NCBI GenBank assembly: GCA_030614785.1
Contig: JAUWTJ010000020.1
Location: 1-54,626, forward strand
Direction: 5' to 3'
Length of the DNA stretch: 54,626 bases
From: Alphaproteobacteria bacterium
Lineage (GTDB): Bacteria; Pseudomonadota; Alphaproteobacteria; M2410
In this document: piece by piece, positions 1 to 54,626 of the stretch
How positions within the stretch are numbered: the first letter of the stretch is position 1
Layout: the number at the start of each line of letters is the position of its first letter
The notes under the pieces: model-generated
Seen by the model: the letters and a program-made list of their open reading frames with translations, nothing else
What the model was told of the DNA's origin: nothing
The model's database searches: none
Position numbers and translations under genes: made by a program

Positions 1-227
1 CCGACACCCAGCGCCTCTTGACCAAGCGATGAGGCGTAGGTTCCCAGCCTCCCGGTGCGCTGCAGGGCAACTGCCTTTGCGTCAAAGGTGCGTGTCAAGA
101 CCATCGCCCGACAGGCACTCTTCAGCGTTTCTGGATCCTGTGCGAAAGACGGCAATGGCTCCAGCAGACAACCGTCAGCACCGAGCATTCGGGTGAATTT
201 GATTTCTCCAAACTTCAAATCAGGCAC
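1..227 (-). CDS. pdhA: Pyruvate dehydrogenase E1 component alpha subunit, N-terminal part (cut by window edge)
   Basis: Reading the minus strand from a GTG at 227 gives about 75 residues that continue off the left edge. The frame contains PLPSFAQDPETL, then MVLTRTFDAKAVALQRTG and GTYASSLGQEA. This is the start of the thiamine-diphosphate-dependent E1 alpha family, and the GTYASSLGQEA stretch is typical of pyruvate dehydrogenase. E1 decarboxylates pyruvate and passes the acetyl group to lipoyl-E2. GTG is chosen because AAAGG lies 8 nt upstream; an internal ATG at 188 would cut off the conserved KFGEIKFTR lead. The acyl-CoA synthetase ends 65 bp upstream on the same strand, so co-transcription is possible. 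The E1 beta and E2 genes would be expected beyond the left edge. Confidence 0.8.
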   Translation of the reverse strand, partial: MPDLKFGEIKFTRMLGADGCLLEPLPSFAQDPETLKSACRAMVLTRTFDAKAVALQRTGRLGTYASSLGQEALGV

Positions 228-292
228 TTGTCTGCCTTTCGCTTTCACATTCGTACCACAGCAACAAGCGCTCAGGTCACATCGATATCAAG

Positions 293-1975
293 CTACCTGG
301 CCATCATCTCGCGCATCCGGAACTTCTGAACCTTGCCGGTCACGGTCATCGGAAACTCGGTAACAAACCGGATATAGTGCGGAATCTTGAAGTGAGCGAT
401 TTTATCACGGCAAAACTCCCGCACTTCATCCTCGCTCAGTGAGGCTCCTTCCCGGACCCTGATCCAGGCACAAATCTGCTCACCAAATTTGGGGTCGGGA
501 ACGCCGAAAACCTCGACTTCATCAATGGCCGGATGTTCGTAGAGGAATTCCTCTATTTCTCTGGGGTAGATGTTCTCGCCGCCACGAATAATCATGTCCT
601 TGAGGCGCCCGACAATCTGGCAGTATCCTTCGTTATCGAGGATTGCGATATCGCCCGACTTGATCCACCCTGATGCGTCGATATTTTCGGCAGTCTTCTC
701 CGGATCCTCCCAGTACCCCGGCATGACGCAGTACCCCCGGGTCAGCAGCTCACCCTCGACGCCGGTTGGAACGATCCTGCCGTCGGCATCGACGATCTTG
801 ACTTCCGTATGAGGAAGCACCCGGCCAACCGTTGTGACGCGTCGGTCGAGAGGGTCACCGATCGAGGTCTGAAAACTGACCGGACCGGTCTCGGTCATGC
901 CATAGGCGATTGTAATATCTGTAAGATGCATGTCACTGATCACCCGCCTCATCAGTTCAACGGGACACGGAGCGCCAGCCATGATCCCGGTCCGCAGGCT
1001 GGTCAAATCTCTTCCGGTAAACGTGGGGTCATCAAGCTCCGAGATGAACATGGTCGGAACGCCGTGAAGGGCAGTGCATTGCTCTGTCTCGACGGCATCA
1101 AGTACAGCTGCTGCGTCAAATCCGGCAGACGGGAAGACCATTGTTGCGCCGTGGGTCACGCAAAGCAGGGTCCCCAGAACCATCCCGAAGCAATGATACA
1201 TTGGCACGGGTATACAAAGGCGATCATGGCGGGAGAACCCCATAGCCTCGGCACAGAAGAAGGCGTTATTGACGATATTGTGATGGGTCAGGGTCGCGGC
1301 CTTTGGTGTGCCGGTGGTGCCGCTGGTGAACTGGATATTGATCGGGTCGTCGAACTGCAGGACCTGCGAAAGCTCCTTCAGTCTCCCGCGCTCTGCTGCA
1401 CCGCCTGACCGTGAAATCTCGTCAAAACCCATGAAGCCGACTTCGGTCTCACCGCCGATCTGCACCAAAAACCGCAAGTCGGGTAAAACTTTGGCCCTCA
1501 GGTCTCCCCATCGGCAGTTCCCTATTTCCGGCGCCAGCTCTTTGAGAATTTCTGTGTACTGGCTCGTCTTGAATTCGAAGGCCGTTATCAGCGCCCTGCA
1601 GCCTGTCTTGTTCAGCGCATAAGCCAGCTCGCGCGGCCGGTACGCAGGATTGATATTGACCAGAATGAGCCCGGCCCTTGCCGTGGCAAATTGAGTGATC
1701 ACCCACTCGGCACTGTTGGGCGACCAGATACCGACACGGTCACCCGGCTCAAGCCCAACAGACAAGAGGCCAGCGGCGCAGGCCTCAACGCGCTCTGCCA
1801 GCTCGCTCCAGGTCCAGCGAATTTGCTGATGGCAAACCACCAGCGCTTCATTGCCCGCATGGATGTTACAAATTCTATCGAAGAGCCCGCCGATGGTTTC
1901 TCCTGACAGCGGGGTCGTGCTTGTTCCATGCACATAGCCTGGAATTGTCCTGATAACACTTCGTTCTTCAGACAT
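293..1975 (-). CDS. AMP-binding acyl-CoA synthetase (fatty-acyl-CoA ligase family)
   Basis: This ANL-superfamily enzyme activates a carboxylic acid as acyl-AMP and then forms the CoA thioester in the cytoplasm. Landmarks in order are the phosphate-binding loop [18 protein letters not shown], the adenine motif [10 protein letters not shown], the hinge region [12 protein letters not shown] followed by [20 protein letters not shown], and the C-terminal catalytic lysine in [13 protein letters not shown]. At about 560 residues it is full length for the medium/long-chain FadD-like class; the acid substrate cannot be read from sequence. The ATG at 1975 (MSEERS) is preferred over an upstream GTG at 2005, with GGGAGG about 12 nt upstream. 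It is followed on the same strand by the pyruvate dehydrogenase E1 alpha gene, so both may feed acyl-CoA pools. Confidence 0.92.
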
Positions 1976-2281
1976 GGACCACTCAAGCCTCCCGTCTTTG
2001 AACACCGCACGAACCTAGCGCCAAGCTGCGCAGCACTCAATTGGAATCATGCGACGCGCCAATCACTCCGGGCGCGCTTTCTCACGCGCCACTACCAAAG
2101 ATAAACTGAAACGCACAGGTTTTAAGTACCTGCGCCTATATGTCCCAATCGAGTTCGAATTTTACGCTGTGTTGTTGCATCTTCAGCCAAAGACCCAATA
2201 TGAGTTAGACCTCCCTGATTGTACATAACAGGGAAGATAGGTGTGGTGTCGGCAAATAACATCAAACAATACAGTTCACAG
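1976..2281. other. Divergent intergenic region without a gene
   Basis: About 300 bp separate the divergently read acyl-CoA synthetase and N-formylglutamate amidohydrolase genes. Both promoters should lie here. I see no FNR-type box, no convincing operator and no RNA gene. The true start of the downstream gene may lie inside this stretch, because its frame is open back to 2219. Confidence 0.5.
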
Positions 2282-3121
2282 ATGAATAGTACTAAGGAAC
2301 AAACTCAAACACTGAGGGCGGAGGAGCCCGTGCACAGAGAACCGAAAATCCTCTGGCACCTCCATAGCGGCAATGGGCCGACCCTTGGGGTTGCGGTTCA
2401 TGCCGGTCATGAAATGCGCCCGGAACTCTTGCCCTGCCTTGCCATCGATGAGGTAGCACGTGTTCGAGAGGAAGATCCCTATACCGACTACTGGACTGGG
2501 GCCTGTGACAATCAGATTATCACAAGGCGATCCCGCTTCGAAGTTGACCTGAACCGTTCACGTGAATTGTCCATCTGCGTTCATCCGGAAGATTGCTGGA
2601 ATCTTGATGTCTGGAAAACCACGATCAGTCCTGAAGGGCAAAGACGGTCCTTTGCAGAGCATGATGCGTTTTACGACATGTTCGTCGGGGTGTTGCGTGA
2701 TCTGGAACAGAAGTACGGACATTTCATCGTGCTTGATATTCATTCCTACAATCACCGACGATCCGGCGCCCTTGCCCCCGCTGACGACTCCGCCCGAAAC
2801 CCGGAAATCAATCTGGGAACCGCAACCATAGACGCGGAGCGCTGGCTTCCTGTTGTCGAGCGATTCAAAGCGGATCTTGAGGCTTTCAACTTTCTCGGGC
2901 GCGCCCTTGATGTGCGCGAGAATATAAATTTCAAGGGCGGATTTCTACCCCAATTTGTCAATCGCACTTTTCCCGGAACCGGCCTGGCTATCGCTATCGA
3001 GGTCAAGAAGTTCTTCATGGATGAATGGACGGGTGTCGGCGACCCTCAGGCAATCAATGCACTTCTGGAGGCGTTTCAATCGACAATTCCCGGACTTACA
3101 GAGGCTCTGGAGAAGATATGA
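2282..3121 (+). CDS. N-formylglutamate amidohydrolase family protein
   Basis: The family hydrolyses N-formyl-glutamate to formate and glutamate in histidine degradation, using a zinc peptidase-like fold. Here VAVHAGHEMRPELL near the N-terminus, DYWTGACDNQI, RFEVDLNRSRE and FIVLDIHSYNHRR give the expected histidine, aspartate and arginine pattern. About 279 residues matches family length. No histidine-utilisation genes are nearby. Instead the stop codon overlaps the start of a DUF1704 gene (ATGA at 3118-3121), so a role on some other N-acyl or gamma-linked glutamyl substrate is more likely. That last point is inference. The start is uncertain: ATG 2282 is chosen because family homology begins around ILWHLHSGNG, but GTG codons near 2241 are in frame and possible. 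Confidence 0.85.
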   Translation: MNSTKEQTQTLRAEEPVHREPKILWHLHSGNGPTLGVAVHAGHEMRPELLPCLAIDEVARVREEDPYTDYWTGACDNQIITRRSRFEVDLNRSRELSICVHPEDCWNLDVWKTTISPEGQRRSFAEHDAFYDMFVGVLRDLEQKYGHFIVLDIHSYNHRRSGALAPADDSARNPEINLGTATIDAERWLPVVERFKADLEAFNFLGRALDVRENINFKGGFLPQFVNRTFPGTGLAIAIEVKKFFMDEWTGVGDPQAINALLEAFQSTIPGLTEALEKI

Positions 3122-5025
3122 GCAGCACCGCCACACTGCCGCTGGACCAGATCAATCTGGTCGCCAATCGCCTCCAGGGCGGCGATTCGGTGCGCCTTGA
3201 TTTACAAGAGGAAGGCCGCCTTCATATCGACAGGCCACAACCCTTCCTCTGCCTTTACCGCCAGCCGGAGGGTCGATCGGATCCAGGAACAGAGACCCTT
3301 CCCCTGAGCCAGGCGTCCTGCCTCGTAACAAAAGGCAAACAAGCCCGGGACATGTCACTGAATGAGCTTGTCGGGAGCATTTGCCGGGTCCTGACCGACG
3401 CCTTTGGCGCTGCTGTCATACTGGAAATCTGCACATCCGATGAGCCGCTGGAAAACGCCGAGAGGAAATCCGGCCCCGAGCATCCCGTCTTCCGTCTTGT
3501 TGCTCCGGTTCACAACACGCCCCATGCAACGCTCCAAACATTCCAGGCGGCAATCGCCGCCGCAGACTGGCCATGCCCGGCGCCTGTCGTCGAAATCAGC
3601 TACAGTGATCAATGGCACCCGGCCGGAGTGCCTCGTCTGTTTTCGCCCCGGGAAGAGACACCCGGGCAAATCACCTATCTCGGACTGGAAATCTCCCCCT
3701 TCTTCCGTGACCATGAAACACATGACGTTTTTCCTGAAATCCTCCGGGATGTATCCTTCTCTCTCGGCCATATCCTGAAGCAGACTTTCTATACGTTCTC
3801 TCATAAACACGCCACCTACCGGCCGGTCCACTACCACGAACTCGGTCAAACTGACCTGTCCGACAGCGTCTGGAGGGTAGACAGGGGGCTCGCAAATCTC
3901 GCAGATCGATTTGATGTCCTGCTGCAAGTCACACCGGTCAATACGGGTCGAGCATGGCACGACTTCCACCAAAATCATTTCGACAAGGCACCGGAATTTC
4001 TTTATCGCCCCATGCAACATGATCCCGGGAGGCTAAAACAGGAACTTTTTCAAATTCGCCTGCACGAAATTGAGGATCCCGCGCTGCATCACATTTTTTC
4101 CGAACGGCGCGACGAGATGGATCGCCAGATCACCCTTATGACAGACAGAGGGCACGCCCGCTTCCTGCACGGCTGTCTGCAGATTTTCGGAACTGTAGAG
4201 GAAGAGCTTCTGGATTTGGCACACGATATTCTGCAGCAGATCCCTGCCCATACAAAAGACAACCCGTCTCAAGAGATTCTGGATGCGGAAGCCTTCGCAC
4301 TCCTGGCTCAGGCAGAAATCGACCGTTACGCAGCAAGCTTTCCACTGTTTACCGCCACCGTTCAGGTCAGAGAGGATATTCCCGGTATCATGGTTTCAAA
4401 AGGTCACCTCCTGATCGGAAAGGAGGCCCGTATTGCGCGGTCTCGGGTCGAGGCGACACTGCATCACGAGATCGGCACTCACGTCGTGACATTCTACAAC
4501 GGACTGGCCCAGCCCTTCCGGCAATTACATGTCGGGCTCGCAGGGTATGAAGAACTGCAGGAAGGCCTGGCGGTGCTGGCGGAATTCCTTGTTGGCGGGC
4601 TCAGTCGATCTCGCCTGCGTCAGTTAGCCGGGCGGGTCGTTGCTGTCGATAGCGTGATCGGTGGAGCCGGGTTTATCGATACGTTTCGCATGCTTGTTGA
4701 GCACTATAACTTCTCGCAGAACGCAGCTTTTATGATGTCCATGCGGACCCATCGCGGCGGCGGCTATGTCAAGGACATGATTTACTTGCGGGGCCTGAAA
4801 AATCTCCTCGCTCATCTTCAAACCGGGGGTGACCTGGAGACCCTGTTCACCGGAAAAATCGCCCTCGGTCACGTCGACATCATGGAGGAATTGATATGGC
4901 GCAAGATTGTAACCGCTGACGTTGTCCAGCCCCGCTACCTCAAAGATCCAGAGGTGCAGCGCAGACTGGAACAAGTCAAAAACGGTCTGTCAGTCCTCGA
5001 CCTGATGTCAGGAGGCACAACATGA
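3118..5025 (+). CDS. DUF1704 / QEGLA-motif putative zinc metallopeptidase
   Basis: This 635-residue protein belongs to the bacterial 'flavohemoglobin expression-modulating QEGLA motif' group (DUF1704). The sequence shows HEIGTH at residues 450-455 and QEGLA at 481-485. This matches the HExxxH...E zinc site known from eukaryotic DUF1704 members of the MATCAP tyrosine-carboxypeptidase family, with Glu482 the presumed third ligand. No signal peptide or membrane segment is seen, so it is presumably cytoplasmic. The start at 3118 overlaps the previous stop (ATGA), and its stop overlaps the next start (ATGA at 5022-5025), so three proteins are translationally coupled. The trio suggests peptide- or tag-like chemistry: an amidohydrolase, a peptidase and an ATP-grasp ligase. 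The bacterial substrate is not established. Confidence 0.85.
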   Translation: MSSTATLPLDQINLVANRLQGGDSVRLDLQEEGRLHIDRPQPFLCLYRQPEGRSDPGTETLPLSQASCLVTKGKQARDMSLNELVGSICRVLTDAFGAAVILEICTSDEPLENAERKSGPEHPVFRLVAPVHNTPHATLQTFQAAIAAADWPCPAPVVEISYSDQWHPAGVPRLFSPREETPGQITYLGLEISPFFRDHETHDVFPEILRDVSFSLGHILKQTFYTFSHKHATYRPVHYHELGQTDLSDSVWRVDRGLANLADRFDVLLQVTPVNTGRAWHDFHQNHFDKAPEFLYRPMQHDPGRLKQELFQIRLHEIEDPALHHIFSERRDEMDRQITLMTDRGHARFLHGCLQIFGTVEEELLDLAHDILQQIPAHTKDNPSQEILDAEAFALLAQAEIDRYAASFPLFTATVQVREDIPGIMVSKGHLLIGKEARIARSRVEATLHHEIGTHVVTFYNGLAQPFRQLHVGLAGYEELQEGLAVLAEFLVGGLSRSRLRQLAGRVVAVDSVIGGAGFIDTFRMLVEHYNFSQNAAFMMSMRTHRGGGYVKDMIYLRGLKNLLAHLQTGGDLETLFTGKIALGHVDIMEELIWRKIVTADVVQPRYLKDPEVQRRLEQVKNGLSVLDLMSGGTT

Positions 5026-6068
5026 AAATCGGGTTTGTCATCAACAGGCTGGCCACCGAAAAGGTCAATTATACGACAACTCATCTGGCAGAAACAGCCG
5101 TGCGAAGGGGCCATGAAGTCTGGTACATTCCGGTCGACGCCTTCACCATTGATCCGGATGAAAGAGTTCATGCCCACGCATTCGGACCCCCGCGGGTTAA
5201 TTATCGATCTGCACGGACGTTTCTGAATGACCTTCAATCCAAAGAGTGCAGGAAAGAGCGAATTACAGTTTATGACCTCGACGTTCTGCTGCTGCGCAAC
5301 GATCCGGCAGAAGATGTCGTGACCCGTCCATGGGCACGCCTCGCCCCTCTTTATTTCGGACGACTTGCTGCGACCCACGGAGTGATCGTCCTGAACGACC
5401 CGGAGGGCCTCGGTCACGCGATTAACAAGAGCTATCTGGAACTCTTCCCGCAGTCGATACGGCCGCGCTCCCTGATCACGAGAAACCATAGCGACATTGT
5501 TCATTTCATTCACGAACAACGCGGACCTATCGTTCTTAAACCCCTGGCTGGCTCAGGGGGGCACAATGTTTTTCTGTTGGAGACAGGTAAGGAGCCCAAC
5601 CTCAACCAGATCATTGAGGCCGTTCTGAGCGAAGGCTATGGCCTTTGCCAGGAATATCTGCCGGATGCGAAGAATGGTGATACGCGCGTCTTCATGATGA
5701 ATGGCCACATCCTTGAACGTGACGGCAAGTTCGCAGCCATCCGCCGGCGCCGCCCGGGCAGCGATCTGCGCAGCAATCTGTCAATCGGCGGTTCCTCTGA
5801 ACAGGCGCAGGTAACCGAGGCCATAGAGGAAATTGCCGAAGGCGTTCGCCCTCAACTCGTTAAGGACGGCCTGTTTTTTGCGGGCCTCGACGTTATCGAA
5901 AGCAAGTTGATCGAAATCAACGTATTCAGTCCCGGCGGCCTGTTCAGTGCCTCAAGGTTCGCAGAAGTGAATTTTTTTGACGAGATGATAGACAATCTGG
6001 AGCACAAGCACGACCTGGCGAACCAGGAACCAGGCGGCTTCAACAACCGGGAGATCGCAACCCTGTAA
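5022..6068 (+). CDS. Glutathione-synthetase-like ATP-grasp ligase
   Basis: ATP-grasp enzymes join a carboxylate to an amine through an acyl-phosphate. The N-terminal domain (MKIGFVINRLATEKVNYTTT) resembles the GshB/RimK preATP-grasp fold. IVLKPLAGSGGHNVF carries the ATP-binding lysine and flexible glycine loop, CQEYLPDAKNGDTRVF is the second ATP strand, and IEINVFSPGG supplies the metal-binding Glu and Asn as in glutathione synthetases. At 348 residues it is slightly longer than GshB (about 315). It is coupled to the DUF1704 gene by ATGA. Because the window lacks a gamma-glutamylcysteine ligase and the neighbours are an amidohydrolase and a peptidase, a dedicated peptide ligase is more likely than housekeeping glutathione synthesis. 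This is inference. Confidence 0.85.
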   Translation: MKIGFVINRLATEKVNYTTTHLAETAVRRGHEVWYIPVDAFTIDPDERVHAHAFGPPRVNYRSARTFLNDLQSKECRKERITVYDLDVLLLRNDPAEDVVTRPWARLAPLYFGRLAATHGVIVLNDPEGLGHAINKSYLELFPQSIRPRSLITRNHSDIVHFIHEQRGPIVLKPLAGSGGHNVFLLETGKEPNLNQIIEAVLSEGYGLCQEYLPDAKNGDTRVFMMNGHILERDGKFAAIRRRRPGSDLRSNLSIGGSSEQAQVTEAIEEIAEGVRPQLVKDGLFFAGLDVIESKLIEINVFSPGGLFSASRFAEVNFFDEMIDNLEHKHDLANQEPGGFNNREIATL

Positions 6069-6106
6069 AACGGCTTGGTCGGTCACCGCAAGACAAGGAG
6101 GTGAAG

Positions 6107-6499
6107 ATGATAAACATCAGCACGGACAAGCTGGAAGCGATCATCATGATGGCGCGCGAATATGACGCTTTGACTCCATCAACCGATCCGAACTCCGGCT
6201 CCAACCCCATTGATGACGGCCAGATCGACGTACTCGAGAGCGGGCAAGGGTCAAACATTGACAATGAATTGAAGAACTACATCGATGGTCTGCGGGAAGA
6301 CGAGCAACTGGATCTTGTCGCCCTGACGTGGATTGGCCGCGGGACCTATGAACCGGAAGACTTCGAAGAAGCAAAGCAAACCGCTACGGCGGAACGAACC
6401 GCGCCGACATCCGACTACCTCATGGGCATACCGCTGCTGGCAGACTACCTTGCACAGGGGCTGGCCGTTATCGATCGGATTCCGGAAGATGAGGACTGA
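6107..6499 (+). CDS. DUF3775 domain protein
   Basis: A small acidic protein of 130 residues. The central segment LDLVALTWIGRGTYEPEDFE and the end YLMGIPLLADYLAQGL are characteristic of DUF3775, a proteobacterial family of unknown function. No signal peptide, cysteine or membrane segment is present. The ATG at 6107 is preferred to the GTG at 6101 because AAGGAGG sits 5 nt before it, whereas it would overlap the GTG. It lies 38 bp after the ATP-grasp gene on the same strand and could be the last gene of that operon. I do not know its function. Confidence 0.8.
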   Translation: MINISTDKLEAIIMMAREYDALTPSTDPNSGSNPIDDGQIDVLESGQGSNIDNELKNYIDGLREDEQLDLVALTWIGRGTYEPEDFEEAKQTATAERTAPTSDYLMGIPLLADYLAQGLAVIDRIPEDED

Positions 6500-6529
6500 C
6501 AGGTGGGTGTGAAAAGAATTGATCAGAGG

Positions 6530-6543
6530 TTGATCCAGATCAT
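6530..6543. promoter_or_regulatory. FNR/FixK-type box (TTGATCCAGATCAT)
   Basis: TTGAT-CCAG-ATCAT matches TTGAT-N4-ATCAA at 9 of 10 arm positions. Its centre lies about 81 nt before the dodecin start, a usual distance for an activating FNR/CRP-family site. This implies oxygen-responsive control of dodecin and perhaps the following genes. Confidence 0.5.
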
Positions 6544-6617
6544 GGATTGACGTGGCCGAAAGTTGAAAGAATGAATTTGGCGAAAACGCGTCATCATCTA
6601 AAATAAGGGAGATTGTC

Positions 6618-6821
6618 ATGTCCATGTTGAAAGTGATTGAGATTCTGGCCGAGTCTGACAAGAGCTGGGAAGATGCGGCACAGGCTGCCGTTGCCAACGC
6701 TGCGGAGACACTCCATGGCGTCAAGTCCATCTACCTCAAGGACATGGAGGCGGTCGTCAACGAGGGGAAGATCACCAAATATCGCATTAATGCCAAGATT
6801 TCTTTCTTGCTGGACGGATAG
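6618..6821 (+). CDS. Dodecin family flavin-binding protein
   Basis: Dodecins are 65-70 residue proteins that form hollow dodecamers storing or buffering flavins. This 67-residue product shows the family layout: a short strand (MLKVIEILAES), an amphipathic helix (SWEDAAQAAVANAAETL) and two strands (GVKSIYLKDMEAVV and ITKYRINAKISFLLDG). The ATG at 6618 follows AAGGGAG at good spacing. An FNR-type box lies upstream. Flavin buffering makes sense beside a locus rich in flavoproteins such as the NQR-like complex and SQR, but that link is inference. Confidence in the family is high. Confidence 0.92.
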   Translation: MSMLKVIEILAESDKSWEDAAQAAVANAAETLHGVKSIYLKDMEAVVNEGKITKYRINAKISFLLDG

Positions 6822-7023
6822 TTGAGCCGAGATCATTTTACTGCTGAATAGACGCTTGGAGACCTGATGGAAGCGGATCGTTGGTCCGGGTCGTCTGACA
6901 GGCAGGCTTTTCCTGCAACCGCCACACGATAAACTTCAAAAGCCTGGCGGGAAACCTCGGAATATGGATGCTGATTCTTATTGCAGGTCAGATCTGGAAT
7001 CCTTCAAATAGAGGAGATAGCCG

Positions 7024-7452
7024 ATGGCAACCGTAAATCACCTCCTCAGGCAGAAAGGCCGTGAGGTCCATACGATCAGTCCCGACGATTCAGTGTTCGA
7101 TGCGATCCGTCAAATGGCCGAGAAAGACATCGGCTCCCTTGTGGTGATCGAGGACGGGCGACCGGTTGGCATTTTTACCGAACGCCACTATGCCCGGAAT
7201 GTCTTCCTGAAAGGTAAGTCATCACCAAAGACGCCGGTTCGCGATGCGATGGCAATCCGTCCAATCTTTGTTTTGCCAGAGCAGACGGTTGAAGAATGCA
7301 TGGCGGTTATGACCAGGCACCGTATTCGACATCTTCCCGTCCTCGACGGCGAGGACGTGGTTGGGATTGTCTCGATTGGCGATTTGGTTCAAAGCACTAT
7401 CGCCGACCAGAAATTCGCTATCGATCAGCTCGAACACTATATTCGCGGCTAG
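7024..7452 (+). CDS. Two-CBS-domain protein
   Basis: This 142-residue protein is almost entirely two CBS motifs: VFDAIRQMAEKDIGSLVVIE with GRPVGIFTERHYARNV in the first half, and EECMAVMTRHRIRHLPVL with GEDVVGIVSIGDLV in the second. Such stand-alone Bateman modules bind adenosine nucleotides and act as energy-state sensors for partner proteins. The start has GAGGAGATAGCCG just upstream. Its partner is unknown. Proteins of this type often sit beside universal stress proteins and Hsp20 in oxygen-limitation regulons, which fits the neighbours. A second CBS-pair gene at the end of the NQR operon (20522-20911) is related in architecture. Confidence 0.92.
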   Translation: MATVNHLLRQKGREVHTISPDDSVFDAIRQMAEKDIGSLVVIEDGRPVGIFTERHYARNVFLKGKSSPKTPVRDAMAIRPIFVLPEQTVEECMAVMTRHRIRHLPVLDGEDVVGIVSIGDLVQSTIADQKFAIDQLEHYIRG

Positions 7453-7534
7453 TGATCATGGCACTGGCCGAGGGGCAAGGTATGGCATGGCGCGGACATG
7501 CTGACATTCAGCATGATGCCTCTGCTCCGCGAGG

Positions 7535-7993
7535 TCAGCCCGCCTTTGCCTCCGCTGCCATCGCATCGTGCTCAAGCGCGGTAAGAAACCGGTCGAACTC
7601 CGTCTTTTCCGCAGGGCCGGTCGCCGAAACCTGGATCGATGCGGTCCCGCGTTCCGGGGCGATGAACTCGCTACAGAACTGATCCAGACTGATTTCCTCC
7701 GGCCCCTCCGGCGCATCCTCGTCGACCGGCAGGCGATCACCGAGTTCGTCCACCACGCGCACTCGTAAAATCCAGCTGTCCGACAGGTGCTCGGGCATCA
7801 CCTCCAGTGATCCGACGGCGGTGACTTCGCTCACACCGGTCTCCTCGTAACCGCCTTTTTCAGCGATGAAGCTTTCGTCCTGGACATATTCACGCCACGC
7901 ATTTATCTGCATCCCGGCTCCGCCTTTATCCGCGGCCAGGACGATCCATCCAACGACGACGTCGGCGGGAAGATCGAGATCATAATCCTCCAT
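7535..7993 (-). CDS. Unrecognised acidic protein with FNR-type promoter
   Basis: I do not recognise this 152-residue protein. It is acidic, has a single Cys (DQFCSEFIAPER) and no signal peptide or membrane segment, so it is probably cytoplasmic. The start at 7993 (MEDYDLD) is chosen over 8023 because AAGGAG lies 7 nt upstream, and it removes ten atypical residues. A palindromic FNR-like box centred about 72 nt upstream of this start independently supports both the gene and the start choice. It converges with the CBS-pair gene. That it is real and made under low oxygen is inferred from the promoter only. Confidence 0.72.
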   Translation of the reverse strand: MEDYDLDLPADVVVGWIVLAADKGGAGMQINAWREYVQDESFIAEKGGYEETGVSEVTAVGSLEVMPEHLSDSWILRVRVVDELGDRLPVDEDAPEGPEEISLDQFCSEFIAPERGTASIQVSATGPAEKTEFDRFLTALEHDAMAAEAKAG

Positions 7994-8058
7994 CTGTGAA
8001 CTCCTTATGTTGCGCCAATGCAATCATCGTAGCCTGCGCGGAAAACCGCAGCTCGACA

Positions 8059-8072
8059 ATGATCTGGATCAA
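8059..8072. promoter_or_regulatory. FNR/FixK-type box (ATGATCTGGATCAA)
   Basis: ATGAT-CTGG-ATCAA differs from TTGAT-N4-ATCAA at one base. Its centre is about 72 nt upstream of the ATG at 7993. With a typical leader this would place it near -41.5, the class II activator position. Confidence 0.5.
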
Positions 8073-8137
8073 GGTAGCGCGAACCAGGCGCTATTGATCG
8101 CGATGACGAGCTGTCCGGGCTGATCCAGGAAGCGAAC

Positions 8138-9484
8138 TTATTGCTCGTCCGGTGACGGGATCAGCCCTTCCTTCATGAGGAGTGCAGTCGCATCGCGAGC
8201 GCCCTTGATCCTTTGGCGCGCTTCCTGGAACAGAGTCTCTTCATCCTTTTGTATTTTCGCCAGCCCCTCATTTTGGGCCGTTATCGCAACGGCGGCAGCA
8301 ATGCGGGCCGGAACTTCCCAATCGTCCATCGTCGGCAGGATACAATCCTCACGCAGGCCGCTCAATTCTGCCTGGCGGGCAAGTTCATGACCTGCGGCTG
8401 ATGCCATTTTTTCACTGATTGAACTCGCCTGCACGTCGAGTACCCCGCGGAACACACCCGGAAAGCAAAGTGAATTGTTGACCTGATTGGGAAAGTCACT
8501 CCGCCCGCTACAAACGATCCGCGCGCCCGCCTCTGCAGCCTCCCATGGCCAGATTTCCGGCACAGGATTGGCGCACGCAAGAACCACGGCATCCTCAGCC
8601 ATGGCACTCACCCACTCTGGCCGGATGAGCCCGGGTCCGGCCCCCGAGAATGCGATGCACACATCAGCACCGACCATCGCCTCGGCAATGCCGCCTTCAA
8701 CGCCGTCAGCGTTCGTCTCAAGGCAAATGCGCCACTTGTCGACCCAGATGTCCTTGCCAGCGGCAATGTCCTGGCGCCCCTTGTGAAGCGTTCCTGCAGT
8801 ATCGCAGGCAATGATGCGGCCGGTATCGACCCCGCTTGCTTTCAGCTGGCGGTAAACCGCAACATTGGCCGCGCCAACGCCGATCATGGCAATCTTCAGC
8901 CGCGCCAGGTCCTTGTCTACGATCTTGAGGGCGTTGATCAGGGCGGCCAGAACCACGGTTACCGTACCCTGTTGGTCGTCATGCCAGACCGGAATCGCCA
9001 GCTCGGAGCGAAGCTCATCAAGCACGCGGAAACATTTCGGCTGGGCAATATCCTCAATATTGATGGCGCCGAATGACGGTTCAAGAATTTTTACCGTTCT
9101 GACAATCTCGTCCGGGTCCGTTGTTCCCAGGCAAATGGGGACGGCGTCAACGCCGCCGAGATATTTAAAGAGGAGCGCCTTGCCCTCCATGACGGGGAGC
9201 CCGGCCTCCGGGCCAATGTCGCCTAGTCCCAGAACCCTTGTTCCGTCACTGACGATGGCAACAGAGTTGCCCTTGTTCGTGAAGTCGTAAACCCTGGCTG
9301 GGTCGTCATGGATGGCACGGCAGGGCGCGGCGACGCCAGGTGTGTACCAGATCGCAAAGTCGTCGAGAGATCGGATCGGACACTTTGGCAGCGTCTGCAG
9401 CTTCCCCCTGTAGAGAGGGTGAAGCCGAAGCGCATCTTCAAATGGTTTTTCCGCCTGTTGCAACGACTTTTTCACTTGTAACAT
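8138..9484 (-). CDS. Malic enzyme (malate dehydrogenase, oxaloacetate-decarboxylating), short form
   Basis: Converts malate to pyruvate and CO2 with reduction of NAD(P). The N-terminal catalytic domain shows YTPGVAAPCRAI, then VLGLGDIGPEAGLPVMEGKA and IPVWHDDQQGTVTVVLAALI with the metal-binding acidic residues. The Rossmann part starts at IAMIGVGAANVAVYR, and SGRSDFPNQVNNSLCFPGVF near the end is strongly conserved. At 448 residues it lacks the C-terminal phosphotransacetylase-like domain of long MaeB enzymes. Together with the alanine dehydrogenase at 14-15 kb and the dicarboxylate transporter at 36-38 kb, it would tie C4-acid uptake to pyruvate and NAD(P)H. Cofactor preference cannot be assigned. 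Confidence 0.93.
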   Translation of the reverse strand: MLQVKKSLQQAEKPFEDALRLHPLYRGKLQTLPKCPIRSLDDFAIWYTPGVAAPCRAIHDDPARVYDFTNKGNSVAIVSDGTRVLGLGDIGPEAGLPVMEGKALLFKYLGGVDAVPICLGTTDPDEIVRTVKILEPSFGAINIEDIAQPKCFRVLDELRSELAIPVWHDDQQGTVTVVLAALINALKIVDKDLARLKIAMIGVGAANVAVYRQLKASGVDTGRIIACDTAGTLHKGRQDIAAGKDIWVDKWRICLETNADGVEGGIAEAMVGADVCIAFSGAGPGLIRPEWVSAMAEDAVVLACANPVPEIWPWEAAEAGARIVCSGRSDFPNQVNNSLCFPGVFRGVLDVQASSISEKMASAAGHELARQAELSGLREDCILPTMDDWEVPARIAAAVAITAQNEGLAKIQKDEETLFQEARQRIKGARDATALLMKEGLIPSPDEQ

Positions 9485-9607
9485 ACCAGAGCCCTTCAGA
9501 GATGCAGGCGAACAGAGCCCCCGCTTTCCGACACGGACCGCGCATTTCGCCGGTCAGCACTCAGCTAACGTTCAAAAGCCGGTCTCGAAAAACCAGCCGA
9601 TGAAGGT

Positions 9608-10105
9608 TCAGGAAGATCTCACAGAGATCTTCTGTTCCGCCGCTTTGGCTTCTTCGGACTTCGGCACGAGGATTTTAAGAACACCATCCTTGAAGGACGC
9701 GTCAATACCAGATGTATCGGCATCTTCAGGAAGCTTCAAGGTTCGTTCGAACTTCCCGAAGTGACGTTCACTCAGATAATAGTCTTTTTCCTTTTCTTCT
9801 CTTTCTTCTGTCTTTTCGCCCTTGAGCGTCAGTGTATGATCCCAAAGTGTGATGTCAAAGTCACCTTCGTGCAGACCCGGGAGTTCCGCCGTGAGTTCAT
9901 ATTCATTTTCTCGTTTGGTAAAGTCTATCGCCGGCAGCTGGTCCCCCATTATCCATCGGAAAGGCTCGAATTCAGTGACCGTGGGGCGTGGCGAAAAGTC
10001 CTCGAAGAGGTGATTGATTTCTTTATGAAGCTCCGCCAAAGGGTGTCGCACTCTGCTCTCCGGTCTTCTCATTTCCGAAAGAATCTTCTTTGTCTTACCA
10101 GTCAT
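9608..10105 (-). CDS. Hsp20/alpha-crystallin small heat shock protein
   Basis: An ATP-independent holdase of 165 residues. The alpha-crystallin domain runs from about PAIDFTKRENEYELTAELPG through DITLWDHTLTLKGEK and ERHFGKFERTLKLPEDAD to ASFKDGVLKILVPK, which includes the conserved F-x-DGVL-x-I-x-VPK end strand. The start at 10105 follows GAGGAG by about 8 nt, whereas the longer frame (to 10189) begins inside the spacer. It lies 106 bp downstream of the HPF-type gene on the same strand. It belongs to a block of stress genes that in many proteobacteria respond to low oxygen or envelope stress. Confidence 0.92.
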   Translation of the reverse strand: MTGKTKKILSEMRRPESRVRHPLAELHKEINHLFEDFSPRPTVTEFEPFRWIMGDQLPAIDFTKRENEYELTAELPGLHEGDFDITLWDHTLTLKGEKTEEREEKEKDYYLSERHFGKFERTLKLPEDADTSGIDASFKDGVLKILVPKSEEAKAAEQKISVRSS

Positions 10106-10211
10106 AATTTTTTCTCCTCGATTGGTTGGAATGGAATCAGGACAACTCCTTGAAAGACGTTCAAGCTCATGCGTTAAATCAGGCGCCAACTCTCTTCCTC
10201 ACCCCCGGACT

Positions 10212-10793
10212 TTAGCCGTCCGCATAAAGGTGATGCTTGCCGACAGGCGCCACCGAGCTTGCGTGTGGTCCTTCAGCACTGTTCAGGGGAGCCAGGGATA
10301 AACGCACCTCGTCGCCTGTCTCAAGTTTGTGGAAGGCTCCCTTCGCGACACTGTTTTCGTGAAAGTAGATCTCTTCGCCCTCTCTGGTTTCAATGAAACC
10401 ATAGCCATCTTCGCTGAAAAGCCGCAGGACCGTTCCATGAAGCGGGACTTTATGCGATTTCACATCACCTTCCAGCTTGGCGGCATAGGTCTTCAACCTC
10501 CTCTCGGCTGCCTGAAAGGCATCGCCGATCGCGTCGTAGACATTCTCATGCCCCTGGTCTTTGGGATGATCGTTAGTAACAACAATCTCCTGACCCGGCA
10601 CCCCGATGTAGATGCGCGCGTTGTAGGTCTTGCCCTTGTTCTGGCTGCTGTATCGCTGCTCAATGACGACACGGCAATTGATTATATGATGAAAAAGCCG
10701 CTCAAGCTCATCTACTTTCGAGCGGATGCGGGCCTCAACGGCCTCAGACGGATCAATATCCCTGAATGCAATTTGTAGCGGCAGTTCGGTCAT
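10212..10793 (-). CDS. HPF/RaiA ribosome-associated domain fused to a cold-shock-like domain
   Basis: Residues 1-110 resemble hibernation-promoting factor / RaiA proteins, which bind the 30S decoding region in stressed cells (ELPLQIAFRDIDPSEAVEAR, then the QAAERRLKTYAAKLEG helix). Residues 115-185 look like a cold-shock-type OB fold: HGTVLRLFSEDGYGFIETRE with the RNP-like GYGFIE, then EIYFHENSV. The 193-residue fusion is an established architecture but different from the long HPF (with its own dimerisation tail). The start has TGGAG upstream. A strong dyad lies 22-60 bp upstream of the start. It probably acts on ribosomes during the same stress that induces Hsp20 downstream. Confidence 0.88.
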   Translation of the reverse strand: MTELPLQIAFRDIDPSEAVEARIRSKVDELERLFHHIINCRVVIEQRYSSQNKGKTYNARIYIGVPGQEIVVTNDHPKDQGHENVYDAIGDAFQAAERRLKTYAAKLEGDVKSHKVPLHGTVLRLFSEDGYGFIETREGEEIYFHENSVAKGAFHKLETGDEVRLSLAPLNSAEGPHASSVAPVGKHHLYADG

Positions 10794-10815
10794 TTTTTCA
10801 CTCCAGTTTGGCGAG

Positions 10816-10853
10816 GATACTCTCTGTACCTTGACTATTGTACAGATAGTATC
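10816..10853. promoter_or_regulatory. Inverted repeat upstream of the HPF-fusion gene
   Basis: GATACTCTCTGTAC and GTACAGATAGTATC pair at 13 of 14 positions across a 10-nt spacer. There is no T-tract and it sits in the 5' region of the minus-strand gene starting at 10793. It is therefore more likely an operator or an mRNA leader hairpin than a terminator. Confidence 0.5.
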
Positions 10854-11041
10854 GAAACGGAGCGATTAAAGAGCCTTGGTGTTTTTCCGGTGATAAACTT
10901 CAATCCATTGGAGCATCACGCAAAATGGAATTATTGCAGTATAAGAAATGTGAGAGCCTGGGCTTCAAAGCCAAAGTTCTCTGACGTACACTTTGCTCCA
11001 GGCGGTGCGGCGGAACGGGTCCGGATCTCCCACCACAAACC

Positions 11042-11605
11042 ATGGAAAGATTTGTTGTGCCTGAAAGTAATGGCCGTGCACAGAAACCAGACAGCATGGC
11101 TGTCTCTTCATCAGAGGCAACAGCATCAAGGTTTATGTGCGACGAAATGCATGCGCGCCTCGGCCGATACCTTCGGGCGGCCGGGTACGACACGGCAATC
11201 GCCGCTGGCGGGCTTGAGGATCGGGCGCTGATATCGCAGGCAGTGACGGAAGGACGCGTCCTGTTGACCGGTGACAGGCACATCCTCAGCCACCGCGCCT
11301 CTCGTGAGACCGAGGTTATCATCCTTCCGCCCAATGGCCTTGACGGATCTGCCGAGGCCTTGATGACGTTTCTTCCCCTGAACTGGCTGATGGCACCGTT
11401 CAGCCGTTGCCTGATCGACAATACGCCTTTGAGACCGGCCGGTGATGAAGATATCCGGCGCATACCGGTGGACGCGAGGGCGTTCGGCGACCGAATTAAT
11501 GTTTGTCCCGAATGCCGACGCGTATACTGGCCCGGTTCGCATTTCAAACGCATGCGGCGCAAACTGGAGACCTGGCAGGCCGCCTCGCCTGAAGTTGACG
11601 GGTAA
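11042..11605 (+). CDS. Mut7-C RNase-domain / DUF5615-type protein
   Basis: The core RFMCDEMHARLGRYLRAAGY, LLTGDRHILSH and a C-terminal zinc-knuckle-like segment CPECRRVYWPGSHFKRM define the Mut7-C family, a PIN-like predicted RNase fold with an appended zinc ribbon. Acidic residues in CDEMHARLG and TGDRH fit a PIN-type metal site. Length is 187 residues from ATG 11042, but homology starts near residue 30. ATG 11096 (MAVSSSEA) is an equally plausible start, and neither has a strong ribosome site. It is convergent with the EEP hydrolase at 11683. No antitoxin partner is seen, so toxin-antitoxin function is not claimed. Confidence 0.8.
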   Translation: MERFVVPESNGRAQKPDSMAVSSSEATASRFMCDEMHARLGRYLRAAGYDTAIAAGGLEDRALISQAVTEGRVLLTGDRHILSHRASRETEVIILPPNGLDGSAEALMTFLPLNWLMAPFSRCLIDNTPLRPAGDEDIRRIPVDARAFGDRINVCPECRRVYWPGSHFKRMRRKLETWQAASPEVDG

Positions 11606-11682
11606 CGCACATTGGACGCATTTGATAGCGGCGGCAGTTCTCGCATCTGGCCCGATACAGACCGGCTCAGAATAACCCGCGC

Positions 11683-12678
11683 TCAAACACCGGACGCCTG
11701 CTCGAATGAAAAAGCTGCCACGAGGGGCGCATGAAAACTCTCCGGCGGATGATCCATGTGCCTGTAGGCGACCGTCTCGTCGCCCAGCGCTTCATTGTGA
11801 ATTTCTATCGAGCGAAACCCGCCACCAAGCGCCCGGGACACAAGCATATGATCCAGCAGCTGAGGGCGTCCGTGATGAATAACAGAAAAGGCACGATCCC
11901 GGGTGACGCCCCGCTCAAGCGGGATGAGGGACCGCACGGCCAGCGCGCCGTTCCCGGTGTCCTCATCACCGGCCACAAGTATTCGAAGCGGCACCTCGGG
12001 CTCTTCCGCATTGAGGTCCCCGCAAACCATGATCAATGCATCCGGATTGTTGTCGAAAATTCTGTCGATCAACAAACGGACCTCAAGCGCCTGCCCGCTT
12101 CGCTTGAGCGACGACAGATAGAACGCCTCTGCCCATCCGGGGACCGATTTCCAGGAGAACGGTCCGCTTTTCTGTCCCTCAATATAGGAGCCGCTTGGGG
12201 ATCGCAGGTGCAGGTTTATGATGTTCAATTGACGCCCGTCATCGAGGTCAATAACAACGTGAAGCAATGGACGTTCCCACCTGACCGTTGACACCGAACC
12301 CTCTTCAGCAACATCCCTGGCAAGCGGCACATCCAACGGCGGGATCAGATCGTTGTGAAGTTGCTGCGTGCTGACAATTGGAAGTCGGGATAGAACGACA
12401 AGATTGTGCACATCCCGCGGATCCTTCCTCCCGGTCTGATGCGTGAATGACCGATGAAATTCAGAGTATTTTGATCCTTCCAGGAGCATATCGAGGGCGT
12501 GCAGTGTCCGTGTCGGCGACCCCGCTTCGCGCCGCGCATTGACCTCCTGCAAACAAAGAACGTCGGCATCGAGCCTTTCGAGCTGTGGACGAAGGATGGG
12601 CAGCCGGTCAGAAAGAACCGCACCGCGCCGACTACCGAGGTTCTCAAGGTTGAACGTAGCAATCCTGAAATGAGACAT
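11683..12678 (-). CDS. Endonuclease/exonuclease/phosphatase (EEP) family hydrolase
   Basis: A metal-dependent phosphodiesterase of the EEP superfamily, 331 residues. The signature positions are visible in order: RIATFNLENLG, VLCLQEVNA, IINLHLRS, VCGDLNAEEP and LLDHMLVS, with ESFHAPLVAAF in place of the more usual SDH end motif. No signal peptide is seen, so it probably acts in the cytoplasm. The start is supported by AAGGAA upstream. Its substrate (DNA, nucleotide or phospholipid) cannot be assigned. It converges with the Mut7-C gene. Confidence 0.88.
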   Translation of the reverse strand: MSHFRIATFNLENLGSRRGAVLSDRLPILRPQLERLDADVLCLQEVNARREAGSPTRTLHALDMLLEGSKYSEFHRSFTHQTGRKDPRDVHNLVVLSRLPIVSTQQLHNDLIPPLDVPLARDVAEEGSVSTVRWERPLLHVVIDLDDGRQLNIINLHLRSPSGSYIEGQKSGPFSWKSVPGWAEAFYLSSLKRSGQALEVRLLIDRIFDNNPDALIMVCGDLNAEEPEVPLRILVAGDEDTGNGALAVRSLIPLERGVTRDRAFSVIHHGRPQLLDHMLVSRALGGGFRSIEIHNEALGDETVAYRHMDHPPESFHAPLVAAFSFEQASGV

Positions 12679-12927
12679 TCGCGGTTCCTTCTGAATCTGC
12701 CCCTCAAAACCTTACGTAAAGTCGGGCGAAGATCAATATGACGTCCGGCCTCCATAACCAAACCGATCCTCTAACAGGCGAACGGGACTCTAAACTGCTC
12801 CTCCCCCCTTTTATTCTATCCTATACAAATTTTCAGCGCGCCATCTATCACTCTTTGCACTCTCTATACAGCTTCGCCTTTTGCGCTCCTTGTTTCAGGT
12901 CTCCCGGAGGGCAACGCGCGGCAATGA

Positions 12928-13524
12928 CTACTTTCTATGACAGGTAAGGCAGAGCCGGCTTCGTGCGTTGGACATTCGCAGAAAATTCCCGTAGCTGGAA
13001 TCATGTGCATTGTGACAGGTCGCACATTCGATCTGTGTCCTGTGACTAGCCCCACCCGACTTTGCAAAAAGCGGTAACTCACCAACTTTCCCGTTTGTGA
13101 CAGGGGCATGGTGTGGGTCCTTGGACGGATCGTATTCAACCGCGATCGGGTGATCATTCGCCAGTCCGTCCGCGCCGATCGCCGCCCGTCCCGTCATCAC
13201 ACCCTTGTTGCTGACTCCTGGATTGTTGATAAGAGCGTCAAAGGCCATCGCACCGTCATGGCATGACAGACACACCAGTGAGACTTCGCCGGGAATAGAC
13301 TCCACGGTCATATCCATAGTCGGACTGCTATACATAGTGAACGTCCGATTGGAAATTTCCCTGTTCGACAGGGGCGCCGAGGAATCAGAGGAAGCCGACA
13401 TGGGAGTATGACAGTAAACACAAACTCCCTCATCACCCAGCGAAAGATCATGGGCCGAGCCCCGCATGTCAGTGTAAACCTGCACGCCACCGGCTGCGAT
13501 AAAGATCACGGACGCCAACGCCAT
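12928..13524 (-). CDS. Tetraheme cytochrome c (exported)
   Basis: Four CXXCH heme-attachment motifs lie at residues 35-39 (CVYCH), 85-89 (CLSCH), 167-171 (CATCH) and 192-196 (CLTCH), the last only two residues from the end. Extra histidines (HHAP, HNAH, DHP) could be distal ligands. Residues 1-16 (MALASVIFIAAGGVQV) look like the hydrophobic core of a signal peptide without a basic start, so the true start is probably upstream. In this frame no ATG, GTG or TTG precedes it before a TAA at 13621-13623. A good AAGGAG site precedes an ATG at 13619 in another frame that stops early, so a frameshift near the 5' end is possible. It probably carries electrons in the periplasm; the partner is unknown. 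Confidence 0.82.
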   Translation of the reverse strand: MALASVIFIAAGGVQVYTDMRGSAHDLSLGDEGVCVYCHTPMSASSDSSAPLSNREISNRTFTMYSSPTMDMTVESIPGEVSLVCLSCHDGAMAFDALINNPGVSNKGVMTGRAAIGADGLANDHPIAVEYDPSKDPHHAPVTNGKVGELPLFAKSGGASHRTQIECATCHNAHDSSYGNFLRMSNARSRLCLTCHRK

Positions 13525-14073
13525 CTCTGGCGATACGCCTGAAAAGACAGGAAGCGGCTCCCGCCGACAATAAATGATACCAGGCCCGAAGAGGCTCGTG
13601 GTGCGATTCTCGATCTCATTTTACTCACTCCTTCTCATGAACCCAACCGCTTTTGCTCCTCAAAAGCATATCGCCACAGGCCCACGATCCACTAACACTG
13701 CTCGGACAGAGGAGTTCATTGCAAGATCAAAACCCCACCGGCGTTTATTCATCCGAACAAGGAATAACTCCCGACCTGTATCTAGTGCTTCTTGCTTCCT
13801 GGGACAAGAGGCTGAGTGCGTTTTTATGCACCTCCTTCGGCGAGGCGAATGTCTGTTCCTGGCTACAAATGGGAGTGCAGAACAGGGATTGCAGAGCCCA
13901 CCAGCGGACTAAAAAATATCCTGTATGCCTGGCTTGTGCGCTTGCCGAATTTGCCATTTGTGAGATCCAGGTCCACGGCTGAAAACAACAGGTAAAATTG
14001 GCTGCGCGCACTGCAACCGATAGACCCGCCCGTGTTACAGGAAGTATGCGATGCAGTTTTGCAAAGCACCCCT
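13525..14073. other. Intergenic stretch without a convincing gene
   Basis: About 550 bp between the cytochrome c and alanine dehydrogenase, both on the minus strand. The first 100 bp are the disputed 5' end of the cytochrome gene, including an AAGGAG-ATG at about 13619. Frames through the rest have no recognisable protein. I see no RNA gene or clear terminator. Confidence 0.45.
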
Positions 14074-15189
14074 TCAGGCGATTGCGTGTTCCGGGGATGC
14101 GGGCGTAAGGCCCTGGGCGTCCGCGACGGCGGCGCAGGTTACCTGCCCGGCATGTACATTCAGCCCCGCCAGAAAGCCCGCATCCTCGGCCATGGCTCGC
14201 TGCCAGCCTTGATCCGCCAGTTTCAACACGTAAGGCAGAGTGGCATTGTTCAGCGCCTGGGTCGAAGTCCGGGCGACGCCGCCGGGCATGTTGGTTACGC
14301 AATAATGCACCACTCCTTCTTCCACATAATAGGGATCGGCATGGGTCGTGGGACGACTGGTTTCCAGGCATCCGCCCTGATCAATGGCCACGTCCACTAC
14401 GGCCGAACCTTGCCGCATGGCCCGAACCGTCCCACGGCTGACCACCTTCGGCGCCGCACCGCCGCGAACCAACACAGCTCCGATCACGAGATCGGCATCT
14501 ATCACTGCAGATTCCACATTCTCAGGGTTCGCCACCAGGGTGTTGATGCGACTGCCAAACAGGCGGTCCAACTCCTCCAATTTCCCGACCGAACGGTTCA
14601 GCACGGTGACCTCCGCCTTGAGCCCGACCGCGATCTCTGCGGCGTTGGCCCCGACGGTGCCGCCGCCCAGGATAACCACCTTGCCCGGCGCCGCCCCGGG
14701 AACGCCGCTCAGCAAAATGCCCGCGCCCCCGATGCTCTTTTCCAGCCCCCGGGCGCCAACCTGGATTGCCATGCGCCCCGCTACCGCGCTCATCGGCACC
14801 AGCAGAGGAATCTTTCCCTCAGTATTCAGAACGGTTTCGTAGGCAATGGCTGTTGCGCCTGATTGCATCAATGCCTGTGTTTGCTCGGGGTCCGGTGCCA
14901 GGTGCAAATAGGTAAACAACACCTGTCCCGGGCGCAGCATGTCACATTCGGCGGGTTGCGGCTCCTTCACCTTGACGATCAATTCAGCCTTGGCAAACAC
15001 CTCGGCAGCACTTGCGGCGATTGTTGCGCCAGCGGCACTATAATCATCATCTGTGAAGCCAATGCCGATGCCGGCGCCGTGTTCAACCAGAACCGAATGG
15101 CCGCGACCTGCGATTTCACGCACGCTCTGCGGCGTCAATCCGACCCGGTATTCGTGAACCTTGTTTTCTTTTGTCGTGCCCAGCAACAT
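14074..15189 (-). CDS. ald: Alanine dehydrogenase
   Basis: Catalyses L-alanine + NAD+ + H2O to pyruvate + NH4+ + NADH. Full length at 371 residues. The N-terminus GTTKENKVHEYRVGLTP and the loop IVKVKEPQPAECDMLRPGQ contain the pyruvate-binding Arg and catalytic Lys. The Rossmann motif VVILGGGTVGANAAEIA is intact, and VHYCVTNMPGGVARTSTQAL is diagnostic for Ald rather than transhydrogenase PntA. It is divergent from the NQR-like operon with 159 bp between the starts. An NADH-producing enzyme next to an NADH-consuming complex is suggestive but not proof of a link. Confidence 0.94.
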   Translation of the reverse strand: MLLGTTKENKVHEYRVGLTPQSVREIAGRGHSVLVEHGAGIGIGFTDDDYSAAGATIAASAAEVFAKAELIVKVKEPQPAECDMLRPGQVLFTYLHLAPDPEQTQALMQSGATAIAYETVLNTEGKIPLLVPMSAVAGRMAIQVGARGLEKSIGGAGILLSGVPGAAPGKVVILGGGTVGANAAEIAVGLKAEVTVLNRSVGKLEELDRLFGSRINTLVANPENVESAVIDADLVIGAVLVRGGAAPKVVSRGTVRAMRQGSAVVDVAIDQGGCLETSRPTTHADPYYVEEGVVHYCVTNMPGGVARTSTQALNNATLPYVLKLADQGWQRAMAEDAGFLAGLNVHAGQVTCAAVADAQGLTPASPEHAIA

Positions 15190-15348
15190 GGTTCGGACCT
15201 CATGATTGACGTCCCCCCGTTTGGCAATGAACAGTTAAAGCACGACCGCGTCGCGGTGTCACCCCTGACGGGCACTGGTCTTGCCAACGCGTTGGGACTA
15301 ACATCAAAGTCGGCCCTTTGCCGCCCCTTTGCAGGAGCATCCGACCCG

Positions 15349-16191
15349 ATGGAATCAAATCCCTCCCAAAACGATGTTTCCCCGATATCTGGCCCTAATA
15401 CTGGCGTCGGCGCACTACAGGATGACCTGCCCAGGGTACTGGCCCTTGTGCCACCTCTCCTCGTTCGTCTTGCTGAAGAGGGCAGCACCGGGGCCTCTGC
15501 GCGGCTGGCTCTCATGGCGCTTGCCTTTGCGACCGCGTGGGCATGGAGCGCGGTGTTTGCGAGGAAGCTGACACTGGCGCCACAAATCCACCAATTGAGC
15601 TTTGCCATGATGTTCACCCTGATGCTGCCCGCATCGGTGGGGATGGGTGGCGCCTTTTTGGCGATCAGTTTTGGATGGGTCTTGGGAGATGCGATATTGG
15701 GTGGCAAGCCCATTTTGCCGCCAGCGCTGGTGGCCCTGGCGTTTGCGATTTTCTCCTTTCCGGGAGGCGGATATGAAGCGCTGGAGCTTCTCTCCGCCCG
15801 GCCCAGCCCGATGCTGGCCATATCATGTTTGCCGGGGGCAGCATGGTTGCTATGGAAAGGACTGTTGCCATGGCGAATTGTTGCCGGTGCGGCAGCAGGC
15901 ACCGCAGCAATCGCCCTGTTGATGGCAACGCCGTCATCGCCCCTGTGGTGGGAACATTTCATCCTCGGCACATTCAGCATCGGCATTTTGTTTTTGGCGA
16001 CGTCGCCGGAAAGCGGCCCGCGTCTGCAGGGTGCGCGCTGGCTTTATGGCGCGATAGTTGGTGGGATGATTATTGTCATTCGTATCGCCAGCCCCGACCA
16101 TCCTGACGGCGTCGTGCTTGCGGTTCTGGTTGGCAGCCTGTTGGCGCCGCTTCTGGATCGCGCCGTGAGCTGGAGGACTGGACATGACTAG
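15349..16191 (+). CDS. nqrB: Shortened NqrB/RnfD-like membrane subunit lacking the FMN-threonine segment
   Basis: Normal NqrB (about 410 residues) carries covalent FMN on a threonine in an SGAT-type motif, and riboflavin near the quinone site. This protein has 280 residues. AISFGWVLGDAILGG and PPALVALAFAIFSFPGG align with the first conserved half, and WRIVAGAAAG, WWEHFILGTFSIGILFLATS and LQGARWLYGAIVGG with the second half. The stretch between, which should hold the FMN motif and the PGSIGET-like loop, is reduced to a few tens of residues with no S/T-G-A-T, and the N-terminal region is also short. ATG 15349 has GCAGGAG upstream; an open frame further upstream is only antisense to ald. The stop overlaps nqrC. 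The family call rests on alignment by eye and operon context. Confidence 0.75.
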   Translation: MESNPSQNDVSPISGPNTGVGALQDDLPRVLALVPPLLVRLAEEGSTGASARLALMALAFATAWAWSAVFARKLTLAPQIHQLSFAMMFTLMLPASVGMGGAFLAISFGWVLGDAILGGKPILPPALVALAFAIFSFPGGGYEALELLSARPSPMLAISCLPGAAWLLWKGLLPWRIVAGAAAGTAAIALLMATPSSPLWWEHFILGTFSIGILFLATSPESGPRLQGARWLYGAIVGGMIIVIRIASPDHPDGVVLAVLVGSLLAPLLDRAVSWRTGHD

Positions 16192-16924
16192 CGTCAACCC
16201 CCTCAACTGGTGGCGATCATTTTTGGCTCTGCCGAATACGCATCCACTCAAGGCCATTGGCGTTGTCTTTCTTGTGGCGCTGGTTTGCTCCTTTGCCGTG
16301 TCGCTGACGGCTGTAACCCTTAAACCATTGCAGGATGCCAACCGACTGCGCGAGAGCGCCGCCAGCCTCGTCGAGGTTTTGGAGATGTTGGGCGGCGGCA
16401 CGCCCAGAGCGCACATGGTGGATCTCGCCAGCGGAAACTATACAAAACGCGATCCTGGCACCTGGACCGAGATTGACCCCAACAACGACATCGCCGGACT
16501 GGGCCAGTTGGAGACCGTGGCCAAGGTTTATGAATTGTACGAAAATGACCGATTGAAATTGGTGATCCTGCCTGTGCGCGGGTCGGGCTACCAATCCATG
16601 TTGAAGGGGTATCTGGCTTTAAGAGACGATCTCAACACGATCGCCGCGCTCACATTCCACGAACAAGGCGAAACCCCTGGCATGGGCGCGCGGGTTGCGG
16701 AAAAAGAATGGCAAACTCTTTGGGCCGACAAGCAAGTGACCGACGAAAGCGGCGTGATCCGCATTGAGGTCGTCCGGGGCGAAGCCACTGGCGTGTACGA
16801 GGTCGATGGCATCTCCGGCGCTACCCGCACCGGATCCGGCGTTACGGATCTGGTGGTGTTCTGGCTCGGTCCCGACGGTTATGGCCCCTATCTCGAACGC
16901 CTGAAGGCGGAGGGGGCAGAATGA
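16184..16924 (+). CDS. nqrC: Na+-NQR subunit C (covalent FMN)
   Basis: A 246-residue periplasm-facing flavin subunit with one N-terminal membrane helix (about 24-44). [14 protein letters not shown] near the C-terminus holds the FMN attachment motif, with Thr214 the expected phosphoester site. [17 protein letters not shown] and [18 protein letters not shown] match the conserved core, and [13 protein letters not shown] is the typical loop. It transfers electrons between the NqrD/E iron-sulfur centre and NqrB in known complexes. It starts 8 nt inside nqrB with GGAGG upstream, and its stop overlaps nqrD (ATGA). The intact FMN site contrasts with its loss in the preceding NqrB-like protein. Confidence 0.93.
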
Positions 16925-17571
16925 GCATTAAAGACAGGCCCCCGATCGAACCCATCTTGATCACCAACCCGGTGACGGTTCATGTGCTCGGCATTTGTTC
17001 GGCACTTGCTGTGACCACCTCACTTGCCACTGCACTGGTCATGAGTGCCTCGCTGATTTTCGTTCTGAGTTTCTCCAATACGTTAATCAGCCTGATCCGC
17101 CGTCACATCCCCAACTCCGTCCGGTTGATCGTGCAGATCACCATCATTGCGTCGCTGGTCATTGTCGTTGACCAGGTCCTGCAGGCGTATTTCTTTGACA
17201 TGAGCAAACGTCTCAGCGTCTTCGTTGGCCTGATCGTGACCAACTGCATCGTGCTGGGACGGGCCGAAGCCTTCGCCATGAAAAACCCGCCCGGACCAAG
17301 CCTGCTGGATGGTATTGGCAACGGCCTGGGTTACGCCTGGATCCTGATGCTGATCGGCGCGGTGCGTGAACTGTTGGTGGCGGGCACACTGCTCGGCCGG
17401 ACCATCCTGCCTCTGGCTGATGACGGCGGCTGGTTTACACCCCTGCAATTGATGGCCCTGCCGCCTGGTGCATTCTTTCTGCTCGCAATGCTGATCTGGG
17501 CGGTGCGCTCCCTGCGACCTGAGCAACGCGAAGTGTTACCCGGCACCAGTGATGAGGAGAGTGCCTCATGA
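16921..17571 (+). CDS. nqrD: Na+-NQR subunit D
   Basis: A 216-residue integral membrane subunit with six predicted helices. Cys26 (LGICSALAV) and Cys109 ([15 protein letters not shown]) match the positions of the NqrD cysteines (29 and 112 in Vibrio cholerae) that, with NqrE, hold an intramembrane 2Fe-2S cluster. [17 protein letters not shown] and IGAVRELL are conserved. Coupled by ATGA to genes on both sides. All expected cluster ligands are present, so electron transfer across the membrane through D/E should be intact. Confidence 0.94.
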
Positions 17572-18170
17572 GTGAATTGCTGCTCAATGCTATCTTCAGC
17601 GAAAATCTGGCTCTGGCCTATTTCCTCGGCATGTGCACGTTCCTTGCCGTATCCCGGCATTTCGAAACTGCATTCGGGTTGGGTCTCGCAGTGATCGCGG
17701 TTGAAACCATCACCGTCCCCATCAACAACCTGATCTTCAACGGCCTGCTGGCCGACGGGGCGCTGGCGTGGGCTGGTCTGGGGGATGTGGATTTGGGATT
17801 TCTGACGCTGATCGCTTCCATTGGCGTAATCGCTGCTACAGTGCAAATCCTCGAAATGATACTCGATCGATTTTTCCCCGAGCTCTATCGGGCGCTTGGT
17901 ATTTTCTTGCCGCTGATCACGGTGAATTGCGCCATTCTCGGCGCCAGCCTCTTCATGGTTGAGCGGCACTATACGTTTTCTGAAAGCATCGTATACGGAT
18001 TCGGTTCAGGGCTCGGCTGGGCGCTTGCCATCTGGGCGCTGGCAGCGTTGCGCGAGCGCGTCGATGAAACTCTGGTGCCCGAGGGCCTGCGCGGGCTCGG
18101 GCTAGCCTTTATCCTGACGGGTCTGATGTCCATGGGCTTTGCCGTCTTCGGCGGGCTGGAGTTCGGGTGA
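17568..18170 (+). CDS. nqrE: Na+-NQR subunit E
   Basis: A 200-residue, six-helix membrane subunit homologous to NqrD with inverted topology. Cys23 ([10 protein letters not shown]) and Cys121 ([14 protein letters not shown]) correspond to the Fe-S ligands of Nqr[13 protein letters not shown] and [11 protein letters not shown] are conserved family segments. It starts in the nqrD stop (ATGA), and nqrF begins 7 nt after its stop. Nothing suggests decay. Confidence 0.95.
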
Positions 18171-18177
18171 GGCGACT

Positions 18178-19404
18178 ATGATCGAAATCCTTCTTGCCAG
18201 TGCTATCTTTACGGGACTGATCATGGTCCTGGCGTTGATCGTGCTGATCGCCCGCTCGGTTCTTCGAGAAAAGGGGGTCGCACGACTGACTGTGAACGGC
18301 GAGCGGGTGATTATGGCTGAGCCTGGTGAAAAGCTGCTCCACGCGCTGGATGAAGGGGGCGTCTATCTGCCGACATCGTGCGGCGGCGTCGGCACCTGCG
18401 GCCTGTGCCGGGTTCAAATTTCAGGTCCCGGCCCGGTTGATACCGTCTGGCCGATTGAGTGCGACCAGCTGGGCGAAGATGAAATTGCCAAAGGCTTCCG
18501 CCTCGCCTGCCAGACAGTGGTGCGCGGCGATCTGGATTTGACGATTTCACCGGAACTGCTTGGTGCGAAAAGCTGGCAATGCTCCGTCAGCGAAGCCCGC
18601 ACACTGGCCCCGTTGATCAAGGAAATCACACTCGATCTGCCCGAGGGGGAATGTCTCGCATTTCCAGCAGGTTGCTACGTGCTTCTGACCGCACCACCCT
18701 TCAAGTTGTCGTACTCGGACATCAAAATTGCACCCGAATATGAAGCGGACTGGAACCACATGGGTCTTCGGCAGCTTGCAGTCACAAACGACACAGAACA
18801 GACCCGCGCATATTCTCTGGTCAATCGTCCCGGCGATGCGGACAAGCTTGTCCTCAACATTCGCCTCGCCCTGCCGCCAACCGCCAGCCCGGATGCACCG
18901 CCCGGGGTGGTTTCTTCATATCTGTTTGGACTCGGCGTGGGCGACATGGTCCGGGCGTCCGGCCCGTATGGAAATTTCTTTGTGCAGGCCACAAACTGCG
19001 AAATGATTTTCATCGGCGGCGGGGTCGGCATGGCGCCGCTTTATGCTCATGTTTACGATCAGCTCGAGCGTGTGAAAACTCGGCGAACCATCAGTTACTG
19101 GTATGGCGCACGAGGCCTTGCGGACCTTTATTACGCCGATGAAATGGAAAATCTGGCGCAGGACCATGACAACTTTTCCTGGCATGTGGTACTATCGGAC
19201 CCGGCACCGGATAGGACCTGGGCGGGTGAGCGAGGATTTGTCCACGAAATCGTCTACGACAAATATCTCAGCACCCACCCGGATCCGCAAAATTGCGAGT
19301 ATTACCTGTGCGGACCGCCGCTGATGATCGAGGCCGTGCAGAGCGTGTTAGACAAACTGGGCGTGCCGCCCGCGAAAATATTCTTTGATGATTTTGGGGA
19401 CTGA
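18178..19404 (+). CDS. nqrF: Na+-NQR subunit F, NADH-oxidising flavoprotein
   Basis: A 408-residue subunit, full length. One N-terminal membrane helix (about 5-28) is followed by a ferredoxin-like domain with 2Fe-2S ligands Cys68, Cys74, Cys77 and Cys111. The FAD domain shows RAYSLVNRPGD, and the NADH domain shows FIGGGVGMAPLYAH and YYLCGPPLMIEAV, ending in IFFDDFGD as in known NqrF. It accepts hydride from NADH and passes single electrons inward. The start at 18178 is preferred to the frame opening at 18139, which lies inside nqrE. This subunit identifies the operon as NQR rather than RNF, since RNF lacks NqrF. Confidence 0.95.
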   Translation: MIEILLASAIFTGLIMVLALIVLIARSVLREKGVARLTVNGERVIMAEPGEKLLHALDEGGVYLPTSCGGVGTCGLCRVQISGPGPVDTVWPIECDQLGEDEIAKGFRLACQTVVRGDLDLTISPELLGAKSWQCSVSEARTLAPLIKEITLDLPEGECLAFPAGCYVLLTAPPFKLSYSDIKIAPEYEADWNHMGLRQLAVTNDTEQTRAYSLVNRPGDADKLVLNIRLALPPTASPDAPPGVVSSYLFGLGVGDMVRASGPYGNFFVQATNCEMIFIGGGVGMAPLYAHVYDQLERVKTRRTISYWYGARGLADLYYADEMENLAQDHDNFSWHVVLSDPAPDRTWAGERGFVHEIVYDKYLSTHPDPQNCEYYLCGPPLMIEAVQSVLDKLGVPPAKIFFDDFGD

Positions 19405-20373
19405 ATGCTCATTTCTCGAAGACAGGTTCTGAAGTTCACCACTGGCGCGGCCTTCATGGCCGGGCTCCCGGCCTTGGCTCAGCCGGGCAGCGTGCGCGTT
19501 GAGACTGGTCCCGCCTTTGGTTCTGCGTGGCGGCTCGTCCTGCCCGATACGAGAGAGGCTGATCTTGCTCGCAGTCGTGTCAAAGCCATCGTGGCGCGGA
19601 TTGACGCGCTCATGTCTCCTTTCCGTTCAGATTCGGAAGTCGCGCGCTTCAACGATGGTCGCGGACACGGGATCACTGTTTCAGACGAAACCCGCGGCGT
19701 TGTCACCGCCGCCCTTGAACTGGCCAGAGCCAGCGACGGCGCTTTCGATCCAACCAGCGCGCCCATGGGACGGCGCTTTGGGTTCGGCTCGACGCGTATT
19801 GGCGCGGCCCGCCCGGCCGGTCATTTCGCGGACCTGCATCTGGTCGAAAATGAACTGCAGTCCGCGCGCCCGGGACTGACCCTTGATCTGTGCGCCATGG
19901 CCAAGGGCTATGCGATGGATGAAATTGTCGCCGCGCTGGACGGACTGGATTTCCTCATCGAGATGGGCGGCGAGATTGCGGCGCGCGGTCGCTATCCCGG
20001 CGGGCGGCGCTGGCGGATGGGTATTGAGCGCCCCGGCAGCCGTGCCCTGCAACGGGTCTTCGAGGCCGATGGCCGCGCGCTGGCGACATCCGGTGACGCG
20101 GCTCAGGGCTATACCGTCGGCGGACAGCACTATGGCCACGTAGTTGATCCACAGACCGGCAAACCCGTCTTCAACGGTGTCGCCTCGGTCAGCGTGCTGG
20201 CGCAAACCGGCCAGCTTGCCGACGGTCTGGCAACGGCGGCCATGGTGCTGGGGCCGGAAGGAGCGCGCGACCTGCTGGCCAGTTACGACGCCAGCGCGCT
20301 GTTTCTGATGCGCCGATCAGGCGGTCTGGAAGAAGTGGACGTTGCAGGTTTTACAAGGGGGCAGTCTCTATGA
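19405..20373 (+). CDS. apbE: FAD:protein FMN transferase (ApbE)
   Basis: ApbE attaches FMN from FAD to threonine in SGAT-type motifs of NqrB, NqrC, RnfD and RnfG on the periplasmic side. The N-terminus MLISRRQVLKFTTGAAFMAG is a twin-arginine-like signal. The core GAFDPTSAPMG, LTLDLCAMAKGYAMDEI, LIEMGGEIAARG, ALATSGDAAQ and YGHVVDPQTGKPV follows the family, including the metal-binding Asp/Thr end motif (GLATAAMVLG). It is 322 residues long. It begins directly after the nqrF stop (TGAATG). In this operon its only visible target is NqrC Thr214, because the NqrB-like protein has no SGAT site. Confidence 0.94.
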   Translation: MLISRRQVLKFTTGAAFMAGLPALAQPGSVRVETGPAFGSAWRLVLPDTREADLARSRVKAIVARIDALMSPFRSDSEVARFNDGRGHGITVSDETRGVVTAALELARASDGAFDPTSAPMGRRFGFGSTRIGAARPAGHFADLHLVENELQSARPGLTLDLCAMAKGYAMDEIVAALDGLDFLIEMGGEIAARGRYPGGRRWRMGIERPGSRALQRVFEADGRALATSGDAAQGYTVGGQHYGHVVDPQTGKPVFNGVASVSVLAQTGQLADGLATAAMVLGPEGARDLLASYDASALFLMRRSGGLEEVDVAGFTRGQSL

Positions 20374-20525
20374 TCTCGTTTGTTCTCGGCTTTCTCATCA
20401 TCGCCCTGGCCATGGCCGGTCTGGGCCTCGGCACCATGCTCGGTCGCGGGCCGCTGCGCGGATCATGCGGCGGCGACACTGTGATCAGCGTGTGCCCGAT
20501 CTGCACACAAAAGGATGAACGATGA
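20370..20525 (+). CDS. nqrM: NqrM-like NQR maturation protein (short Cys-rich)
   Basis: A 51-residue product starting in the apbE stop (ATGA). It has one N-terminal membrane helix (ISFVLGFLIIALAMAGLGLG), then RGPLRGSCGG and CPIC, giving three cysteines. This matches NqrM (DUF539), needed to assemble the NqrD/E iron centre in known Na+-NQR systems, although the Cys-rich tail is shorter than usual (NqrM is about 70 residues). Its stop overlaps the start of the next CBS gene. Position, helix and the G-S-C-G-G motif make the call secure; the reduced tail is worth noting given the other reductions in this complex. Confidence 0.85.
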   Translation: MISFVLGFLIIALAMAGLGLGTMLGRGPLRGSCGGDTVISVCPICTQKDER

Positions 20526-20911
20526 CACGCACCGTTGCCGACATCATGGCTACTGAACTGATGACCTTTTCGCCGGACACCATCATCCACAAGGCCATTC
20601 AGGTCTTGCTGGATCAGCGTCTGTCCGGCGCGCCGGTGGTCGACGACACCTGTGAGCTGATTGGCATGCTGTCAAAAAAGGATTGCCTCAAAGTCGTATT
20701 AAGTTCCAGCTATTATCAGGATTGGGGCGGAACAGTGCGCGACTATATGAGTCCGGATGTATCGACAATTGATGCGGATACTGATCTTGTAAGTGCTGCC
20801 GAGTTCTTTCTCAACAGCACGTTCCGGCGGTTTCCGGTCTTGCGTGATGGCCGGCTCGTCGGCCAGATCAGCCGGCACGATGTCCTGCGGGCCCTGATTG
20901 AAGGTGGATGA
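20522..20911 (+). CDS. CBS-pair protein encoded in the NQR-like operon
   Basis: A 129-residue protein made of two CBS motifs: ADIMATELMTFSPDTIIHKA with LSGAPVVDDTCELIGMLSKK, and VRDYMSPDVSTIDADTDLVS with FRRFPVLRDGRLVGQISRHD. It overlaps nqrM by ATGA, so it is made together with the complex. CBS pairs bind adenine nucleotides, and a regulatory role on the respiratory complex in response to energy charge is a reasonable inference. It is not a usual member of nqr operons as far as I know. Confidence 0.9.
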   Translation: MTRTVADIMATELMTFSPDTIIHKAIQVLLDQRLSGAPVVDDTCELIGMLSKKDCLKVVLSSSYYQDWGGTVRDYMSPDVSTIDADTDLVSAAEFFLNSTFRRFPVLRDGRLVGQISRHDVLRALIEGG

Positions 20912-20999
20912 CCCGGGGCAGGCAGGCATCTCCATGCGTCAATTCGCCAGGCGGAAAGATGGCAACGCGCAGCCGGTGCCAAAACACCTTCGGGATGCT

Positions 21000-21299
21000 C
21001 TACTTGCACCTGAATTTCATTGAACGATTCTTCTTTGCCTTGGCGACCCGATGGCTCTTACTGGCCGATACTGTCACGCCGCCATCACCGGTAAGGCTTA
21101 TGACAATGTACTCTTTAACTCCGCAGCGGTCGGCCGCCCTCCGGTGACAATGATCCCACGTGTGTCCGCGCCCGCTGCAATTGATGCTATAAGCAGGCTG
21201 GCGATGGCGGTCACGATATGATTCCCAACGAACCCCCAATGCCGTACCACATCCCGATAGCGGCAAGATTAGGGCAATAGCCACAAGCAAACGGTACAT
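21000..21299 (-). CDS. Small putative lipoprotein
   Basis: A 99-residue protein. MYRLLVAIALILPLSGCGTA is a lipoprotein signal with lipobox LSGC, so it is likely anchored to a membrane. The mature part has three further cysteine-bearing segments (INCSGRGHTWDHCHRRAADRCG), a pattern seen in small lipoproteins with a Cys-x-Glu/His helix, followed by a basic tail (KSHRVAKAKKNRS). The start at 21299 is fixed by AGGAGGTGGGTC directly upstream; the longer frame to 21374 is rejected. Function unknown. Confidence 0.72.
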   Translation of the reverse strand: MYRLLVAIALILPLSGCGTALGVRWESYRDRHRQPAYSINCSGRGHTWDHCHRRAADRCGVKEYIVISLTGDGGVTVSASKSHRVAKAKKNRSMKFRCK

Positions 21300-21442
21300 G
21301 ACCCACCTCCTGTGTGTTCTGCGTTCTCGAGAATACTGTTTGGGCATCTCGTCGCTTTGAAACTTGTTATGCAAGCATTTATACTGTCAGCAACCTCTAC
21401 CGTTTGCATCACAGTGGGTCGTCGTCTGTGAAACAGGCTACG

Positions 21443-21562
21443 CAGAACAACAATTAGAGCAGCCAGCACCCAATGCGCAATGCGCACAAGGAGGTCCCAT
21501 ACGAGAACCTGGAGTGAGCTGCTGCCTTTGTGATCGCTGGCCCTGTTCAAATTTGCGGACAT
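21443..21562 (-). pseudogene. Remnant of a cytochrome b561-type gene (5' end only)
   Basis: The minus-strand ATG at 21562 follows GGGGAG. About 25 residues after it, LQVLVWDLLVRIAHWVLAAL matches the first helix of cytochrome b561 / Ni-Fe-hydrogenase-type b subunits, where the R-x-x-HW histidine ligates heme. The frame then drifts into unrelated sequence (HRRRPTVMQ), so only the first about 40 codons survive. An FNR-type box lies 62 bp upstream, as expected for the original promoter. Short length limits certainty. Confidence 0.55.
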
Positions 21563-21623
21563 GGCTACTCCCCGACACGTCGTCAGATCGTAAATGAAAG
21601 TACCCTTGGCACGGATGACTGGC

Positions 21624-21639
21624 ATTGATCCTGATCAAT
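21624..21639. promoter_or_regulatory. FNR/FixK-type box (ATTGATCCTGATCAAT)
   Basis: A full TTGAT-N4-ATCAA match with additional A/T symmetry. The centre is about 70 nt upstream of the ATG of the cytochrome b561 remnant at 21562. No intact gene is in a position to use it, so it looks like a relic promoter. Confidence 0.6.
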
Positions 21640-21875
21640 GGTATCTGACTGTTCGGTTGATTTTCGGTTCCGCTTCGGAGCGATCTCGGTTATTCCAGGC
21701 TATGCTGGAAGCAGTCCGCTGTTGCCGGCAAAGCAGACGATTGCAGCTTTGAGGTCTGTTTTCCCCTTGATAACGAACGTGGTGACCGTGTTCCGAAGCA
21801 GGCTGTTGTTGGCCAAGAGCCGAAGTATGAGAACAAGGTGGCGATCTTCTGATCACCACCTCAAGGCCTCGTGGA

Positions 21876-22433
21876 TCAGGATGGAACTTCAACCAGGCGG
21901 CCCGTTTTACAGTCGTATATGTAACCGTGCACCGGAATATAATCCGGAACGAGGGGATGCCTCCTGATGCGATCAACATCGCTTTTCACGCTCTCTTCCT
22001 GATCAAGGATAGTCAGCCAATCGATATTGTCCCCCTCGTGCGATCCAGGTCCAGCCCCGGTATCATGCCATCCGTTCTCATCCACGGTTGCCGTGTCAAG
22101 ACTGTTGGCGAGAAGATTGCAAATGATCTCGTTGGTGAAAGTCTCCATTCCGCAGTCGGTATGGTGGATCACAAACCACTCATTGGTTCCAAGCAGCTTG
22201 TGGGAGATTACAAGTGAGCGGATGGCATCATCGCTCGCTCTGCCCCCGGCGTTGCGGATGACATGGGCGTCCCCTTCGGCCAGTCCGGCATATTTGGCCG
22301 GGTCGAGACGAGCATCCATGCAGGTGAGGATTGCAAAACCTCGTGCCGGTGGCATCGGCAGGTTGGCCTTATCTCCGAAATCGCTTGCATAAGCAATATT
22401 TGCGGCGAGCACTTCTCCCAAGATATTAGTCAT
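21876..22433 (-). CDS. Beta-class carbonic anhydrase
   Basis: Interconverts CO2 and bicarbonate. In the 185-residue product the zinc ligands are Cys38, His91 and Cys94 ([10 protein letters not shown] and [11 protein letters not shown]), with the Asp40-Arg42 dyad that controls the active site. [20 protein letters not shown] is the conserved family segment. ATG 22433 (MTNILG) is preferred to 22457 because GGAAGGAAA lies just upstream. The protein has no signal peptide. There is no bicarbonate-transporter or purine gene next to it. Confidence 0.92.
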
Positions 22434-22766
22434 GGCGTTTCCTTCCATTGATGACATATTGGCAGACTACCGGAGACTAGCCCCATTCAATGCTAGACGT
22501 CTACGTTCTCCGAGTTTCAGCCCCAAAGTTGCCTCCCGCCGCGCCGGGTCAATATGAACCTTCCCGAGCGATGCCGAAAGAGGTCTGCTGTTGCGCGAAG
22601 ACCAGGCACACGCGGCGGCGAACTTACATTCATAGTGCAGTGCGGTCGCAAGAAAGTAGAAGAAAGCTCAGTCTTTCTTTTACCCCTGCGACAAAATGGC
22701 GCTCTGTAATCTTGTCCCGGCGGACAAATATCCGAAGCAGTTGCATGCAAAGACTGGAGGCGAGCC
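22434..22766. other. Divergent intergenic region without a gene
   Basis: About 330 bp between the carbonic anhydrase (minus) and GST (plus) starts. It should hold both promoters. No palindromic operator, FNR-type site, RNA gene or recognisable coding sequence was found. Confidence 0.45.
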
Positions 22767-23486
22767 ATGAAAGTCGTGAGCTTCAAGGTCTGTCCGTTTG
22801 TGCAGAGAGTGACAACGCTTCTCGAACTCAAAGAGGAGCCTTATGCCATTGAGTATATTGATTTGTCGAGTAAACCTCAGTGGTTTCTGAATATCTCGCC
22901 GCACGGGCAAGTGCCGATACTAATCCTTGATGAAGGGCCTGTTCTTTTCGAATCCGATGCCATCGCCGAATATATCGACGAGGCAAGGGCACCGCCTGTG
23001 AGCAGGGTTGACCTTGTTCAAAAGGCGCAAGATCGAGCGTGGTCGTCCCTCGCTGCGAGGAACTACCTTGTTCAGTGCGGCGCTCAGCGCAGCCCTGATG
23101 AGGATACTCTTGCTGAGCGTCGTGCCGTGCTTTCCACGGCGCTTGAAAAAGTCGAGAAGCAATTGAGTGGCAGGCCGTTTTTTAACGGCGATGCCGTTGG
23201 CATGGTTGATGTCGCCTGGATTCCGATCTTGCACCGCGCGTCAATCATCGAGCGATATTCAGGGTTCGACTTCATCGACGGCTTCCCGAAGATGAAACGC
23301 TGGCAGCACGTCTTGCTAGCGACAGGTCTGGCGGAAAGATCGGTAGCTGAAGATTTTGAGGAACGGTTTGCGGCCTTCTATCTGTCGGAGGCCAGCTATC
23401 TCGGACGGCTCACTAAAGAGCGTCGCGGGTCCGCGTGCACCGGTTCGCCGGAGTGTTGCCTTGAGGATATGACTTGCTGCGCGTGA
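22767..23486 (+). CDS. Glutathione S-transferase family protein with Cys-rich C-terminal tail
   Basis: The thioredoxin-like N-terminal domain has FKVCPFVQRVTTLLELKE (a CPF active-site type as in omega/beta-like GSTs) and the glutathione-binding SPHGQVPILILDEGPVLFES. The helical domain follows, with a motif around RPFFNGDAVGMVDVAWIPIL. The protein is 239 residues. The last about 15 residues carry five cysteines (ACTGSPECCLEDMTCCA), which is unusual for GSTs and may bind metal. The ATP-grasp gene follows after a short gap, and GST, ligase and hydrolase probably form one transcript. Whether it acts on glutathione or another thiol is not known. Confidence 0.88.
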   Translation: MKVVSFKVCPFVQRVTTLLELKEEPYAIEYIDLSSKPQWFLNISPHGQVPILILDEGPVLFESDAIAEYIDEARAPPVSRVDLVQKAQDRAWSSLAARNYLVQCGAQRSPDEDTLAERRAVLSTALEKVEKQLSGRPFFNGDAVGMVDVAWIPILHRASIIERYSGFDFIDGFPKMKRWQHVLLATGLAERSVAEDFEERFAAFYLSEASYLGRLTKERRGSACTGSPECCLEDMTCCA

Positions 23487-23535
23487 CCTGCGTTCTGTGT
23501 CCTGAAGAGCACTTCATATGGCGGAAGGACCGACG

Positions 23536-24831
23536 ATGACAAAGAATATCTTCGTAATTGGCCTCGAAGAGTTCAATCTTCGTCTGTTGCGGAAGGTCCG
23601 GCATGCGGAGAATTACGCGTTTCATGGCCTTCTCGACTATGAGTCGGTGGCGAAGAACCGGAAGTGCGATGTAAACACGTTGTTGGCCCGCGCCTACGAA
23701 ACTTTGGATGCCTTTCCAGGGACGATCGATGCAATCGTCGGCTACTGGGATTTTCCGACCATTCTGATGATGCCGGTCCTGCGGCGCCGTTACGGACTAA
23801 ACGGCCCCACCCTGGAAAGTGTATTGAAGTGCGAGCACAAATACTGGGCGCGGCTCCTCCAAAGGAAAGCACTGCCCGAAATCGTGCCATCCTTCGCCCT
23901 GGTAGACCCCTTCGCAACAGACGCCGCGGCCAAGCCGCCGTTGCCGTACCCTTTCTGGATCAAGCCGGTCAAGGCGCATTCCTCTATACTGGCTTTTCGT
24001 GTGCGCAATTCTCGCGATTATCGCGCCGCCCTGGAGGCAACTCGCGCCGGGATCAGCCGCTTCGCCGTGAACCTTGATCAGATCATGCAATATGCTGAGG
24101 TGCCGCCAGAGATCGCCTCTGCGGATGGCTGGAAATGTATCGCCGAAGGCGTGATTTCGGCGGGCCAGCAATGCACGTTGGAAGGTTATGTCTTCGAGGG
24201 AACGCCGGAAGTGTATGGCGTCGTCGATTCCATTCGCGGCCCCAATCGCAGCAGCCTGGAACGCTATCAGTATCCCTCCACATTGCCAAAGCGCGTGCAA
24301 CAGCGAATGGTCGATGCCGCGAAGCTGCTAATTGCACAAACCGGCCTCGACAACTCGCCATTCAATATGGAGTTCTTCTGGAATCGGCGGACCGACCGCA
24401 TCTGGGTTTTGGAGGTCAACGCCCGAATCTCGAAATCGCACAGCCCGCTGTTCGACAAGGTCGAGGGCGTGCCCCACAAGGAGGTAATGATCGACGTCGC
24501 TTTGGGGCGGCAACCTGAATATCCGCTCAACCTTGGACGGTTTAATCATGCCGCTAAATTCATGTTGCGGCGTTACGGTTATGACGACGAGAAGGTTGTG
24601 CTCAGTGCGCCTGACGCGAAGGCGGTGCGCGCTATCGAAAGCCGCTTCCCAAGCTGCGAGATTACCCTGCAGGTCCGCAAAGGGATGCGCCTGGGCGACG
24701 TCCACTTAAAGGACAGCTATAGCCACGAGCTAGCCGAAATTTTCGTCGGCGCAAACAGCCAGAACGCATTGATGCGAACAATTCGCGACATCGTTGACGA
24801 ACTCAACATCGAAATCGGAGACGCGCCATGA
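23536..24831 (+). CDS. ATP-grasp ligase of unknown substrate
   Basis: A 431-residue ATP-grasp protein. The N-terminal part (IFVIGLEEFNLRLLRKV) is a preATP-grasp-like Rossmann domain. YPFWIKPVKAHSSILAF has the nucleotide-binding lysine, TLEGYVFEG the second adenine strand, and IWVLEVNARISKSHSPLF the metal-binding Glu and Asn. The general arrangement is that of amino-acid or peptide ligases of the CPSase/BtrJ type, not glutathione synthetase. Start 23536 is chosen over 23518 because GGAAGGAC lies 7 nt upstream. Its stop overlaps the start of the CocE-like hydrolase (ATGA), so the two are co-translated. No carrier-protein or NRPS gene is nearby. The product cannot be read from sequence. Confidence 0.82.
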   Translation: MTKNIFVIGLEEFNLRLLRKVRHAENYAFHGLLDYESVAKNRKCDVNTLLARAYETLDAFPGTIDAIVGYWDFPTILMMPVLRRRYGLNGPTLESVLKCEHKYWARLLQRKALPEIVPSFALVDPFATDAAAKPPLPYPFWIKPVKAHSSILAFRVRNSRDYRAALEATRAGISRFAVNLDQIMQYAEVPPEIASADGWKCIAEGVISAGQQCTLEGYVFEGTPEVYGVVDSIRGPNRSSLERYQYPSTLPKRVQQRMVDAAKLLIAQTGLDNSPFNMEFFWNRRTDRIWVLEVNARISKSHSPLFDKVEGVPHKEVMIDVALGRQPEYPLNLGRFNHAAKFMLRRYGYDDEKVVLSAPDAKAVRAIESRFPSCEITLQVRKGMRLGDVHLKDSYSHELAEIFVGANSQNALMRTIRDIVDELNIEIGDAP

Positions 24832-26861
24832 CGCCGAAGTTGGAAGCTGTCACCGACACGCCGCACAAAGTGCGCAGTATCGAAAACGTCTGGATCCCGA
24901 TGGCGGACGGCGCTCGCCTCGCCGCGCGGATCTGGCTGCCCGTCGATGCCGAGAACCATCCGGTGCCCGCCGTGCTTGAGTACATTCCATACCGAAAGCG
25001 CGACTTTACCCGCCTGCGCGACTCAATCATGCATCCTTATATCGCTGGCCATGGTTACGCCTGCGTCCGTGTGGATTTGCGCGGCAGCGGCGATTCAGAT
25101 GGCATCCTTCGCGATGAGTATATGCAGCAGGAACTGGATGACGGCGTCGAGATATTGCGGTGGATCGCGGCAAAACCCTGGTGCACTGGTGACGTCGGGA
25201 TGATCGGGATTTCCTGGGGTGGCTTCAATGGGCTGCAGATCGCGACCATGAACCCGCCGGAACTGAAAGCGATCATTACGGCTTGTTCGACCGACGACCG
25301 CTATGCGGACGACATCCACCACATGGGCGGCTGCCTTCTGGGCGACAACCTGTCGTGGGCGTCTGTTATGTTCGCCTACAATGCCCTGCCGCCGGATCCG
25401 GCGCTTGTAGGTGAGCGCTGGCGCGATATGTGGCGGGAGCGATTGGAAGGAAGTGGCCTGTGGCTGGAACAATGGCTGCGCCACCAACGTCGCGACGCCT
25501 ACTGGAAGCATGGATCGATTTGCGAGGACTTTTCTTCCGTTAAGTGCCCCGTCTTCGCCGTCAGCGGTTGGGCTGACGGGTACTCCAATGCGGTTTTCCG
25601 GCTTCTTGCCAATCTCGACGTGCCGCGCAAAGGACTGATCGGCCCATGGGCGCACAAATATCCCCACGATGGCGTTCCAGGCCCAGCCATCGGCTTTCTG
25701 CAGGAGGCGCTGCGCTGGTGGGACAAATGGCTCAAAGGATTGGAGACAGGTGTCATGGACGAGCCCATGCTGCGGGTGTGGATGCAGGACAGCGTGCCGC
25801 CAACAAGCAATTATATCGATCGGCCTGGCCGCTGGGTAGGGGAGTCGTCCTGGCCATCGGCGAACATCACGGAACGGCGTTTTGCTCTGGCCCCCGGGCG
25901 GCTGGCACCGGAATCCGCGCCTATCGCGGAGACCTCGTTGACCATACAATCGCCACTGACCGTTGGCCTGTTTGCCGGGAAGTGGTGCTCATATTCGGCG
26001 GGGCCCGATCTGGCGCATGACCAGCGTGAGGAAGACGGCGGCGCCCTCGTCTTCAAAAGCGATCCGCTGGACACACAACTGGAAATCCTTGGTGCGCCGA
26101 TCATCGAGCTGGACCTCAGCAGCAACAAGCTGATCGCGATGGTAGCCGTGCGACTGTCCGACATCGCTCCCGATGGCAAGGCCACGCGCGTGACATTTGG
26201 CCTGCTCAATCTCACGCATCGCGATAGCAGGGAAAACCCTGCGCTGCTGGAGCCCGGACGGCGTTATCGCGTCCGCGTCAGGCTTAACGACATTGCACAG
26301 GTATTTCCGGCAGGGCATAGGATTAGTCTCGCGATTTCGACGTCGTACTGGCCGCTGGCATGGGCTCCGCCTGAACCGGTCCAGCTCACCGTGTATTCGG
26401 GAGCCAGTGTATGTATGCTGCCTGAGCGTCTCCCGCGGGTCGAGGACGATAGTCTGCCTGCCTTCGGTCCGCCGGAGGGAGCCCCGCCGGAACGGCGCCG
26501 CATGCTCGAACCGGGACATCATAATTGGCTCGTTCATCGTGACCTGGCCACGGACAAGTCCACACTGGAGGTGATCAACGATTACGGTGTGTTTCATATC
26601 GATGCCATTGACCTTACGGTTGGCAACCGCACGGTCGAACGGTATTCGTCGCAGGGTGACGACTTCACCTCATTGCGCGGCGATGTGCGATCGACGCGAT
26701 CGCTCCGGCGCAGGGACTGGCACGTGCGGACGGAGACACGAACGGTGCTGACTTCGACCGAAACGGAATTCCATATCTATGCCGACCTGGACGCGTTCGA
26801 CAGCGACAAGCGCGTTTTCTCGCGAAGCTGGGACCGGATTATCGAGCGGGATCTGGTGTGA
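24828..26861 (+). CDS. CocE/NonD (peptidase S15) family hydrolase
   Basis: A 677-residue alpha/beta hydrolase related to cocaine esterase, glutaryl-7-ACA acylase and X-Pro dipeptidyl peptidase. RVDLRGSGDSDG and GISWGGFNGLQIA give the nucleophile Ser129; SGWADGYSNA gives Asp250 and PWAHKYPH gives His276, a complete triad. The second half is the jelly-roll-like C-terminal domain (RVTFGLLNLTHR, GHRISLAISTSYWPLAW). No signal peptide is seen. It cleaves esters, amides or N-terminal peptides in known relatives. Coupling by ATGA to an ATP-grasp ligase suggests that one makes and the other breaks or trims the same bond, or that both act in one biosynthesis. This is inference. Confidence 0.9.
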   Translation: MTPKLEAVTDTPHKVRSIENVWIPMADGARLAARIWLPVDAENHPVPAVLEYIPYRKRDFTRLRDSIMHPYIAGHGYACVRVDLRGSGDSDGILRDEYMQQELDDGVEILRWIAAKPWCTGDVGMIGISWGGFNGLQIATMNPPELKAIITACSTDDRYADDIHHMGGCLLGDNLSWASVMFAYNALPPDPALVGERWRDMWRERLEGSGLWLEQWLRHQRRDAYWKHGSICEDFSSVKCPVFAVSGWADGYSNAVFRLLANLDVPRKGLIGPWAHKYPHDGVPGPAIGFLQEALRWWDKWLKGLETGVMDEPMLRVWMQDSVPPTSNYIDRPGRWVGESSWPSANITERRFALAPGRLAPESAPIAETSLTIQSPLTVGLFAGKWCSYSAGPDLAHDQREEDGGALVFKSDPLDTQLEILGAPIIELDLSSNKLIAMVAVRLSDIAPDGKATRVTFGLLNLTHRDSRENPALLEPGRRYRVRVRLNDIAQVFPAGHRISLAISTSYWPLAWAPPEPVQLTVYSGASVCMLPERLPRVEDDSLPAFGPPEGAPPERRRMLEPGHHNWLVHRDLATDKSTLEVINDYGVFHIDAIDLTVGNRTVERYSSQGDDFTSLRGDVRSTRSLRRRDWHVRTETRTVLTSTETEFHIYADLDAFDSDKRVFSRSWDRIIERDLV

Positions 26862-26890
26862 GACGATCCGGGACAAGCTTGCCGCACTCG

Positions 26891-26911
26891 AAGGGGGCAC
26901 TATGTCCCCTT
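26891..26911 (+). terminator. Possible hairpin after the CocE-like gene
   Basis: AAGGGG and CCCCTT pair across 9 nt, 30 bp after the stop at 26861, followed by a short TTTC. The stem is only 6 bp and the T-run weak, so this is at best a poor intrinsic terminator. Confidence 0.25.
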
Positions 26912-27076
26912 TCTGGCGTTCCAGGGCCGCGACCTCCCGAGCGTGTGGGGTGCGAATTACTATTCTCTGCACAAATATGAGAGATTTCCAAGTCTTGTCA
27001 TACTTGACCGTTTGATTACGATGGCCAGTTATGCGTGACCTCGCCCTACTATTCGTATACCTGTCCTTACCGAAAA

Positions 27077-28093
27077 CTAGATCCGAACGTACTGATGATG
27101 CAGTCCGCCGAGCCACTTCACTGATCTAATTGCACCGATCCCTTGAACGGTTCTTGTATCCGGTGAATCCTTCTCTAAAGACAGATGCGTCCGTGTGGAA
27201 TTGTAGTAGTCGACATAGCAGCGCATAATCCACCGAAGATGTGCTTCGCCGAAGATGATGACGTGATCGAGGCACTCGCGCCGGACGGATCCGATCAGAC
27301 GCTCAACGTGCCCATTCTGCCAGGGTGATCGATTTGAGGTCGGTCGGTCTCTGATGCCCATTGCTTCCAACCTGCGCCGAAAGACAAGACCAAAGGCTCC
27401 ATCATTGTCTCGTATCAGATAGTCAGGTGCACTCTCCCACGGGAAGGCTTCAGTGATCTGCCTTGCAAGCCACTCCGATGTCGGATGAAAGGTAACGCCA
27501 GTCCACAAGATCCTTCTTCGACTGTGATCCAGGATAACCAGGCAGTAGAGGAGCTTGAAGCTGACAGTTGGCACGACAAGAAAGTCCAAAGATACAATAC
27601 CATCCTTGTGGTTCTTGAGAAATGTCTTCCAAGTCTGGCCGCCTGCCCGCGACGGCTTCACCATGTACTTCGCCACCGTAGACTGGCAGACATCGATACC
27701 GAGTTTCAACAGTTCTCCATGAATGCGAGGCGCACCCCACAATGGATTCCCAAGACTAATCTGCCGGATGAGATTGCGGATCTCTGCATCAACCTTTGGC
27801 CTTCCACCTGGATTTCGTTATTTCCAACGCCAGTATGCCCAAAAGCCGTTTCGATGCCAGCGCACGACTGTGTCCGGCTTCACAATTATCATGGAACCCA
27901 AAATAGATGGCCAAAACCTATAGAGCAAAACGAAGATCAACCTGTCCCGCGCTTTCAGCCGCGGCCTCGTGCCCACCTTTCGGTTCAGGACGATGAGCTG
28001 CTGCCGCAATACAAGATTTTCGGCCTCAAGCCGCGAATTTGACTTGGTCAGGTCGTGCAAGAAGGCAATCAATAGTTTGAGGGCATCGATCAC
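27077..28093 (-). pseudogene. Integrase-core (DDE) transposase interrupted by an in-frame TAA
   Basis: Two open segments (28093-27818 and 27742-27077) lie in the same frame and are separated only by TAA at 27818-27820; the sequence on both sides continues the same protein (AYWRWK, stop, RNPGGRPKVDAEIR). DDE residues are seen in IVSLDFLVVPTV, LIRDNDGAFG and NGHVERLIGSVRREC. The N-terminal part has a helix-turn-helix type region (NSRLEAENLVLRQQLIVLNR). Full length would be about 338 residues, normal for IS3/IS481-like integrase-core enzymes. A single nonsense codon explains the break; no frameshift is needed. Confidence 0.85.
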
Positions 28094-28286
28094 GAATAAA
28101 TCATGGCACGATTCTCATGACTACGCTCTGGATGAGGTTTATGGTAGGGACAGCACTCAAGTCTTTGAATTGTCGGACGGTTCCCGGAGACGCCATTTGG
28201 TCGTCACGATATGACTGACTGCGTGGTGGTGGGTGCAGTCTGGGGCGAACCCGTCTCCGCCGGATTTCCCTGATAAACAGGGTATT

Positions 28287-28434
28287 AACAGGGAAAATTC
28301 GTAAATCTCGACTGATTCAACGAAAAGTGCCGCGAATACCGATGCAAACACAGTGGCTTACAGGCGAATTCCCTAAAGAACGTAACAGGGAAATATTTTC
28401 GGCTAACAGGGAAATAAACCAGCGGAACAGGGAA
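28287..28434. repeat. AACAGGGAA direct repeats, partly at 21-bp spacing
   Basis: AACAGGGAA occurs at 28287, 28384, 28405 and 28426; the last three are exactly 21 bp apart (two helical turns). Related TAAACAGGG and inverted TTCCCT copies flank them. Similar strings occur beside transposases of this type in many proteobacterial genomes, so they are probably part of the mobile element. Regular spacing suggests a protein-binding array. No gene lies here. Confidence 0.6.
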
Positions 28435-28603
28435 AGTCTTTCGCCGATCAGGCAGCGGCTGAATAATCCCAATTACGTTCGACTCCGTCAATGGGCCTTG
28501 ATCCGGGGCTTCCGAAAACGTCTTCGCGAAATTCAACCAGGACACCCAATTTTAACCTTGGCTGCCGCTTCAGGTATGCACGAATAGTAATTCGCACCCC
28601 ACA

Positions 28604-28654
28604 CCTGAATAATCCAGTCAAAGCAGATATCAAATGTTTCAAGGTATCGATCAT
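28604..28654 (-). pseudogene. Start of a second related transposase, cut by the end of insertion sequence A
   Basis: MIDTLKHLISALTGLF read from 28654 resembles the start of the transposase at 28093 (MIDALKLLIAFLHDL). After about 17 codons the frame runs into the inverted repeat at 28603. The DNA upstream of both starts is also alike (catcgatca...atgccacgatt...ggatgaggt...tggtagggaca). The rest of this copy is missing. Confidence 0.6.
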
Positions 28655-28838
28655 CAAGGGCGATCATGCCACGATTCCCTCCATCTTTCGCCCGGATGAG
28701 GTGTTTGGTAGGGACAAGGACTAAGTTCTTCGTAGGCACACCGGATGGGCTTTCTGGGAGGCACAACAGCCATGAGACAAATCAGGTAAATCGGGATACA
28801 GGCGGAATATACCAACTGGTCGAGGGCAATGCATAGCC

Positions 28839-29459
28839 TCAATTCAGCTTCCGGGTTACAGTGAAGGCACCCCTGAGATCACCGACCTCGAAACCTCGCG
28901 CCTGGTCCTCGGGATAAAGCTTGCCCAGTGTGTCAACAACCTCAGGCGCGAGCTCTTGTCCATGACAGACGACACAAAGGCCGCCCGTTGGAATGGCTTT
29001 CATATACCGAAAGACAGCCCCCTCATCGGTTTCGACAACCGCTCCGAAATCCAGTGTTTTCAGAGCAACGCCTTGCTCTGCGGCAACCAGAAACTCTTGC
29101 AGCCTGGCCGCCTCCCATTCATCCGGCGCATTGGCCGGGTTACGTACCCTGTGGCTCGTGCGCCCGATCTGAAGTTCGTGCCGCTCCCCTGTTGCGACGG
29201 CGATGTCTGGTGCTGTCAGATTGCACATTTCGATGGCGGCCACGACACCACCTGTTGACATGGCGTTCTGCAATTCGGTCTTGAGCGCCGGGCCAAATTC
29301 CTTGATTGCGGCTCGGGCTTCGGCCTTCAGTGCGTCCATGTCGTATGACGGGCCGGGTGCGGCGACCTCCTCTGCGGGTTCCGAACAGGCTGCAAGGGTA
29401 ATGATAGACACGATAGCAAAGATCACTCTGCCTGCGGTCATGCGAATGTTCGTGGCCAT
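28839..29459 (-). CDS. DUF3365 (Tll0287-like) heme-binding lipoprotein
   Basis: A 206-residue protein. Its signal ends in a lipobox (IITLAACSEPAEE), placing it on a membrane facing the periplasm. The mature domain matches Tll0287-like proteins: AIEMCNLTAPDIA, TSHRVRNPANAPDEWEA and a single CVVCH heme motif near GLCVVCHGQELAPEV. Related domains occur as the sensory part of histidine kinases and cyclases; here it stands alone. It may sense redox state or carry electrons. It is divergent from a YjdF-like membrane protein and has no obvious operon partner. Confidence 0.87.
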   Translation of the reverse strand: MATNIRMTAGRVIFAIVSIITLAACSEPAEEVAAPGPSYDMDALKAEARAAIKEFGPALKTELQNAMSTGGVVAAIEMCNLTAPDIAVATGERHELQIGRTSHRVRNPANAPDEWEAARLQEFLVAAEQGVALKTLDFGAVVETDEGAVFRYMKAIPTGGLCVVCHGQELAPEVVDTLGKLYPEDQARGFEVGDLRGAFTVTRKLN

Positions 29460-29809
29460 GTAGATACCTCCATGTCGATGCTTTGATCTGATGCCGATAA
29501 AAACACCAAAGCCGGAAACCTTCCGACCTCAGGCAGTCTATCATTACCGCCCGATCCCCGCCACCCGGAAAGGATTTAAAGGTGTGACACCGGCAAACTA
29601 TCAGAAAAGATGAGGAGGCGCGAAGGGTAAAGATCGGTATTCAGAGACGAGAAAGACCCAAGACCAGGTGCAAACATCTGACGCCTGTGGCAGCTTTGTG
29701 GCCTCCGGCACCCTCTTCTTCGTCGCCTATGCTTTATTAAGGCAATGTGATATTCCACTCACATCGTAGTGACACTACGTCAGCAGATTTCAGCACGGAT
29801 AGACAAGAC
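29460..29809. other. Divergent intergenic region with an operator-like palindrome
   Basis: About 350 bp between the DUF3365 lipoprotein and the YjdF-like membrane protein. It contains the perfect palindrome CGTAGTG-A-CACTACG at 29765-29779, described separately. No gene or RNA was seen. Confidence 0.45.
29765..29779. promoter_or_regulatory. Perfect palindrome CGTAGTGACACTACG, probable operator
   Basis: Two 7-nt arms around one base, about 30 bp before the ATG at 29810. This position fits a repressor site overlapping the promoter or leader. The binding protein is unknown. Confidence 0.45.
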
Positions 29810-30478
29810 ATGCGCAGAGCAAGCCTCGAATCCCTGGACATCGTCGAACGGCTGCAAATTGGTATTTCACTCCTGCTGCAGCTGGCAATCCTGATCGTGG
29901 TCTTTGGCGCACTGCTCAAGCAACAATGGCAGATCGCCGTTACAGGCAGTGTTGCCCTGGCTCTGACATTTGCACCCTCAGCGATCGAAAGGCAGTTCAA
30001 GGTACAGTTGCCAATCGAGTTCACATTGACAGCATGTGCCTTTCTCTATGCCTCTTTTGGGCTCGGCGAGGTCAGAGACTTCTATGTAAAGTTCTGGTGG
30101 TGGGACTTGATGCTGCACAGTTTTTCAGCTCTGGTCATGGGATTGATTGGTTTTCTTTTGATCTACGTTTTCTACATGACCCACCGCATCCGTATGGCTC
30201 CGATCTATGTTGCGACGATATCCTTCGGGTTTGCAGTAACCTTTGGGACATTGTGGGAGATATTTGAATTTCTGATGGACTGGTTCTTCGGATTCAATAT
30301 GCAAAAGTCAGGGCTGGTTGATACAATGACTGACCTCGCCGTGAACATTGTCGGCAGTGTCGTCGCAGCCTCCATTGGCTACGCCTATGTGAAATCGGGC
30401 GATTCGCTGATCGCCGACAGGCTCATCAGACATTTCGTCGCCAGGAACCCCACCCTCTTCACTCGCGAAAAACGATAA
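29810..30478 (+). CDS. YjdF/DUF2238-like integral membrane protein
   Basis: A membrane protein of 222 residues with about six helices (for example LQIGISLLLQLAILIVVFGA and GFAVTFGTLWEIFEFLMDWF). The segment WWWDLMLHSFSALVMG and the later DTMTDLAVNIVGS resemble the D-x-x-x-H and D-x-x-x-D positions of YjdF/DUF2238 proteins. ATG 29810 is preferred; the frame is open to a GTG at 29747 but the added residues are polar and the palindrome lies inside that stretch. Function unknown. Confidence 0.75.
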   Translation: MRRASLESLDIVERLQIGISLLLQLAILIVVFGALLKQQWQIAVTGSVALALTFAPSAIERQFKVQLPIEFTLTACAFLYASFGLGEVRDFYVKFWWWDLMLHSFSALVMGLIGFLLIYVFYMTHRIRMAPIYVATISFGFAVTFGTLWEIFEFLMDWFFGFNMQKSGLVDTMTDLAVNIVGSVVAASIGYAYVKSGDSLIADRLIRHFVARNPTLFTREKR

Positions 30479-30607
30479 AATTATCGCACAAAACTCTGGA
30501 ACGATATTCCCCGGTCCGCAGAACCAGCTTGTAAAGCGACAAATGCCGTTCAGACGCAAAAGTCATGAAGACAGTTCATACGCTGGCTCCCGAAATCATT
30601 TGACTTT

Positions 30608-30639
30608 CCATTAGTTAGTTATTACTTACTAACTAATGG
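30608..30639. promoter_or_regulatory. Perfect 12-bp inverted repeat, likely TetR operator
   Basis: CCATTAGTTAGT and ACTAACTAATGG flank 8 nt, 24 bp before the start at 30664. TTAGT-type dyads are common for TetR/AcrR regulators, and the TetR gene is the second gene of this operon, so autoregulation is likely. Confidence 0.7.
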
Positions 30640-30663
30640 ACCACACAGGATTGGAGCAGATAA

Positions 30664-31095
30664 ATGAGCGATCCAAAATCATCATCAGGACTGCCATCAT
30701 CACGGCCGCGGTGGGCGGTTGCGGCGGCAATCGGCGCGGTGCTGTTTGGCGCCCTGACACTCAAGTCCGGCGGTTCGGTGCTGTTTTTCGATGGAGCGGC
30801 GCGGACGGCGGCGGGCAATTACGTGCCGTTCGTGCTGTGGTTCAATTTTCTTGCCGGCTTTGCTTATATCCTCGCAGGTACAGGGCTCTTCTTGTGGCGG
30901 GGATGGGCCGTGAATCTGTCCATGTTGATCGCTATTTCAACACTGATTGTGTTTGTTGCGTTCGCTCTCAGCATTCTGTTTGGCGGAGATTATGAGCCGC
31001 GCACTATAGGTGCCATGACGTTGAGGAGCTCGGTGTGGCTGGTCATTGCCTGGCTTTCCCTGATGGCATGGAAACGTCAGCAGATTTCCTCATGA
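30664..31095 (+). CDS. Small membrane protein, first gene of a TetR/ABC exporter operon
   Basis: I do not recognise this 143-residue protein. It has about four membrane helices (WAVAAAIGAVLFGALTLKSG, FVLWFNFLAGFAYILAG, LSMLIAISTLIVFVAFALSI and SSVWLVIAWLSLMAW). Its stop overlaps the TetR start (ATGA at 31092-31095) and the inverted repeat lies in its promoter. It may assist the exporter or act in the envelope. Evidence is positional. Confidence 0.8.
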   Translation: MSDPKSSSGLPSSRPRWAVAAAIGAVLFGALTLKSGGSVLFFDGAARTAAGNYVPFVLWFNFLAGFAYILAGTGLFLWRGWAVNLSMLIAISTLIVFVAFALSILFGGDYEPRTIGAMTLRSSVWLVIAWLSLMAWKRQQISS

Positions 31096-31700
31096 CAGTG
31101 CGGACAAGAAAAACTGCAAAAGAACGCAAGGCCGAGATTGTCGATGCGGCAATCAAACTGGCCGGGGAAATTGGCCCGGACCGCGTAACAACCCAAAGAC
31201 TTGCCAAAGAGATCGGGATCTCGCAGCCTGGCATCTTCCGGCATTTTCCCACCAAGGGCGATATCTGGGAGGCCGTTGCTCAACATGTCGGCGGCCTCAT
31301 GAAAACAAAAATCAGTCCAAACGATGCCGAAGATGCCAACCCGGTCGACCTTCTGCGAAAGCTTGTAACTGGCCACCTGAATTTTATTCAAACCACACCG
31401 GCCATTCCCGCCATTCTCTTTTCGCGCGAACTACACGCCGAAAATGAGAAAATGCGCTCTTTCTTTGCAGAACTGATCGTCAGCCGTCATCATATCTTTT
31501 CGACACAAATTGCGGCAGCAATTGAGAGGGGGACATTCGACGAGGCGCTTGATCCCGATGATGCCGCATATCTTGTCCTGGCGCTCATCCAGGGTCTTGC
31601 CATGCGATGGTCTCTCAATGTGCGGAGCTTCGATCTCGTAGCCGAGGGCAAGCGATTGCTTGATCTTCAGCTGGACGGGTTTCAACCAAAATGTGGATAA
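31092..31700 (+). CDS. TetR/AcrR family transcriptional regulator
   Basis: A 202-residue repressor-type protein. The N-terminal HTH is clear (VTTQRLAKEIGISQPGIFRHFPTKGDIWEAV), with the recognition helix around SQPGIFRHF. The C-terminal ligand-binding domain is variable. It starts in the stop of the preceding gene. The ATG at 31092 is preferred over the frame opening at 31035. It probably controls its own operon through the palindrome at 30608-30639. The ligand is unknown but likely a substrate of the exporter. Confidence 0.92.
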   Translation: MTVRTRKTAKERKAEIVDAAIKLAGEIGPDRVTTQRLAKEIGISQPGIFRHFPTKGDIWEAVAQHVGGLMKTKISPNDAEDANPVDLLRKLVTGHLNFIQTTPAIPAILFSRELHAENEKMRSFFAELIVSRHHIFSTQIAAAIERGTFDEALDPDDAAYLVLALIQGLAMRWSLNVRSFDLVAEGKRLLDLQLDGFQPKCG

Positions 31701-31722
31701 ACAAGTCCAGGAGATCGCGAAT

Positions 31723-32889
31723 ATGAAAAAACTTACCAGGAAGCAGCTCGTTCCCCTGGCGCTGGCAATCGTGGTAGCCGGCACCTGGCTTGTAGCCGGG
31801 AAACGCCCCCTGACTGTGGAAGTTGCTACAATTGAAAGCAATGTTCCGGTCAAGGTCTTTGGCCTTGGCACGGTCGAGGCGCGGGTCCTGTCAAAAATCG
31901 GCTTCAGACTTTCGGATTCTATTGTCGAGCTTAATGCCGATGAGGGACAGTTCGTTCGCAAGGGCGATACCCTCGCCCGTCTTGACGACACGGAGCAACG
32001 CGTCCACCTGGCCATTGCCGAAGCTGATTTGTTGTCCGCCGAGGCCGCCGTCGACGGGTCGCAGGCCGTGATCCTCAAGGCGCAGGCCGCTTTGGCAAAG
32101 AAAGCGCGGACCAACAAGCGTCAGCAGGAATTATATGCCAATCAGACTGTCTCGGCGGAAACCGTTGAGCTGGCAAAGCTGGACCTCGATACTGCACAAG
32201 CCGAACTGGATATTGCCCGCAGTCAGCTGGCTGCAACAAAGGCATCGCTGGAACATGCCCGCGTGCATCTGGAGCTGGAAAAAGTAACCCTTGATCAGCA
32301 TACCTTGAGAGCCCCCTACGACGGCGTCATCGTAGCGCGGCATCTGGAACTCGGCACGGCGGTCAAGGCCGGTGACGCCGTGTTTACGCTGGTGGACCCT
32401 GCCTCGGTCTGGGCGCTCGGACACATTAGTGAAAGCCGTGCCGGAGGTATCACGCCGGGTCAGGTTGCGGAAATCAGGCTGCGCTCCCGCCCCCACGATC
32501 TCTTTCACGGCCTGGTCCGCCGGATCGATATCGAAAGCGACCGCGTCACCGAAGAGCGGCAGGTCTATGTCTCGTGTACAGATTGTCCGAATACCTTCAA
32601 CCTCGGGGAACAGGCCGAAATCTATGTCACCACGACCATCCTGGATAAGGCGCTGCTCGTTCCGGAAAACGCGGTGAATAATTTCAACGAGCGGAAAATG
32701 GAAGGCGAAGTCTGGGCTATTGAGAGAGGCAGACTCAGAAAGCTGAATGTGACCTTCGGTCACCGTACGCTTGATGCCAGGTTGAGTATTTTGGCTGGCC
32801 TGCCAGACGACGCCAGGGTGCTGACCCAATTGCCCGGGCGCGTGAAAGAAGGTCGCAGGGCCAGATTCAACACGGAGCAAAGCTCATGA
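31723..32889 (+). CDS. HlyD/DevB-type periplasmic adaptor of an ABC exporter
   Basis: A 388-residue membrane-fusion protein: N-terminal signal anchor (LVPLALAIVVAGTWLVAG), lipoyl half-motifs around LSDSIVELNADEGQFVRKGD and TLRAPYDGVIVARHLELG, a coiled-coil hairpin between them, and a beta-barrel domain. It links an inner-membrane transporter to an outer-membrane channel. Start 31723 is fixed by CAGGAG upstream, 22 nt after the TetR stop. The stop overlaps the permease start (ATGA), giving a DevB-DevC-DevA gene order. No TolC gene is in the window. Confidence 0.9.
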   Translation: MKKLTRKQLVPLALAIVVAGTWLVAGKRPLTVEVATIESNVPVKVFGLGTVEARVLSKIGFRLSDSIVELNADEGQFVRKGDTLARLDDTEQRVHLAIAEADLLSAEAAVDGSQAVILKAQAALAKKARTNKRQQELYANQTVSAETVELAKLDLDTAQAELDIARSQLAATKASLEHARVHLELEKVTLDQHTLRAPYDGVIVARHLELGTAVKAGDAVFTLVDPASVWALGHISESRAGGITPGQVAEIRLRSRPHDLFHGLVRRIDIESDRVTEERQVYVSCTDCPNTFNLGEQAEIYVTTTILDKALLVPENAVNNFNERKMEGEVWAIERGRLRKLNVTFGHRTLDARLSILAGLPDDARVLTQLPGRVKEGRRARFNTEQSS

Positions 32890-34022
32890 ATCTCGCCTAC
32901 CGCGATGTGCGTCACAGTCTGGGACGCTTTATCGTCACCTGTCTGGGCTTGTCTTTGCTGCTCGGTGTCGTTCTTGCCATGATCGGGATTTACCGCGGCC
33001 TGATTGCCGATGCACTGGAACTTGTCGAAACCATAGACGCGCAGATCTGGATTGTTGAAGATGGCAAACGCGGACCCTTTGCCGAAAGCTCGCGCATTCC
33101 GCTTGATACAAAAGATGCCGTGGCCCGCATCCCCGGGGTCGTGGCCACCGGCGCCGTCACCTTTCAATCTGTTGAAACGCAATACGGCCAGTCGAAACGC
33201 CGGATGTATGTCATTGGCTATCAGCCAGGACAACTTGGCGGTCCCAAACACATAATTTCCGGAAGAGGCTTGACCGGCCGCAATTTCGAAGCCGTTGTTG
33301 ATCATCGCACGAGGCTTGGTGTCGGAAACCAGATCCAGCTGGGGCGCAACACTTATTCCATCGTCGGTGTCACGAAAAATGCGGTGTCCTCGGGCGGTGA
33401 ACCGGCCATATATCTGTCGCTGGATGATGCCCAGAAAATGCAATTCGATCTGTCCCCGCCGGCGACGAGGCGTGAGCGGGCGCGAGGCACAGCAATCGCA
33501 AGTTCAGGCAGTACGGTGAGCGCCGTGGTCGCCCGCATCTCCCCCAACGCCTCCGCCGAGCACATTGTCCAGACCATCCGGCGCTGGAAGCATTTTTCGG
33601 CGATGACAGAAGAAGACCAGGGAAAAATCCTGCTTCAATCGGTTGTCGAAAAGGCGCGCAAGCAGATCGGAATGTTTACCGCTATCCTGATCATGGTCTC
33701 CGCTGTCATCATTGCCCTTATCATTCACACCATGACTATGGATAAAATCCGCGAAATTGCCACGCTCAAGCTGATTGGAGCCCCGGACCGCGTCATCGTC
33801 GCCCTGATTGTCCAGCAAGCTCTGTCCATGGGCTTGATCAGCTTTGGTCTCGGCGGGGTGCTGATTTTTAATATCCAGAATGTTTTCCCAAAACGATTGA
33901 TCCTTCAGCCTACCGATGGTCTCGGCCTTGCGGGTGTAGTCGTGATTATCTGTCTGCTGGCCAGCGTCTACGGCGTGTTCACTGCGCTCAAGGTTGACCC
34001 GGCCAAAGCATTGGCAGGTTGA
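32886..34022 (+). CDS. ABC transporter permease, FtsX/DevC type
   Basis: A 378-residue permease. One N-terminal helix (FIVTCLGLSLLLGVVLAMIG) precedes a large periplasmic domain, followed by three C-terminal helices (IGMFTAILIMVSAVIIALII, VALIVQQALSMGLISFGLGG and LAGVVVIICLLASVYGVFTA). EIATLKLIGAPDRVIVALI is the conserved cytoplasmic coupling region of FtsX/MacB-type permeases. It works with the adaptor and the ATPase on either side. The substrate is unknown. Confidence 0.9.
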   Translation: MNLAYRDVRHSLGRFIVTCLGLSLLLGVVLAMIGIYRGLIADALELVETIDAQIWIVEDGKRGPFAESSRIPLDTKDAVARIPGVVATGAVTFQSVETQYGQSKRRMYVIGYQPGQLGGPKHIISGRGLTGRNFEAVVDHRTRLGVGNQIQLGRNTYSIVGVTKNAVSSGGEPAIYLSLDDAQKMQFDLSPPATRRERARGTAIASSGSTVSAVVARISPNASAEHIVQTIRRWKHFSAMTEEDQGKILLQSVVEKARKQIGMFTAILIMVSAVIIALIIHTMTMDKIREIATLKLIGAPDRVIVALIVQQALSMGLISFGLGGVLIFNIQNVFPKRLILQPTDGLGLAGVVVIICLLASVYGVFTALKVDPAKALAG

Positions 34023-34024
34023 AA

Positions 34025-34753
34025 ATGACACAAGCCCCCACCACCCTCATCTCGCCGGACCCACTCATCTCGATCAGAGACCTCAGCAAACACTTTGGCG
34101 AGGGTAGCGCCCGTGTTGATGCCTTGCGCAGCGTTTCGCTGGATATCTTTCCCGAACAAGTCATCGGCTTGTTGGGGCCCAGTGGCTCAGGCAAGAGCAC
34201 GTTACTGAATGTCATCGGGTGCATCCTGGAACCCAACAGTGGCCGGATGGAGCTCGACGGCGAGAGCGTTTATGACGGGCACTGGCTGCGCCCAAACCTG
34301 CGCCAGTTACGGCTGGAGAAGATCGGTTTCATCTTCCAGGCCCACAATCTGATGCCTTTCCTGTCCAGCATCGACAATGTTGCTCTCGTTCTTGATCTTG
34401 CAGGATACAATGCCATTGAAGCCCGCAAACGGGCCGCGGAACTGCTCGACTATCTGGAAGTTGGCAATCGCGCTGACGCCATGCCCGCCAGCCTGTCGGG
34501 CGGCGAGGCACAGCGGGTGGCGATTGCCCGGGCCCTGGCCAACAAACCGCGCATTGTCCTGGCGGATGAGCCGACGGCCGCCCTTGATTCCGAGCGCGCA
34601 GGCATTGTCATGGACCTCTTGCGCAAACTGGCCATTGACCAGAAAGCGGCAGTCATCGTCGTTACCCATGACGAAAAGATCTATGACCGCCTCGATTATA
34701 TCTACCAATTGCGCGACGGCGTCCTGGACATCGAGTCCCAGGAAGACTCTTAA
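34025..34753 (+). CDS. ABC transporter ATP-binding protein, LolD/DevA type
   Basis: A 242-residue ATPase with a complete motif set: Walker A GPSGSGKSTL, Q-loop IFQAHNLMPF, signature LSGGEAQRVAIARAL, Walker B RIVLADEPTAAL and the switch His in VVTHDEKIY. It energises the FtsX-type permease. ATG 34025 lies 3 nt after the permease stop; the TTG at 34019 is rejected. It is the last gene of the TetR-led operon. Confidence 0.94.
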   Translation: MTQAPTTLISPDPLISIRDLSKHFGEGSARVDALRSVSLDIFPEQVIGLLGPSGSGKSTLLNVIGCILEPNSGRMELDGESVYDGHWLRPNLRQLRLEKIGFIFQAHNLMPFLSSIDNVALVLDLAGYNAIEARKRAAELLDYLEVGNRADAMPASLSGGEAQRVAIARALANKPRIVLADEPTAALDSERAGIVMDLLRKLAIDQKAAVIVVTHDEKIYDRLDYIYQLRDGVLDIESQEDS

Positions 34754-34961
34754 ACATTCGCGCCATCTGATCTTCTCGATTTTCTAGTATTACAACAAAC
34801 CAATTCCCGTAGGTCACACATCATAAAACGCTTTTGAATATTGGAAATCTGATGAAACTATGCGTATGTTGTTGACAGTGCATGTGCCGTAGCGGCCCTT
34901 GTCAAAAGACATATCTCTATCAGGATTCACGTGCATGTCAGGGCCAAACAGGAGGTAAAAC

Positions 34962-36239
34962 ATGTCACATATCGTCATACTGGGTGCTGGACTTGGTGGG
35001 GTACCGATGGCGCTGGAAATGCGCGAGAGAGCACGACCGTCCGATAAGGTCACGGTCATCTCGGATACTCCAACCTTCAATTTCACGCCGTCCAACCCCT
35101 GGGTGGCAGTTGGCTGGCGGACATCCGATCAGATAAAAGTCAGGCTTCGACCAACATTTGAGAAAAAGGGTATTGACCTCATTGAGGTCCGGGCGACCAA
35201 GGTCGATGCAGCGGCTAACCAGGTTCTGCTCGAAGATGGCAGCACGATCGCGTATGACTACCTCGTTATCGCGACCGGACCGGAGCTGGCTTTTGACGAA
35301 ATTGAGGGTTTTGGCCCTGACGGCGGGCATACATCTTCCATTTGCACAACTGACCATGCTGCAGATGCCTGGAACAAATGGCAGGACTTCGTCAAGAACC
35401 CAGGACCGATTGTTGTGGGCGCGGTCCAGGGGGCATCGTGTTACGGTCCTGCCTATGAATTTGCATTTATTCTTGATACAGATTTAAGGCGGCGCGGTAT
35501 ACGCGACAAGGTTCCCATGACCTTTGTAACGCCGGAGCCCTATATTGGTCACCTGGGTCTGGATGGTGTTGGTGATACCAAAAGCCTCCTTGAGAGCGAA
35601 ATGCGCAATCGACACATCAAGTTCATCACAAGCGCCCGGGTGTCAAAGTTCACCGATGGAGCCGTCATTGTCGAAGAGGTAGCAGAAGGCGGAGAGGTGA
35701 CCAGGACCAGTGAAATCGAGCAGTCCTATACCATGATGTTACCAGCCTTTCGGGGGGTCAGTGCTGTTTCCGACATTGACGGTCTGGTCAATCCCCGGGG
35801 GTTTATCACCGTTGACAAGAAGCAGCGCAATGCAGCCTTTCCCAATATTTTTTCTGTAGGTGTCTGTGTTGCCATCCCGCCCGTTGGTACCTATCCCATT
35901 CCGGTTGGTGTGCCCAAGACAGGCTTTATGATCGAATCCATGGTGCGCGCTACAGCCCACAATATTCGGTCTCTGCTCGATGGCAACGAGCCGAATTGTG
36001 AAGCAACATGGAATGCATTCTGTTTGGCGGATTTTGGTGATGGCGGTGTTGCCTTTGTAGCCATGCCCCAGATCCCCCCCCGCAATGTCAACTGGTCTTC
36101 AGACGGCAAATGGGTTCACCTGGCAAAGATCGCATTTGAAAAATATTTCCTGAGAAAAGTACGAAAGGGCGTGAGTGAACCCTTCTATGAGCGTTTCATT
36201 CTGGACCGGCTGGGAATTACAAAGCTGCGTAACGACTGA
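34962..36239 (+). CDS. sqr: Sulfide:quinone oxidoreductase
   Basis: Oxidises sulfide to polysulfide or sulfur and reduces quinone at the inner membrane. A 425-residue flavoprotein. The FAD-binding N-terminus is VILGAGLGGVPMALEM. Cysteines at 128 (SSICTTDHA), 160 (GASCYGPAYEF) and 354 (NAFCLADFGD) match the three redox-active cysteines of type I SQR (128, 160, 356 in Acidithiobacillus ferrooxidans). FAD and quinone-site features FSVGVCVAIPPVGTYPIP and VPKTGFMIESMV follow. An excellent AGGAGG lies upstream. It stands alone, with no persulfide dioxygenase, rhodanese or SoxR-like regulator beside it, and it converges with the transporter gene. Confidence 0.92.
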   Translation: MSHIVILGAGLGGVPMALEMRERARPSDKVTVISDTPTFNFTPSNPWVAVGWRTSDQIKVRLRPTFEKKGIDLIEVRATKVDAAANQVLLEDGSTIAYDYLVIATGPELAFDEIEGFGPDGGHTSSICTTDHAADAWNKWQDFVKNPGPIVVGAVQGASCYGPAYEFAFILDTDLRRRGIRDKVPMTFVTPEPYIGHLGLDGVGDTKSLLESEMRNRHIKFITSARVSKFTDGAVIVEEVAEGGEVTRTSEIEQSYTMMLPAFRGVSAVSDIDGLVNPRGFITVDKKQRNAAFPNIFSVGVCVAIPPVGTYPIPVGVPKTGFMIESMVRATAHNIRSLLDGNEPNCEATWNAFCLADFGDGGVAFVAMPQIPPRNVNWSSDGKWVHLAKIAFEKYFLRKVRKGVSEPFYERFILDRLGITKLRND

Positions 36240-36302
36240 CCGAACTGATGTAGATGCCGCCGCCTGATCGGCCCCTCTGTGCAGACGCGAGCCAAATCAA
36301 AT

Positions 36303-37790
36303 TCACAATGCGGTGAACAGGATTGGGCCGAGCGTCATGACCAAAACTGCCACGACCACAATGGCGACCACATCGAGGATTGCACCTGCCCTGATCATAT
36401 CGTGAACTTTGATGGCGCCGCTGCCAAATACGATAGCGTTGGGCGGCGTAGCGACCGGCAACATAAATCCGATGGTCGCCGCCAGCGCAACCGACATCGC
36501 AAGAAGTCCGGGATCGAACCCGAGACCAGCTGCACTTGCGCCCGCGACCGGTAGAAATATCGCCGCAACCGCCGTGTTGCTGGCGAGTTCGCCGAGGAGC
36601 ACGATGACGATAAAGATCCCCAACAAAAACAGGAATATTGGCAGAAAGGCGAGGATGGAAACCGCCCCGCCGATCCAGATTGCGAGGCCGCTTGTATTGA
36701 TAGCGTCGGCAAGCGCCAGGCCGCCTCCAAACAACAACAGGACATCCCAGCGAATTGTCTTTGCCTCTTCCCAGGATAAGAGCCGGTCGTGACCGGATCG
36801 CGTGGCCGGCATGATAAACAGCAAAAGTGCCGCTGAAATAGCAATGCCCGCGTCGCTCAGGCGCAATTGCGGGAAAAAACCCGACAGGACATCGCGGAAA
36901 ATCCACAAGAAGGCGGCAAGGCCAATGACCAGCGAGACGCGAAGTTCAGCCCGGGTGAAAGGTCCCATTTTTTCGGTTTCCCCATCCAGAAACCCCCCTT
37001 TCAGCAAATCGCGAGAGATGGAGAAACGGAAGAATACCCTTGTGATCAGTACCCAGGCCACAGGCAACAGGATGAGGACAGCAGGAACACCAATCATCAT
37101 CCACCGCCAGAATTCGATTTCAATGCCCCAGGTCTTGGCCATGAACCCTGCAAAGAGCGCATTGGGCGGCGTTCCGATCAAGGTCCCCATGCCGCCAATT
37201 GTGGCTGAATAGGCAATCGCCAACATCAACGCAGTCGAAAATTGGGCAATCTCCGACTTTTCGCTTTCATTGGCCTGCACATAAACCGCTGTGCAAATCG
37301 ATTGACCAATGGGGAGCATCATCATGGTGGTCGCAGTGTTGCTTACCCACATGCTCAGTACAGCCGTTGCGATCATTATGCTGGCAATGATGCCGGACAA
37401 ACTCGAACTCCCCATTTTGAGCAGGCCGAGCGCGATACGCTGGCTTAGATGCTGCTTCACCATGGCTTTGGCCATGAGAAACCCGCCAAGGAACAAGAAG
37501 ATTAGCGGATGGGCAAATGAGGTAGCGGTAGAGTCAACGGTCCCGATTCCAAGGGCCGGGAAAAGAACAATGGGTAGCAGTGCCGTGGCGGCAAGCGGCA
37601 CCGCTTCGGTCATCCACCACAGGGCCATGAGCAGACAGACAGCCGCGACGGCCCAGCCTTCCGGGCCAAGGCCTGTCGGTGCGGGAAGCGCCAGCATGGT
37701 GAAGAAGACAGCGGGACCGACTATCAAAGCAGCCTGCCGGATTGCCGCTTCGGGATCGATCTTCATTGCCGACCACATTTTAAAGATCAT
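36303..37790 (-). CDS. DASS/SLC13 family sodium:carboxylate symporter
   Basis: A 495-residue transporter with about 11 helices, of the divalent anion:Na+ symporter family. The two conserved SNT motifs are present: WVSNTATTMMMLPIGQS in the first half and ELASNTAVAAIFLPVAGA in the second, along with IGGMGTLIGTPPNALFAG. Known substrates are succinate, malate, fumarate, citrate or sulfate. Na+ coupling would suit an organism with an Na+-pumping complex. It is 13 bp downstream of the glutamate dehydrogenase gene on the same strand, suggesting C4/C5-acid metabolism rather than sulfate transport. Confidence 0.92.
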   Translation of the reverse strand: MIFKMWSAMKIDPEAAIRQAALIVGPAVFFTMLALPAPTGLGPEGWAVAAVCLLMALWWMTEAVPLAATALLPIVLFPALGIGTVDSTATSFAHPLIFLFLGGFLMAKAMVKQHLSQRIALGLLKMGSSSLSGIIASIMIATAVLSMWVSNTATTMMMLPIGQSICTAVYVQANESEKSEIAQFSTALMLAIAYSATIGGMGTLIGTPPNALFAGFMAKTWGIEIEFWRWMMIGVPAVLILLPVAWVLITRVFFRFSISRDLLKGGFLDGETEKMGPFTRAELRVSLVIGLAAFLWIFRDVLSGFFPQLRLSDAGIAISAALLLFIMPATRSGHDRLLSWEEAKTIRWDVLLLFGGGLALADAINTSGLAIWIGGAVSILAFLPIFLFLLGIFIVIVLLGELASNTAVAAIFLPVAGASAAGLGFDPGLLAMSVALAATIGFMLPVATPPNAIVFGSGAIKVHDMIRAGAILDVVAIVVVAVLVMTLGPILFTAL

Positions 37791-37803
37791 TACCCGTGGC
37801 TTC

Positions 37804-39057
37804 CTAATTCGAAGTCATCGCAACGGCCTCTCTGAGCCGTCGCGCAGCAATTAAATAGGCCGCTTGTCTGTACCTGCACTCATTACCCGTTGCAACGGCG
37901 AAGACCTGATCCGAAGCCCAAGAGAGCTTTTCGGTCAGCTCTTCGATAACCCGCTCTTTCTTCCACGGCATCTGCTGCATATTTTGCACCCATTCGAAAT
38001 AGCTGACGATGACGCCGCCAGCATTGGCCAGGATATCGGGTAGAACCGTTATCCCCCGATCTGCCAGAATCTTGTCTCCTGCATACGTGGTCGGGCTGTT
38101 TGCCGCTTCCACAACGATCCTGGCCCTGATCTTCCCGGCCATATTTTCATCAATGACACCGTCAAGTGCCGCTGGTACGAGATAGTCGCAAGACAGTTTC
38201 AGCAGATGGTCATTGGTGATTGCCTTCGCACCCTCGTATGCCGACACGCGCGCCCCGGCATCGATATGACTACAAAGAGCGTCGATATCGAGCCCGCTTT
38301 GATCAAATACGCCACCTCTGCTGTCACTGACGGCGATTACTTTCATACCATGACTATGAAAGGCTTTGGCGGCATGAGTACCGACATTGCCAAAGCCCTG
38401 TATCACTACGGTTTTTCCTTCAATTTCTTCAGCGTGGTGTCGGGCATGCTCGCGTACCACAATGGCAACCCCTGTGCCGGTCGCCTCCTCGCGACCTTCC
38501 GAACCGCCAATCAGAAGCGGCTTTCCCGTAACGACACCCAGCGTGTAGCCGTAAATTTTTGAATATTCGTTCTGAATCCAGGCCATAATTTGGTCGTTGG
38601 TACCGATGTCCGGGGCCGGGATATCCAGACTGGGGCCAATACCCCGGTGAATTTTTTCTACGAAGGCCCGCGTCAGGGACTCAAGTTCGCGGTGGCTCAA
38701 GCTGCGCGGATCGCAGTCAATTCCGCCCTTTGCACCACCAAAGGGGACTTTGACCAACGCGCTCTTCAATGACATCAGCGCGGCCAGTCTGCGGGAGCCT
38801 GCCAGGTTGACAGAAGGATGGAATCTGAGACCGCCCTTGAAGGGGCCGAGTGCATTGTGGTGTTGAACGCGGTAGCCATAAAATATCTCCAGGCTACCAT
38901 CGTCACGCAGTAAGGGTATCTGCACGCGAATTTCACGGCTTGCACCCGACAGGAGTTCGAAAACCTGATCATTATACTCAAGCGCCTTGCAGGCCTCATG
39001 CAGGAAAAGCGAGTTCTCTTGTGTTTTTGTTCGCCTGTCTGGTGGTCTCTGGCTCAT
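37804..39057 (-). CDS. gdhA: Glutamate dehydrogenase (Glu/Leu/Phe/Val dehydrogenase family)
   Basis: Interconverts glutamate and 2-oxoglutarate plus ammonia. Full length at 417 residues. The substrate domain shows GPFKGGLRFHPSVN and KSALVKVPFGGAKGGIDCDP with the catalytic lysines, DIPAPDIGTNDQIMAWI with the catalytic Asp, and the Rossmann motif VVIQGFGNVGTHAAKAF. The size fits the 410-420 residue hexameric class; NAD or NADP use cannot be assigned with certainty. It forms a pair with the downstream carboxylate transporter and faces the RND genes at 39187 across about 130 bp. Confidence 0.93.
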   Translation of the reverse strand: MSQRPPDRRTKTQENSLFLHEACKALEYNDQVFELLSGASREIRVQIPLLRDDGSLEIFYGYRVQHHNALGPFKGGLRFHPSVNLAGSRRLAALMSLKSALVKVPFGGAKGGIDCDPRSLSHRELESLTRAFVEKIHRGIGPSLDIPAPDIGTNDQIMAWIQNEYSKIYGYTLGVVTGKPLLIGGSEGREEATGTGVAIVVREHARHHAEEIEGKTVVIQGFGNVGTHAAKAFHSHGMKVIAVSDSRGGVFDQSGLDIDALCSHIDAGARVSAYEGAKAITNDHLLKLSCDYLVPAALDGVIDENMAGKIRARIVVEAANSPTTYAGDKILADRGITVLPDILANAGGVIVSYFEWVQNMQQMPWKKERVIEELTEKLSWASDQVFAVATGNECRYRQAAYLIAARRLREAVAMTSN

Positions 39058-39186
39058 TGGTGGTGCGGGTCCTGTTTGTTTGGGGCATCTTGTGGCCAGA
39101 TTGAGATAATATTCTGAGTGTATCCCGACAATCTATCCAGTGTTCAAAAGCGCATCGTATTCCGGGGCAAGAGTGCTATTAACAAA

Positions 39187-42100
39187 TCAGGTAGGCTGCG
39201 CCCCGTCCACACCAATCTCGTTGAGAAAGGCAAAGAATGAAGGAACAAGAAGCAGTGACGCAATCGTCGCGGTCATCAGACCGAAGACAAGACTGGCGAC
39301 CAGCGGTATCAGAAGCTGCGCCTGTGTACTTGTCTCCACAAGCAGGGGCGTAAGTCCGGCGAGCGTGGTCAAGGTCGTCAGCATGATCGGACGGAAACGT
39401 TCGCGTGCTGCTTGCCGCCCGGCATCCACCGGGCTCATGCCATTTCGCATTCCATCCTTGATGAACGTTATGAGCAGAATATTGTTGTTGACGACCACGC
39501 CGGCCAGGGTGGCAAAACCAACCAGGCTTGGCATTGTAAGATCAAGCCCCATCAACACATGCCCCCACACAACTCCGATCAGCCCCATTGGAATCGCCAG
39601 CATCACGAAGATCGGTTGGAGGTAGTTGCGGAACTGAAACGCAAGGATCAGATAGATGCCGACGATCCCGATTAACAGGTTCGTCTGCAGCGCACTTCCC
39701 GTCTCGGCAGTCTCTTTGTCCTGCCCTTGCGAGGAGAACCGTACCATCGGATATTTCTCCTTCAACTTCGGCAGTACGCGCCCCTTTAGTATTTGCATTA
39801 TTTCCCGCGCATTCGCCAGCTCAGTATCTATAGAAGCCTGGATCGTTACCGTCCGCTGGCCATTGACCCGGTGGATGCGGGCATAACCACGCTCTTCCTC
39901 GATAACAGCGACGGCACTCAAAGGTATAAGGGTTCCATCCGGACTGCGCAGTTTCATATAGCGCAATTCTTCAATACTATTGCGATCCTGGTTGGCGAGA
40001 CGAATCATAACATCATAAGCTTCTCGATCACGCCAGACCTCGATGCTGGTCTTGCCATAGAGCGCAGCACGCAGTTCATCGGCAACCGTGCGCGCTGTGA
40101 TCCCGAACACACCGGCTGAGTCCTTGAGACGAACGCGCAATTCAGGCTTGCCCGGGCGCAAATCATCGGAAATATCCTCTATCCCCTTAAGGCTTGCCAG
40201 GAAATCTTGTATCTCGAAGGAGACCTTCTCGAGCTGTTCAAGATTGCTGCCATGAATACGAAGATCAATCGCCTTGCCGGCAACGCCGCGCTCTTTATCC
40301 GTGAATTTCAATGCGACCACATCGGGAAGATCGCCGGTTAGTTCCCGCCAACGTGTCAATATCTCATCGACCGTGCTTTGACGCTCTCCCGCTGGCAGCA
40401 GATCAGCGCTGACGGTTGCGATATGAGGTCCGCTCTCATAAGCATCAACGTTGGTATTGAAGAGTACAGAGATGTTTTTTATTAACCGCCGACCGCCCTT
40501 CTCCCGGGCCGAGAATTCGTCATCGAGGCGCTTGAGCATGCCTGTAATGTGGGAGACTGTCTCCTCTGTTCTCGACAGAGGTGTGCCTTGCGGAAGAATA
40601 ATACGTGCCTGAATGACATCGCTTTCGAGATTGGGAAAGGCCTGATACTTCAAAACCCCTGCAGGAATGAGTGCGAACGACACCAATGCCAGGAACATCA
40701 TAATCCCAATGGACAGGCCGGGCTTTCGCGTGGCCCGCACCACCACAGGCATAAAGATGCCTTCGCGCAATCCCTCAAACCTTTTTTCGAATCCAGACTG
40801 GAGCTTTGATCGACTGTTCGCATCTGTTTTCTTAAGGGAATGCGCAAGATGTGAAGGAAGGATGAGGAAAGCCTCAACGAGGCTGACTATCAGGGTGATC
40901 AACAAGACCGCCGGAAGAAATTTCAGGACGGCACCCATTTTTCCGGTGAGAAATGCGAGAGGTCCAATAATCATGGCCGTCGTCAGGAAGGATGAAATGA
41001 CACCAGGCATAACCTGGCGCGTGCCGTCAACGGCCGCATCCAGCGCCTTCTTCCCTTTTTCCAGCTGCGCCGCCACATTCTCGGAAATTACGATGGCATC
41101 GTCCATAAGAAGTCCTATGGCAACCAAGAGCCCGACAAGGGTCATCATATTCAGGCTGTAGCCGAGAGTGTGCATGGCGAAGACTGCGCCAAGGAAAGAA
41201 ACCGGCAACCCCATGGTCACCCAAAAGCTAAACCGGAGTGAGAAGAACAGCCACATAGTAAGAAAGACCAAAACCAGACCCTGAAGGCCATTACTCAAGA
41301 GAATGCGCAACCGATCGCGAATATTACTGGTCACGTCTGAACTGATTTCCAATTGCACACCGCGCGGCGCCATGGCCTGCTCTCGAGCCAGGTTCTCATC
41401 AATCGCCTCCATCACTCTCAAACTGTCCTGGTCATCGGTTTTGGAGATCTCCAACAAGGCTGCACGCCGGCCGTTGAACAGAACCTTGTCCTCGGGCCTG
41501 TCGAAGACTGTACGGATGTCGGCCAAATCGCCCAGGCGCACCTGCCCGCCGGTCTGGCCGGAAACGATTATGAGATCAGCAAGTTCTCCTGATGTGCGGC
41601 GCTGTTCGCTGAAGCGGACGACGAAGTCGCCGCTGCCCGTTTCCATGATGCCGGCAGGAAGGTCCACGCTTTGCCGTTCCACCGCCGTCCTCACGTCTGA
41701 AATGCTGATGCCATAGCGCTGCAAGACGCCAGCAGGTAACTCGATGGCAAAATCCTGATCGGAAAACCCCTGTATCCGGACCTGAGCGATACGATGGTCG
41801 CGCTTCAGGCGCACCTTGACGGCTTCGGCATATGCCTTGAGCCCGCGAGGAGACATATCGCCAGTGATGGCGATGCTGGCAACCGAGGCGATCCGCTCCA
41901 ACTTGATGACGGTCGGTTTCTCAACCTTGTCCGGAAACGCTGTAATGGCTTCGACCCGGGACTTCACATCATTGAAGAACTCCTCAATGTCCGCGCTTTC
42001 GCGCATCTGAGCCGTCGCGATAGCAATGTTTTCACGAGCGTCGCAACGGATCTCGACCAGGCCTGCGATGGCATCCAAAGCATCCTCAAGCCTCTGGCAG

Positions 42101-42282
42101 ACCGCCTCCTCGACTTCGCCCGGAGTGGCGCCGGGATAGCTGGCGCGGATCTCCACCTCGGTTGGCGGAACCACCGGGAAAGTGTCACGCTGCAATTTTG
42201 GAAGGGCGGAAAGCCCGAGAATCATGATGGCGACCATAAATACGTTGGCCGCTGTCGGATGGGTGCCAAAGTAGCGGATCAA
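39187..42282 (-). CDS. RND efflux permease (HAE/AcrB family), system 1
   Basis: A 1031-residue inner-membrane proton antiporter with twelve predicted helices in two repeats, each with a large periplasmic loop. The TM4 region LVAIGLLMDDAIVISENVAA carries the paired aspartates of proton relay, and the N-terminus MIRYFGTHPTAANVFMVAIM is a normal start. ATFPVVPPTEVEIRASYPGA-like and GATPGEVEEAVCQRLEDAL segments define the HAE family. Its start overlaps the adaptor stop (ATGA at 42279-42282). No outer-membrane channel gene is present. Substrates cannot be predicted. Confidence 0.94.
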   Translation of the reverse strand: MIRYFGTHPTAANVFMVAIMILGLSALPKLQRDTFPVVPPTEVEIRASYPGATPGEVEEAVCQRLEDALDAIAGLVEIRCDARENIAIATAQMRESADIEEFFNDVKSRVEAITAFPDKVEKPTVIKLERIASVASIAITGDMSPRGLKAYAEAVKVRLKRDHRIAQVRIQGFSDQDFAIELPAGVLQRYGISISDVRTAVERQSVDLPAGIMETGSGDFVVRFSEQRRTSGELADLIIVSGQTGGQVRLGDLADIRTVFDRPEDKVLFNGRRAALLEISKTDDQDSLRVMEAIDENLAREQAMAPRGVQLEISSDVTSNIRDRLRILLSNGLQGLVLVFLTMWLFFSLRFSFWVTMGLPVSFLGAVFAMHTLGYSLNMMTLVGLLVAIGLLMDDAIVISENVAAQLEKGKKALDAAVDGTRQVMPGVISSFLTTAMIIGPLAFLTGKMGAVLKFLPAVLLITLIVSLVEAFLILPSHLAHSLKKTDANSRSKLQSGFEKRFEGLREGIFMPVVVRATRKPGLSIGIMMFLALVSFALIPAGVLKYQAFPNLESDVIQARIILPQGTPLSRTEETVSHITGMLKRLDDEFSAREKGGRRLIKNISVLFNTNVDAYESGPHIATVSADLLPAGERQSTVDEILTRWRELTGDLPDVVALKFTDKERGVAGKAIDLRIHGSNLEQLEKVSFEIQDFLASLKGIEDISDDLRPGKPELRVRLKDSAGVFGITARTVADELRAALYGKTSIEVWRDREAYDVMIRLANQDRNSIEELRYMKLRSPDGTLIPLSAVAVIEEERGYARIHRVNGQRTVTIQASIDTELANAREIMQILKGRVLPKLKEKYPMVRFSSQGQDKETAETGSALQTNLLIGIVGIYLILAFQFRNYLQPIFVMLAIPMGLIGVVWGHVLMGLDLTMPSLVGFATLAGVVVNNNILLITFIKDGMRNGMSPVDAGRQAARERFRPIMLTTLTTLAGLTPLLVETSTQAQLLIPLVASLVFGLMTATIASLLLVPSFFAFLNEIGVDGAQPT

Positions 42283-43601
42283 TTCCCCGGCTCCCTGGCT
42301 GTCGCTTCGGCGATCATTCGGCGCTTTGTCTGCTTGTCCTCCTGAGGGGTCAACAGCATGCCTTTTACCGCAAAGGTCAGGTCAGACGTTACGATTTGAT
42401 CACCAGCGTTGATGCCCTTTTTCAACACGGCATACCCCTTCTGGGAAAACTTGATCTCGACCTTACGAATCTCCAACCGTGAATCAGCATTAATCATATA
42501 GATCGTGCCCTGATGGATCGCACTTAACGGCACGACGATCTGATCCTTAACGGGGGCGGCGGTGAGTTCAACTTCCACGAAGGTATTCCGGTACAGTGGA
42601 GGGCGTTCCCCTGGCCTCGCCACTTCGAGCGGTCGGTCCACCGCAACGACAACGCCCAGGCTTTGGGTTTTGACGTCTATGGTTCCGGTAACGCGACTGA
42701 CGCGCGCTGGCCACTCGACCGTATGCGTTGCCGTGCGAAGACGCACGACAGCCTTAAGGGCCAGTGCACCCTGACGCACGCCTGCTTCACTTCCTTTGCC
42801 TGACACGCTGACTAGCGGGCGCAGGATGCCGATGGGGAATTGGGCTGTGACCTCGGCGACATCGAGCCCATCCGCCGAGAACAGGGGCTGCCCCCTATTG
42901 GCGTACTGGGCAAGGCCAATGTTAACAGTAGTAATACGAACATCGAACGGCGCGGTCTTATGTGTGCGTTCCAGGTCCAGATCCGCAGCGTCCCTTTGCG
43001 CAATACGAACCTGGTGTTCGGCGGTGGTCAGGTCGAGGGTGTTTCGCAGGTTGGTCGCCCGGGCCTGACCCGCAAGCATGGTGCGCTCTGAAGCCTCCAG
43101 CGCCGCCTTTGAGATCGTTCCCTTCTGAGCCAGCTCTTTTTTCCGCTCATACTCCGAGCGCAGAAGCTCACTTTCCTTCCTGGCGATCGCCAGGCCGTCG
43201 CGAGCGGTCTTGATCTTCAGGTCGGCGGCACGTAATTGGGCATCGGCTTCAGCCAATGCCAGCCGATAGTTGGAATCATCCAATTGCAACAACCCGGTTC
43301 CCGCCACAACGACCTGGCCGTCTCTCAGTTCGTCAGCAATCCAGATCACTTGACCGGCTACCTCGGCCACGGCGTCCCATGTTCGTGCCGGTGCGACCTG
43401 TCCATACCCGACAACACCGGGGACCACATCGATCAGGGAGACCTTGATTGCGCGAACCTTGACGGGGCGTTCCGCCGTCTCCACCTTCTGCGGGCCGCTT
43501 TTCATTATCGGCGCAATGACGACGACTGCGACGCCGATCAAGATCGGCAGGATCAGCCAAATAAAGGGTTTCCATCTGGTCGAGAGTAAAATCTTTTCCA
43601 T
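42279..43601 (-). CDS. RND periplasmic adaptor (HlyD/AcrA family), system 1
   Basis: A 440-residue membrane-fusion protein with an N-terminal anchor (FIWLILPILIGVAVVVIAPI). Next come lipoyl half-sequences (WDAVAEVAGQVIWIADELRD and DLERTHKTAPFDVRITTVN), a long coiled-coil hairpin and the beta-barrel (FVEVELTAAP). It is coupled to the permease by ATGA. It is longer than typical AcrA (about 380-400), mostly in the C-terminal part. The promoter lies in the region shared with the DsbA-family remnant. Confidence 0.9.
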   Translation of the reverse strand: MEKILLSTRWKPFIWLILPILIGVAVVVIAPIMKSGPQKVETAERPVKVRAIKVSLIDVVPGVVGYGQVAPARTWDAVAEVAGQVIWIADELRDGQVVVAGTGLLQLDDSNYRLALAEADAQLRAADLKIKTARDGLAIARKESELLRSEYERKKELAQKGTISKAALEASERTMLAGQARATNLRNTLDLTTAEHQVRIAQRDAADLDLERTHKTAPFDVRITTVNIGLAQYANRGQPLFSADGLDVAEVTAQFPIGILRPLVSVSGKGSEAGVRQGALALKAVVRLRTATHTVEWPARVSRVTGTIDVKTQSLGVVVAVDRPLEVARPGERPPLYRNTFVEVELTAAPVKDQIVVPLSAIHQGTIYMINADSRLEIRKVEIKFSQKGYAVLKKGINAGDQIVTSDLTFAVKGMLLTPQEDKQTKRRMIAEATAREPGN

Positions 43602-43741
43602 GAACCGATTCCGCTTGTTCCCACACCATCACTTGTAAAGATGATGTGGTTTTTTTTATCGATACGCAACAACATCTTTCGCGAAGTCCGGCACACTTCC
43701 TGATAAGGCAACCTCCCCCTGGTGACTGGCAAGAACTTCAT

Positions 43742-43957
43742 CCGGACGTGATCCGCATACCTTTCAAAGCCGCCAGGATCCTTCCAGCCCCCGTTGAACC
43801 TGGTCTCAGGGTCACCAAAAGAAGAAATAGACCGGGCCTTGATGCTGACTTTGTCGCTGAACTGTTTTTTGAGTTCAACAATACGGCGTTCAGCGATATA
43901 GACCCAGCCACACAGAATGCCGGAAAAGCACGTAAATTGAAAAGGGGTCGAGGACAT
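43742..43957 (-). pseudogene. 5' remnant of a DsbA-family thioredoxin-fold gene
   Basis: From ATG 43957, 72 codons match the start of DsbA-family proteins: TCFSGILCGWVYIAERRIVE has the strand and the active-site-like helix start (C-x-W), then VSIKARSISSFGDPET and GGWKDPGGFERYADHV. After 43742 the similarity stops and the frame continues in unrelated sequence. A complete gene would be near 200 residues. Its position between two divergent RND operons suggests a deletion during their acquisition. Confidence 0.65.
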
Positions 43958-44197
43958 CAGATTTTTCTCTATTTTCGCGGCATCTCCGGCGCAGGACGCA
44001 GGTGAGACTAAATCAAAACCGGGCCACTGGAAATCTGGTGAGGCTTTTCATCACAGCCAACCAACTCACCTTCGGTTAGTGAGGCACAATCTGACAGGGC
44101 GCCCATATAGAAGTGCACAATTGCCTTTACCAGGGAACGTTTATTGATATGTTGTTCGCCATTCGCGGGCTTTGATTCAATCAACAGGGAGGAGCAT

Positions 44198-45223
44198 ATG
44201 TTCCACAGAGTCATCTGGACCTTGATAGCCGGCTTTGGAGCCTTGTTCCTGCAGCTTCTGTTGACAGAAAACTCTCGAGCGCAAGAAACTGTGCAGCCGC
44301 AGCGGATTGCAGTACGAATTGACGAAACCCCCATCCAGGATCTCAAAGCCGTCTATGCGACGGTCGAAAGCACTGATGTAGTCACAGCACGCGCGCGCAT
44401 TGGCGGTACTGTATTCGCACTAAGTGCAGATGAAGGTGATTTCGTTGAGGCAGGAAGTACAATAGCGACCGTCGTTGATGACCGGCTTGCCCCACAGGTT
44501 CGGGCACTGGACGCCCGGGTTACCGCTCTTGGGGCGGAGGTCCGACAGGCACAAACAGATCTTGAGCGTGCTCGTCAACTTCTCGAAAGAGGCGTGACGA
44601 CACAGGCCAGGCTGGAAGCAGCGGAAACCCGGTTTCAGGTTGCCCAGGGCCAACTCGACTCTGTCAAACAGGAACGCAGCGTTCTGATCCAGCAGCAACG
44701 TGAGGGTGAAGTGCTGGCACCGACCAGCGGGACGATTCTCGATGTAAAAGTTACAGCGGGTACCGTCGTTTTTGCCGGGGAACCGGTTGCGGAGATTGCA
44801 TCAGAAGATTATGTCCTTCGCATTCGCTTGCCCGAACGTCATGCCCGCCATTTAAAGAAAGGCGACGAGGTCAGTGTTGACAAATCGGTTCTGGGCAGAG
44901 AACTCGCCGCAACAGGGACAATACATCAGGTTTATCCGCGCATTATAGATGGTCGGGTTATTGCCGATGCGAAAGTTGATGGTCTCGGTGCATTCTTTGT
45001 CGGAGAGCGCATTCGTGTATGGGTTTCGGCGGGCGAGCGGCAAGCCATCTTGCTGCCTGTGGAGTTTATTCAAACCCGATTTGGTGTCGACTTCGTTACA
45101 TTGTCATTTGATGAAGGCCGAACAGAGCGGGAAGTTATTATCCAGCGCGGACGTGGTCATGAGGGGAACACGGTCGAAATTCTCTCAGGCCTCGCTGAGG
45201 GGGACATTGTGGTTACGCCATGA
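44198..45223 (+). CDS. RND periplasmic adaptor, system 2
   Basis: A 341-residue membrane-fusion protein. The signal peptide (VIWTLIAGFGALFLQLLL...SRA) is followed by lipoyl-type halves (RARIGGTVFALSADEGDFVE and EVLAPTSGTILDVKVTAGTV), an alpha-hairpin (DLERARQLLERGVTTQARLE) and a barrel domain. Start 44198 follows GGGAGGAG; the upstream open frame is not used. It ends in the permease start (ATGA). Sequence is unlike the system 1 adaptor, so this is a separate system rather than a duplication. Confidence 0.9.
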   Translation: MFHRVIWTLIAGFGALFLQLLLTENSRAQETVQPQRIAVRIDETPIQDLKAVYATVESTDVVTARARIGGTVFALSADEGDFVEAGSTIATVVDDRLAPQVRALDARVTALGAEVRQAQTDLERARQLLERGVTTQARLEAAETRFQVAQGQLDSVKQERSVLIQQQREGEVLAPTSGTILDVKVTAGTVVFAGEPVAEIASEDYVLRIRLPERHARHLKKGDEVSVDKSVLGRELAATGTIHQVYPRIIDGRVIADAKVDGLGAFFVGERIRVWVSAGERQAILLPVEFIQTRFGVDFVTLSFDEGRTEREVIIQRGRGHEGNTVEILSGLAEGDIVVTP

Positions 45224-48200
45224 AACCAGGGATTTCCGGAAACTTAACAAAACGCTTCATAACGTCACCACTGACGCCGCTGATCCTTCTTGCCTCGCTC
45301 GTTATGGGCCTCGCGGCACTGGTTTCGATCCCGCGCGAAGAAGAGCCACAAATCAGTGTGCCGATGGTCGATATCTTCGTCCGTGCAGACGGTCTGCGCG
45401 CGCAAGATGCCGTCGAACTGGTGACCGAGCCCCTTGAAGCCATCGTCAAGGCGATTGACCAGGTCGAGCATGTCTACAGTCAAACCAGAGACGATACCGT
45501 GCTCATCACTGCACGGTTTCTGGTGGGAACAGATTCCGACGATGTTATCTTGCGTGTGCACGAAGAGATCCGGGCCAATTTTGACCAGATACCTGTCGGG
45601 ATCCCTGAACCGCTGATCGTTGGCCGGGGCATCAATGATGTGGCCATAGTAGTTGCAACATTGAGCCCCTCCCCCGAGATCGCCGAAAAATGGCACGACA
45701 GTGCTCTCTTCAATATTGTTGAAGAACTGCGCGCAGAGATTATGACGATCGATGATGTCGGGCTGACCTATATTGTCGGCGGCGGGCCTGATCAGATCCG
45801 TGTTGAGCCCGACCCCGAAAGGCTCTCGATTTACGGCATCACGCTGCAGCAGCTGGTTGGCAAAGTGAGGGATGCAAACAGATCCTTTGTTGCCGGCCGC
45901 GTCCGCGATCTGGACCGCAGCCTGCCGGTGGTTGCCGGGCAGACTCTGGAAGGCATCCCTGATATCGGGCTCTTGTTGCTGACGACACGGGATGGCAAGC
46001 CGGTTTATGTGCGCGATGTTGCCGATGTTGTTCTGGATGCCTCTCCCGGTGCAGCACGCGTGTGGAATTTTTCCCGAAGCGGCGATAACTGGTCGCGCAC
46101 ACCGGCAATTTCTCTGGCGATCGCAAAGCGTGAAGGCGCGAATGCCGTTGTCGTTGCCGAACAGGTTCTTGAGCACCTGGAACATCTCAAAGGCACGCTC
46201 ATCCCCGAAGGCGTTCAGATCTTCATAACACGCGACTATGGGGAAACGGCCGATGAAAAAGCCAACGAACTGCTATATCATCTGGCACTTGCAACGATAT
46301 CTATCGTCTTGCTTATTACTTTCGTTGTTGGCTGGCGCGAAGGAATTGTTGTCTTCATTGTTATCCCGACGACGATTCTGCTGACAATGTTTGCATCCAA
46401 CATGATGGGATACACCATCAATCGGGTGAGCCTCTTTGCGCTGATTTTTTCGATCGGGATCCTCGTTGATGACGCGATTGTAATGATCGAGAATATTGCG
46501 CGGCATTGGGCTATGAAGGACGGTCGTACAAAGGTCGCCGCAGCAATCGAGGCGGTTTCAGAAGTTGGAAACCCGACGGTCATCGCCACATTGACTGTCG
46601 TCACAGCGCTCCTGCCAATGCTGTTCGTCTCAGGACTGATGGGCCCTTATATGGCTCCCATTCCGGTCAATGCCTCCGTCGCCATGGTTATCTCCTTTTT
46701 TGTAGCAGTCATGATTGCTCCCTGGCTCATGCTCAAGCTTTCCCGAGATACTGCATCGGGTGAAATGCTCAATGACAGCCACAACGCCCATGAAGATGGC
46801 GGAGGCATTCTGGGCTCGCTATACAGACAAGTCGCTCGTCCGATTATCAGCTCTCGGAGGCGCTCCAGGATATTTCTTTTTGTTGTTGCCGGGGCAACTT
46901 TGGCCTCATTGCTCTTGATTGCAACCGGACTTGTCACCGTCAAGCTTCTGCCATTTGACAACAAGTCCGAGATACAAGTCGTCATTGACCTGCCGGAAGG
47001 GTCAAGCTCTGAAAGAACAGAGCGCGTACTGACACATGCCGCAGAGCTTCTGTATCCGATCAATGAAATCGTCTCCATACAGAGTCACAGCAATACTTCT
47101 GCCCCCTTTAATTTCAATGGTCTGGTGCGACACTACTTTCTGCGACAGTCGCCGGAGCTTGGAGATCTTCAGATCAACCTTCTGCCCAAAGGTGATCGAA
47201 AACGCACCTCACACAAAATAGCCCTGGAAATGCGGGAACGACTGTCGGGACTTGTAAAGCCCGACGGCACGGCCGTCAGTGTCGTCGAAGTCCCGCCCGG
47301 CCCCCCGGTTCTTGCAACCCTCCTTGCTGAGATTTACGGCCCTGATGCGGAAACCCGTCGCGCAGTCGCACGTGAAATAAGGAAGATCTTCGAAGGCGTC
47401 CCTTTCATCGTCGATGTCGATGACAGTATGGGCTCCCGGGCGCCACGACTTCATCTGGAGATCAATCAAGAGCACCTGGAATTTTTCGGTGTTGAGCAAC
47501 GCGATGTCTACGACACCCTGGCAATGCTTCTGAACGGCGTTCCGGTCGGCTATTCCCACAGAGGGGATGGACGAAATCCCATCGAAATTGCAGTCGAGCT
47601 GCCTGCCCGAGACCTCAGCTGGAGTGAACGGCTGGCGTCCACACCCGTCCCCTCCAATGCCCTGCCCGGAGACCGGCGGATTGCCGAGCTTGGGGACGTC
47701 CTCAGCATCAATGAAATTGAAGGCAGTCACGCGATCTACCGCCGCAACGGCAGATTTGCGGAGATGGTGACGGCTGAACTTGCAGGCCTTTATGAAGCCC
47801 CGATCTATGGCATGATGGAGGTGCAGCGCCTGATTGACGAGCATGACTGGGGAGCGCTTGAGCGTCCCTCCATTCGCCTCCATGGCCAACCGTCCGGCGA
47901 CAAGCACAATGTCCTCTTGTGGGATGGCGAGTGGGAGGTCACTTACGTTACTTTTCGCGACATGGGCAGCGCCTTTGCGCTGGCACTTCTGGGCATATAC
48001 TTCCTCGTTGTCGTCCAATTCGGTTCGTTCCGTGTGCCAATCGTCGTCCTCACACCCGTCCCACTTACGCTGATCGGTATCATGCTCGGTCACTGGATCT
48101 TTGGCGCCGCCTTTACGGCCACATCAATGATCGGCTTCATTGCTCTTGCCGGCATCATCGTGCGCAATTCCATACTTCTGGTTGACTTTATCCGGTCGCG

Positions 48201-48426
48201 GGAGGGAAGCGATGCGACACTTGAAAGCGTTCTCCTTGAGGCAGGTTCTATCCGCTTCAAACCGATCCTGCTAACCGCAGTAGCGGCGATGATCGGGGCC
48301 GGTGTCATTCTATTCGATCCAATCTTTCAGGGCCTTGCGATCTCTCTCCTGTTTGGGCTAGCAAGCTCGACATTACTTACGGTGCTGGTGATCCCGGCGA
48401 TCTATCGGGTGTTCAAAAGTGAATAA
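45220..48426 (+). CDS. RND efflux permease, system 2
   Basis: A 1068-residue RND-family transporter coupled to its adaptor. The N-terminus shows VSIPREEEPQISVPMVDIFV, typical of the HAE/heavy-metal-like branch. TM4 FSIGILVDDAIVMIENIARH carries the paired aspartates, and the second half repeats the fold (AGIIVRNSILLVDFIRSREG). It is more distant from system 1. Helix count and length are complete. Substrate unknown; no regulator or outer-membrane channel gene is linked. Confidence 0.94.
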   Translation: MKPGISGNLTKRFITSPLTPLILLASLVMGLAALVSIPREEEPQISVPMVDIFVRADGLRAQDAVELVTEPLEAIVKAIDQVEHVYSQTRDDTVLITARFLVGTDSDDVILRVHEEIRANFDQIPVGIPEPLIVGRGINDVAIVVATLSPSPEIAEKWHDSALFNIVEELRAEIMTIDDVGLTYIVGGGPDQIRVEPDPERLSIYGITLQQLVGKVRDANRSFVAGRVRDLDRSLPVVAGQTLEGIPDIGLLLLTTRDGKPVYVRDVADVVLDASPGAARVWNFSRSGDNWSRTPAISLAIAKREGANAVVVAEQVLEHLEHLKGTLIPEGVQIFITRDYGETADEKANELLYHLALATISIVLLITFVVGWREGIVVFIVIPTTILLTMFASNMMGYTINRVSLFALIFSIGILVDDAIVMIENIARHWAMKDGRTKVAAAIEAVSEVGNPTVIATLTVVTALLPMLFVSGLMGPYMAPIPVNASVAMVISFFVAVMIAPWLMLKLSRDTASGEMLNDSHNAHEDGGGILGSLYRQVARPIISSRRRSRIFLFVVAGATLASLLLIATGLVTVKLLPFDNKSEIQVVIDLPEGSSSERTERVLTHAAELLYPINEIVSIQSHSNTSAPFNFNGLVRHYFLRQSPELGDLQINLLPKGDRKRTSHKIALEMRERLSGLVKPDGTAVSVVEVPPGPPVLATLLAEIYGPDAETRRAVAREIRKIFEGVPFIVDVDDSMGSRAPRLHLEINQEHLEFFGVEQRDVYDTLAMLLNGVPVGYSHRGDGRNPIEIAVELPARDLSWSERLASTPVPSNALPGDRRIAELGDVLSINEIEGSHAIYRRNGRFAEMVTAELAGLYEAPIYGMMEVQRLIDEHDWGALERPSIRLHGQPSGDKHNVLLWDGEWEVTYVTFRDMGSAFALALLGIYFLVVVQFGSFRVPIVVLTPVPLTLIGIMLGHWIFGAAFTATSMIGFIALAGIIVRNSILLVDFIRSREGSDATLESVLLEAGSIRFKPILLTAVAAMIGAGVILFDPIFQGLAISLLFGLASSTLLTVLVIPAIYRVFKSE

Positions 48427-48635
48427 AGGGCAGAAGCTCGGTTTTCCGATGGAATGTCTTGATTGAGGCCTGTGGGCTGCAAATTTCAATTCTTCGTTCT
48501 TGGTGCACAAGACCGCTGAATCCGGGTTGTGCCCTGGCTCTTTCATCCCATATACATTAGGGTCTTCACCTCGGCGTTGCTGGTGCAAGGTGCGCCGGGG
48601 TTGGTCCGCACCCCCTCTTACAGGAGCTGACACCC

Positions 48636-49502
48636 ATGCGTGTTATTCAAATCCCGGTTGCCGATCGCCCAGAATGTGTTGCTGCACTCGGCATGGCTTT
48701 TTCGATTGCCAGGCAAACTGGCGCCGACGTGAAAGGTATTTATGTTCGTGCCCATCGCGGCATGGCAGTAAAGGTTCCTGTCAGCACCGACTGGCGCCAA
48801 ACCTGGGGCGAGACGGTTGACTGGATGTATGCAAGCGAGAAAGAGATGGTTGAACACTGTCGCTCGGCCGCAGCACTTTTTGAAGAGATCGCGACCGCCA
48901 ACGATTACAAACTGGCGCACAAACCCAGAAAGGATTTATCGCCGGTTGCAATTTGGCACGAGCGGGTTGGCACTCCAGACCATATCATGCCCATCATCGG
49001 CCCTACCGCAGATATGATGATTGTCTCACGTCCTGCGAAGAGAGGCGGCCAAAAAGCTAAAGTCTTCCTGATGCAGGCTTTGATGCACAGCCACCGCCCC
49101 GTCCTGGTCGTTCCGCAAAAGCCGGTGAAGTCTATCGGTCGGCATATCGCAATCGCGTGGAATAGAAGCGGCGAAGCGGCGCGCATTGTGCATGGCGCTC
49201 TTCCGCTTCTGAAGGTCGCCGACAAGGTCACCTTCGTTACTGTCGGGCCGCCGTCCGGGGCTGGCCCGAGCGCGTCCGAGATGGTCCAGTTCCTGCGCCA
49301 TCACGGTGTTGCCGCAGGCAAGCTGTCAGTGGCCAGGGGAAGTGCCGAGGAGGAACTCCCGAAGGCCTGCCACACCATTGGCGCAGACTTGCTGGCGATG
49401 GGCGCCTATAGCCGTAACCGGGTCTCCGAGGTGCTGTTCGGCGGGGTCACCCGGCATATGATGAGTGCCGCCGACATCCCTGTCTTGATGCTCCATAGCT
49501 GA
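48636..49502 (+). CDS. Universal stress protein with two UspA-type domains
   Basis: A 288-residue tandem Usp. The C-terminal half has the ATP-type motif region LLAMGAYSRNRVSEVLFGGVTRHMM (G-x2-G-x9-G-S/T-like), ending PVLMLHS. The N-terminal half is degenerate but folds similarly (IIGPTADMMIVSRPAKRG). CAGGAG precedes the start. Tandem Usps are induced by oxygen limitation and starvation in other proteobacteria, in line with the dodecin, Hsp20 and HPF genes. No clear FNR box was found in its 200-bp leader. Confidence 0.9.
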   Translation: MRVIQIPVADRPECVAALGMAFSIARQTGADVKGIYVRAHRGMAVKVPVSTDWRQTWGETVDWMYASEKEMVEHCRSAAALFEEIATANDYKLAHKPRKDLSPVAIWHERVGTPDHIMPIIGPTADMMIVSRPAKRGGQKAKVFLMQALMHSHRPVLVVPQKPVKSIGRHIAIAWNRSGEAARIVHGALPLLKVADKVTFVTVGPPSGAGPSASEMVQFLRHHGVAAGKLSVARGSAEEELPKACHTIGADLLAMGAYSRNRVSEVLFGGVTRHMMSAADIPVLMLHS

Positions 49503-49654
49503 ATTTGCTTTGGACGTCTGATCCAGGTCAATCTGAGCCTTTCGCAACGATGCCAAAAAGTCCGCTGCTGCAGGCGAGGCAGGCAAATCAAACCTTGAAG
49601 ACCGCTATACCTTTGTTGGCGGACGCAAATGAGGTGCCATCATAAATTCATGAA

Positions 49655-49668
49655 TTGATCGAAATCAA
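49655..49668. promoter_or_regulatory. FNR/FixK-type box (TTGATCGAAATCAA)
   Basis: A perfect TTGAT-N4-ATCAA site, centred about 72 nt before the ATG of the cytochrome c gene at 49734. This is the same distance as at the 8059 box, so low-oxygen activation is likely. Confidence 0.65.
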
Positions 49669-49733
49669 TGCTGAGGCTCCCACCAGGTAATAGAGGACAC
49701 ACAGTACACTCCCCCAATACCAAAGAGGATGAC

Positions 49734-50288
49734 ATGAGCTGGAAAGTCAAAATTGCATTCTGTGCCATGTTGATGATGGGGTTGCCAGTCATCGGCGGAG
49801 CCTCGGCGATAGCTGCCGATGACCGCACGCCGGTGACACTCCCCCCTGAAATCAAGGCTCGGTTTTTGGCCGAAATGCGGGGCCATATGGGCAACCTTGA
49901 CGACATCCTTTCTGCGCTGGCTGAAGGAAACTTTAATGAAGCCGCCGATGTCGCCGCCATCCACATGGATTTCGGCCACTCTGTGTGGGGAGGCATGATG
50001 GAAGAGGGCATGTCCGCCGATCAGGCCATACAGATGAAGGAAATGATGCGCAGCCAAGGAATGGGCATGGGACAAGGCCAGGGAATGGGTAAGGGCATGG
50101 GCCGCTTTATGCCGGAAGACTTCCGCGCCATGGGCGGATCCTTCCACGAAGCCGCCGCGGTCTTCGCTACTCGTGCCCGCGCCGCCGCGGCGCGGCCGAC
50201 GGTCAAGGACTATAGGGAAACGACCGAGGCGCTGCAGGAAGTGACCGCTGCCTGTCGAGGCTGCCATGAGGTGTTCCGGGTGGAGTGA
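49734..50288 (+). CDS. Cytochrome c (c'/c556-like) with Met/Gly-rich insert
   Basis: A 184-residue exported protein: signal peptide (FCAMLMMGLPVIGGASA), a helical body and one heme motif at the C-terminus, CRGCH at residues 174-178, followed by EVFR as in cytochrome c'/c556 proteins. Residues 87-135 are rich in methionine and glycine (GMMEEGM, QGMGMGQGQGMGKGMGRFM), which is not part of the usual fold and could bind copper(I) or form a flexible loop. ATG 49734 has AAGAGG upstream. An FNR-type box lies about 72 nt before the start. It ends shortly before insertion sequence B. Confidence 0.86.
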   Translation: MSWKVKIAFCAMLMMGLPVIGGASAIAADDRTPVTLPPEIKARFLAEMRGHMGNLDDILSALAEGNFNEAADVAAIHMDFGHSVWGGMMEEGMSADQAIQMKEMMRSQGMGMGQGQGMGKGMGRFMPEDFRAMGGSFHEAAAVFATRARAAAARPTVKDYRETTEALQEVTAACRGCHEVFRVE

Positions 50289-50382
50289 GGGCTGGACCTC
50301 CTTCGCCAGCACCGCTTCCAGCCCCGGGACCTGGAGACAAGACAAACTGTCAGCTTCGGACGCGGACGAGTGCGCCAGATCC

Positions 50383-51579
50383 TGTGGGGTGCGAATTACT
50401 AATCAAGCCGCTTCCGGTAGCTGATACAGGCCGTGGCAGTACGACTTCCAGCGACCGGTTTCCAATCTGACGACCTTTCGTGTTGTGTTTTCGCCTCTGG
50501 CATTCGGTGCTGCGCCATCAATACCTTGATGCGGACGGACTGAATTGTAGTATTCCTTGGATAACAGCAGTTTCCTCTCCAGATCGCTGGTAGCCCAGAA
50601 AGGAACCTGGTCCAGGTATTCCCGCCTAATTGTCCCGATCAGCCTCTCGACAAAGGGATGAGACATGGGAGCGTAAGGAATGGTCTTTACTTGTTCCACT
50701 TCGAGAATCCGGAGATTGGCATTCCACTGGCGATATCGAAACAGCGGGTCATTGTCTGAACTCAGATATTGAGGGCATTCGGATCCGCTGATGATGCTGT
50801 TGAGCATGGCGCACACGTCAGGTCCATCAGGCGCTCCTGCATTGACCGCAAAGCCAATAATCCTCCGGGTAAATTGATCCATGACGACCATTACCCAATG
50901 CGACTTGAGGATCAGCGATTCTCATCGGAAGAGATCTACGCTCCAGAGACTGTCCTTGCTGTGGCCCAGGAAAGTGAGCCAAGATGGACTATTGGATCCA
51001 GGCTCCGGTTTGTAGTTTTTAGCGAGCACGCGCCGTACCAGGTCCTTGTCGATCTCAGCATCGAAGATCAGGGTAATCTGATCGGCGATACGCTGGTACC
51101 CGATGTTCGGGTTCCTGTGTTTCATCTCGACGATCAAGGAAATCAGTTCCGCAGAAGGCCCTTTCGGCCCCGGCTTGCCGCGAGTTTTTGGAGTGAACAG
51201 AAGGCGGTACTTCCGTTTGACCAGTGCGCGATGGAAGCTGAGTACTGTAGATGGTTTCAGAACAATGGCTGATCGAAACAGCCGGTAAGGGCGCATCCAG
51301 ATTGCACACAGACCGACTATGACCCGGTCCATCGGCCGAAGGCTCGGAGCTCGTGCTCGCGAGCGATTAAGAACAACAAGCTGATGTTTTACGAGTAGAG
51401 ATTCAGCCACCACAGACCGCGCCCCGCCAGGTCCCAGCAGCCGGGCGATCGTCACAAGAAGGTGGATGAAAAGTATGGCAAGATCACGCATAACTGTCGC
51501 ATCGTAGTCAAACCTCAGTGTGTGACAAGACTATGAAATCACCCGGTTTCGTGCGACAAATAACAATTCGCACCTCACA
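50383..51579 (-). mobile_element. Insertion sequence B with the same terminal repeats as A, 1.2 kb
   Basis: The left end TGTGGGGTGCGAATTACTAA at 50383 and the inverted right end TGTGAGGTGCGAATTGTTAT (ending 51579) are related; the left end matches insertion sequence A over 19 nt. It holds one transposase interrupted by a stop codon. The right end has diverged. No target duplication was recognised. It lies between the cytochrome c gene and the Pro-rich gene. Confidence 0.78.
50403..51491 (-). pseudogene. Integrase-core (DDE) transposase interrupted by an in-frame TGA
   Basis: Two open segments (51491-50922 and 50891-50403) share one frame, separated by TGA at 50922-50924. The protein reads through as SLWSVDLFR, stop, ESLILKSHWVMVVMDQFTRR, where related transposases have Cys (DLFRCES), so TGC to TGA is likely. 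DDE positions are visible in LWSVDLFR, LSSDNDPLFRYR and ERLIGTIRREYLDQ. Full length about 362 residues. It is not close in sequence to the transposase of A despite shared ends. Confidence 0.87.
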
Positions 51580-51592
51580 CGTGTCATGCCGG

Positions 51593-51979
51593 TCAAGAGG
51601 CTTCCGTTAACTCCTGAGGAGGCATTTCCGGTGGCGTTTCTGGCGGCACTTCCGGAGTTGTGTCCGGCGGCACTTCCGGTGCTGTTTCCGGCGGCAGTTC
51701 CGGAGTTGTGTCTGGCGGCATTTCCGGTGGTGTTTCTGGCGGCATTTCCGGGGGCTCTTTTGGCGGCACCTTCGGTTTTCCATTATTCGACCGACCGAAC
51801 AGTCTCAATAGGTCGCCTTGCTTGATGCCTTCAAAATAAAGGGACAAATCGTCGAGCGCGGCGTCGTCAGTTGTCTGTTGAAGTTGACGGTCGAGCAGGT
51901 TTGAAAGCGTTTCGCTTGTCATTGCGTCCGCTCCATCTTTGTGCATATTGGAACCCTCATCATCAGGATACGCTATCAC
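51593..51979 (-). CDS. Hypothetical protein with Pro/Glu-rich repeat tail
   Basis: Up to 128 residues. The N-terminal half has a helical region (TLSNLLDRQLQQTTDDAALD and LSLYFEGIKQGDLLRLF). From about residue 70 onward there is a run of short PPE/PPD-type units (PPETPPEMPPDTTPELPPET, and so on) that make a stiff, acidic, proline-rich tail. Alternative starts are Met12 and Met20 of the longest frame. The repeat at DNA level (GGCGGCATTTCCGG-like units) is prone to slippage. It stops 14 bp from the end of insertion sequence B and does not appear truncated by it. Function unknown. Confidence 0.6.
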   Translation of the reverse strand: MIAYPDDEGSNMHKDGADAMTSETLSNLLDRQLQQTTDDAALDDLSLYFEGIKQGDLLRLFGRSNNGKPKVPPKEPPEMPPETPPEMPPDTTPELPPETAPEVPPDTTPEVPPETPPEMPPQELTEAS

Positions 51980-52532
51980 AATCTTGTTTCAAAAAGCCAT
52001 TGTGTATCAATCGGGATTAGGTTGTCCGTGATATTATGCCGCACCAGATCTGTAATTCGGGACGGTGGCGTTCTTTAGATCGACCAAGGCTTTGCGACGC
52101 TGCAATCCGGCAACCGCGTCTTCAACATTGATCCGCTATCGTCCTCTGACGCCATCATGCGGAGGGCCAGGATCCTCCCGCGGAGAGAACCGGACAAAAA
52201 GTCCCGAGTTAGAGAACAGCCCTGGCTAAACCCGGGCGTTCGGCTCACACTGTCATCGCGTCTGTTATCAAGGGAACAAGCGACATTAAGGCTCAATTGG
52301 TCTGCTGTGCCCGCGGTAGCGGATTACTTCCAGCAAGGTCATCGAGGACCGACATTGACCCAAAGCGGACATGTGCAATCAATGGGTTCCGGCGTGGACC
52401 AGCATGTCGGCGACGAAAATCCCGACAGAGCCGTTATCCTCTTCCGGTTTAGGTGGATTGAAGTCGTTGGGTTCAGCCCATCTAAGTCTCCGCTACCGCG
52501 GAGGCATCACTTCGGGATGGCTAAAGTAGACT
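51980..52532. other. Intergenic stretch without a convincing gene
   Basis: About 550 bp. No frame codes for a recognisable protein. A segment near 52353 (ATTGACCCAAAGCGGACATG) resembles a GACCCAAAGCGGAC string often found between proteobacterial genes, and may be a remnant of a dispersed repeat. No terminator, RNA or FNR-type site was found. Confidence 0.4.
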
Positions 52533-52886
52533 CTAACTCTTCTCCCGGCGGTGCTGCCAGGGCCAGCGACCTTCGATTTCGAACTGCAGCATCAGGCTAA
52601 GCATCACGCGAATTAACACGATCAGGGCCAGGACCGCGGCCCCCGTCAGGGTCTGGTCGACGGTGACGGTGCGGATGATGTCCCCGGCGATGAGAAATTC
52701 GAGTCCCAGGATGATCGATCGGGCGAGATCCTGTCGGAACTGTTGGTATGCATCCAGCGATTCAAGCCGGCGCAGTCGGCCGACAAACCAAATCGCCGAA
52801 AGAGCAAAACCGACGACAATGCTGATTACGCCCACCGCCTCGATCACGTAGCCAGCGATGCCGAACAGGTCCCGGAGTGGGGTCAT
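52533..52886 (-). CDS. DUF1622 small integral membrane protein
   Basis: A 117-residue protein with three helices (YVIEAVGVISIVVGFALSAI, IILGLEFLIAGDIIRTV and AAVLALIVLIRVMLSLML). LARSIILGLEFLIAGDIIRT is the conserved core of DUF1622, whose function is unknown. The start at 52886 (MTPLRD) follows CAGGAG; the longer frame to 52913 is less likely. It is transcribed in the same direction as the BON and DUF2267 genes but separated by about 160 bp. Confidence 0.85.
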   Translation of the reverse strand: MTPLRDLFGIAGYVIEAVGVISIVVGFALSAIWFVGRLRRLESLDAYQQFRQDLARSIILGLEFLIAGDIIRTVTVDQTLTGAAVLALIVLIRVMLSLMLQFEIEGRWPWQHRREKS

Positions 52887-53047
52887 TGGCGTCTCCTGCG
52901 AGTGGCTGAGCACCTATCATGAAGGAACTGCGCCGCATTGCAATATTTCGTTCTATCCTGGCACCGCGAATTGATGAACAAGCCGTGTTCTTGTTGCAGT
53001 GGATTTGCTTTTGGGACTTGCGCCCGACGCAAACATAGAACCGCTTC

Positions 53048-53773
53048 TCAGGTGCCAACCGCGATGTCATTGAGGACATTATCAACGCCGAAGATGTACC
53101 AGGCATCGTTTTCAGCCATATTTCTTTCGGGTGCACTTGTGACAAGACCTGTCAGGTGCACGACACGGCCGCGAACGCCGACCTTGACCTGCGATGCGTT
53201 GACAAATGGATCTCTTTCAAGGGCGATACGGACCGCCTCTTCGATCCGTATTGGCGCATCCTCTTCTTCCGGCTCGACCGCCAGCCCGTTGATGACGTCC
53301 CGGCTTCCCGGTATCCACCAGGCTAGCACACCGGCCAACCGTTTCCCCGCCAGGCTCCAGACGGCCCCGTTGAGCGTGACGATCCCGGCATCGACCTCTG
53401 TGAGAATACGTCCCGGATTCTGCGGCTCCCCGGGCCGGAGTGTTTCGACCCGGCCATTCTTGAGTTCGGCGATTTCAAGCCCGGTGAATTCCGATGCCGG
53501 CATCAGGACTTTACGCAGATGATCTCTGATTTCCGCGTCGCCCATCGGCGAGGCTGGTCTGACCCGCAGTCGATCGAGAATGCCCGACACTTCCGGCAGC
53601 GCGGCAGCCTGTTCAAGCGCCAGACGCTTCAGGGCAACGCTGTCGACCTCACCTTCAAGCAGTAATACTCCGTCGGCGCCCAGCTCAAGCCGGTCGGGAC
53701 TGAAAGCAGGCCCCAGGCGCGGTATACTTCGCAAGTTAGCGCGGACCTTTTCAATGGTATCCTGGTTGTTCAT
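53048..53773 (-). CDS. BON-domain protein
   Basis: A 241-residue protein with at least two BON-type units (bacterial OsmY and nodulation domain): GADGVLLLEGEVDSVALKRL and ILTEVDAGIVTLNGAVWSLA, and a third near VGVRGRVVHLTGLVTSAPER. BON domains bind membranes or phospholipids and are common in osmotic- or envelope-stress proteins. No signal peptide is visible. The start at 53773 (MNNQDT) lies 4 bp after the stop of the DUF2267 gene, so the two are co-transcribed. The exact role is unknown. Confidence 0.85.
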   Translation of the reverse strand: MNNQDTIEKVRANLRSIPRLGPAFSPDRLELGADGVLLLEGEVDSVALKRLALEQAAALPEVSGILDRLRVRPASPMGDAEIRDHLRKVLMPASEFTGLEIAELKNGRVETLRPGEPQNPGRILTEVDAGIVTLNGAVWSLAGKRLAGVLAWWIPGSRDVINGLAVEPEEEDAPIRIEEAVRIALERDPFVNASQVKVGVRGRVVHLTGLVTSAPERNMAENDAWYIFGVDNVLNDIAVGT

Positions 53774-53777
53774 TTTT

Positions 53778-54206
53778 TCAATCCACCCATAGGCTTTTGA
53801 TTTCCTTTGGCAGGCAGCCGATGACATCCTTGATCTCGCCTGCGGAAACATGATTGCTCAGCAATGTGAATACTGCACGCACGATGCGCTCGGGATCCTC
53901 GTCGGGGTCCGTGACGAATGCGTCGTCCACATGTGCCACAAAATCTTTTACGCTCTGATCCTGTGTCGAGGCCGGCGCCGGTTGCCACCCTTCATAATAG
54001 AAACCGCGGACCAGCATGGGAAGTTGTGCCGCAAGATCGGTAACCTGAATCAGCGGTAGTCGATCTCTCAGGGTGTGAAGAACAACACGCAAGGCCCGGT
54101 AAGCGCGCTGTCTGTCGTCCCAATCGAGTGATTCCATTAACTCCTTGAGCCACGCATTGGTAAGATGGGCGGTCTCGTCAAAAACACTGAGTCCTTTCGT
54201 GCTCAT
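53778..54206 (-). CDS. DUF2267 protein
   Basis: A 142-residue protein. The core WDDRQRAYRALRVVLHTLRD with QVTDLAAQLPMLVRGFYYEG matches DUF2267, a helical family of unknown function that often occurs with BON, Usp and Hsp20 genes. No Cys cluster or membrane helix is present. It precedes the BON gene by 4 bp, forming a two-gene operon. The promoter lies in the 54207-54626 region. Confidence 0.88.
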   Translation of the reverse strand: MSTKGLSVFDETAHLTNAWLKELMESLDWDDRQRAYRALRVVLHTLRDRLPLIQVTDLAAQLPMLVRGFYYEGWQPAPASTQDQSVKDFVAHVDDAFVTDPDEDPERIVRAVFTLLSNHVSAGEIKDVIGCLPKEIKSLWVD

Positions 54207-54626
54207 TTATCCAACCTCCAGGTGATCGATCCATTTTGAACTTGCCGGAGATATCCAGGACGGCGGAGTGTCCCCACGCCTCAAACTACGTCCATGGAAA
54301 CCACCCGCCTGTCACGGTCGGCTCTCTGGCTGCAAGTCCGGCAGTTTCAAAGACCGACTTCAAGCAAGCAATTCGATAATATGCTGTTTTTCCAGGGTAC
54401 TATTGAGCCAGATCAAGCTATTTCAATTGAGGAGGACATATTGAGGTCCAGAGCCCTCTTTCGATTAAGGGAGATATGTCCGGAAAAGAATCATATTGAG
54501 AGCACGCACCGCACGACGCGGATATGATCATCCGCGGCGCTGCCCCGGATTGCCAGGTCTGCTCATAAGACTTAAGGGCAATTGAGCCGTCTTCTGCCTT
54601 CCGATTGGAATTGCCATCACAGACGG
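54207..54626. other. Right-edge region without a recognised gene
   Basis: About 420 bp upstream of the DUF2267/BON operon up to the window edge. A plus-strand frame from 54294 to 54527 has no recognisable similarity or good start. It is likely promoter region. No FNR-type box was found, and nothing else was recognised. Confidence 0.4.

Follow-up and report, generated by a model that had tools for sequence, protein, structure and literature searches.

In the window, the whole stretch of 54,626 nucleotides that we analysed, three genes on the plus strand occupy positions 2330-6068 approximately and encode, in this order, an amidohydrolase (AH), a metallopeptidase (MAT) and an ATP-grasp ligase (LIG). 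This is the gene set named by the first-pass annotation, and the overlaps it described are found at both junctions: MAT (ATG 3118) and LIG (ATG 5022) each overlap the stop codon of the preceding gene by 4 bases (ATGA), with a Shine-Dalgarno-like GGAG/GGAGG upstream of both. The start of AH had been placed at ATG 2282, and TTG 2219 is a further candidate, but we find that the true start is probably GTG 2330, which follows a GGAGGAG and agrees with the start of an ortholog (L058).

So delimited, AH (2330..3121, +) is a stand-alone protein of the N-formylglutamate amidohydrolase family, as annotated earlier. It scores 62.6 bits against the PF05013 FGase model (cut-off 28.9), and its orthologs keep the catalytic-type motifs VHAGH, RSRFEVDLNR, DIHSYN and IEVKK, with residues His-40, Glu-63, Glu-64, Asp-152, His-154 and Glu-240 invariant. 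AH thus shares the family of HutG-type enzymes (PF05013) but lies outside any histidine-degradation context.

A MATCAP-type core behind a decayed amidohydrolase domain

Peptidases of the MATCAP type were first characterised in eukaryotes, in 2022-2023. MAT (3118..5025, +) is a two-domain protein of 635 amino acids that scores 291 bits against the PF08014 MATCAP model (cut-off 27). Its AlphaFold2 model has a pLDDT of 92.9. A Foldseek search with the full two-domain model returned nothing below 0.001, and we therefore modelled the core alone (3862..5022, +). This core matches human MATCAP (7z5g/7z6s) with an E value of 3.6e-9 and a TM score of up to 0.71, and no other structure below 0.001. The structural comparison thus yields a MATCAP fold, and both motifs on which the assignment in the first-pass annotation had been based are intact. 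The HEIGTH (HExxxH) metal site (4465..4482, +) contributes His-450, Glu-451 and His-455, and QEGLA (4558..4572, +) contributes Glu-482, the predicted third metal ligand. These four residues are invariant in 69 sequences, as are Arg-543, Gly-548, Lys-552 and Asp-553 of an R-x2-RGGG-x2-KD motif (4744..4776, +), which is common to human MATCAP (R, R, G and KD in an alignment to 7z5g). The counterpart of Glu-451 in TMCP1 is Glu-281, which is necessary for activity, and that of Glu-482 is Glu-316 (PMC10499314).

MAT differs from MATCAP/TMCP (KIAA0895L, KIAA0895) in several respects. The proteins share only 21% identity, and the eukaryotic enzymes act on tubulin, whereas the bacterial MAT is found without tubulin, in an operon with a ligase, and its activity is predicted. 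TMCP1 handles Tyr, Ala, Glu and Gly ends alike and also deglutamylates, and human TMCP/MATCAP is thus not strictly a tyrosine carboxypeptidase (PMC10499314). Because of this breadth, HEIGTH and QEGLA are no proof of a tyrosine tag. The best family model for the MAT core, TIGR02421 (328.4 bits, under the curated cut-off of 338.65), bears the name 'flavohemoglobin expression-modulating QEGLA motif protein' (COG3930/DUF1704), which carries no biochemical function.

Unlike MATCAP/TMCP, MAT has an N-terminal domain (3151..3852, +) related to AH. In hhalign comparisons it matches the AH profile (93.9%, E 1.6e-7) and a live amidohydrolase fused to MATCAP in a sister group, where the ligase adjoins (96.5%, E 7.9e-10); controls reach 0.1-0.2%. 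Foldseek returns a weak match of the domain to 2q7s. At least one FGase motif is present in just 3 of 58 sequences, and the window's copy has none. Judged by profile and motif comparison, the first ~245 residues of MAT are a decayed copy of the amidohydrolase domain, which is new here. The first-pass annotation made no mention of this domain.

Identity of the ligase

LIG (5022..6068, +) is a GshB-type ATP-grasp ligase. It scores 156 bits against GSH-S_ATP, 42 bits against GSH-S_N and 65.6 bits against RimK, and its best solved relative is Escherichia coli GshB (1gsa, E 1.7e-34). LIG has the two domains of GshB and its ATP-grasp motifs, but differs from it by insertions and by a conserved C-terminal tail (6039..6065, +) ending in NREIATL. 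Most LIG proteins have a C-terminal end resembling ..N..(M/L)ATL; ATL itself is found in 26 of 68 proteins, and close variants in most others. LIG fails the glutathione synthase equivalogs TIGR01380 (184.5, cut-off 299.05) and PRK05246 (195.1, cut-off 272) as well as the RimK-family model TIGR00768 (89.6, cut-off 143.4), and with 404.8 bits it falls barely under the cut-off of 408 for PRK12458, named 'glutathione synthetase'. The TTL family (PF03133) gave no match in LIG at E 0.001. The earlier assignment to the ATP-grasp fold therefore holds, while the relation it drew to tubulin-tyrosine ligases is confined to the superfamily level.

Conservation and neighbourhood of the three genes

We determined gene order and content at the 51 loci that have 2.5 kb or more of flanking sequence on either side. 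AH is present in 45 and LIG in 50 of these, nearly all co-stranded, and the order AH-MAT-LIG is found in 44 of the 45 complete loci that have all three genes. The gene set is conserved in order and strand over many phyla, as the description of it as recurrent in bacteria had implied, and the co-occurrence is far beyond chance. The divergence of the three proteins is correlated (Mantel r 0.64-0.74). At four loci that lack AH, a deacylase of the AstE/AspA type adjoins MAT/LIG, a RimK-like ligase adjoins MAT at L025, and LIG is duplicated in tandem at several loci (L061, L080, L089 and L092). A sigma-54 promoter lies upstream of AH at 6 of 50 loci (0.4 in shuffles), several of which also have a sigma-54 activator gene in divergent orientation. 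No such promoter was found in the window, and we thus do not generalise this mode of control. Two neighbour clusters (c6 and c9) were left out of the count, since their ORFs lie antisense to LIG and AH. A six-frame search of the 500 bp on each side of the core found no conserved small or precursor ORF, only unannotated pieces of AH or LIG and genus-level matches.

The commonest neighbours are genes for MscS channels, found at 14 of 67 dereplicated loci where 0.5 were expected. This is ~26-fold over a background rate taken from the window's phylum only, the loci themselves spanning many phyla, and corresponds to a Poisson P of about 1e-15, or 3e-10 with the highest density of any sampled genome. 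At L061 and L119, the MscS gene is co-directional with LIG and overlaps it. Other ion-transport neighbours are CorA, MgtE, TrkA, an Na/H exchanger and Castor/Pollux. In the window itself no MscS gene was found. Directly adjoining the three genes there are DUF3775, dodecin and CBS genes, and farther along come HSP20 and a gene of the ribosome-hibernation type; such neighbours indicate general stress. It could be that shared stress islands, and not a shared function, underlie the neighbourhood of the three genes.

An rlo-like operon lies directly downstream at L128 and L049. Rlo is needed for hypo-osmotic tolerance, and RloA cuts polyglutamate in vitro (PMC12239564). The RloABC system of Pseudomonas aeruginosa likewise opposes ATP-grasp and peptidase activities and is tied to osmotic tolerance, but it is partly periplasmic, non-homologous to MAT or AH, and consists of an aspartic retropepsin, a transmembrane (7TM) transglutaminase-like protein and an ATP-grasp enzyme of another class (ATPgrasp_ST). 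None of these is among the three genes of the window; at L128 and L049 they are neighbours. In Photobacterium damselae, a QEGLA-family gene of unassigned subfamily is 27.5-fold up in 1% versus 3% NaCl, a comparison in which much of the transcriptome shifts (PMC10308900).

A possible make-and-unmake cycle and its alternatives

We give an even chance to the reading that the three proteins form an ATP-driven make-and-unmake cycle, used for osmotic or ion homeostasis, that acts on the amide of an acidic amino acid or on a short peptide. From its fold and homology, LIG would form an amide bond at a carboxylate, either of an acidic amino-acid derivative or of a short peptide. MAT, with its MATCAP-type active site, may take the C-terminal residue off again as a metallocarboxypeptidase, and AH, by family and motifs, may remove an N-acyl or N-terminal part. 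On this reading AH was formerly joined to MAT in one protein, and in the window's group this joined copy decayed to a pseudo-enzyme domain, with a live stand-alone copy retained in the operon. In the cell, the cycle would most likely act in osmotic and ion homeostasis, for example by setting the amount of a peptide-like solute or of a chain of acidic amino acids upon turgor change, as the gene neighbourhood suggests. We propose the cycle because of the conserved order and strand, the co-divergence, the AH-MAT fusions and the decayed domain, the MATCAP fold and the AstE/AspA stand-ins, and the osmotic or ion role because of the MscS and ion-transporter neighbours, the rlo-like operons and the salt response in P. 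damselae.

The first-pass annotation had likened the genes to an add-and-remove cycle for an amino-acid tag. One ligase facing two zinc-type hydrolases agrees with such a cycle. The analogy to a tyrosine tag is supported only in part: it is weakened by the GshB type of LIG, by the breadth of TMCP1, by the lack of any conserved small precursor ORF next to the operon and by the osmotic and ion-related neighbours. The neighbourhood suggests a cycle for osmotic control, not for a tyrosine tag. More generally, LIG might add a residue to a protein C-terminus or acidic tail and MAT remove it, by analogy to TTL/TTLL and MATCAP/TMCP on tubulin or RimK/RimB on ribosomal protein S6. We regard this as possible but doubtful: the MATCAP fold, whose eukaryotic relatives act on protein tails, including by deglutamylation (PMC10499314), the RimK-like ligase at L025 and the rlo-like genes after the operon at L128 and L049, given that RloA cleaves polyglutamate (PMC12239564), argue for it, but LIG belongs to a small-molecule ligase family and lacks a TTL match, the AH slot is occupied by N-acyl-amino-acid deacylase families, and neither a dedicated substrate protein nor a small ORF is conserved nearby. 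It is unlikely, if conceivable, that the genes are a bacterial counterpart of the tubulin code, in which LIG, MAT and an M14-like (FGase) hydrolase would write and erase acidic chains and tune turgor, in parallel to Rlo. The target of such chains would be a cytoplasmic protein or peptide.

Pure degradation or salvage, with AH and MAT hydrolysing N-acyl or gamma-glutamyl peptides and LIG recycling the product, would suit the 2:1 excess of hydrolases over ligase and the catabolic nature of the FGase and AstE/AspA families. We consider it quite improbable, as transporter genes and genes of amino-acid catabolism do not recur across phyla, tandem LIG copies better suit synthesis, and the neighbours are osmotic, not catabolic. 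ATP-grasp enzymes paired with peptidases are common among natural-product systems, but biosynthesis of a secondary metabolite or graspetide-like ribosomal peptide is very unlikely for a near-invariant three-gene core that spans many phyla and has no conserved precursor ORF, transporter or tailoring enzyme. It is very unlikely, too, that LIG is a plain glutathione synthetase and that the two hydrolases have no relation to it or work on glutathione conjugates, the case that the first-pass annotation had named as refuting its proposal. GshB is the nearest solved relative and the PRK12458 score is near its cut-off, but the equivalog cut-offs are missed by a wide margin, and the host genome has a distinct gshA plus a stronger gshB (238 bits) apart from LIG. 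Moreover, 6 of 14 carrier genomes, some of them draft MAGs, gave no match to gshA (PF04262 or PF04107), and 0 of 14 have a further strong GshB match outside the operon.

Our literature searches found no paper that brings together MATCAP and DUF1704, or QEGLA, FGase and ATP-grasp, and no role for the many bacterial MATCAP relatives; a 2009 survey of ATP-grasp amidoligases reportedly covers related neighbourhoods. New here are the AstE/AspA stand-ins, the MscS and rlo-like neighbours and the finding that LIG is unlike a plain glutathione synthetase. 'Tyrosine carboxypeptidase' or 'glutathione synthetase' should not be inferred from family names, and an osmotic shift provides a concrete condition under which to search for the substrate of these three genes, which are spread across phyla.

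An operon conserved across phyla

The amidohydrolase, peptidase and ligase genes (AH, MAT and LIG) lie head to tail on the plus strand of the window, with ATGA overlaps at both junctions (AH/MAT and MAT/LIG) and ribosome-binding-like sequences before both MAT and LIG. AH (+; PF05013, 62.6 bits) had been started at ATG 2282 in the first-pass annotation, which is probably wrong: we favor GTG 2330, because GGAGGAG lies immediately 5' of it and the ortholog at locus L058 starts at about the same position. MAT (3118-5025, +, 635 aa) matches the MATCAP family PF08014 with 291 bits, and LIG (5022-6068, +) matches both GshB domains. A DUF3775 gene (6107-6499), possibly co-transcribed, begins 38 bases past the LIG end and was not seen as a recurrent neighbor at other loci; dodecin (6618-6821) and CBS-domain protein (7024-7452) genes follow.

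Within the window's phylum, 47 of 398 sampled genomes carry PF08014. Searching 84,980 species genomes returned at least 552 relatives, the best 80 of which span Alpha-, Gamma- and Deltaproteobacteria, Campylobacterota, Planctomycetes, Acidobacteria, Bacteroidetes, Gemmatimonadota, Poribacteria, Calditrichaeota, Kiritimatiellae and others. At the 51 loci flanked on each side by 2.5 kb or more, AH is found in 45 (co-directional in all) and LIG in 50 (co-directional in 49), and the order AH-MAT-LIG holds in 44 of the 45 loci having all three genes, which bears out the earlier claim of a recurrent gene set. When neighbors were clustered, LIG and AH alone were present at a majority of loci, the next most frequent cluster being seen at 9 of 81. 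Protein distances of AH, MAT and LIG are correlated across loci (Mantel r 0.66, 0.74 and 0.64; p 0.0005, the minimum attainable with 2000 permutations), as would be expected for a unit inherited together, with shared species history also contributing. Tandem LIG duplicates or triplicates at L061, L080, L089, L092 and L105 (some Planctomycetes and others) suggest successive or alternative ligations; MAT is likewise multiplied at L080 and L105.

Decay, fusion and replacement of the amidohydrolase

At five loci (L041-L044 and L048), AH and MAT form a single ORF, with LIG upstream, overlapping or abutting, and the fused AH domain retains the FGase motifs. The N-terminal 245 residues of window-type MAT, which is accompanied by a separate AH gene, align with this fused domain (hhalign 96.5%, E 7.9e-10) and with stand-alone AH (93.9%, E 1.6e-7), compared with 0.1-0.2% for controls. 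Only 3 of 58 window-type sequences keep an FGase motif there; the domain is therefore a pseudo-amidohydrolase. It may have been retained as a structural or binding part, with a live AH copy still in the operon.

No AH was detected near MAT at L103, L124 and L127 (Algoriphagus/Litoribacter) or at L130 (Magnetococcales). Here, an AstE/AspA-type deacylase gene adjoins LIG or lies directly upstream of MAT. We count about two independent replacements rather than four, because the three Bacteroidetes loci are related. Such a substitute suggests that the AH step takes an acyl or amino-acid group off an amino acid. At L090, L091 and L094, neither AH nor an AstE/AspA gene was seen.

Peptidase fold and ligase identity

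AlphaFold2 models of full MAT (pLDDT 92.9) and of its catalytic core alone (95.3) are confident. Among solved structures, human MATCAP (7z5g/7z6s) alone resembles the core at E below 0.001 (E 3.6e-9, TM up to 0.71); M32 carboxypeptidases rank next. His-450, Glu-451, His-455, Glu-482, Arg-543, Lys-552 and Asp-553 are invariant in 69 sequences. A separate bacterial MATCAP family (L006-L035; ~430 aa, higher Pfam score) mostly lacks AH or LIG nearby; at L025, one member is transcribed divergently to a RimK-like ligase gene.

The closest solved structure to LIG is E. coli GshB (1gsa, E 1.7e-34), and LIG falls below the equivalog cut-offs for glutathione synthase. The host has gshA and a separate, stronger gshB (238 bits, contig C13). 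A third GSH-S_ATP paralog, distinct from both gshB and LIG (L004, contig C144, 603-1640), has no MAT or AH in the 3 kb of sequence covered there. Across 14 carrier genomes that belong to other phyla, the best GshB-like match is the operon LIG itself (169-187 bits, tandem copies in one), other matches reaching at most 75 bits. Six of these 14 have no gshA match, Litoribacter, Parapedobacter and Algoriphagus isolates among them, and LIG in those genomes therefore most likely works on another substrate. Most LIG proteins share a conserved C-terminal tail, ..N..(M/L)ATL.

Osmotic neighborhood and a possible cycle

An unbiased Pfam count, run in batches over a total of 417 ORFs flanking dereplicated loci, placed the MscS channel domain (PF00924; 14 members in total) at or near the top of each batch, and a sequence search assigned these genes to 14 of the 67 loci, spread over many phyla. 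The background of 0.88 per Mb (60 genomes of the window's phylum) predicts 0.53 across 606 kb of flanking sequence (P ~1e-15, for loci that themselves span many phyla); with the highest density of any sampled genome, P is 3e-10, which survives correction for ~25,000 families. At L061 and L119, MscS directly follows LIG, co-directional and with a small overlap. CorA, MgtE, TrkA-C, a Na/H exchanger, a KCC-like permease, a Castor/Pollux channel and sigma-54 activators also recur. The activator is divergent and immediately upstream of AH at L061, L067, L085 and L119 (four of the eight loci that have neighbor cluster c7), and TGGCA-N7-TGC elements lie 5' of AH at L061, L067 and L119.

In the window itself, an HSP20 chaperone gene and an adjoining S30EA ribosome-hibernation/cold-shock domain fusion (9608-10189 and 10212-10793, -) form a stress cluster near the operon. 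An NQR2/RnfD-type subunit and an NADH-oxidoreductase-type protein (14863-19404, +) probably belong to a Na+-translocating Nqr/Rnf cluster. A sodium:sulfate symporter (36303-37790, -) and two divergently oriented AcrB-type RND efflux pumps (39187-42282, -; 45220-48426, +) are also encoded.

At two Magnetococcales-type loci (L128, L049), genes for a retropepsin, a 7TM transglutaminase-like protein and an ATP-grasp enzyme follow immediately after the operon; the Pseudomonas aeruginosa rlo operon has the same three parts. That operon is needed for hypo-osmotic tolerance; RloA cuts polyglutamate in vitro, and the absence of RloA proteases is rescued when RloB or RloC is lost as well (PMC12239564). 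In Photobacterium damselae, a member of the broader QEGLA family is up 27.5-fold in 1% versus 3% NaCl (PMC10308900).

The first-pass annotation had proposed that an amino-acid tag is added to and removed from a peptide or protein. Rlo proteases and MATCAP relatives alike act on glutamate-rich sequences, which speaks for a protein tag; we consider this reading possible but rather unlikely, and a tyrosine tag in particular finds no support. The opposition of a single ligase to two hydrolases, in a neighborhood of MscS and ion-transporter genes, is best explained by a make-and-unmake cycle instead. For the window's organism, the osmotic link rests on orthologs: the window showed no MscS gene, and those nearest the operon are the DUF3775, dodecin and CBS-domain genes. 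AH, MAT and LIG would drive a presumably cytoplasmic, ATP-dependent cycle in which an acidic amino-acid amide or short peptide is made and unmade, and which may serve osmotic balance.
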